This document shows positions 1 through 26,434 of a stretch of DNA of 26,434 nucleotides, one piece after another (within the stretch, counting starts at the first letter, position 1; each line of letters begins with the position of its first letter). Location: positions 1 through 26,434 of IMG/VR virus record IMGVR_UViG_3300037584_004532. One strand, given 5' to 3'. This DNA comes from a virus. The position numbers were made by a program, and so were the translations under genes. The notes beneath the pieces were generated by a model, which ran no database searches, was not told where the DNA came from, and saw only the letters and a list, made by a program, of their open reading frames with translations.

Positions 1-2
1 TT

Positions 3-2450
3 ATATTTAAGAATTATGCTTATGTTCGAGATGGTAGTGGTCAATACCAATCTATCTATGGAGATAAGTTAAAAAAAGTTACATATTGGACAGAAGAAGA
101 TTTCAGAACTGGTCGTGTATTTGAATCAGATATACCTTTAGATACTCGTATTCTTTTAGATAGATATGAGGATTCGGATGAGCCGTCAAAAGACCATCGT
201 GAATTATTTTTTGATATTGAGGTAGAAGTTACAGATGGTTTTCCTGAACCATCAAAGGCAGCAAACAAAGTTACTTCGGTTGCTATGTATACAAAATACG
301 ATGAAAAATATCGTGTCTATGTTTTAGGTGAAGGTCAAGATAATATTAAAGATGGTGTTGATATTCGTTTTTACCAAACCGAAAGTCAATTATTACAAGA
401 GTTTTTAAAGTATTGGATAAATGTCCAACCAACTTGTGTTACAGGTTGGAATACAAATGGTTTTGATATTCCTTATCTATACAACCGAATAACAAAAGTT
501 TTAGGTGAGGAGTTTGCTAACGCCCTTTCACCAATACAAATCGTAAGATATAATCCAAATAAAAAGATGTATCGTATCGCTGGTGTAAGTTCATTAGATT
601 ATATGGATTTATATAGAAAGTTTACATATACTCAACAATCAAGTTATAGATTAGACCATATCGGAACTATCGAAGTTGGTATAGGTAAGGTTGAATATGA
701 AGGAACACTTGATGATTTATATAGGGATGATATTGATAAGTTTATTGAGTATAACTTAAATGATGTTGAGATTGTTAAGGCACTTGACCAAAAGTTCAAG
801 TTGTTAGACTTGGCTCGTGCTGTATCTCACTTGGGTAGAATACCTTATGAAGAGGTATATTTTAGTTCAAGGTATATCGAAGGTGCTATGCTAGTTTATC
901 TTCGTAGTTTAGGTTTAGTTGCTCCAAGTAAGTTACCTACTGCTAGTTACGATGGTTCAGAGGGTAGGTTTAGTGGTGCTTATGTAAAGTCACCAGTTCC
1001 TGGTTGTTACGATTGGGTGTTCGATTTAGATTTAACTTCTATGTATCCAAGCATTATTATGTCTCTGAATATGTCGCCTGAGACAAAGATAGGTAAGATA
1101 AATGGTTGGGATGCTGAAGAATTTATTAGAGGGGAAGATAAACATTATTCCGTAGAGAAGGATAAGAAAGTTATCAGAACCTTTACAAGTGGGGAACTCA
1201 AAGATTTCTTTGGGAAAAATCAAATATCCATTTCATCAAATGGAGTCTTGTATGACCTAAGTAAGAAAGGTGTTATACCGGCGATACTTGAGAAATGGTT
1301 TAATGAGAGAGTAGAGTATAGGAAATTAGCAAAGAAGTACGAAACCGAAGGTGACCAAGAATTACATGGTTACTTCAACAGAAGGCAGCTGGTACAAAAG
1401 ATTTTACTTAATAGTTTGTACGGAGTATTGGGCTTAACCGTATTTAGATTTTATGATATTGATAACGCTGAAGGGACAACCACCACTGGTCAGAAACTTA
1501 TTCAGTTTACAGAAAAGGTTACAAATAGTTATTATAATAAAATCTTAAAAACGGATAAAGATTATTGTATCTACACAGATACAGACTCGGTTTTCTATTC
1601 TGCTCTTCCACTTGTTAAAAATAGATTTCCAAAAGCTGATGTTAAAGATGAAGAGTTTATGACAGAACAAATCCTTGATATTGCTAGTGAGGTTCAAGAT
1701 TATATCAATAAGTCTTACAACTACTTCAGTAGTAGGTTCTTAAATATACAAGGTGACCATCGTTTTGAGATTAAACAAGAGATGATTGCTAAGGCTGCTT
1801 TTTGGGTTACCAAGAAAAGATATGGTCAATGGATTATTAATGATGGTGGAACACCTTGTGAAAAACTTGATGTTAAAGGTTTAGATATTGTCCGTAGTTC
1901 ATTTCCACCAGCATTTCGTGACTTTATGACTAAGGTTCTAAAAGCTATCCTTGCTAAAGTTCCCAAAGAAAGAATAGACGAGTTTATCCTTGAGTTTAAG
2001 GGTAATCTAAAAAATGAAGAGTTGGATAAGATTGCTCTTCCAACCGGCGTAAAGGGTATCCAAAAATACACCAAGAAAAAAACTAAAGGTGGATTTGGTG
2101 TTAATGGTAAAAGTATATTTACTGAGATGGAAAAGGGTGCTCCTGTTCATACGAAAGCTTCGGTTATTTACAATGACTTACTAAGATACTTCAATGCGAA
2201 TAATCACGAAGCAATATCAAATGGTAATAAAGTTCGTTGGGTTTATCTAAAAGAAAATCCACTTAAAATAGATGGACTTGCTTACAAAGGTTATGATGAT
2301 CCTAAACAAATCATAGATTTTATCAATCAGTATGTAGATAGAGACAAGTTATTTGATAAAGCCCTAAAGAAGAAGATACAGATGTTTTATGACGCTATGT
2401 CTTGGGATATGCCGGTTGATAAAAATAACTCAATTGAAAGGTTTTTTTGA
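3..2450 (+). CDS. 43: Family-B DNA polymerase, T4 gp43-like (5' partial)
   Basis: Replicative DNA polymerase with 3'-5' proofreading. The reading frame is open to the window edge, so the true start lies upstream; by comparison with T4 gp43 only about 40 N-terminal residues seem missing. Exonuclease motifs: Exo I Asp-Ile-Glu at 213-221, Exo II in TGWNTNGFDIPYLYNR, Exo III in YNLNDVEI. Polymerase motif A (DLTSMYPS) is at 1029-1052, motif B (KILLNSLYG) at 1398-1424, and motif C (YTDTDS, both catalytic Asp present) at 1572-1589. The protein ends NNSIERFF followed directly by TGA. In T4 and RB69 the extreme C-terminus of gp43 binds the sliding clamp, and N-x-x-I-x-x-F-F has the spacing of a PIP-like clamp-binding peptide, so this tail very likely docks on the clamp encoded at 3250. 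An internal ATG at 285 is not the start, because Exo I lies before it. Confidence 0.97.
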   Translation: MFKNYAYVRDGSGQYQSIYGDKLKKVTYWTEEDFRTGRVFESDIPLDTRILLDRYEDSDEPSKDHRELFFDIEVEVTDGFPEPSKAANKVTSVAMYTKYDEKYRVYVLGEGQDNIKDGVDIRFYQTESQLLQEFLKYWINVQPTCVTGWNTNGFDIPYLYNRITKVLGEEFANALSPIQIVRYNPNKKMYRIAGVSSLDYMDLYRKFTYTQQSSYRLDHIGTIEVGIGKVEYEGTLDDLYRDDIDKFIEYNLNDVEIVKALDQKFKLLDLARAVSHLGRIPYEEVYFSSRYIEGAMLVYLRSLGLVAPSKLPTASYDGSEGRFSGAYVKSPVPGCYDWVFDLDLTSMYPSIIMSLNMSPETKIGKINGWDAEEFIRGEDKHYSVEKDKKVIRTFTSGELKDFFGKNQISISSNGVLYDLSKKGVIPAILEKWFNERVEYRKLAKKYETEGDQELHGYFNRRQLVQKILLNSLYGVLGLTVFRFYDIDNAEGTTTTGQKLIQFTEKVTNSYYNKILKTDKDYCIYTDTDSVFYSALPLVKNRFPKADVKDEEFMTEQILDIASEVQDYINKSYNYFSSRFLNIQGDHRFEIKQEMIAKAAFWVTKKRYGQWIINDGGTPCEKLDVKGLDIVRSSFPPAFRDFMTKVLKAILAKVPKERIDEFILEFKGNLKNEELDKIALPTGVKGIQKYTKKKTKGGFGVNGKSIFTEMEKGAPVHTKASVIYNDLLRYFNANNHEAISNGNKVRWVYLKENPLKIDGLAYKGYDDPKQIIDFINQYVDRDKLFDKALKKKIQMFYDAMSWDMPVDKNNSIERFF
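2430..2448 (+). repeat. 19-bp direct repeat, copy 1 (polymerase tail)
   Basis: The sequence TCAATTGAAAGGTTTTTTT encodes SIERFF plus the T of the stop codon at the end of the polymerase. It recurs identically at 3173-3191 at the end of the methyltransferase, in the same reading frame. This copy also supplies the ribosome-binding site of the methyltransferase gene. The two copies bracket the methyltransferase with a 743-bp period. Confidence 0.95.
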
Positions 2451-3193
2451 TGTATAATTTAATTAAAGGTGATTGTTTAGAACTATTGGATGACATAGAT
2501 GACAATTCAATTGATATGATTGTATGTGATTTACCATACGGTCAGACTAAAAATAAATGGGATAGTGTTATTCCATTGGATGAATTATGGGAACATTATA
2601 AAAGGGTTATTAAAGATAATGGTTGTATAGCTTTATTTGGTCAAGGTATGTTTACAGCAGATTTGATGTATTCAAATAAAAAGTGGTGGAGATATAATTT
2701 GATTTGGGATAAAGTTTTAATCAATGGTCATTTAAATGCTAACAAGATGCCGTTGAGAAGCCACGAAGATATCGTTATATTTTATAATCAATTACCAACA
2801 TACAATCCACAAAAAGTTATGGGTAAAAAAAATCATACAATCGGTAGAGGGATGTTGAATAAAAATAATAATTATGGGAATTTCGTTTTAGTTGATAACA
2901 AGAATAAATTAGGGAATATGAAACATCCAAAATCCATATTATCATTTTCAAGGCCTCATTCATCCGTTATGAAACATCCTACCGAAAAATCTGTTGAGGT
3001 ATGTGAGTGGTTAATTAAATCATACACGAATAAAAATGAAGTGGTTTTAGATAATTGTATGGGAGCTGGCACGACAGGTCTTGCGTGTAGAAATACAAGT
3101 AGAAAATTTATAGGTATTGAGATGGATGATAAATATTTTAAAATTGCGGATGAGAGAATAAATAAAAAAACTTCAATTGAAAGGTTTTTTTAA
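2450..3193 (+). CDS. DNA methyltransferase (N6-adenine/N4-cytosine, beta-type order) with clamp-binding-like tail
   Basis: SAM-dependent DNA amino-methyltransferase of 247 residues. The catalytic motif DLPY is at residues 27-30 and the SAM-binding motif DNCMGAGTTG at 201-210. Catalytic motif before SAM motif is the order of the beta class (N6-A or N4-C). The target sequence cannot be read from the protein. The ATG overlaps the polymerase stop (TGATG). The ribosome-binding site is GAAAGG at 2436-2441, inside the polymerase's last codons. The last residues, KKTSIERFF, repeat the polymerase tail exactly over six residues, encoded by an identical 19-bp sequence, which suggests the enzyme is brought to the sliding clamp or replication fork. 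No restriction endonuclease gene adjoins it, so it is probably a solitary phage methylase for self-marking or evading host restriction (inference). Confidence 0.93.
   Translation: MYNLIKGDCLELLDDIDDNSIDMIVCDLPYGQTKNKWDSVIPLDELWEHYKRVIKDNGCIALFGQGMFTADLMYSNKKWWRYNLIWDKVLINGHLNANKMPLRSHEDIVIFYNQLPTYNPQKVMGKKNHTIGRGMLNKNNNYGNFVLVDNKNKLGNMKHPKSILSFSRPHSSVMKHPTEKSVEVCEWLIKSYTNKNEVVLDNCMGAGTTGLACRNTSRKFIGIEMDDKYFKIADERINKKTSIERFF
3173..3191 (+). repeat. 19-bp direct repeat, copy 2 (methyltransferase tail)
   Basis: Second exact copy of TCAATTGAAAGGTTTTTTT, again encoding SIERFF immediately before a stop (TAA here, TGA in copy 1). Recombination between the copies would remove the methyltransferase and leave an intact polymerase C-terminus directly upstream of the clamp promoter. 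Confidence 0.95.
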
Positions 3194-3194
3194 C

Positions 3195-3223
3195 TTGACT
3201 TTTACAAAAATAATCAGTAAATT
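3195..3223 (+). promoter_or_regulatory. Promoter for the clamp/clamp-loader operon
   Basis: TTGACT at 3195-3200, a 17-bp spacer, then TAAATT at 3218-3223. Transcription would start near 3230, leaving a leader of about 20 nt with GGAGA at 3236-3240 before the ATG at 3250. The same hexamers with the same spacing recur at 12157-12185, also in an intergenic gap, which strengthens both calls. The elements resemble a host sigma-70 type promoter more than the T4 middle or late motifs. Confidence 0.7.
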
Positions 3224-3249
3224 AACACTTAATATGGAGAATAACAATA

Positions 3250-3972
3250 ATGAATAAAATCACATTAGATACCTTTATCCAAAAGTATAATCTTGGTGGT
3301 AGTATAAATTCAGTAAAGTGGGAGTCTAACGGCGACACACTTTCTACTCGTTTTATATCACCGGACAAAAGTCTTTTGGGTGAGTTATCACTAAGTAAAC
3401 AATCACTTCCAAACTTTGAGGTTGGTGTCTATGATACACCATTACTATCAAAGATGATGGGAACACTTGCTGATAAAGTTGATTTCAGTTTAACTAAATC
3501 ACCATCGGATGATGAACAACCAGTAGCATTTAACTTTACAGATGGTAAAATATCTGTTGATTATGTTCTTGCTGCTCTTGGTGTGATACCTGATGTACCA
3601 GAACTAAAGAACATTCCTGAGTTTACTACTCTTGTCAATATTGATACTCAATTTATCAATTCTTTTATTCGTGGTAAAGGTGCTTTATCCGATGTAGAAC
3701 ATTTTTCTATTCAACCGGCAGATGGTGGTGTAGAGTTCGTTATCGGTTTTAGTGACATTAACTCAAATCGTATCAGTATTAAAGTTCAAAGTGGTGCTGT
3801 AAAGTTAACTGAACCAATCGTCTTTAATGCTAACCTATTCAAAGAAGTTCTAAGTGCGAACAAAGAATGTTCCAAAGCAGTTCTTCAGGTTGCTGATAAA
3901 GGTCTTGCTCACATCGAGTTCAAGATAGATGACTTTAATGTTAAGTATTACTTAGTATCACAGCAGGTATAG
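3250..3972 (+). CDS. 45: Sliding clamp, T4 gp45-like
   Basis: DNA polymerase processivity factor of 240 residues, close to T4 gp45 (228). In the family three subunits form a ring around DNA that holds the polymerase and, in T4, also activates late transcription. Clamps carry no catalytic motif, so identification rests on overall character: the gp45-like N-terminus (MNKITLDTFIQKY), two acidic domains of alternating strands, length, and position directly before the clamp-loader ATPase. It has its own promoter (3195-3223) and a good GGAGA ribosome-binding site, consistent with the high dosage a ring protein needs. Two genes just upstream end in a likely clamp-binding peptide (SIERFF). The next gene starts two bases after this stop codon. 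Confidence 0.92.
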   Translation: MNKITLDTFIQKYNLGGSINSVKWESNGDTLSTRFISPDKSLLGELSLSKQSLPNFEVGVYDTPLLSKMMGTLADKVDFSLTKSPSDDEQPVAFNFTDGKISVDYVLAALGVIPDVPELKNIPEFTTLVNIDTQFINSFIRGKGALSDVEHFSIQPADGGVEFVIGFSDINSNRISIKVQSGAVKLTEPIVFNANLFKEVLSANKECSKAVLQVADKGLAHIEFKIDDFNVKYYLVSQQV

Positions 3973-3973
3973 T

Positions 3974-4882
3974 ATGAGTTCACACGGATTATGGGTAGAA
4001 AAGTATAGACCTCAAGATTTAACAACTTATGTTGGTAATGAAAACCTTAAAACTAAGGTTGAGAGGTTTATAGAAGAACAAAATGTTCCACATCTACTAC
4101 TGTATGGTAGAGCCGGTGGGGGTAAAACAACCCTTGCCAAGATTATCGTAAATTCAATTGAGTGTGACTATCTCTATATCAATGCCTCCGATGAGAGAAA
4201 TATTGATTTGGTTAGAGACAAACTAAAAAGCTTTGCTTCTTCGGTTGGTTTCAAACCAAACAAAATAGTAATCTTGGATGAGTCTGATTATCTCAATGTT
4301 AATTCAGCTCAACCGGCTCTTCGTAATCTTATGGAGACATTTTCTGCTCATTGTAGATTCATCTTAACTTGTAACTATGTTGAGAAGATTATCGACCCGA
4401 TTCAGAGTAGATGTCAAACTTACAAAATCATTCCACCATCAAAGAAAGATGTTGCTGTTCATGCCAAGTATATCTTGGAACAAGAGAACATCTCATTTGA
4501 TTTGGATGATTTGGCTTTGGTTGTAACTGCTGGTTATCCTGACTTAAGAAAAGTTATCAATGACCTACAAAGACAATCGGTAGATGGTAAGTTAAAGATA
4601 GACAAAGATGGTATGTTACATAACGAGTTTAAACTTCAGTTCTTAGAGATGATACAAAATGGTGTTGATTTAAGAACTATCCGTAAGTTTGTAGCTGATA
4701 GTAACTTTACAGATTATACAGAACTATATCGTTTCTTGTATGATGAGGTAGAAAACATATCAGTTGAAAAACTACCAGAAGTTATTGTTGACATATCAAA
4801 TGGTGCTTATCAAGATGTTCTATGTGTTGATAAAGAGATAAACTTTATTGCGACCATTTCTAATATTCTAAGGAGAGTATGA
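3974..4882 (+). CDS. 44: Clamp loader large subunit (AAA+ ATPase), T4 gp44-like
   Basis: ATPase that opens the sliding clamp and loads it at primer-template junctions, acting as a complex with gp62. The 302 residues compare with 319 in T4 gp44. The N-terminal WVEKYRP box, Walker A GRAGGGKT at residues 45-52, Walker B/DExx box ILDESD, and the SRC arginine-finger motif (QSRCQTY) are all visible and intact. The C-terminal part is helical, as in RFC/DnaX-type loaders. It follows the clamp gene by one base and overlaps the next gene at its stop (TGATG), so the four genes 45-44-zinc ribbon-62 form a translationally coupled unit. Confidence 0.95.
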   Translation: MSSHGLWVEKYRPQDLTTYVGNENLKTKVERFIEEQNVPHLLLYGRAGGGKTTLAKIIVNSIECDYLYINASDERNIDLVRDKLKSFASSVGFKPNKIVILDESDYLNVNSAQPALRNLMETFSAHCRFILTCNYVEKIIDPIQSRCQTYKIIPPSKKDVAVHAKYILEQENISFDLDDLALVVTAGYPDLRKVINDLQRQSVDGKLKIDKDGMLHNEFKLQFLEMIQNGVDLRTIRKFVADSNFTDYTELYRFLYDEVENISVEKLPEVIVDISNGAYQDVLCVDKEINFIATISNILRRV

Positions 4883-5124
4883 TGAAGATGAAACAAAGAA
4901 AACCATTACCCAAGCAACAAGTTCAAGTAGATTTGACAGAAGCAGATACAATGTCTTGTCAAAAGTGTGGAAATAAAATCTTTATACAAGGTTATATAAT
5001 AAAGAAGATTTCTGCTATACTTTCCCCAACCGGAAAGGAAGTAGTAGCACCTATACAAGTATTTAACTGTGGAAGTTGTGGTGAATTATTGCCAATGGGT
5101 GGGGAGATGGATGAACTTATTTAG
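4882..5124 (+). CDS. Small zinc-ribbon protein between clamp-loader genes, unknown function
   Basis: An 80-residue protein with two CxxC pairs (C26/C29 and C63/C66) about 33 residues apart, the usual layout of a zinc ribbon. The stretch between the pairs, with ISAILSPTGKE and PIQVF, looks beta-stranded. ATGs occur at 4879, 4882 and 4888. The strong AGGAG at 4871-4875 favours 4882, which also gives a TGATG overlap with gene 44. Its placement inside the 44-62 pair suggests a replisome-associated or transcription-related role, but this is inference. The gene for the clamp-loader small subunit starts inside its last codons. Confidence 0.75.
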   Translation: MKMKQRKPLPKQQVQVDLTEADTMSCQKCGNKIFIQGYIIKKISAILSPTGKEVVAPIQVFNCGSCGELLPMGGEMDELI

Positions 5125-5530
5125 TTGGATAGATGAGCTATTTGTCAAGAAAAGACCTTGGGATAGTTTTTCAGATGAAGACAAAAAGAAGTTTAGTCCA
5201 TTTATGGTAAATCGTTATCTAAGTATGAACAATGATTTTCTACCAATAGTGAATCACTTTCAGAAGCTAACGATTGAGGTAATGCCGATAGGAGTGGTAT
5301 ATAAGTTTTACTGCTCCTTATTACCAAACAAGAAAACATTCTTGAGATACCTTAGTGGAAAGAAAACCAAAACAAACGAAAAGGTTGTTCCTTTCATACA
5401 AGAGTATTTTGAGGTTAGCAAGTTACAGGCAAGTGAATACTATAACTTAATGACTAATGATGAGTTAAGGTTACTATTAAAGCAATATGGTAAAACAGAC
5501 AAAGAAATAAAAAAGATGGGTGTTAAATGA
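5111..5530 (+). CDS. 62: Clamp loader small subunit, T4 gp62-like
   Basis: A 139-residue protein matching the gp62 character: an early FSPFMVNRYLSMNNDFLP segment typical of gp62 in marine T4-like phages, an all-helical composition and a lysine-rich tail. It is shorter than T4 gp62 (187). In T4 one gp62 joins four gp44 subunits to make the clamp loader. An upstream in-frame ATG at 5069 exists, but it would overlap the zinc-ribbon gene by more than 50 bases. The ATG at 5111 has GGGGAG just before it (short spacing) and overlaps the previous gene by only 14 bases. Identification rests on the conserved segment and on gene order, as gp62 has no catalytic motif. Confidence 0.82.
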   Translation: MNLFSWIDELFVKKRPWDSFSDEDKKKFSPFMVNRYLSMNNDFLPIVNHFQKLTIEVMPIGVVYKFYCSLLPNKKTFLRYLSGKKTKTNEKVVPFIQEYFEVSKLQASEYYNLMTNDELRLLLKQYGKTDKEIKKMGVK

Positions 5531-5871
5531 ATAAATTGTGGATGGCATTAGGTATTTCATTTGTAGGTCATATCATAGCTTGGTTTCATATGCAAGGTCA
5601 GTTTAAATACGAATGGGCTAAAAGCATTTGGTGGGTTGTAATTGGTGGTATACCTATTAGTTTATGTTTTTATTATGGTACTAGGTGGTACTATGAATAT
5701 TTTAATAACTACTGGTATGTTAGACCTATAGGATTTGGGATGGCTACTTTAGTATTTACCATAATGACTTGGTTGATGTTAAATGAGTTACCAGATACAA
5801 GAACTGTAATAAGTATGGGTTTATCAATTATCATCATTATGATACAATTATCACATTTAATTATTAAATAG
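5527..5871 (+). CDS. Small four-helix membrane protein, unknown function
   Basis: A 114-residue, strongly hydrophobic protein with four predicted membrane segments at about residues 5-21, 34-50, 66-86 and 93-113. A short aromatic-rich loop (WYYEYFNNYWYV) lies between the second and third. No signal-peptide cleavage site is apparent. The ATG overlaps the gp62 stop (ATGA), so it is co-translated with the clamp loader. In T4 the gene after 62 is regA, the translational repressor; this protein occupies that place and is clearly not RegA. It has the size and topology of small multidrug-resistance-like or half-transporter proteins, but I cannot assign it to a family. Confidence 0.75.
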   Translation: MNKLWMALGISFVGHIIAWFHMQGQFKYEWAKSIWWVVIGGIPISLCFYYGTRWYYEYFNNYWYVRPIGFGMATLVFTIMTWLMLNELPDTRTVISMGLSIIIIMIQLSHLIIK

Positions 5872-5879
5872 AGGAAGTT

Positions 5880-6254
5880 ATGAATATAAAAGAACGAGAG
5901 TTAATCAACGAAGAACATCCTATAGTCGAACAGATGGAGAACGAATGGCCGGAAATGACTAAGGAGTTCCGTAGGTTACAGAGGGAACAATATGAGCTGT
6001 TTCTTAAAAAACAACATGATTATGGTCCTGGTAATATTTCAGTAGGAACACAACTACAAACCGATGAAGAAGTTCATCTATCACTTACAGGTCTTTGGTT
6101 TCGTATGAATGATAAGATACAAAGACTAAAAACACTACTGATGAACAACAGACAATCAGCAGTTGAAGGAGAGCCGATGGAAGATGCTTATTTAGATGTA
6201 TCTAACTATGGTATAATGGCAACAATTGTTAAAAACGGTAAATGGGGTAAATAA
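5880..6254 (+). CDS. DUF1599-like protein (nucleotide-modification-associated domain 1 type)
   Basis: A 124-residue protein with conserved-looking blocks KQHDYGPGN (residues 44-52), GLWFRMNDKIQRL (71-83), and an acidic helix containing E-G-E-P-M-E-D-A-Y-L-D-V-S-N-Y (96-110). These match my recollection of the DUF1599/Nmad1 family found in many phages, an all-helical family with Glu/Asp patterns reminiscent of MazG-type nucleotide pyrophosphohydrolases. A role in the nucleotide pool is plausible but not shown here. A good GAGG ribosome-binding site (5871-5875) precedes the ATG. The next gene overlaps at its stop by one base (TAATG). Confidence 0.7.
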   Translation: MNIKERELINEEHPIVEQMENEWPEMTKEFRRLQREQYELFLKKQHDYGPGNISVGTQLQTDEEVHLSLTGLWFRMNDKIQRLKTLLMNNRQSAVEGEPMEDAYLDVSNYGIMATIVKNGKWGK

Positions 6255-6853
6255 TGGAAAGACATTGGGGAATAAAGAAAGAGAAAACACCAAGAAAAGC
6301 TGGTGGTGAAGCTAGTGAAAAACACATATCAGTTCAAGATAATAAGATTTATTTTTATGCTGGTGTTAATCGTAACAGTTGTAGTGAGTTAAATAAAAAG
6401 ATTGGTGAATTGGAAGGAAAGTCCTTGACTTTATCAAATACTCTTGGTATATTACCACCACCTATTAAGATATATATTAATTCAGGCGGTGGGGGTATCA
6501 CAAGTGGTATTTCTTCTATGGACACCATTTTAAGATGTAAAGTTGATGTAGAAACTTATGTTGATGGATTTTCTGCTAGTGCTGGAACATTTTTAAGTGT
6601 TGTCGGTAAGAGAAGGTTTATGAGTAGAAACTCATACATGTTAATTCACCAGTTGAGTAGTAGTTTTTGGGGAACATATGCTAACTTTGATGATGAAAAG
6701 AAAAACTTAGATTTAATGATGAAAACAATAAAAAACATTTATAAACAATACACTAAACTACCTATGAAAAAACTTGATGAAATGTTAAAACACGATTTAA
6801 TGTGGGATGCTGAAACTTGTTTAAAATATGGGATGATTGACGAGATAATATAA
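6254..6853 (+). CDS. ClpP-like serine protease
   Basis: A 199-residue protein of the ClpP/crotonase fold. Visible are the oxyanion-hole strand IKIYINSGGGG (residues 71-81), the nucleophile block GFSASAG with Ser109 in the ClpP serine position, the LIHQLSS block with His132, and a C-terminal HDLMWDAET block where Asp181 aligns with the ClpP acid. The triad therefore looks complete. The N-terminal 30 residues are basic and not part of the usual fold. ClpP homologues occur in many marine T4-like phages outside the capsid cluster, so this is probably an early host-takeover or protein-turnover enzyme rather than a prohead protease. No ATPase partner is encoded here, so it may work with a host unfoldase (inference). 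Confidence 0.9.
   Translation: MERHWGIKKEKTPRKAGGEASEKHISVQDNKIYFYAGVNRNSCSELNKKIGELEGKSLTLSNTLGILPPPIKIYINSGGGGITSGISSMDTILRCKVDVETYVDGFSASAGTFLSVVGKRRFMSRNSYMLIHQLSSSFWGTYANFDDEKKNLDLMMKTIKNIYKQYTKLPMKKLDEMLKHDLMWDAETCLKYGMIDEII
6425..6453 (+). promoter_or_regulatory. Possible internal promoter within the ClpP-like gene
   Basis: TTGACT (6425-6430), 17-bp spacer, TATATT (6448-6453). The first 13 bases (TTGACTTTATCAA) are identical to the promoter at 12157, and GGTA and ATTAC recur around the -10. It lies inside a coding region, so it may be coincidence. If real, it would drive the nuclease and SLOG genes downstream. Confidence 0.3.
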
Positions 6854-7716
6854 TGGCACACATATCACATAGTCAGTTTGTTTCTTATGGTGAATGTAAC
6901 CTTAAATGGAAACTTCGTTATATAGACAAGCTAGGAACTTTTACCGGCAACATACATACTCTTTTTGGAACTGCTATGCACACCGTGATACAAGAATATC
7001 TCACGGTGATGTATAACAAATCTATCGTGGCTGCTGAAGCACTTGATCTAAATGGTATGTTAAAAACTGAAATGATGGGTGAGTTTAAACTCATAAAAGA
7101 AAATCAAGAAACCTTACCGTGTTCACAAGATGAGATGGTTGAGTTTTATCAAGATGGTTTGGCTATACTAGAACACTTCAGAAAACATCGTGGTAAGTAT
7201 TTTATGAAAAAGAATTACGAGTTGGTTGGTATTGAGTTACCTATAACTATGGAACTACAAGAGAACGTAGAGTTAAAAAGTTTTCTTGATGTCGTGATAA
7301 GAAATAAAGTATCAGGCAAGATAACTATTATTGATCTTAAAACTTCTACGAGAAGTTGGACAGATTATCATAAGAAGAACTTTTACAAGAAAGCTCAGTT
7401 ATTACTTTACAAACAATTTTATTCAGAGAAGTTTGATGTTCCATTGGATAAAATATCTGTGGAGTTCTTGATATTAAAAAGAAAGATAGCAAAACAAAGT
7501 GACTTTCCTATTAGTAGGTTACAGAGGTTTGAGCCTGCTAATGGAAAAGTTAGTGTGAATAAAACAATGAAAGCTTTTAACGAGTTTCGTGAGGCTATCT
7601 TTGATGAGAAGGGAAACCATAAAACAGATAGAACATACAATGCTTCTCCTGGTAGTGCTTGTAAGTTCTGTGAGTTTGTGAAAACGGAGCATTGTGAATG
7701 GGGAAGGATACTTTAA
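6853..7716 (+). CDS. PD-(D/E)XK nuclease with four-cysteine (Fe-S type) signature, Cas4/AddB-like
   Basis: A 287-residue nuclease of the RecB/Cas4 superfamily. The order of active-site motifs is His43 in GTAMHTVIQEYL, Asp146 in FLDVVI, D161-L-K163 in IIDLKTS, and Q182...Y186 in QLLLY. One cysteine near the N-terminus (C15, GECNLKWKLRY) and three near the C-terminus (C270, C273, C281) match the split 4Fe-4S arrangement of Cas4, AddB and Dna2-type nucleases. It is likely a 5'-3' or single-strand DNA exonuclease in recombination, repair or host-DNA degradation. It overlaps the ClpP-like gene at the stop (TAATG), and the SLOG gene begins inside its last codons. No CRISPR-cas genes are present, so a Cas4 role is not implied. 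Confidence 0.88.
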   Translation: MAHISHSQFVSYGECNLKWKLRYIDKLGTFTGNIHTLFGTAMHTVIQEYLTVMYNKSIVAAEALDLNGMLKTEMMGEFKLIKENQETLPCSQDEMVEFYQDGLAILEHFRKHRGKYFMKKNYELVGIELPITMELQENVELKSFLDVVIRNKVSGKITIIDLKTSTRSWTDYHKKNFYKKAQLLLYKQFYSEKFDVPLDKISVEFLILKRKIAKQSDFPISRLQRFEPANGKVSVNKTMKAFNEFREAIFDEKGNHKTDRTYNASPGSACKFCEFVKTEHCEWGRIL

Positions 7717-8114
7717 GAGTAGCAATAGTCGGTAGTAGAAAATACGAGAATCGAAGAAAGATAAAAGAGTTTATCTTTAAGTTAAAGAACGAAAAGGGTT
7801 CAGATACTATTATAGTTAGTGGTGGTTGTAAAACAGGCGCTGATTATTACGCTAAAAAGTATGCTTTAGAGTTGGGATTGGAATACCAAGAGTTTCCACC
7901 ACGACATGAAAATTGGAATCTATATTGCCCTAATGATAAGAAAGATTATAACAAACCATACAGCGTAAAAAACTATTATGTTCGTAATAAGATAATAGCT
8001 GCTTATTCACAATATATTGTTTCTTTTGTCCCAAGAGGAGTTGAGTCAAAAGGTTCTATGTCAACCATAAATTATGCTAAGAAATTTGGAAAAAAAACCA
8101 TCGTTATTAATTAA
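7698..8114 (+). CDS. SLOG-family (DUF2493/YspA-like) nucleotide-binding protein
   Basis: A 138-residue Rossmann-like protein. The N-terminal VAIVGSRKY (residues 8-16) and the block VSGGCKTGAD (40-49) are the two hallmark ligand-binding loops of the SLOG superfamily, which includes DprA, LOG and YpsA-like proteins. A third conserved patch, GSMSTINYAKKFGK, lies near the C-terminus. Such proteins bind nucleotides or nucleotide-derived signals, and phage members are uncharacterised. The ATG is preceded by GGAG (7686-7689) with an 8-nt spacing, and the gene overlaps the nuclease by 19 bases, so the two are probably translated together. A gap of 45 bases follows. Confidence 0.82.
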   Translation: MGKDTLRVAIVGSRKYENRRKIKEFIFKLKNEKGSDTIIVSGGCKTGADYYAKKYALELGLEYQEFPPRHENWNLYCPNDKKDYNKPYSVKNYYVRNKIIAAYSQYIVSFVPRGVESKGSMSTINYAKKFGKKTIVIN

Positions 8115-8118
8115 TATG

Positions 8119-8132
8119 TATATTTATATATA
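8119..8132. promoter_or_regulatory. AT-rich intergenic element shared with 21254-21267
   Basis: TATATTTATATATA is shared exactly by this gap and the gap before the PIG-L gene. On the minus strand it contains TATAAATA (8121-8128), the T4 late-promoter octamer; on the plus strand it could act as an AT-rich -10 region. All-A/T octamers are expected a few times per strand by chance here, so support is weak. Confidence 0.25.
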
Positions 8133-8159
8133 CTAGTTATACACAACGAGGAATAGGTT

Positions 8160-8363
8160 ATGAAAAAAGATACTTTAACAAAGTTGACATCGGTAAAGAT
8201 TCTTAAATCGCTATATGAAGATTTTAAATTTAAAACGGTCAACTCATCAATGAATTTACAAAAATTAGTTAATCGTTCTATCCATCAATACATTCACGAC
8301 AATGTCATAAAAGAAAGTATAGAGAGTTATGATAGATTACATACAAGTGGGAGTCAGTTCTAA
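8160..8363 (+). CDS. Ribbon-helix-helix (Arc/MetJ-type) DNA-binding protein
   Basis: A 67-residue protein. A short strand (KLTSVKIL) is followed by a helix (KSLYEDFKFKTV), a turn, and a second helix (LQKLVNRSIHQYI), the pattern of Arc/CopG/MetJ dimeric repressors that read DNA with the N-terminal strand. An Asn-Arg in the second helix and the LQKLVNRS block are typical of T4-like phage members. It follows a 45-base AT-rich gap and has a GAGGA ribosome-binding site at 8148-8152. It is the first gene of a likely transcription unit leading into the glycosyltransferases and may regulate early transcription; its operator is not identifiable. Confidence 0.72.
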   Translation: MKKDTLTKLTSVKILKSLYEDFKFKTVNSSMNLQKLVNRSIHQYIHDNVIKESIESYDRLHTSGSQF

Positions 8364-8614
8364 TGGCAAGTATGAGAGATGATTTAATACAAGCAAGTAG
8401 ATTACACTTTGAAGCTCACATCGAAAAACACAGAATTAATGTAGAAAATTTATTAGACAATGGTGTTGGTGTTGCAGAACATCCTGATATTATGGATACG
8501 ATAGAAAAAGAACTAGCTATAATATCTGAATATGATGATAAGCTAAACGCACTAAAAAAATATTTTCCATTATATACTACATATAAAAAAAATAAAGAGG
8601 TTATAAATGGCTAA
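8363..8614 (+). CDS. Conserved small helical phage protein, unknown function
   Basis: An 83-residue, predominantly helical and charged protein. The blocks IEKHRINVENLLDNGVGVAEH and DTIEKELAIISEYDDKL resemble a small protein family I associate with T4-like marine phages; no function is known to me. Two long amphipathic helices joined by the glycine-rich GVGVAEHPD turn suggest a helical hairpin or coiled coil. It overlaps the previous stop (TAATG) and runs eight bases into the next glycosyltransferase gene. Confidence 0.7.
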   Translation: MASMRDDLIQASRLHFEAHIEKHRINVENLLDNGVGVAEHPDIMDTIEKELAIISEYDDKLNALKKYFPLYTTYKKNKEVING

Positions 8615-9968
8615 GAAAAAGATATTGTTAATGTCTGATGACTTACGGATGCATAGTGGAGTAGCTACTGTATCTAAAGACATTGTATTTGAGACATTAC
8701 ACCAATATGATTGGGTTCAGATGGGTGGAGCTATCAAGCATCCTGAAGCTGGAAAAGTTATCGACATGTCAGAACATCTTCAAAAAGATTTTGGTATAAA
8801 AGATGGATACTTGAGAATATATCCAGTTGATGGTTATGGTAACGAAGATTTACTTAGAGATGTTATTGCTATGGAAAAACCAGATGCTATACTTCACTAT
8901 ACAGATCCAAGATTTTGGATTTGGTTTTATAACATGGAAGCAGAAATTCGTAGAGATATTCCTATCTTTTATTACAATATATGGGATGACTTACCAGATC
9001 CACAATACAATACAAACTACTACAAGAGTTCTGATTTATTGATGGGTATATCAAAACAAACTTATGGAATCAATAAAAGATTATTACCTGATTATGAAGA
9101 TTGGCAAATAACTTATGTACCACATGGTATATCAGAAAGAAGATTTAACAAGGTAGAAGATGATAATGTTTCTTTGATTGATTTTAATTCTAAACATGGT
9201 GTTGCTGATAAGAAGTTTAAGATACTTTATAGTAATAGGAACATCAGAAGAAAACAACCTGGTGATGTTTTATTGGCATACAAATACTTTATGGATGGTT
9301 TAACACCTGAACAAAGAGAAGAGTGTGTATTAGTATTTCATTGTTCACCAGTTGATGATAACGGAACAGATTTACCAAGAGTTCATAAACATTTGTGTCC
9401 TGAATACGATGTACGTTTTACATATGAAACAGATGGACGACCTTTTAATGATAATGAAATGAATTTACTTTTTAACTCAGCTGATGTTTATATTAACTTG
9501 GCTAGTAATGAGGGATTTGGATTAGGTAGTGCTGAAGCTCTTACCGTTGGAACACCAATTATTGTTAATGTTACAGGTGGACTACAAGATCAATGTGGGT
9601 TCAAGAAAGATGGTAAGTTTTTAACACCTGAAGATTATGTTGAGTTGGGTTCTAATCATAAAGGAACTTATACAGAACATGGAGAATGGGTATTTCCTGT
9701 TTATCCAACTAATAGTTCACTTCAAGGTTCACCTATGACACCTTATATCTTTGATGATAGATGTCAGCCAGAAGATGCTGCTATTCAGTTAAAGAAACTA
9801 TACGACTTAGGTAGAGAAGAAAGAAAAAGACTTGGTTCATTAGGAACTGAGTTCTGTAAAAAAAATCTAATGACATCAAAAGCTATGGGACAAGAGTTTA
9901 TTAATTCTATGGATGGAGCATTTGATAATTGGAAACCAAAACCAAAATACACGATGGAGGCAGTATGA
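8607..9968 (+). CDS. GT-B glycosyltransferase, GT4-like
   Basis: A 453-residue glycosyltransferase of the two-Rossmann (GT-B) fold. The C-terminal half carries the nucleotide-sugar-binding pattern of family 4: FKILYSNRNIRRKQPGDVL at the domain hinge, then SADVYINLASNEGFGLGSAEA with an intact EX7E motif (E-GFGLGSA-E), followed by GTPIIVNVTGG. The N-terminal start KKILLMSDDLRMHSGVATVS contains the short glycine turn expected for acceptor binding. No membrane segment or signal peptide, so it is cytoplasmic. AGAGG lies upstream of the ATG, and the gene overlaps the preceding one by eight bases. It is the first of two adjacent GT4-like enzymes. Acceptor and sugar donor are unknown. Confidence 0.9.
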   Translation: MAKKKILLMSDDLRMHSGVATVSKDIVFETLHQYDWVQMGGAIKHPEAGKVIDMSEHLQKDFGIKDGYLRIYPVDGYGNEDLLRDVIAMEKPDAILHYTDPRFWIWFYNMEAEIRRDIPIFYYNIWDDLPDPQYNTNYYKSSDLLMGISKQTYGINKRLLPDYEDWQITYVPHGISERRFNKVEDDNVSLIDFNSKHGVADKKFKILYSNRNIRRKQPGDVLLAYKYFMDGLTPEQREECVLVFHCSPVDDNGTDLPRVHKHLCPEYDVRFTYETDGRPFNDNEMNLLFNSADVYINLASNEGFGLGSAEALTVGTPIIVNVTGGLQDQCGFKKDGKFLTPEDYVELGSNHKGTYTEHGEWVFPVYPTNSSLQGSPMTPYIFDDRCQPEDAAIQLKKLYDLGREERKRLGSLGTEFCKKNLMTSKAMGQEFINSMDGAFDNWKPKPKYTMEAV

Positions 9969-11320
9969 AACGCTCGGTAGTTATGATTGCACCTTTTAAT
10001 ACCCGTAGTGGTTATGGTGACCATGCTCGTTCAATCTATTATTCTATCATGGATAGGGATGATTTAGACATTAAATGTTTAGATGTTAAGTGGGGTTCAA
10101 CACCTAGAAATCACTTACGACCTGAAGTCAAAAGACATCAGAGGTTGTTAAATAGTTTCACAACACAGGATAAAATAACAAGTCAACCTGATATTGTTAT
10201 TGATATTAGAATACCTAATGAGTTTATACAAGGTGGTAAAGTTAATATCGGTATAACTGCTGGTGTGGAAACTGATGTCGTATCTCCTCAATTTTTAGAT
10301 GGTATGAATAAGATGAATCTTAACATAGTACCATCTAAATTTACAGCAAACACATTTAATAAATGTACATTTGATAAAATGCAAGATGCTCCTAACGGAC
10401 AAAGACAAAAAGTCGGTGAGATAAAAAATGAAAAACCTATCAAGGTTTTGTTTGAAGGTGTAGATACGGATGTTTATTTTCCAAAAGAAAAACATCAGTT
10501 AGAAAAGAAGCTTTATGAAGAGTTGGATGAACTTATCAAAGAGGAGTTTGCTTATCTTCATGTTGGACAATGGGGAAAACAAGGTTTCGGAGAGGATAGA
10601 AAAAACATCGGTGTTATGATTAAATCTTTCTTAAAAGCTTTTGCTAATATTACTAATCCACCCGCACTTGTTCTTAAAACTAACGGTGCTAACTTTAGTG
10701 TTCTTGACAAGGTTGATATAAAGAAAAGAATACAAGAAGTTAAAGATATGTTTAAGGGAGTTGAGTTACCTAATATTTATTTAATACATGGTGATTTTAC
10801 TATTCAAGAAATGTCAACACTTTATAATCATAAAAAGATTGGTGCTTTTATTACTTGTACACACGGTGAAGGTTTTGGACGACCAATGTTAGAAGCTAGT
10901 TGTTGTGATTTACCTGTAATTGCTAGTAAGTGGAGTGGTCATCTTGACTTTCTTACAGACGCTGAGTCTATGTTAATTGACGGGTTTATTAAACCAGTTC
11001 CTAAATCAGTTCTATGGGATCCTATTATTATAGAACCATCTAAATGGTTTGATGTAAATGAAGCTGATGTGGTTAGAAAGATTAGAACTTTTCATAAGAA
11101 AAGAAAACTAATACAAAAGAAAGCTAATCGTCTAGGTAAGAAAAACAGAAGAGAGTTTTCATTAGAAGCTATGTCAAAAGAGTTTAATAAGATTATAGAT
11201 GATGTATTAAAATCAGTTCCACAACCTATTAGTTTGAAACTACCTAAACTTAAAAAAGTTGGTGGTGAATCTCCACAATCAGCAAAGATAAAACTACCTA
11301 AATTAAAGAAGGTGACATAA
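9965..11320 (+). CDS. GT-B glycosyltransferase, GT4-like, with repeated basic tail
   Basis: A 451-residue GT-B glycosyltransferase. The donor-site block ITCTHGEGFGRPMLEASCCDLPVIAS holds an intact EX7E motif, and HVGQWGKQGFGEDRKNIGVM marks the start of the C-terminal domain. An in-frame ATG at 9929 exists, but the start at 9965 is preferred because GGAGG (9956-9960) precedes it and it forms an ATGA overlap with the previous gene. The last 30 residues are an unusual low-complexity basic tail with two exact copies of KLPKLKKV (residues 425-432 and 443-450) linked by GGESPQSAKI. Such a tail could bind acidic lipid head groups, nucleic acid or a partner protein (inference). It acts in the cytoplasm; acceptor unknown. 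Confidence 0.9.
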   Translation: MKRSVVMIAPFNTRSGYGDHARSIYYSIMDRDDLDIKCLDVKWGSTPRNHLRPEVKRHQRLLNSFTTQDKITSQPDIVIDIRIPNEFIQGGKVNIGITAGVETDVVSPQFLDGMNKMNLNIVPSKFTANTFNKCTFDKMQDAPNGQRQKVGEIKNEKPIKVLFEGVDTDVYFPKEKHQLEKKLYEELDELIKEEFAYLHVGQWGKQGFGEDRKNIGVMIKSFLKAFANITNPPALVLKTNGANFSVLDKVDIKKRIQEVKDMFKGVELPNIYLIHGDFTIQEMSTLYNHKKIGAFITCTHGEGFGRPMLEASCCDLPVIASKWSGHLDFLTDAESMLIDGFIKPVPKSVLWDPIIIEPSKWFDVNEADVVRKIRTFHKKRKLIQKKANRLGKKNRREFSLEAMSKEFNKIIDDVLKSVPQPISLKLPKLKKVGGESPQSAKIKLPKLKKVT

Positions 11321-11736
11321 TGGATGATATGATACTAAAGGTAAAATGTCCAAATAACACAAAAGAATGTACTGTTGTTGGTGGTGAGATAATGGAGTCA
11401 ATGGTTTTATTGGGCGATGAAGAACAGAATATGCAGTGCTTAGCCTGTGGTTATGCTTCTAACAAAACTATGAAAACACATATAAAACCGTTTCCTGATG
11501 ATTTTAAAGAAGTATGTGTTGAAACAAATAAGGGTAGGTATTGGGCACCATCCGTTTTTACAACAGAAAATTATATGGTTGTTCCTTTAGTAGATGATGG
11601 TTTGAAATGGAGAGTTTATGCTCAAGCTGATCCTGCTACGGAAGTGATAATGCCTACATTTTCGGATGCTTTTAAAATGGTAGAAAAATTGGAGAAAGTT
11701 CTTGGCGAGCAGATACAACAACAAGCGAATAGTTAA
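11320..11736 (+). CDS. Hypothetical protein with zinc-ribbon-like N-terminus
   Basis: A 138-residue protein of unknown function. Four cysteines in the N-terminal third (C10, C17, and C40/C43 as CLACG) could bind zinc. The remainder, containing GRYWAPSVFTTENYMVVP and KWRVYAQADPATEVIMP, looks like a small alpha/beta domain. The ATG overlaps the preceding stop by one base (TAATG). The ribosome-binding site and TTG start of the next gene lie inside its last codons. I do not recognise the family. Its place between glycosyltransferases and another unknown gene gives little functional hint. Confidence 0.65.
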   Translation: MDDMILKVKCPNNTKECTVVGGEIMESMVLLGDEEQNMQCLACGYASNKTMKTHIKPFPDDFKEVCVETNKGRYWAPSVFTTENYMVVPLVDDGLKWRVYAQADPATEVIMPTFSDAFKMVEKLEKVLGEQIQQQANS

Positions 11737-12160
11737 ATCTGTTCAAACAATAGGTCGAGGTAGATTATTACCTGGTATGATAATTACATTTAATTACTCA
11801 GAACCAGGTGTTATGGATCCTAGACCTATTCTACTTTATCTAAATACAAATAAAGTAACTAAAAACATAGAAGGGTTGAATATAAACTATCTTAATCCAA
11901 CTAAGTTAAAAAAATTATTTAAGGTTGCTGACTTTAAAAAAACAGAAACGGATGAGGTAGAAAACTTAATCGGTTTAAAAGAAGAATACTTTAGATTACA
12001 GATTGCTAATCCAAAGAAAAGAAGTGCTATGACACCAAAAAGATTCTATGGTGATATTATATCAGCTGATAAATATTTTAAGGAAGCATACAGGTCATAT
12101 AAACTTACCAAATTAACATCCTTAAAGGTTACACAGATAAATACACAATTTATTACTTGA
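11702..12160 (+). CDS. Conserved phage hypothetical protein, TTG start
   Basis: A 152-residue basic protein. Features: GRLLPGMIITFNYSEP near the N-terminus, a DPRPILLYL strand, GLNINYLNP, and a C-terminal YRSYKLTKLTSLKV. This arrangement (P-G-M-I/V-T-F-x-Y, then PLV/I-L, then GLN-x-x-YL, then a YR-x-Y tail) recalls an uncharacterised protein family in many T4-like phages. TTG at 11702 is the best start: GGAG (11691-11694) sits 7 nt upstream, and the first in-frame ATG (11777) would cut into the PGMIITF block. It overlaps the previous gene by 35 bases and ends just before the operon promoter at 12157, so it closes a transcription unit. No terminator hairpin follows. Confidence 0.7.
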   Translation: MASRYNNKRIVKSVQTIGRGRLLPGMIITFNYSEPGVMDPRPILLYLNTNKVTKNIEGLNINYLNPTKLKKLFKVADFKKTETDEVENLIGLKEEYFRLQIANPKKRSAMTPKRFYGDIISADKYFKEAYRSYKLTKLTSLKVTQINTQFIT

Positions 12161-12185
12161 CTTTATCAACATTTTATGGTAAATT
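12157..12185 (+). promoter_or_regulatory. Promoter of the glycan operon (leaderless transcript predicted)
   Basis: TTGACT at 12157-12162, 17-bp spacer, TAAATT at 12180-12185, matching the promoter at 3195 in both hexamers and spacing. The -10 ends only six bases before the ATG at 12192, so transcription should start at or next to the A of the ATG. No Shine-Dalgarno-like sequence lies between. Confidence 0.7.
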
Positions 12186-12191
12186 ACACCA

Positions 12192-12827
12192 ATGAAAATT
12201 AGTTATTCTATATTAACCCACAACGAAACTACCACTCTTGAAAAGCTACTAAAGTTTTTAATTAAGTATAAACAACCACAAGATGAGATAGTTATCCTCG
12301 ATGATTATTCAGACAATGAAAAAACAAAAGCTATCTTAGATTTCTATGTATCCACCGAGAACATAGTATTTGAGCAAAGAAATCTTTTGGAAGACTTTGG
12401 TTCACAAAAAAACTATCTAAAGAATATGTGCAGTGGTGACTATAGTTTTAACTTGGATGCTGATGAGATGATTTCATCTTGGTTTATGGCAGACATCCAC
12501 GAGATACTTGAAGGTAATCCGGTTGATTTAATTTACTTACCGAGAGTAAATACCGTAAAGGGAATAACGGAACAACATTGTAGAATGTATGGGTATACAA
12601 TAAATGAAAGAGGTTGGATAAACTATCCTGATTGGCAAGGTCGTATTTTTCGTAACCGACCAAACATTCGTTGGGAAAAACCAGTTCATGAGCACCTTGT
12701 CGGTTTTCAAACTTATGCTCACCTACCAACAGAACATAAGTATTCTATTACCCACCCAAAAACAATAGAAAGACAAGTAGAACAGAATAAGTTTTATAAT
12801 GAAGAAATAAGTGGGATGAAGAAATGA
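12192..12827 (+). CDS. GT-A glycosyltransferase, family 2 (WaaE/KdtX-like)
   Basis: A 211-residue inverting GT-A glycosyltransferase. The start KISYSILTHNE, the VILDDYSDN block, and LDADE with the metal/nucleotide-binding D89-A-D91 are classic GT2. The segment DWQGRIFRN..NIRWEKPVHEHLVG resembles the WaaE/TPR-associated subgroup, which often transfers to LPS core heptose. The ATG lies about six bases after the promoter -10 with no ribosome-binding site, implying leaderless translation; the nearby upstream ATG at 12176 is out of frame. First gene of the long glycan operon, overlapping the next by ATGA. Confidence 0.9.
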   Translation: MKISYSILTHNETTTLEKLLKFLIKYKQPQDEIVILDDYSDNEKTKAILDFYVSTENIVFEQRNLLEDFGSQKNYLKNMCSGDYSFNLDADEMISSWFMADIHEILEGNPVDLIYLPRVNTVKGITEQHCRMYGYTINERGWINYPDWQGRIFRNRPNIRWEKPVHEHLVGFQTYAHLPTEHKYSITHPKTIERQVEQNKFYNEEISGMKK

Positions 12828-13720
12828 AAATATTAGTTGCTGGTGGTGTTGGATTTGTGGGTACTAACTTAATAAAAAGATTATTAAAAGATGGGCATGA
12901 AGTATCATCAGTAGATAACTATTCTACTGGATTTAAAGAAAATCATCAAGATGGTTGTACATATTATGAGCATGATTTGTCAAGTAAACATACACTTGGA
13001 ATATATGTAGACCATGAAACTTATCCATCTTGGAGAGATAATGAATTTGATTTAATATTTAATGTTGCTGCTTTAGCTAGGATACAGCCATCATTATCAG
13101 ATCCAGTTAAGGCTATTAGTAATAACTTTAATAGTGCTCTTCATGTATTAGAATGGGCTAGAAAAAACAATACACCTGTAACATTTTCTGGTTCAAGTAC
13201 ACTACATCATGGTTTATGGGGTAGTCCGTATGCTTGGTCTAAATATGCTGGTGAACAATTATGTGAATTATATAATAAAGTTTATGACTTACCAACTGCT
13301 ATATGTAGATTTTACAATGTATATGGAGAACATCAATTGGAAGATGGTGCTTATGCTACAGTTGTTGGTATTTTTGAAAAACAATATCGTAATGGTAAAC
13401 CACTAACTGTTACCGGTGATGGGGAACAAAGACGAGATTTTACTCATATAGACGACATCGTTGATGGGTTAGTTCGATGTGGTCTTAGTTTATTAACTGA
13501 TGCTAAAGTATCCAATGGACAAGCTTATGAATTAGGTAGAGGTTTAAATTTTTCTATTAACGAGATAGCTAAAATGTTTGATGGTGCAGAGATTGAATAT
13601 ATTCCAGCAAGAAGAGGTGAATATCCGTTTACTTTAGCTGATTATACAAAGGCAAAAGAGGAACTAGGATGGATACCTAGTTTAAATATTAAAGATTACA
13701 TAAAAGGAGTTATCAGTTGA
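12824..13720 (+). CDS. NAD-dependent nucleotide-sugar epimerase/dehydratase (extended SDR, GalE-like)
   Basis: A 298-residue extended short-chain dehydrogenase/reductase acting on a nucleotide sugar. The NAD-binding GGVGFVG (GxxGxxG) is at residues 7-13, followed by an Asp (VDNYSTG) typical of NAD-dependent members. The catalytic Ser lies in SGSSTLHHG, and the Tyr-x-x-x-Lys pair in SPYAWSKYAGE. The downstream TGDGEQRRDFTHIDDIVDG block is the sugar-nucleotide-binding region of UDP-glucose 4-epimerase relatives. Reaction probably 4-epimerisation or 4,6-dehydration of a UDP- or dTDP-sugar; the substrate cannot be fixed. Linked by ATGA to the upstream transferase and by a TTG/TGA overlap to the next gene. 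Confidence 0.9.
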   Translation: MKILVAGGVGFVGTNLIKRLLKDGHEVSSVDNYSTGFKENHQDGCTYYEHDLSSKHTLGIYVDHETYPSWRDNEFDLIFNVAALARIQPSLSDPVKAISNNFNSALHVLEWARKNNTPVTFSGSSTLHHGLWGSPYAWSKYAGEQLCELYNKVYDLPTAICRFYNVYGEHQLEDGAYATVVGIFEKQYRNGKPLTVTGDGEQRRDFTHIDDIVDGLVRCGLSLLTDAKVSNGQAYELGRGLNFSINEIAKMFDGAEIEYIPARRGEYPFTLADYTKAKEELGWIPSLNIKDYIKGVIS

Positions 13721-14730
13721 AGGTAGCACTATTTTGGGATTCTGCGATTAATATAGATTCTTACTATGTTAAAAATGGAGAAGCTTTTAGTTATTGGACA
13801 GATAAACCATATAGCTTTCATCACTCTATGTCATCAAAATGTTTTCCGGTAATTCATAATTATCAATGGTTTGGTGAAGGGAGTAGTTTTTTAAATTTAA
13901 GTGAATGGGTTGATAGGGGAATAGATTTTCCTGAATTGGATGTTGATTTGATATTTTATGCTTGTGAGAGACAAGGATTAGATAATCATTGTTGGGATGA
14001 TTATAGTGTAGAGAGGATAAAGAAAAGATACCCTAATGCTAAAGTTATTGGTTCTTTAAAGGAAGTTAATGTTAGGGAACATAGAGTACAAAATAGATTT
14101 AAGTTTTTAAAATCATGTGATGACTTACATGCTGAATGTCCTAGAAATGAAGAAACAATGAGAGTTTTTGGTCCAATAGAAAAATATACTGGTATGAAAA
14201 TTAAATTCTTTAAACAACCACAGAATATTGATTATTATTATGAGAATTTTTATTCTAATGAAAAAATCAATGGTATATATGCTTACATTCCAAATCCATT
14301 ACATCGTAGAGGTAGAACTTATGAGTTTGCTAATTATATAGGGGATAAGTATGATTTACCTGTAAAAACTAAACCACTAAAAGATGGTCAGGACTTTGCT
14401 CATTTAGGTCATAAAGAATTTATAGATTTGTGGAGTCCTTACCTGTACCATTTTAATTTAGATCCCACTACAATACATCCTGGTACACAAGTTGTACAAG
14501 TTGCTATGGTCGGTTCAATTAATATAGGTGGATTAAATCATCACCATCACATATATTATCCAGAAACTGCTACTATTGATGAGGATGTTTTAGAAAAAAA
14601 GATAGTTGAATATATAAATAATCCTAAAAAAAGATTTGAAGTTATACAGAATGCTTGGACAAAGGTCAATGAGTTAAATAGTTTTAACTCGGTATATAAC
14701 GAAATACAGAAACATTGGGGAACATTATAA
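13717..14730 (+). CDS. Glycosyltransferase-like protein of uncertain family, TTG start
   Basis: A 337-residue soluble protein. No canonical glycosyltransferase motif (EX7E or a clear DxD) is visible. The overall plan could fit a GT-B fold: an N-terminal Rossmann-like KVALFWDSA, a central VIGSLKEVN strand, then a C-terminal half with YIPNPLHRRGRTYE and HPGTQVVQVAMVGSINIGG, where the last resembles a donor-binding loop. A run of four histidines (GLNHHHHIYY) follows. The TTG start at 13717 is supported by AGGAG at 13705-13709 and by overlap with the previous stop (TTGA). Its neighbours are sugar enzymes, which is the main reason for suspecting a transferase. Function otherwise unknown. Confidence 0.6.
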   Translation: MKVALFWDSAINIDSYYVKNGEAFSYWTDKPYSFHHSMSSKCFPVIHNYQWFGEGSSFLNLSEWVDRGIDFPELDVDLIFYACERQGLDNHCWDDYSVERIKKRYPNAKVIGSLKEVNVREHRVQNRFKFLKSCDDLHAECPRNEETMRVFGPIEKYTGMKIKFFKQPQNIDYYYENFYSNEKINGIYAYIPNPLHRRGRTYEFANYIGDKYDLPVKTKPLKDGQDFAHLGHKEFIDLWSPYLYHFNLDPTTIHPGTQVVQVAMVGSINIGGLNHHHHIYYPETATIDEDVLEKKIVEYINNPKKRFEVIQNAWTKVNELNSFNSVYNEIQKHWGTL

Positions 14731-16262
14731 TGGATGTTTTATTTATAAATCCAGGTAGCGCTAAAGATGTTTATCAAGGATTATCAACTGATTATTCTGG
14801 TATAGGAACACCATATTGGTTATTACTACTCTCACAATCTTGTAGATCACAAGGATATGAAGTTGGTGTTTTAGATGTATTAGCAGAAAAACTTTTATTA
14901 GACGATGCTATAACAAGAATTAAAGACCTCAATCCTAGACTTATCACATTTTGTGTTTATGGAGAAAATGTAAATTCAGGTACTACTCAGATGAGTGGTG
15001 CTGTGAGACTAGCTGATTTGTTAAAAGAGTGTGGAGTTGAGATACCAATATCATTTGTAGGCTCTCATGTTCAAGCATTACCTTACAAAGTATTAGATGA
15101 AGAGCCAAACATTGATATTATATTTACTAATGAAGGTGTGTATTCCCTTTGGAATATTTTAAAATTAGATGATTTGACAGATATAGATAAATTAAAGACT
15201 ATAAGGGGTATTGGTTTTATTAAAGATGATAAACCATTTTTAACTAAACCTGAAAAGATAGTTCCACAAGAAAGAATGGATATTGATTTACCAGGTTATG
15301 CTTGGGATTTATTACCTTATGATAAAAAACCATTTGATTTGTATCGTTCACCAATGTGGCATGGAGAATATGATCACGATAAAAGAACACCTTATGCTGC
15401 TTTATACACTTCATTAGGTTGTTTATTTCAATGTGAGTTTTGTATGATTAACATCCTCAACCGAGATGATTTGGATGAAGTGGGTGTTGCTGGTAATTAT
15501 AATAAAATGAGATTTTGGTCACCTGAATTCATAATTAAAGAGTTTGATAAGCTAGTTGAGATGGGTGTTGAGACTATTAGAATTGCTGATGAAATGTTTT
15601 TACTGAATCCAAAATACTATGTACCATTGACAGAAATGTTATCAAAAAGACCATATGCTGATAGATTAAGGATGTGGGCTTATTCAAGAGTTGATACCAT
15701 AAGAAGACCTGGTGTATTAAAATTATTAAGAAAAGCTGGTATTAAATGGCTATGTCTTGGAATAGAAAGTGCTGATAAGAATGTTAGATTAGAAGTTTCT
15801 AAAGGTAAATTTGAAGATGTGAATATCGTAGATGTTGTTAATCAAATTCATGATGCTGATATAGGTATAATAGCAAATTATATGTTTGGATTACCAGGAG
15901 ATACTCACGAAACAATGCAGAAAACTTTAGATTTGAGTTTGGAACTAAACACAATAGCTTGGAATGCTTATGCTGCTATGCCTTTACCTGGTAGTCAGTT
16001 ATATAAAAATGCTGTTGATGCTGGTATTGATTTACCAGAAGATTATGCTGGGTATTCGTTTCATGCTTATACTACAAAACCATTACCTACTGAAGATTTG
16101 ACACCTGAAGAAATATTAAGATTTAGAGATAAGGCTTATTTAATTTATCACAACGATAAAAAGTTTTTAGAAAAGGTTAAAAATACTTATGGTGATATAG
16201 CTGTTGATAATATAATTAAAAACACTAAAGTTAAATTAAAAAGAAAAATTTTAGGGGATTAA
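14730..16262 (+). CDS. Cobalamin-binding radical SAM enzyme
   Basis: A 510-residue protein. The N-terminal ~170 residues form a B12-binding-like Rossmann domain (VLFINPGS start, then FVGSHVQALPYKVL and NEGVYSLW, the usual GG-H...GEgE pattern in variant form). The radical SAM core follows, with the [4Fe-4S] motif CLFQCEFC (C231, C235, C238), a glycine-rich LGIESADKNV block and YMFGLPGDTHE. Relatives methylate unactivated carbon or phosphorus, or rearrange carbon skeletons; sugar C-methylation is the reading that best fits the operon (inference). The ATG at 14730 (TAATG overlap) is preferred over an in-frame TTG at 14715. The enzyme needs cobalamin from the host or its surroundings. Confidence 0.9.
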   Translation: MDVLFINPGSAKDVYQGLSTDYSGIGTPYWLLLLSQSCRSQGYEVGVLDVLAEKLLLDDAITRIKDLNPRLITFCVYGENVNSGTTQMSGAVRLADLLKECGVEIPISFVGSHVQALPYKVLDEEPNIDIIFTNEGVYSLWNILKLDDLTDIDKLKTIRGIGFIKDDKPFLTKPEKIVPQERMDIDLPGYAWDLLPYDKKPFDLYRSPMWHGEYDHDKRTPYAALYTSLGCLFQCEFCMINILNRDDLDEVGVAGNYNKMRFWSPEFIIKEFDKLVEMGVETIRIADEMFLLNPKYYVPLTEMLSKRPYADRLRMWAYSRVDTIRRPGVLKLLRKAGIKWLCLGIESADKNVRLEVSKGKFEDVNIVDVVNQIHDADIGIIANYMFGLPGDTHETMQKTLDLSLELNTIAWNAYAAMPLPGSQLYKNAVDAGIDLPEDYAGYSFHAYTTKPLPTEDLTPEEILRFRDKAYLIYHNDKKFLEKVKNTYGDIAVDNIIKNTKVKLKRKILGD

Positions 16263-16263
16263 A

Positions 16264-16935
16264 GTGACTTTACCAAAAAACTTTGTTAAACAGACTTATG
16301 ATAGACCAAATCAAAAAGGGTATGCTACTGCAGATACTTATTTTTTAGAAAGAGTTCTTGAAATAATAGATGAATATAAGATAAACAGAATAGTAGAATG
16401 TGGAACTTTTGAAGGTAGGTCAACTACCGAATTGTCTTTTTTGGTTGATGAGATAATAGGTATAGAAATTAAAGAAGAGTATGTTAGAAAAACTATCGAT
16501 AGATTAACAGATAATTCAAGAAGTAATTTTGAAATTATTAATGGCAGTTCACCACAAGTCTTATCCGAACTAACAACGACATTAGATTTTAGTAATACAA
16601 TTTTCTTTTTAGATGCTCATGTTAGTGCTGCTGGTATGGGTGGTGTAGCAGATTCATATTGGCCAATTAATGATGAAATAAAAGTTATTCCTAAAAATAA
16701 AGGTATAATTATGGTTCATGATATATATGTTCCTGGATGGGGTGATTTGGGTATACACGATTCTAATAGGTTAGGTTATGATACATATGTAGTTAATGGT
16801 GTAAAACAAAGGTTTGATTATGAGTTCATCAAAGATTCTTTGACAGATTGGAGTCCAATACATAGAATAGAATATAATAGAGGTGATAAATCTTCTGGTG
16901 ATTCTAGGGGTATTGGAATTATTTTTAACAATTAA
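16264..16935 (+). CDS. Class I SAM-dependent methyltransferase (sugar O-methyltransferase-like)
   Basis: A 223-residue methyltransferase. SAM-binding motif I is IVECGTFEGRST and the acidic post-I residue lies in IIGIEIKEEY. The later FFLDAHVSAAG and MVHDIYVPGWGD blocks contain Asp/His residues placed like the metal-binding sites of TylF/MycF-type sugar O-methyltransferases. Substrate unknown; a sugar hydroxyl is likely from context. GTG at 16264 is supported by AGGGG (16253-16257) with a 6-nt spacing. It begins one base after the preceding stop and is followed by a 15-base gap holding AGGAGA for the transketolase gene. Confidence 0.82.
   Translation: MTLPKNFVKQTYDRPNQKGYATADTYFLERVLEIIDEYKINRIVECGTFEGRSTTELSFLVDEIIGIEIKEEYVRKTIDRLTDNSRSNFEIINGSSPQVLSELTTTLDFSNTIFFLDAHVSAAGMGGVADSYWPINDEIKVIPKNKGIIMVHDIYVPGWGDLGIHDSNRLGYDTYVVNGVKQRFDYEFIKDSLTDWSPIHRIEYNRGDKSSGDSRGIGIIFNN
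16840..16868 (+). promoter_or_regulatory. Possible internal promoter before the transketolase genes
   Basis: TTGACA (16840-16845), 17-bp spacer, TAGAAT (16863-16868), inside the end of the methyltransferase gene and about 80 bases before the transketolase start. Good match to a housekeeping promoter, but coding context and AT-richness make coincidence possible. Confidence 0.25.
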
Positions 16936-16950
16936 TAGTAGGAGATAGAA

Positions 16951-17718
16951 ATGTCTAATGATATATTAAAAAACAAAGCAAAATCAGTTAGGAAAACTGT
17001 TTTTGAATTTAAAACTAGAGATGGTATAGGACATTTACATAGTTCATTATCACCTGTAGATGTTTTGGTTTCATTATTTTATGATAAAGAAACCATTTTT
17101 AACCATAATGAAGATATTGTAATTTTCGGTAAGGCTCACGGTTCGCCATCAATATATCCAATTTTAGCAGATTTAGGTTATTTTCCAAAAGACGAATTGG
17201 AAAAGTATTGCAGACCTGGTGGTATTTTAAGATTACATTCTGATTGGACAATACCTGGTTGTCACTTTGTGGGTGGTTCATTAGGTAACGGTATAGGTTA
17301 CGCTTCAGGTTTAGCTCATGGTAATAGAGATAAAAACATTTACTTGATAATGGGTGATGCTGAATTATATGAAGGATCTGTTTGGGAAAGTTTAATGTAT
17401 ATTTCACATCATAACTTGACCAATCTTAGAATAATTGTGGATAGAAATGGACTAGGTACTATTGGTGAAACAGAGAAGATGTTAAAATTAGAACCTTTAA
17501 AAGATAAGTTTAAATCATTTATCGATGATGTAGTTGAAATAGATGGACATGACTATGATAGTTTAAGAGATGTATTTTCAAAACAAAACCCACAGGTTAT
17601 TATTGCTAAAACCACAAAGGGTAAAGGTGTAAGTTATATGGAAGGAAAGTGGCAATATCACACGATTGTTCCATCAAGTCAAGAAGATATTAAAATAGGT
17701 TTAGAGGAATTATCATGA
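16951..17718 (+). CDS. Transketolase, N-terminal (thiamine diphosphate-binding) subunit
   Basis: A 255-residue protein equal to the first half of a transketolase. The thiamine diphosphate/Mg motif begins at G135-D136 (GDAELYEGSVWE) and ends with the Asn of VDRNGLG, about 30 residues on as expected. His residues in GHLHSS and GKAHGS correspond to active-site histidines of the family. AGGAGA precedes the ATG. The second half is encoded by the next gene, with ATGA overlap, so the pair forms a split transketolase. Split forms are common in sugar and antibiotic biosynthesis clusters. It would move a two-carbon ketol unit, making sedoheptulose 7-phosphate or adding a branch to a nucleotide sugar. 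Confidence 0.93.
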   Translation: MSNDILKNKAKSVRKTVFEFKTRDGIGHLHSSLSPVDVLVSLFYDKETIFNHNEDIVIFGKAHGSPSIYPILADLGYFPKDELEKYCRPGGILRLHSDWTIPGCHFVGGSLGNGIGYASGLAHGNRDKNIYLIMGDAELYEGSVWESLMYISHHNLTNLRIIVDRNGLGTIGETEKMLKLEPLKDKFKSFIDDVVEIDGHDYDSLRDVFSKQNPQVIIAKTTKGKGVSYMEGKWQYHTIVPSSQEDIKIGLEELS

Positions 17719-18662
17719 CACAAAGAGATACTTTTATAGATGAGCTATTTAAGATAGCTAAAAAAGATAAAGATGTAATATTAATTAGTGTTGATATGGG
17801 AGCATCTGCATTAGACCAATGGAGAGAAGAATTACCAGAACAATTTATATGGACTGGTATATCAGAACAACATAGTATTAACTTGGCTGCTGGACTTTCT
17901 GCTAGTGGTAAAAAAGTTTATGTGTATTTTATGGCTGCTTGGTCAGCAAGATGTTTTGAACAAATAAGATACTCATGTTCTATGCCTAATAATCCAATTA
18001 CAATACTATCTAATGGTGTTGCTTTAGGTTATGCTCCAGCAGGACCTGCTCATGAAACTAATGAGGATATTGCTTATATGAGGTCTTTACTGAATGTAGA
18101 AATACATTGTCCTCGTAACATACCTAAAACAAAAGAACTTGTAAAGTTATCATATAAAGAACCTAAACTAAGATATATTCGTTTAGAAAGAAAGTATGAT
18201 GTTCGGTTCAACAATGATGACTCTGGTAACTTAAATGGTGGTGTTGAAATAGTTAAGTCAGGACTATTTAACAATCCTAGTAGAAAAGAAAAACCAAAAG
18301 TAGCAATAGTTTCTTATGGGTATATGTTAGGTAGATGTGATGATGTTTGGAAAATGATGATGGATAATGACATAGAATCGTGTTTGTTTGATATGTATCA
18401 ATTAAAACCGAATCCGATAAAAGATAGTACATTTGATAATTTCACTCACATAGTATCTGTAGAAGAACAGACATTATCTGGTGGATTTGGTTCTATTGTA
18501 TTAGAAGGACTATCTGATACGGGAGTTAAGAAAGATGTTCTTAGACTCGGTTTGCCAGAAAGATATATTTTTGAAAATGGAGATAGGGATTATCATTTAG
18601 ATAATAACGAATTATCCGTTGATTCTATATATAATAAAATAGTTGAGTTTATTGGTGTCTAA
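17715..18662 (+). CDS. Transketolase, C-terminal subunit
   Basis: A 315-residue partner of the preceding protein, covering the pyrimidine-binding and C-terminal transketolase domains. The catalytic Glu that activates thiamine diphosphate is E51 in GISEQHSI. FMAAWSARCFEQIRYS and the GPAHETNEDIAYMRS block (substrate phosphate and ring contacts) follow, then the C-terminal domain with VAIVSYGYMLG and VSVEEQTLSGGFGS. All expected motifs are present, so the split enzyme looks functional. It overlaps the N-terminal subunit by four bases and the next gene by a few bases, suggesting equal translation of the two subunits. Confidence 0.93.
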   Translation: MTQRDTFIDELFKIAKKDKDVILISVDMGASALDQWREELPEQFIWTGISEQHSINLAAGLSASGKKVYVYFMAAWSARCFEQIRYSCSMPNNPITILSNGVALGYAPAGPAHETNEDIAYMRSLLNVEIHCPRNIPKTKELVKLSYKEPKLRYIRLERKYDVRFNNDDSGNLNGGVEIVKSGLFNNPSRKEKPKVAIVSYGYMLGRCDDVWKMMMDNDIESCLFDMYQLKPNPIKDSTFDNFTHIVSVEEQTLSGGFGSIVLEGLSDTGVKKDVLRLGLPERYIFENGDRDYHLDNNELSVDSIYNKIVEFIGV

Positions 18663-19629
18663 TATACTAATAACAGGTGGTACAGGATTTGTAGGTAGTC
18701 ACATGATTGATTACATATTAAAATATGCCATAAGACTAGACCAAAAAATATACTGTACAAAAAGATGGATGGAAGACACCAAAAATCTCGACCATGTTAG
18801 ACAAAAGGACAGACTTGAATTTATTGATTGTGATTTACTTGATGCTCATAGTATAAGAAGAGCAGTAGAGATATCTAAACCAGAAAAGGTTTTTCACTTT
18901 GCTGCTCAGAGTTTTCCTGAAGTTAGTTTTAAAACACCAGTTATAACACTACAAACAAATACTGTTGGTACTACACATTTATTAGAAGCAATAAAAGAAT
19001 CAGATTATGATCCTGTTATTGTTAGTGTTTCAACAAGTGAAGTTTATGGTATGCCAGAAGAAGATGAAGTTCCTATAAAAGAAACCAATCCAATCAGAGC
19101 TGCGAATCCATATTCAATATCAAAGGTTGGTCATGATTTAATGTCTCAATATTATCACAAGGCATTCGGTATGAAAATTATCATAACTCGTATGTTTAGT
19201 CATGAGGGTGCTCGTAGGGGTAAGGAGTTTGCTTTATCTTCTTTTGCTTATCAAGTGGTGTTGAATGAAAAAGGTCAAGGTGATGGTTTTATCAGACATG
19301 GTAATTTAGAATCTACAAGAACTTATGCTCACATAGATGATGCTATAAGTGCTTATTGGTTATGTTCTAACAGTAAGAAGTTTGGAGAGGTTTATAATAT
19401 TGGTGGAAGCGAGACCTGTACTGTTGGCGATGCTTTAGATAAGTTAATTAGTATGTCTACTAAAGAGGGTTTACAAAAGAAGTTAGATGAGGATAGAGTA
19501 AGACCAACTGATATTACATTACAAATACCAGATACAACAAAGTTTAAAAATAAGTTTGGTTGGACTCCTAAGAAAAACTTAACTAATGTATGTGAAGATT
19601 TATTAAATTATTGGAGAGAAATATTATGA
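18655..19629 (+). CDS. GDP-mannose 4,6-dehydratase-like SDR (possibly heptose-type)
   Basis: A 324-residue extended SDR. NAD(P)-binding ITGGTGFVGSH at the N-terminus, FHFAAQSFPEVSF (family AAQSxVxxSF), STSEVYG carrying the catalytic Ser/Thr-Glu, YSISK as the Tyr-x-x-x-Lys pair, and FSHEGARRGKEF (family FNHExxRRG) together identify the GDP-mannose 4,6-dehydratase subfamily. It would convert a GDP-hexose, or a GDP-heptose as in the DmhA/MlghA enzymes, to the 4-keto-6-deoxy sugar. TTG codons at 18643 and 18652 and GTG at 18655 are possible starts; GTG is chosen because the fold begins right after it, but the ribosome-binding site is weak. It overlaps the transketolase gene. Confidence 0.88.
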   Translation: MSNILITGGTGFVGSHMIDYILKYAIRLDQKIYCTKRWMEDTKNLDHVRQKDRLEFIDCDLLDAHSIRRAVEISKPEKVFHFAAQSFPEVSFKTPVITLQTNTVGTTHLLEAIKESDYDPVIVSVSTSEVYGMPEEDEVPIKETNPIRAANPYSISKVGHDLMSQYYHKAFGMKIIITRMFSHEGARRGKEFALSSFAYQVVLNEKGQGDGFIRHGNLESTRTYAHIDDAISAYWLCSNSKKFGEVYNIGGSETCTVGDALDKLISMSTKEGLQKKLDEDRVRPTDITLQIPDTTKFKNKFGWTPKKNLTNVCEDLLNYWREIL

Positions 19630-20102
19630 TAAAAGATGTACTAGAGTTTCAGCCTGATAAACACGAGGACTTTCGTGGTGATATTTATACCACTTGGAAC
19701 TCTGATAATTATCCAAATTTTAATTGGAGACTTGATAAGTTTGCTCACTCGACAAAAAATGTTTTAAGAGGATTACACGGTGATTTTAGCACATGGAAAC
19801 TTATAAGTTGTGTTCAAGGAAAATTGTATTATGTCTTAGCTGATAACCGTAAGGACTCACCAACTTATAAAAAATGGAACTGGTGGATATTGAGTGGTGA
19901 AAATAGAAAACAGATATTAACGCCGCCTGGATGTGGTGGTTCATATTTTGTATTAAGTGATGAATGTACATTTCATTATAAATTAGCATTTGATGGTGAT
20001 TATAATGATGTCGATAAACAATTTGTAATCAAGTGGGATGATCCTGAATGGGGGATAGAATGGCCACATAATAATCCAATATTGTTTTCAAGGGATAGAT
20101 AA
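19626..20102 (+). CDS. RmlC-like nucleotide-sugar 3,5-epimerase (cupin)
   Basis: A 158-residue cupin of the dTDP-4-keto-6-deoxyhexose 3,5-epimerase family. Hallmarks are RGLH (residues 48-51, catalytic His51), Lys58 in WKLISC, the DNRKDSPTYKKW block, LTPPGCGGSYFVLSDE and the FHYKL tyrosine segment. It probably epimerises the 4-keto sugar made by the preceding dehydratase. The RmlA/B/D partners for dTDP-rhamnose are not here, so the substrate is more likely the GDP-4-keto sugar, as for the GDP-heptose C3/C5 epimerases of Campylobacter (inference). The ATG at 19626 overlaps the previous stop (ATGA) and is preferred to the upstream in-frame TTG at 19611. Confidence 0.88.
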   Translation: MIKDVLEFQPDKHEDFRGDIYTTWNSDNYPNFNWRLDKFAHSTKNVLRGLHGDFSTWKLISCVQGKLYYVLADNRKDSPTYKKWNWWILSGENRKQILTPPGCGGSYFVLSDECTFHYKLAFDGDYNDVDKQFVIKWDDPEWGIEWPHNNPILFSRDR

Positions 20103-20488
20103 TGGAGAGAAAATATTTACCAACAATAGCTGAACTAATAGATAGACTTTCTATTATTCAGTTAAAAGAAGTCTTTATAACAGAACATAAAGATGAGTAT
20201 GCTGAAGAAATATCAGATATAGTTCACGATTTATCTGAGTTGGGACTAGATGGTAAAATGGTAAGGGCTATTGTAGTGTTAGCTCAAATGAATTTACATA
20301 TATGGCACAATGAAACAAAGTATAGAGCCGGTGAAGGTGATGGTAATCTTGGATTAACTCATGGATTAAATGGTATAAGAAATACTGCTAAAAATATTAT
20401 ACAAGATTCATTAGAGGAGGTTGGTAGAAAAGACTATAAGATAGATTGTATAGCTGCTGAATTTAAAGATTGGGAGGTTAGTTGGTGA
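20102..20488 (+). CDS. Helical protein of unknown function in the sugar operon
   Basis: A 128-residue, nearly all-helical acidic protein. Visible blocks: TIAELIDRLSIIQLKEVFI at the N-terminus, and AQMNLHIWHNETKYRAGEG followed by GLTHGLNGIRNTAKNII. The Asn-Leu-x-x-Trp-x-x-Glu and Arg-x-Thr-Ala-Lys elements loosely recall the DUF4254 proteins found in polysaccharide clusters, but I am not sure of that link. Its stable position between the epimerase (TAATG overlap) and the kinase (TGATG overlap) suggests a role in the same sugar pathway. No function can be assigned. Confidence 0.65.
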   Translation: MERKYLPTIAELIDRLSIIQLKEVFITEHKDEYAEEISDIVHDLSELGLDGKMVRAIVVLAQMNLHIWHNETKYRAGEGDGNLGLTHGLNGIRNTAKNIIQDSLEEVGRKDYKIDCIAAEFKDWEVSW

Positions 20489-21252
20489 TGAAGATATTAG
20501 TCGTGGGGGATAGTTGTAAAGATATATTTAGGTATGGTAGTATAACTAGATTAACTCCTGAAGCACCCGTTCCTGTTTTTAATCCTAAAAGAGAGACTTC
20601 TAATGATGGTATGGCTAAAAATGTATCAAAAAATATTGAGTCATTAGAATCTACGGTATATACAATTACTAATAAAAATAGTATAAAAAAAATAAGATAT
20701 GTGGATAAAAAATCTAATCAATTAGTTTTGAGAGTTGATGAGCATGATTATTGTAAACGAATAGACAACGACATACTTTCTAAAATAAAAGATAACAAAT
20801 GTTCTATTAATATGATAGGAGAAGTTAGTGTTGATGCTATCATCGTATCGGATTATTGTAAAGGGTTTTTAGAAAGTGATGATATTAAATGGATTTGTGA
20901 TAATAATAAAAATGTATTTGTAGATACCAAAAAGAAACTTAGCAGTTGGATAGATAATGTTACTTATATAAAAATTAATGATTTAGAATATAGTGAAAAT
21001 AAAGATTTTTTTAAAGAAAATCCAATTAATTTGAAAACTATCGTGACTCAAGGAAACAAGGGTTGTTTATTTAGAGGTAAAATATACCCAACAGAAGATG
21101 TACCTGTAAAAGATATTTCAGGTGCAGGTGATACATTTCTTGCTGGGTTAGTTGTTGAATATCTTAAATCAAATGATATAGTTAAGGCTATAGAGTTTGC
21201 TCAAAAATGTACCACATCGGTAGTACAAAAACATGGTGTTTCAACTATTTAA
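20488..21252 (+). CDS. PfkB-family sugar kinase, HldE/HldA-like, compact
   Basis: A 254-residue ribokinase-family protein. The N-terminal ILVVGDSCKDIFRYG...RLTPEAPVPVF is the signature of the ADP-heptose kinase branch (HldA or the HldE N-domain: GD-x-x-D-x-Y-G...R-I-S-P-E-A-P-V-P-V). The C-terminal DISGAGDTFLAG carries the catalytic Asp. HldE kinase domains are about 315 residues, so roughly 60 are missing, mostly from the lid and the middle; the usual GGAANVA motif appears as DGMAKNVS. The nucleotidyltransferase domain of HldE is absent. It probably phosphorylates a heptose- or hexose-phosphate. TTG (20482), GTG (20485) and ATG (20488) are all in frame after GGGAGG; ATG gives a TGATG overlap. 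Confidence 0.85.
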   Translation: MKILVVGDSCKDIFRYGSITRLTPEAPVPVFNPKRETSNDGMAKNVSKNIESLESTVYTITNKNSIKKIRYVDKKSNQLVLRVDEHDYCKRIDNDILSKIKDNKCSINMIGEVSVDAIIVSDYCKGFLESDDIKWICDNNKNVFVDTKKKLSSWIDNVTYIKINDLEYSENKDFFKENPINLKTIVTQGNKGCLFRGKIYPTEDVPVKDISGAGDTFLAGLVVEYLKSNDIVKAIEFAQKCTTSVVQKHGVSTI

Positions 21253-21253
21253 T

Positions 21254-21267
21254 TATATTTATATATA
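21254..21267. promoter_or_regulatory. AT-rich intergenic element shared with 8119-8132
   Basis: Same 14 bases as in the 8119 gap, within a 34-base gene-free gap, and again with TATAAATA on the minus strand (21256-21263). It may mark a promoter or simply low-complexity spacer. The gap also holds AGAGG, the ribosome-binding site of the next gene. Confidence 0.25.
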
Positions 21268-21286
21268 TATAAACAAGAGGTTATAA

Positions 21287-21895
21287 GTGTTCAAAAAGGT
21301 TTTAGCATTAGCTCCACATACAGATGATATTGAATTAGGTTGTGGTGGATTTTTATCAAAGTTAAAAAAAGAAAATAAAAACGTAGAGATTGATGCCATT
21401 TCATTTTCATCAGCTCAACCACTATCGGTTGGGGATCCAGTTGATGAGTTTAAATCTGCTATGTCTATTTTAGATATTGATGGAGAGTTTTTAGACTTTA
21501 AACCTCGTGTATTCCATCAACAAAGACAAGACATCTTAGATTTTCTTTGGAATAGAAATAAAGATAATGAATATGATTTAGTTTTATGTCCATCATCATA
21601 TGATAATCATCAAGATCATCAAGTTCTAAACCAAGAATGTTTCAGAGCATTTAAAAAAACAAGTATATTTGGTTATGAAATGCCTTGGAATAATAGAACA
21701 TTTTCAACTGATATTTTTGTTAAATTAGACAGACAAAGTATAGATATAAAATATAAAATGGTTGATTGTTACAAAACTCAAGGGGAAAGAGTCTTTATGA
21801 GTAAAGAATATATTTTTGATGTAGCTAGAACAAGAGGTTTACAAGTTGGGTGTGAATATGCTGAATGTTATGAAGCTATAAGGGTTGTTATATAA
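21287..21895 (+). CDS. PIG-L/LmbE-family deacetylase
   Basis: A 202-residue zinc-dependent N-acetylsugar deacetylase-like protein. The N-terminal metal motif is PHTDDIELGCGG (H11, D13 and D14; family pHpDDe). The third metal ligand lies in SSYDNHQDHQVLN (family H-x-D-H). Relatives deacetylate GlcNAc-phosphatidylinositol, mycothiol precursors or nucleotide-linked GlcNAc. In this operon it would free an amino group on a sugar, which could then be acylated or ligated, for example by the ATP-grasp protein two genes later (inference). GTG at 21287 is supported by AGAGG (21276-21280) with a 6-nt spacing. A 34-base AT-rich gap precedes it. Confidence 0.88.
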   Translation: MFKKVLALAPHTDDIELGCGGFLSKLKKENKNVEIDAISFSSAQPLSVGDPVDEFKSAMSILDIDGEFLDFKPRVFHQQRQDILDFLWNRNKDNEYDLVLCPSSYDNHQDHQVLNQECFRAFKKTSIFGYEMPWNNRTFSTDIFVKLDRQSIDIKYKMVDCYKTQGERVFMSKEYIFDVARTRGLQVGCEYAECYEAIRVVI

Positions 21896-22203
21896 TGAAG
21901 TATTGTTTTGATATAGATGGTACTATATGTAGTACCGATTGTGAGTATAAAGATGCTGTTCCATATCAAGAAGTTATTGATTGGATAAACAAAAAATATG
22001 ATGAGGGGCATCATATTCAACTTTTTACATCTCGTGGAACATCTTCAGGACAAGATTGGTTTCAGTTTACATTAGATCAAGTTGAAGATTGGGGTGTTAA
22101 GTTTCATGGATTAAAATTAGGTAAACCAGCATATGACTTATTTATTGACGATAGAGCAATCAACAATGAAGAATGGTATAAAAAAGAAGGTTTAACTATA
22201 TGA
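21895..22203 (+). CDS. Small HAD-family phosphatase
   Basis: A 102-residue minimal haloacid dehalogenase-type protein with no cap domain. Motif I is FDIDGTIC (nucleophile D6, acid D8), motif II the Ser of LFTSRGT, and motif IV the double Asp of LFIDDRAIN. Lengths near 100 residues are seen for capsule-biosynthesis HAD phosphatases (C0 type). It is too short for GmhB (about 190) but could do a similar sugar-phosphate dephosphorylation next to the kinase. It starts at the preceding stop (TAATG) and overlaps the ATP-grasp gene by ATGA. Confidence 0.85.
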   Translation: MKYCFDIDGTICSTDCEYKDAVPYQEVIDWINKKYDEGHHIQLFTSRGTSSGQDWFQFTLDQVEDWGVKFHGLKLGKPAYDLFIDDRAINNEEWYKKEGLTI

Positions 22204-23123
22204 ACATATTAGTTCTTAGTGCTGGAGGACCTGCTTCACATGGTGTTATAAAATCATTAAGGGACATTGACTTTAAGGGTAAGATAGTTAGTGTTGATTC
22301 AAATAAAATGTCTGCTGGTTTTTATTTATCGGATAGTTATTATACAGTTCCAAATGCTTTTGATAAAAATTATATAGAAGTGTTATTGGGTATAGTTAAA
22401 AAAGAAAATATAAATTTGATATTACCAACAAGTTCTAATGAAATAATAACTATTTCTAAACATTCAGAGATGTTTACAAATATCGGCGTCAACTTGTTTA
22501 TGTCAAATTATAAATCAATAATGATTTGTTCTGATAAATTAGATTTTTATAACAAGTGTAAGAAATATTTTCCATTACCAAAAACTTCTTTGAATCCAAG
22601 AGATATTGGTTTTCCTTTTTTTGCCAAACCAAGAAAACACTCTGCGGGCAGTAGGGGTATTAAAGTTTGTAGGCGTATAGAAGACCTTAGTTGTGTGAAT
22701 GTAAAAGAAAAAGAGTACATTTACCAAGAATATTTACCTGGTTTAGAATATACAATTGATGTTTTATGTGATATGAATTCAAATCCAATTTCAATAGTTC
22801 CTAGAAAAAGATTACAGACAAAAGAAGGTGTTTCAACAAAAGCTAAGGTTGTCAGAAATGTAGAAATAGAAAAATACTGTTTTGATATATGTAAATTTTT
22901 AAAATTAAAAGGCTCAATATGTTTACAGATGAAAGAAGATGCCAATGGGAAACTTAAATTTATTGAAATAAATCCTAGATTTGGCGGTGGCACTTATTTT
23001 TCTACTTTAGCTGGAATAAACTTTGTTGAGGTGATATTAGATTTAATTAATAAAAAACAAGTTAATCTACCTAATCCAAAAGAAATAACTGTTTTGAGAT
23101 ATTATAATGAGGTTGTTATATGA
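22200..23123 (+). CDS. ATP-grasp ligase
   Basis: A 307-residue ATP-grasp enzyme. The N-terminal pre-ATP-grasp Rossmann domain starts NILVLSAGGPASHGVIKSL. The nucleotide-binding lysines lie in GFPFFAKPRKHSAGSRGIKV (the P-loop-like K-P...GSRG) and YIYQEYLPGLEYTIDV. The Mg-binding block is IEINPRFGGGT. This resembles the CarB/PylC-like amide-forming subgroup found in capsule and antibiotic clusters, which joins a carboxylate to an amine via an acyl phosphate. In context it may attach an amino acid or organic acid to an amino sugar exposed by the PIG-L deacetylase (inference). It overlaps both neighbours by four bases. Confidence 0.88.
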   Translation: MNILVLSAGGPASHGVIKSLRDIDFKGKIVSVDSNKMSAGFYLSDSYYTVPNAFDKNYIEVLLGIVKKENINLILPTSSNEIITISKHSEMFTNIGVNLFMSNYKSIMICSDKLDFYNKCKKYFPLPKTSLNPRDIGFPFFAKPRKHSAGSRGIKVCRRIEDLSCVNVKEKEYIYQEYLPGLEYTIDVLCDMNSNPISIVPRKRLQTKEGVSTKAKVVRNVEIEKYCFDICKFLKLKGSICLQMKEDANGKLKFIEINPRFGGGTYFSTLAGINFVEVILDLINKKQVNLPNPKEITVLRYYNEVVI

Positions 23124-24463
23124 AAAAAAATGTGGTATTTTGGGTTGGTGTGAAAAACAAAAAATATTCAGAAAAATATGGTGGATGGGAATGGATGGAT
23201 ATTACTAGAAAATCTTGGGAGTATTGGTGTGAAAAACACGACATTATATTTTTTCCAATGGAAGAGCCAATTAAAGAGGACTTAACTAGGTTCAGAGTAA
23301 ATTGGCAAAAAGCTATATATTGTTTTGATATATTAGATAATGCTGGTATTGATTATGACCAAATATATTTGGTAGATGGTATGAATATAATAAAATGGGA
23401 CACGCCAAACGTATTTGAATTGACAAATCATAAGTTTACTGCTTGGAGAGATACAGATAATTTGGGATGGACATATAAAAGTATAGTTGGTTATAATGAT
23501 TTTTTTGATGGGTATGAATTTGATAAAGAGAAATACTTTAGTTCAGGTTTAATAATTTTTAATGAACAACATAAAGAGGTTTTTCAATCATTTAAAAAAT
23601 TGTATCATGACAATGTAGATACATTTGTAGAGTTACAGGATAAGAAAGTTAGAAAGGGAACTGAACAGACGCCTTTGAATTATCACTTACAAATAAATAA
23701 TGTTGAGATAAATTTAGATTTACCTTTCAGTTATAAGTTATGTCATATACATAGAAAAGAAATGTTTAATCATAACTGGCAACTTAAAGAAGATGGAACT
23801 CCATTTTTTATTAAACACGGTTATGTTTGGGGTTTTAGTGGATTACCAAAAGACCAAAGAACTGATATAATTACTCAAACTTGGAATTTAGTAAAGCATA
23901 ATTATGATAAAAACTATTTTTTAAATAAGCTGATTCATAAAGATGAGTGGTGTAAAACTACAACAAGAAAATTTAAAGAGGATATACTTAGAATATTTAA
24001 GGATAAAAAAACATATGATTGTATAGAAATAGGATCGTGTAAAGGTGATACTACCAGAGTTTTTGCTGAGTGTTTTAATAAAGTATATTCATATGAAAGG
24101 TCAGATGAAAATGTTAAAGACATAAAGAAAAAATGTCATGATGTTGATAATATTGAATATAGTCAAGAAGATGTTTATAGTAAAGATTTTCAAATACCAA
24201 ATGCTCAAGTAGCATTTATTGACGCTGGTCATTCTACTGATTTAGTTAAGATTGACATACAAAGATTTTTACAAAAAAATCCAAATATGATTTTGATATT
24301 TGACGATTATGGTCAAGAAGATGAGTCTATTAAAAAAGCTATATTAGAAACAAACCTAAAAATAGATAGGTATATTGGAGAGTACAATGGTTTTTCTTTT
24401 AATAGATTAAATGGTGAACGGGTATCTTTTAAAGGTAGAGAGGGAGTGATTTGTAACTTATGA
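23120..24463 (+). CDS. Fusion: GT-A-type glycosyltransferase-like domain + class I methyltransferase
   Basis: A 447-residue two-domain protein. Residues 1 to about 265 are homologous to the next gene's product (shared: W..DITRKSW-like opening, VNWQKA..FD, N/D-AGIDYDQIYLVD, FFDGY, SSGLIIFN, GTEQTPLNY). The metal-binding D-x-D of the paralogue is here D86-G-M88, so the second Asp is lost and the transferase domain may be inactive or use another ligand. From about residue 299 a SAM methyltransferase domain begins (CIEIGSCKGDTTRVF, YERSDENV, VAFIDAGHS, LIFDDYG). The two domains would let one protein bind a glycan and methylate it. ATGA overlaps on both sides. Confidence 0.85.
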   Translation: MKKNVVFWVGVKNKKYSEKYGGWEWMDITRKSWEYWCEKHDIIFFPMEEPIKEDLTRFRVNWQKAIYCFDILDNAGIDYDQIYLVDGMNIIKWDTPNVFELTNHKFTAWRDTDNLGWTYKSIVGYNDFFDGYEFDKEKYFSSGLIIFNEQHKEVFQSFKKLYHDNVDTFVELQDKKVRKGTEQTPLNYHLQINNVEINLDLPFSYKLCHIHRKEMFNHNWQLKEDGTPFFIKHGYVWGFSGLPKDQRTDIITQTWNLVKHNYDKNYFLNKLIHKDEWCKTTTRKFKEDILRIFKDKKTYDCIEIGSCKGDTTRVFAECFNKVYSYERSDENVKDIKKKCHDVDNIEYSQEDVYSKDFQIPNAQVAFIDAGHSTDLVKIDIQRFLQKNPNMILIFDDYGQEDESIKKAILETNLKIDRYIGEYNGFSFNRLNGERVSFKGREGVICNL

Positions 24464-25239
24464 AAAATGTAGTTTTTATAGTAGATATAACATTAAAAGG
24501 TTCACAGAGAGATGTCGGTAGATGGGCTGAAACTCGTAGTGATCCTTATGTATTTTGTACTAAATCTTGGAAAAAGTGGTGTGATAAAAACAATTGTGAA
24601 TTATTTGTACTAAATGAAGAGGTACTGCCTCATAGTCAAATGCCAGTATCTTGGCAAAGATATTATGTATTTGATTTATTAGAAGCTAATGGTATTGAAT
24701 ACGACCAAATTATGTATGTTGATGCTGATACTATTCCACATCCTGATTGTCCTAATGTATTTGATATGAGTGATAGAAAATTTTGTTTTGTACATAATGA
24801 AGGTAGTTATGATTGGATTTTAAGAAGTATTGAAAATTATAGTAAATACTTTTTTGATGGGTACATGATGCCTTGGACGGATTATTTTGATTCTGGTATG
24901 TTAATTTTTAACAAAGAACACAAACAATTTTTTCAAACGATAATAGATTTTTTTCATAATAATAGAGAAAATTTATTGAAGGTAGAAAGTGAGTGGCACG
25001 CTGGGACAGATCAAACGCCTGTTAATTTTTTGACTCATATTTTAGATATAGATTATAAAAGATTACCGTATGAATACAATATGTGTGATATGTTTAGAAA
25101 AGAGTTACTAGACGATGAGTTAACATTTACAAAATGGGGATGGATATATCAGTACAATAGCATTCCTAATAATAAAGATGATAAATTAACATTTCATTGG
25201 ATGGAGAAAACTTATAATCATTTATGGGGTGGTAAATAA
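24460..25239 (+). CDS. GT-A-type glycosyltransferase, paralogue of the preceding gene's N-domain
   Basis: A 259-residue glycosyltransferase-like protein. The nucleotide-sugar/metal motif D88-A-D90 (MYVDADTIPHP) is intact. Further blocks are FDSGMLIFNKEH, AGTDQTPVNF and LPYEYNMCDMFRKE, each with a counterpart in the upstream fusion protein, so the two arose by tandem duplication followed by gain or loss of the methyltransferase domain. The fold suggests a retaining GT8/GT-A type enzyme with no membrane segment. Starts in an ATGA overlap and ends in a TAATG overlap with the next methyltransferase. Confidence 0.87.
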   Translation: MKNVVFIVDITLKGSQRDVGRWAETRSDPYVFCTKSWKKWCDKNNCELFVLNEEVLPHSQMPVSWQRYYVFDLLEANGIEYDQIMYVDADTIPHPDCPNVFDMSDRKFCFVHNEGSYDWILRSIENYSKYFFDGYMMPWTDYFDSGMLIFNKEHKQFFQTIIDFFHNNRENLLKVESEWHAGTDQTPVNFLTHILDIDYKRLPYEYNMCDMFRKELLDDELTFTKWGWIYQYNSIPNNKDDKLTFHWMEKTYNHLWGGK

Positions 25240-25754
25240 TGGCTGATGGGATAACAATAAACGATAATTGTGTAAACTTAATAAAAGAGTTACTTCCAAA
25301 CGGAAGTACAATATTAGAATTTGGTAGTGGAAAGGGTACAACTTGGTTATCGGATGCTGGTTATAAAATGTACTCTGTAGAAAACCAACCAGAGTGGATG
25401 GATAAATATCCAAGGCATACCACTTATATAAATTGTAATATAAAATATTATGACTCGGAATATTTAGCACCAAAAAATATTTTTAACCAAAGGGGATGGT
25501 ATGATCCCGATGACTTGTTTCCTAATTTACCAAAAGAATATGATTTAATTTTAGTAGATGGACCAGGTGGAAGATGGGGTAGGGGTGGTTTTTACAAACA
25601 CATAGATAAGTTCAATACCGATGTACCTATGATTTTTGATGATATACATAGAACACAAGATTCAGATGTCATGGAATATGTTTCAGAATATGTTGATAGG
25701 GATTATAGAACAATAGACCTTTATACGGGAGTTATAGATGCTAAATCTAACTAA
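25239..25754 (+). CDS. Class I SAM-dependent methyltransferase
   Basis: A 171-residue small methyltransferase. Motif I is ILEFGSGKGTTWL (about residues 25-37), the acidic residue after strand 2 lies in YSVENQPEW, motif IV is DLILVDGPGGRWGRGG, and IFDDIHRT gives a later Asp-Asp. The VDGPGG and DD-x-H elements are typical of methyltransferases in polysaccharide clusters (Methyltransf_24/FkbM-like). Its sequence differs from the methyltransferase domain of the fusion two genes upstream and from that at 16264, so the operon carries three distinct class I methyltransferase domains. A further gene starts inside its last codons. Confidence 0.82.
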   Translation: MADGITINDNCVNLIKELLPNGSTILEFGSGKGTTWLSDAGYKMYSVENQPEWMDKYPRHTTYINCNIKYYDSEYLAPKNIFNQRGWYDPDDLFPNLPKEYDLILVDGPGGRWGRGGFYKHIDKFNTDVPMIFDDIHRTQDSDVMEYVSEYVDRDYRTIDLYTGVIDAKSN

Positions 25755-26434
25755 AAAATATGTAATAGGAACTCACATAATGTGGTTTGAGATAGAGATG
25801 TATTCTGATTTTGTTGATGGCATCTTAAACTTACTAAGTACGATAGACGACTCAAGTAAGACAAATGTCACTATTGATTTATGTTTTAACATGTCCGAAC
25901 AACTAGAAAGTATAGACAGAGAAAAAATACAACCAGAAGAATTATTAAAAAAATTTAATCACCATACTGATAGATTGAAAATAACATTAGGTAGTTGGAT
26001 TAAATTTAAAAGTAGAGTGATTGCTAAAGACGAGTTTTATTTTCATGCTGATTACAGACGAGATTTAAATTACAATTATTGTAAGAAAGTGGATTATGTA
26101 ATGTGGGGTGAAACAGATAGTTTCTTTCCAAAGGAAGCATTTCAAGCCATAGAAACATTAGCAAAATATACAGACGAACAGAACATACATAACTACTTAC
26201 TTAGTTTTGCTGATAGAAAAATGTGGGATGCTAGTTGGGATCCTTTAGTTCATATAGATTACCGAGACTTAAAGTTTATAGATGATGATAACGGTCATTT
26301 GAATCCTAATCAAGCTAAATCACAAATGTCAATAGAAGAGATGAATAGGATAAATAGTAAAGCTAAAGAGTTTGATTTTTCATACATAACCAATCCAAAG
26401 ATAAGTGGAGCTTGTTTGGTATTATCAGCCGACT
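25738..26434 (+). CDS. Glycosyltransferase-like protein (3' partial)
   Basis: An open frame of 232 residues running off the window end. The start ATG at 25738 has GGGAG at 25727-25731 (6-nt spacing) and overlaps the previous gene by 17 bases. The segment DYVMWGETDSFFPKEAFQAIE resembles the donor/metal-binding region of GT-A-type glycosyltransferases (W-G-E-x-D-S-x-x-P in phage members), and the opening YVIGTHIMWFEIEMYSDF fits the first strand and helix. Also seen: HADYRRDLNYNYCKKVD just before the motif. The C-terminus is missing, so length and domain content are unknown. By context it extends the glycan operon. Confidence 0.7.
   Translation, partial: MLNLTKKYVIGTHIMWFEIEMYSDFVDGILNLLSTIDDSSKTNVTIDLCFNMSEQLESIDREKIQPEELLKKFNHHTDRLKITLGSWIKFKSRVIAKDEFYFHADYRRDLNYNYCKKVDYVMWGETDSFFPKEAFQAIETLAKYTDEQNIHNYLLSFADRKMWDASWDPLVHIDYRDLKFIDDDNGHLNPNQAKSQMSIEEMNRINSKAKEFDFSYITNPKISGACLVLSAD

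Follow-up and report, generated by a model that had tools for sequence, protein, structure and literature searches.

Animal cells are known to tether a DNA methyltransferase to the replication clamp by means of a PIP box, as in the pairing of DNMT1 with PCNA. Among phages, extra genes that lie between two genes adjoining each other in relatives are known as morons, and homology between boundary sequences is also familiar. The PeSL mobile regulatory cassettes of T4-type phages reportedly consist of promoter and stem-loop modules, short conserved intergenic elements that are said to promote the swapping of accessory genes. T4-like phages also carry free-standing homing endonuclease insertions (PMC2988022). 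The DNA polymerase of T4 binds its sliding clamp, gp45, via its last residues, SLDFLF, which form a single-turn helix, and removal of the last six residues prevents association with the clamp (PMC12746103). The consensus of the PIP box is Qxxhxxaa (PMC3012046).

Here we analysed a linear IMG/VR-type fragment of 26,434 bp (the window), in which a DNA methyltransferase gene lies between the genes for a T4-type DNA polymerase and its sliding clamp. Our reading, which we consider very probable, is that the polymerase/clamp junction is a recombination gene slot, where inserted enzymes gain the tail peptide of the polymerase and where this peptide most likely binds the clamp. The features on which the analysis is based are as follows.

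Positions 3–2450, + strand: gp43-like family B DNA polymerase of the T4 type, truncated at its 5' end by the window and ending in ...DKNNSIERFF, recognized by Pfam, PHROG and PDB matches.
Positions 2430–2448, + strand: repeat copy 1, the last 18 sense bases of the polymerase and the T of its stop codon.
Positions 2448–2452, + strand: TGATG, where the polymerase stop codon TGA (2448–2450) overlaps the methyltransferase start codon ATG (2450–2452).
Positions 2450–3193, + strand: solitary N6_N4 DNA methyltransferase of 247 aa (PF01555, 5.8e-28; phrog_67, 3e-69).
Positions 3162–3202, + strand: 41 bp that the DKKTSIERFF lineage (L025-L032, L051, L053 and others) has in identical form at its empty polymerase/clamp junction.
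Positions 3167–3190, + strand: appended C-terminal tail of the methyltransferase, KTSIERFF (residues 240–247, pLDDT<50, past the last core helix at residues 227–238).
Positions 3173–3191, + strand: repeat copy 2, at the methyltransferase end.
Positions 3195–3223, + strand: clamp promoter, TTGACT-17-TAAATT, beginning directly past copy 2.
Positions 3250–3972, + strand: sliding clamp in the gp45 position, with a PCNA fold in its predicted structure.
Positions 3974–4882, + strand: clamp loader large subunit, gp44-like (phrog_168, 1e-77).
Positions 5069–5530, + strand: clamp loader small subunit, gp62-like (PF16790, 2e-6; phrog_225, 2e-17).

The polymerase is matched by PF00136 (1.2e-37), PF03104 (1.4e-22) and phrog_262 (1e-194, reaching the last residue), and its best PDB match is RB69 gp43 (8e-76). 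It ends in the hxxaa-type peptide NNSIERFF. Every polymerase of the close clade has an I/V/L-x-x-F-F end, and more distant relatives have SFGK or NF after a KFF core. For the sliding clamp there was no Pfam or PHROG match by sequence. Its model (pLDDT 86) retrieved PCNA chains by Foldseek with E about 1e-12 and aligned with archaeal PCNA over 222 residues (VIA-align Z 20.3, rmsd 2.8). PCNA chains occupy the lists, and gp45 itself is absent among the listed fold-search matches. As modelled, the protein is a full-length PCNA fold, and the right-hand gene had thus been correctly labelled a clamp in the original prediction. The locus resembles the gp43–gp45 pair of T4 and RB69 and its PIP box (CIP) in having a family B T4-type polymerase with a PCNA-fold clamp encoded next door. 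It also resembles them in having an hxxaa-core peptide (NxxIxxFF) as the last residues of the polymerase which, by analogy with T4, where clamp binding is shown, would bind the clamp. Unlike the situation in T4 and RB69, the DNA coding for this peptide is also found on unrelated enzymes at the neighbouring slot, and we found no report of such an arrangement.

The methyltransferase has the motif order of the beta class, with DLPYG (motif IV) near the N-terminus and DNCMGAGTTG near the C-terminus. It thus combines a PF01555 match with a DPPY-type motif that precedes an FxGxG-type motif I, as beta-class N6/N4 enzymes do. The nearest fold is that of CcrM (E 1.4e-17). No restriction endonuclease partner adjoins the gene, and in all filled sites it is the polymerase and the clamp that flank it. 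The enzyme is thus not part of a restriction-modification system with a cognate endonuclease next door.

The sequence TCAATTGAAAGGTTTTTTT occurs at 2430–2448 and at 3173–3191 with 0 mismatches between the copies and nowhere else in the 26-kb window, even when 3 mismatches are allowed. Each copy comprises 18 sense bases (the SIERFF codons) and the T of the stop codon, which is TGA in the polymerase and TAA in the methyltransferase. This confirms that exact 19-bp repeats in the same frame bracket the methyltransferase. Without gaps, the match grows to 27/30 across 2419–2448 and 3162–3191. When the gene ends of the window were compared in 561 pairs, the polymerase and methyltransferase ends had 18 terminal sense bases in common, and the runner-up pair had 10. 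Given the peptide SIERFF and the codon usage of this phage, the chance of obtaining the same codons is ~0.007, so the repeat reflects relatedness at the DNA level rather than convergence of the peptide. As a separate observation, synonymous sites in the last six codons of the polymerase have a conservation of 0.89 vs 0.65 in the preceding codons, a difference for which codon bias (TTT) accounts in part and which we therefore do not count as evidence.

Copy 1 had also been proposed to provide the ribosome-binding site of the methyltransferase. An AGG located 8 nt before the ATG could serve this role in the window, but at this position filled relatives of the TIEKFF lineage carry no more than AAAAG, so the conserved feature is the coupling of stop and start by TGATG. 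This pentamer is common to the window and 6/6 other filled junctions with a readable left end, and TTTTTTTGATG is present at every filled junction of that kind. At the same position, empty junctions have TAA, TAG or TGATT. On the right-hand side, the clamp promoter is left untouched by the insertion, as originally proposed, because it starts right past copy 2. A -35/-10 pair with 17-nt spacing was present in 25/25 distinct examined junction sequences that carry TTGAC. Promoter-like matches inside the methyltransferase gene are hardly above chance. Like PeSLs, the repeat is a short conserved element associated with accessory-gene swapping in T4-like phages. Unlike PeSLs, it is coding sequence, and the junction, although it has a promoter, has no terminator-like stem-loop that we could find. 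Like a moron, the methyltransferase gene separates a pair of genes that are direct neighbours in relatives. It differs from morons in overlapping the upstream stop codon, and we found no terminator for it.

Relatives were sought by scanning IMG/VR. The polymerase query returned 80 relatives, the clamp query 80 loci that partly overlap with these, and a junction pattern 101 stretches. Four further scans, three queried with cassette genes and one with the copy-1 junction plus TGATG, are biased toward cassettes; all three cassette types described below were also recovered by cargo-neutral polymerase, clamp or clamp-side junction searches. Both flanks are present at 68 distinct junctions, of which 62 are empty and 6 are filled; the window itself and two contigs with the right half of a filled site (L132 and L133) come in addition to these 6. 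An empty junction consists of the FF-stop end of the polymerase, about 18–70 bp and the clamp start. The predicted relatives that lack the methyltransferase and have a single repeat copy thus exist, and empty sites in fact predominate, contrary to the refuting case set out in the original prediction, in which there would be none. They include the closest relatives of the window, L003 and L004, in which the polymerase is 98% and the clamp 98.75% identical.

Filled sites carry three unrelated types of gene, and all are DNA methyltransferases. The methyltransferase of the window is found in L088 and L089 at 99.9–100% identity and in L060 at 98.5%. L018 and L103 are filled with a Dam enzyme (PF05869), and L231 with an NPPY methyltransferase (phrog_799), the type of which L132 and L133 contain the right halves. 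The expectation that other genes would occupy the same site was therefore borne out, both by Dam and by the NPPY enzyme, each ending on polymerase-tail DNA. Each cassette is a single methyltransferase gene. The most direct comparison is between the near-isogenic L134 (empty) and L135 (Dam-filled; the same contig as L103), which differ by 491 bp at this site and have 1 mismatch in 4,776 bp of the right flank and 2 in 290 bp of the left flank. An assembly artefact was considered and rejected, since filled sites occur in several independent data sets and each type in at least two contigs. Together, the empty sites, this near-isogenic pair and the other cargo types support clean gain and loss by recombination, and we hold with high confidence that this has occurred repeatedly at the polymerase/clamp slot in this marine T4-like phage family.

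Annotated genomes give two further observations. In the cyanophages S-RIM12 and Syn19, gp43 is followed by a small hypothetical protein and then by a UvsX-type recombination gene, with neither a methyltransferase nor a clamp at that place. In Pelagibacter phage Mosig, a methyltransferase gene directly follows gp43 and is cut by the end of the record, the two ends of which do not join in one frame.

Accessory genes that are gained and lost between conserved genes, with co-converted flanks, are also a property of homing endonuclease insertions. A free-standing endonuclease encoded elsewhere could cut empty junctions, and repair of the break could copy the cassettes in; a palindrome in the repeat core, TTCAATTGAA, would fit such a target. 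However, homing elements differ from what we observe in that the cargo here is a methyltransferase and none of the three cassettes contains a nuclease. In addition, CAATCG in junctions of the VSIERFF lineage breaks the palindrome, and the frequency of CAATTG in the window is as expected (8 vs 8–11). We consider homing unlikely, and the palindrome was rejected as a special nuclease target because it has no frequency bias and is broken in one lineage.

Comparisons between lineages indicate how the cassettes travel. Between the window and L060, nucleotide identity is 98.5% in the methyltransferase vs 82% in the polymerase and 90% in the clamp. Between L018 and L103 it is 99.4% in Dam vs 80.5% in the polymerase and 85.6% in the clamp, and the third cassette type has 96.7% vs 69.6% in the clamp. 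Each cassette type was found in two or more lineages, as defined by the polymerase or the clamp. Because the cassettes are 97–99% identical and the flanking genes only 70–90%, the cassettes move horizontally.

The origin of copy 2 is in agreement with this. In the window, copy 1 is that of its own lineage (GATAAAAATAACTCAATTG, common to L003 and L004). The 41 bp around copy 2 match the empty junction of another lineage, and this identity runs 11 bp past copy 2, so copy 2 is foreign and did not arise by duplication of the local copy 1. Two other explanations of the repeat have to be weighed against these data. A single illegitimate or transposon-like integration that duplicated 19 bp of its target locally would account for an insert flanked by direct repeats of about 19–30 bp. 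But the sequence of copy 2 and its flank is that of a different lineage, the insert is the gene alone without a transposase or recombinase, and the content of the repeat tracks the host lineage, all of which makes such a duplication very improbable. Alternatively, the methyltransferase might have evolved a clamp-binding SIERFF independently, and some off-site relatives do carry C-terminal clamp motifs. Against this are the codon identity, the fact that identity continues beyond the repeat both upstream and in the non-coding flank, and the existence of empty sites. We rejected peptide convergence, which has hardly any remaining probability, because of the DNA-level identity to the junction of another lineage.

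Where the crossovers occur varies between filled sites. Dam cassettes have the upstream part of a window-type copy 2, and the Arg/Lys codon in the repeat follows the host polymerase. The Dam tail of L103 is TCAATTGAAAGG, with AGG as in its own polymerase. That of L018 is TCAATTGAAAAG, in which the upstream part is as in L103 and AAG is as in its own polymerase. The L018 repeat thus looks like a hybrid, and the simplest reading of this sequence would be a crossover inside the repeat, with a point change being possible. By contrast, L060 has copy 2 and the promoter of a VSIERFF lineage between flanks of the TIEKFF lineage. L231 has copy 2 and the promoter of a TIEKFF lineage, and empty sites of its own clade have no such promoter. 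Since the exchange in L060 and L231 took in the clamp promoter, ordinary homologous recombination can also proceed over longer flanks. The proposal that the 19-bp repeat is the docking site is therefore best supported for L018 and does not cover L060 and L231, where more than the repeat was exchanged. The crossover uses the polymerase 3' end at the left and varying points at the right.

Off-site homologues of all three slot enzymes lack the tail, so the tail was added relative to these homologues. It is predicted to be disordered in the methyltransferase of the window. In two large related contigs, which hold about 318 ORFs between them, no protein besides the polymerase has an [ILVM]xxFF end. 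In two of the three cassette types the tail agrees with the hxxaa core of the clamp-binding motif of T4 (PIP/CIP). NNSIERFF of the polymerase fits the PIP core, and KTSIERFF of the window methyltransferase fits hxxaa but has K at the Q position. The tail of the third cassette (NEKFF or NKKFF; PNEKFF) has no hydrophobic residue at the h position of the PIP core. Copy 2 of L060 is shifted by one base relative to the reading frame, and the enzyme ends in FQSKGFFD, where the motif is absent; this frameshift may be a homopolymer sequencing error or a slip. By analogy with T4, the repeat probably encodes what is the clamp-binding peptide, and insertion would then give the cargo enzyme that peptide, a point that the original prediction had not made. 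As with DNMT1 and PCNA, the methyltransferase would carry what is probably a clamp-binding motif. Unlike DNMT1, the slot enzymes are bacterial-type phage proteins that gained the motif by recombination with the polymerase gene. In a non-exhaustive literature search we found no report of phage or bacterial DNA methyltransferases with clamp-binding motifs.

Whether the tail does anything can be argued both ways. Gain and loss at the slot could be real and the peptide a functionless leftover of 3'-end recombination with the polymerase gene. The out-of-frame tail of L060 and the third cassette without the hydrophobic residue agree with this, and the DNA explanation alone is enough for the repeat. 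However, each of the three cassette founders runs in frame into FF-stop (a chance of about 1 in 27 under random frame), every cargo found is a DNA methyltransferase, and a bacterial clamp motif occurs at the same place in some off-site members of the enzyme family. We give a functionless tail a little under an even chance, and we judge in much the same way, by analogy with the T4 peptide, that the tail may be a working clamp tether. That all three cargo types are DNA methyltransferases favours a link to the replisome, or an early need for anti-restriction, over random capture.

These data fit a model in which solitary methyltransferase genes would enter and leave the polymerase/clamp slot by homologous recombination between phages. 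The left crossover would be in the conserved polymerase 3' end, and the right crossover either in the cassette's own copy of that end or in the clamp promoter and clamp gene. The cassette then consists of GATG, methyltransferase and polymerase-tail DNA, and the TGATG overlap would let it be expressed as part of the polymerase operon. It re-creates the DNA ahead of the clamp promoter, making clean loss possible. With the copied tail usually in frame, the enzyme would gain a flexible (N/K)xxIxxFF-type end that most likely binds the phage's own sliding clamp. We infer that an enzyme tethered in this way might methylate freshly replicated DNA close behind the fork, for instance against host restriction. 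More tentatively, we propose that the insertion site donates a targeting peptide, such that recombined genes acquire an in-frame clamp-binding tail, the methyltransferase becomes clamp-tethered at the replication fork and the slot is kept for making replisome clients.

Because this natural slot can be observed both empty and filled, and its three unrelated cargo types share one function, it opens the gain and loss of genes in T4-like phages to direct tests. Should the tail be functional, it would be a simple means by which recombination supplies a captured enzyme with a localisation signal, and it would be an example of phage DNA methylation coupled to replication. Off-site members of the window's methyltransferase family, from phages and bacteria, provide an independent hint of a clamp tether. 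Ends of the type QLxLF, which we take to be the bacterial beta-clamp motif, are rare in the family (6/159) and occur in 0/1,530 other ORFs. LF ends occur in 20/159 family members vs 14/1,530 other ORFs; both sets of counts treat related sequences as independent, so p-values are only indicative. The QLxLF end of some family members is a testable lead that reaches beyond phages with their own clamp.

In the clade of relatives comprising L040, L041, L056 and L061, the junction between the polymerase and clamp genes is 18–20 bp long and has no clamp promoter. In L231, a member of this clade in which the junction is filled by an NPPY methyltransferase, a promoter was acquired together with the methyltransferase cassette. 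Because this gain occurred in a clade with a promoterless junction, insertion of the cassette may rewire transcription of the clamp gene.

L060, a relative with the same type of N6_N4 methyltransferase as the window, has an A run with a one-base shift (positions 2100–2144). The 19-bp repeat is out of frame there and the methyltransferase therefore ends in FQSKGFFD. The shift is either a genuine mutation or a sequencing error. N6_N4 methyltransferases from other phages and bacteria (L093, L094, L095, L101, L349, L374 and L397) end in QLTLF, QLRLF or QMKLF, the bacterial sliding-clamp pentapeptide. Judging from these C-termini, tethering to the clamp is possibly general among solitary methyltransferases.

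In Pelagibacter phage Mosig (L002, 6378–6609), the gp43 stop is overlapped by a gene annotated as an adenine methyltransferase that is cut at the record end; this is possibly an independent instance of the polymerase/clamp slot. Dam relatives in L104–L109 and L111 have GTTAGCGGTAGTTTATT-like sequence before them and end in TTACCGCTAACG, an arrangement that looks like that of integron-type gene cassettes within viral contigs.

In the Dam-filled relative L018, the ORF immediately upstream of the phage polymerase (120–983) is similar to the C-terminal region of TonB-dependent outer-membrane receptors. Judged by translations alone, the window, a T4-like phage fragment, appears to carry a long series of sugar-nucleotide/glycosyl enzyme-like genes:

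8607–26434: epimerases, a transketolase-like pair, a radical-SAM protein, and kinase- and glycosyltransferase-like ORFs

Follow-up and report, generated by a model that had tools for sequence, protein, structure and literature searches.

The DNA methyltransferase gene between the polymerase and sliding clamp genes of this phage is, judged by sequence comparison, a horizontally transferred single-gene cassette. The match between the C-terminal tails of the polymerase and the methyltransferase is a direct repeat at the DNA level rather than a similarity of peptides only. We consider it very probable that a mobile methyltransferase cassette duplicated the 3' end of the polymerase gene, and that a working clamp tail would be a plausible by-product. 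The window analysed here comprises 26,434 nt, positions 1 to 26,434 of IMG/VR record IMGVR_UViG_3300037584_004532. Its replication locus contains the following features:

3–2450, + strand: family B (T4 gp43-like) DNA polymerase, 5' end cut by the window; Pfam DNA_pol_B (E 1e-37), PHROG 262 (E 1e-194)
2419–2448, + strand: left copy of the repeat, the polymerase 3' end; 2430–2448 is exact and the last 45 nt are identical to the empty-site phage L003
2436–2441, + strand: possible Shine-Dalgarno GAAAGG within polymerase codons, 8 nt from the methyltransferase ATG at 2450, suggested by sequence inspection
2448–2452, + strand: TGATG, polymerase stop overlapping methyltransferase start; the same in all five distinct cassettes
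2450–3193, + strand: amino-methyltransferase of the PF01555 N6/N4 family, the cassette cargo; Pfam N6_N4_Mtase, 98.8 bits against a cut-off of 26.7
3162–3191, + strand: right copy of the repeat, a polymerase 3'-end remnant fused to the methyltransferase reading frame; 22 nt identical to polymerase ends of another clade (KKTSIERFF)
3167–3190, + strand: C-terminal tail KTSIERFF of the methyltransferase; PIP-like, with h at position 4, FF at 7–8 and no Q at 1
3195–3223, + strand: sigma70-like promoter TTGACT-17-TAAATT upstream of the clamp gene, starting 1 nt past the methyltransferase stop; a consensus match only, 9/12
3250–3972, + strand: sliding clamp; AlphaFold pLDDT 92.4, Foldseek to PCNA E 3e-13, VIA-align Z 21.9 to Haloferax PCNA
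3974–4882, + strand: clamp loader large subunit (gp44-like); Pfam AAA and Gp44_lid, PHROG 168 (E 1e-77)
5069–5530, + strand: clamp loader A subunit (gp62-like); Pfam Phage_clamp_A, PHROG 225

A direct repeat and its empty sites

An earlier note on this DNA had described a hydrophobic hexapeptide at the ends of both enzymes and the gene order polymerase, methyltransferase, clamp. The shared end is real: the translations finish ...DKNNSIERFF (3–2450) and ...INKKTSIERFF (2450–3193), with the same DNA beneath the hexapeptide common to NNSIERFF and KTSIERFF. "Hydrophobic" was loose wording, as the residues are S-I-E-R-F-F. The order of the genes is borne out, with a clamp gene from 3250 whose product has a PCNA-like fold. 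Its predicted structure shows the two-domain PCNA/gp45-type architecture and superposes on Haloferax PCNA with an rmsd of 2.6 over 222 residues; no match to the clamp was found in Pfam, PHROG or NCBIfam models, though its fold is plainly that of PCNA. A search of named phages returned no near relative, the best matches being 46% for the polymerase (Microcystis phage Mel-JY01) and 34% for the clamp.

The 19-nt sequence TCAATTGAAAGGTTTTTTT occurs in exact copies at 2430–2448 and 3173–3191. The repeat extends to 27 of 30 nt (2419–2448 against 3162–3191) and directly flanks the methyltransferase gene. Two short C-termini may coincide by chance or convergence, and short peptides are prone to it; we give this reading next to no probability, given that 19 nt are identical in the DNA, that shuffled sequence yields 0.11 matches to the 19-nt repeat even with three mismatches allowed, that empty sites exist, and that the same remnant is found in unrelated cargoes. 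A chance match of the tails is thus ruled out by the DNA identity together with the shuffles.

Relatives of the polymerase and clamp were gathered from IMG/VR. Most have no methyltransferase gene at the junction: there are 111 empty sites (52 distinct sequences) in which the polymerase is followed by a spacer of about 20–70 nt and then the clamp, with no gene between. In L003, TCAATTGAAAGGTTTTTTT-AACTTGAC runs directly into the spacer. When the DNA between the repeats is deleted from the window in silico, the product is 98.1% identical over 159 nt to the L003 empty site. Since this deletion restores an L003-like site, the methyltransferase gene was inserted, its right border being the second polymerase end. 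The sigma70-like promoter (TTGAC...TAAATT) is likewise found, as a consensus match only, in the spacers of most relatives, 1 to a few nt past the polymerase stop.

Two further searches addressed the junctions themselves. The short pattern GAAARRTTTTTTTGATG proved too unspecific for the left junction, and a right-junction search (KxSIExFF plus TAACTTGAC) returned the known cassettes together with loci most of which had already been counted among the empty sites of the clade bearing this tail. In 18 related contigs of 24–160 kb, a DNA pattern for [S/T][I/L/V/M][E/D][K/R]FF-stop never occurs more than once in a contig; 14 have one and four none, and the sequences in those 14 agree with polymerase ends. 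Two general explanations of the tail were rejected. It is not a clamp-client tag of the phage group, for in the 130-kb contig G004 the polymerase alone carries it; two of the other loose PIP-like ORF ends in this contig resemble, by eye, a lytic transglycosylase and a glycosyltransferase. Nor is it a conserved peptide of the methyltransferase family, as the C-termini of relatives are unrelated and variable where the remnant sits.

Three unrelated cargoes and their movement between phages

Five distinct cassettes were recovered, and they hold three unrelated methyltransferase families at one polymerase–clamp site. Two loci (L083, L084) are window-like, with nearly the same methyltransferase in nearly identical phages (cassette body 99.9–100%), and L060 (3300044302_001019) has a methyltransferase 98.3% identical to that of the window but in a phage of a different clade. 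In L018 and L089 the cargo is an unrelated methyltransferase of the Dam family (PF05869), which ends KKTSIEKFF or KKTSIERFF. The third family is found in L236 (2420–2983, - strand), a PHROG 799 DNA methyltransferase ending KPNEKFF. All three families possess the polymerase-derived 3' remnant, and in every cassette the polymerase stop TGA overlaps the inserted gene's ATG. About 8 nt before that ATG, the last polymerase codons read GAAAGG, GAAAAG or GAAAGA, a possible ribosome-binding site. L236 was found with a pattern that requires TGATG, whereas L018, L089, L060 and the window-like loci came from clamp and polymerase searches free of this requirement. The source contigs are metagenome assemblies. 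A scan of genome contigs gave only two distant methyltransferases.

Identity within the cassettes greatly exceeds that of their surroundings. The window and L060 share 98.3% identity in the cassette body, compared to 82.4% in the polymerase 3' part and 89.9% in the clamp; for L018 and L089 the corresponding figures are 99.3%, 80.6% and 86.0%. Because the cargo is far more alike than its polymerase flanks, transfer of the cassette is horizontal, and its tail derives from the site of insertion. The locus thereby resembles a moron-like cassette, with presence or absence at a fixed site and cargo identity of 98–99% against 81–82% for the polymerase.

The borders of the cassettes differ in ancestry. 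For all but one of the five distinct cassettes, an empty-site phage from the same clade has a sequence identical to the left repeat copy. Another clade's polymerase ends, KKTSIERFF, match the remnant of the window (22/22), of L089 and, with one change, of L018, and both the remnant and the spacer of L060 are L007-like. L236 belongs by polymerase and clamp to the short-spacer clade L309–L314 (TAACATAAACAGGAG...), whose native spacer is short and promoterless; behind its cassette sits a long spacer typical of another clade. These foreign remnants and spacers indicate that the unit which travels between phages consists of the methyltransferase and polymerase remnant, sometimes accompanied by the spacer.

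The window's enzyme has the beta-class motif order in alignment, with DLPYG early (near residue 27) and DNCMGAGTT late (near 201). Its nearest solved structures are annotated as DpnA-like adenine methyltransferases, and PADLOC assigns it to type II or orphan methyltransferase models. There is no restriction enzyme in the insert. The enzyme would be expressed together with the polymerase and most likely modifies phage DNA as an orphan methyltransferase, either for protection against host restriction or as an epigenetic mark.

Proposed insertion route and possible clamp binding

On our account, a single-gene cassette entered exactly at the junction of the polymerase gene and the clamp promoter, and its insertion duplicated the last 20–30 nt or so of the polymerase gene. 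With the left copy the polymerase is complete, and the inserted gene probably takes its ribosome-binding site and TGATG coupling from the same copy. The right copy would have stayed between the cargo and the clamp promoter and, being in frame, become the last eight or so codons of the methyltransferase. As the promoter begins 1 nt past the stop, it appears that an insert can spare both the polymerase end and the promoter only through a duplicated polymerase end. The right junctions have short homologies (an A run in types 1 and 2, TGAAAAG in type 3), with which initial joining at microhomology would be compatible. The cassette may then have spread from one related phage to another when the polymerase and clamp sequences on either side recombined, and a crossover between the two repeats would excise it precisely. 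Against this account, no intermediate or donor was found, the insert holds no recombinase or nuclease, and the joining is inferred from the A-rich and TGAAAAG homologies.

A classical mobile element, leaving either a transposon target-site duplication or a homing endonuclease insertion, could also have placed the gene and duplicated its target. The flanking direct repeat would fit such an element, and homing endonuclease genes are often situated near phage DNA polymerase genes (PMC10448857). We nevertheless regard it as quite improbable: a single methyltransferase ORF and nothing else lies between the repeats, neither nuclease nor transposase was seen there, and the right remnant lies within the ORF with a start that differs between cargo types.

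The more consequential alternative is functional tethering, in which the methyltransferase would be brought to newly made DNA by its copy of the polymerase tail, bound to the phage clamp; this benefit would also be why in-frame methyltransferases keep settling at the site. C-terminal PIP peptides of T4-type polymerases bind gp45, and the PIP consensus is Qxxhxxaa (PMC3012046). The earlier note had proposed PIP-like spacing for the tail: the h residue and aromatics of KTSIERFF stand at positions 4 and 7–8, but the canonical first residue Q is absent, with K in its place. The polymerase tail fits this pattern apart from the Q and is conserved among relatives as [N/T/V/S][S/T][I/V/L][E/D][K/R]FF, with SLEAFFG (in Mosig), NLSKFFNFK and NSVAKFFSFGK in distant ones, and the clamp has the PCNA fold. 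The note had also raised the prospect that the methyltransferase tail is packed into the core; structure prediction instead places residues 241–247 outside it as a disordered segment (pLDDT <50) after the last helix at 227–238, although a low score would also be expected of a foreign, unaligned tail. DNMT1 bound to PCNA offers an analogous precedent (PMC9690074).

The cassettes themselves provide evidence on both sides. Each of the three families of cargo is a DNA methyltransferase family joined in frame to the remnant, an outcome of about 1/27 if frames are free and events independent, which is modest evidence. This is more orderly than blind insertion predicts and so leaves room for selection on the tail. 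Two of the five distinct cassettes speak against a working tail: the L060 remnant is read out of frame, ending KKFQSKGFFD, a reading that depends on one A in an A run of a metagenome assembly (six A's instead of five would give KKVSIERFF), and the L236 tail KPNEKFF has lost the Ile. DNA duplication alone also accounts for the tail identity; because the tail is a polymerase 3'-end remnant duplicated by the entry of a mobile cassette, its identity needs no selection for binding. Furthermore, with 10 and 3 codon changes within the cassette bodies of the two compared pairs, the cassettes are too similar, and too young, to reveal purifying selection on the tail. We treat tethering as possible but somewhat doubtful. 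A bolder version holds that the polymerase 3' end is a recurrent site that hands incoming methyltransferases a putative clamp peptide, giving fork tethering in one step, with selection keeping the site filled in frame; we advance it tentatively and judge it unlikely.

Some methyltransferase relatives may point to a comparable link with another clamp. The bacterial clamp motif is QL[S/D]LF, and relatives in other viral contigs (L145, L146, L147, L152 and L153) end in the similar QMKLF or QLTLF at the position of the tail, which lends the tethering reading some support. Judged by these termini, they are candidates for phage methyltransferases tethered to the host clamp. As a separate observation, seven T's precede the polymerase stop within window positions 2441–2450, and the methyltransferase frame is -1 relative to the polymerase frame with no stop between; slippage there would yield a hypothetical polymerase–methyltransferase fusion.

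Known systems and the wider window

Neither a mobile single gene at a phage replication locus nor a methyltransferase beside a polymerase gene is a new kind of arrangement. Similarly mobile single genes, sitting at fixed sites between conserved genes, are phage morons and the free-standing homing genes inserted close to replication genes (PMC2988022, PMC10448857). The present locus differs from them: it lacks a nuclease, its cargo is always a methyltransferase, and this cargo is fused to a second copy of the upstream gene's 3' end. Pelagibacter phage Mosig EXVC030M (MT647606) has an annotated adenine methyltransferase gene that starts at, and overlaps, the polymerase stop; it is of another type and ends KTKTNQKRN, with no polymerase-like tail. 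This methyltransferase (loci L305 and L307) has only about 100 residues across the record ends and may be truncated, or the record end may be imperfect. Xanthomonas phage PhiXhv-18 has a methyltransferase between helicase and polymerase.

With respect to the tail, the closest parallels come from other replication systems. The T4/RB69 gp43–gp45 pair (PMC3012046) likewise combines a polymerase C-terminal tail of a hydrophobic residue and aromatics with a PCNA-kind clamp, but here a second, unrelated enzyme has the same, putatively clamp-binding tail through DNA duplication. Eukaryotic DNMT1–PCNA (PMC9690074) is a DNA methyltransferase with a clamp-binding motif, the mechanism proposed here; DNMT1 is a cytosine methyltransferase with a motif of its own, whereas the phage enzyme is an amino-methyltransferase with a putatively clamp-binding tail derived from the polymerase. 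The plasmid-encoded single-strand methyltransferases M.EcoGIX and M.BceJIII and their partnership with DNA polymerase I (PMC7736820) also tie a mobile-element methyltransferase to the replication machinery. That partnership was shown biochemically, and these enzymes are not known to carry a polymerase-derived tail. The earlier note had considered a clamp-tethered methylase between these genes to be undescribed. A methylase beside the polymerase is not unique, as Mosig EXVC030M demonstrates, while no clamp-binding phage methyltransferase was found in the open-access literature. Nor did we find there a report of a methyltransferase acquiring the polymerase's clamp peptide, or of this occurring in unrelated cargoes at one site.

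The locus shows concretely how a short interaction motif can pass between unrelated proteins, namely by duplication of a gene's 3' end while a neighbour inserts. If the tail binds, these phages have evolved clamp-tethered DNA methylation analogous to DNMT1–PCNA, and their DNA records the mechanism. If not, the case clearly warns that a C-terminal peptide shared by two adjacent genes may be a scar of recombination. In both cases the junction is a place where methyltransferases have entered repeatedly, in a group of uncultured phages that has been widely sampled.

Beyond the replication genes, window positions 8607–26433 contain a long run of sugar and glycosyltransferase-type genes, based on translations read by eye. 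In a PHROG scan of a few ORFs, 8607–9968 matched a glycosyltransferase, and 14742–16259 and 16264–16932 had no match. By eye, the ORF at 14715–16262 is radical-SAM-like, and the consecutive ORFs at 16951–17718 and 17715–18662 resemble the halves of a transketolase.
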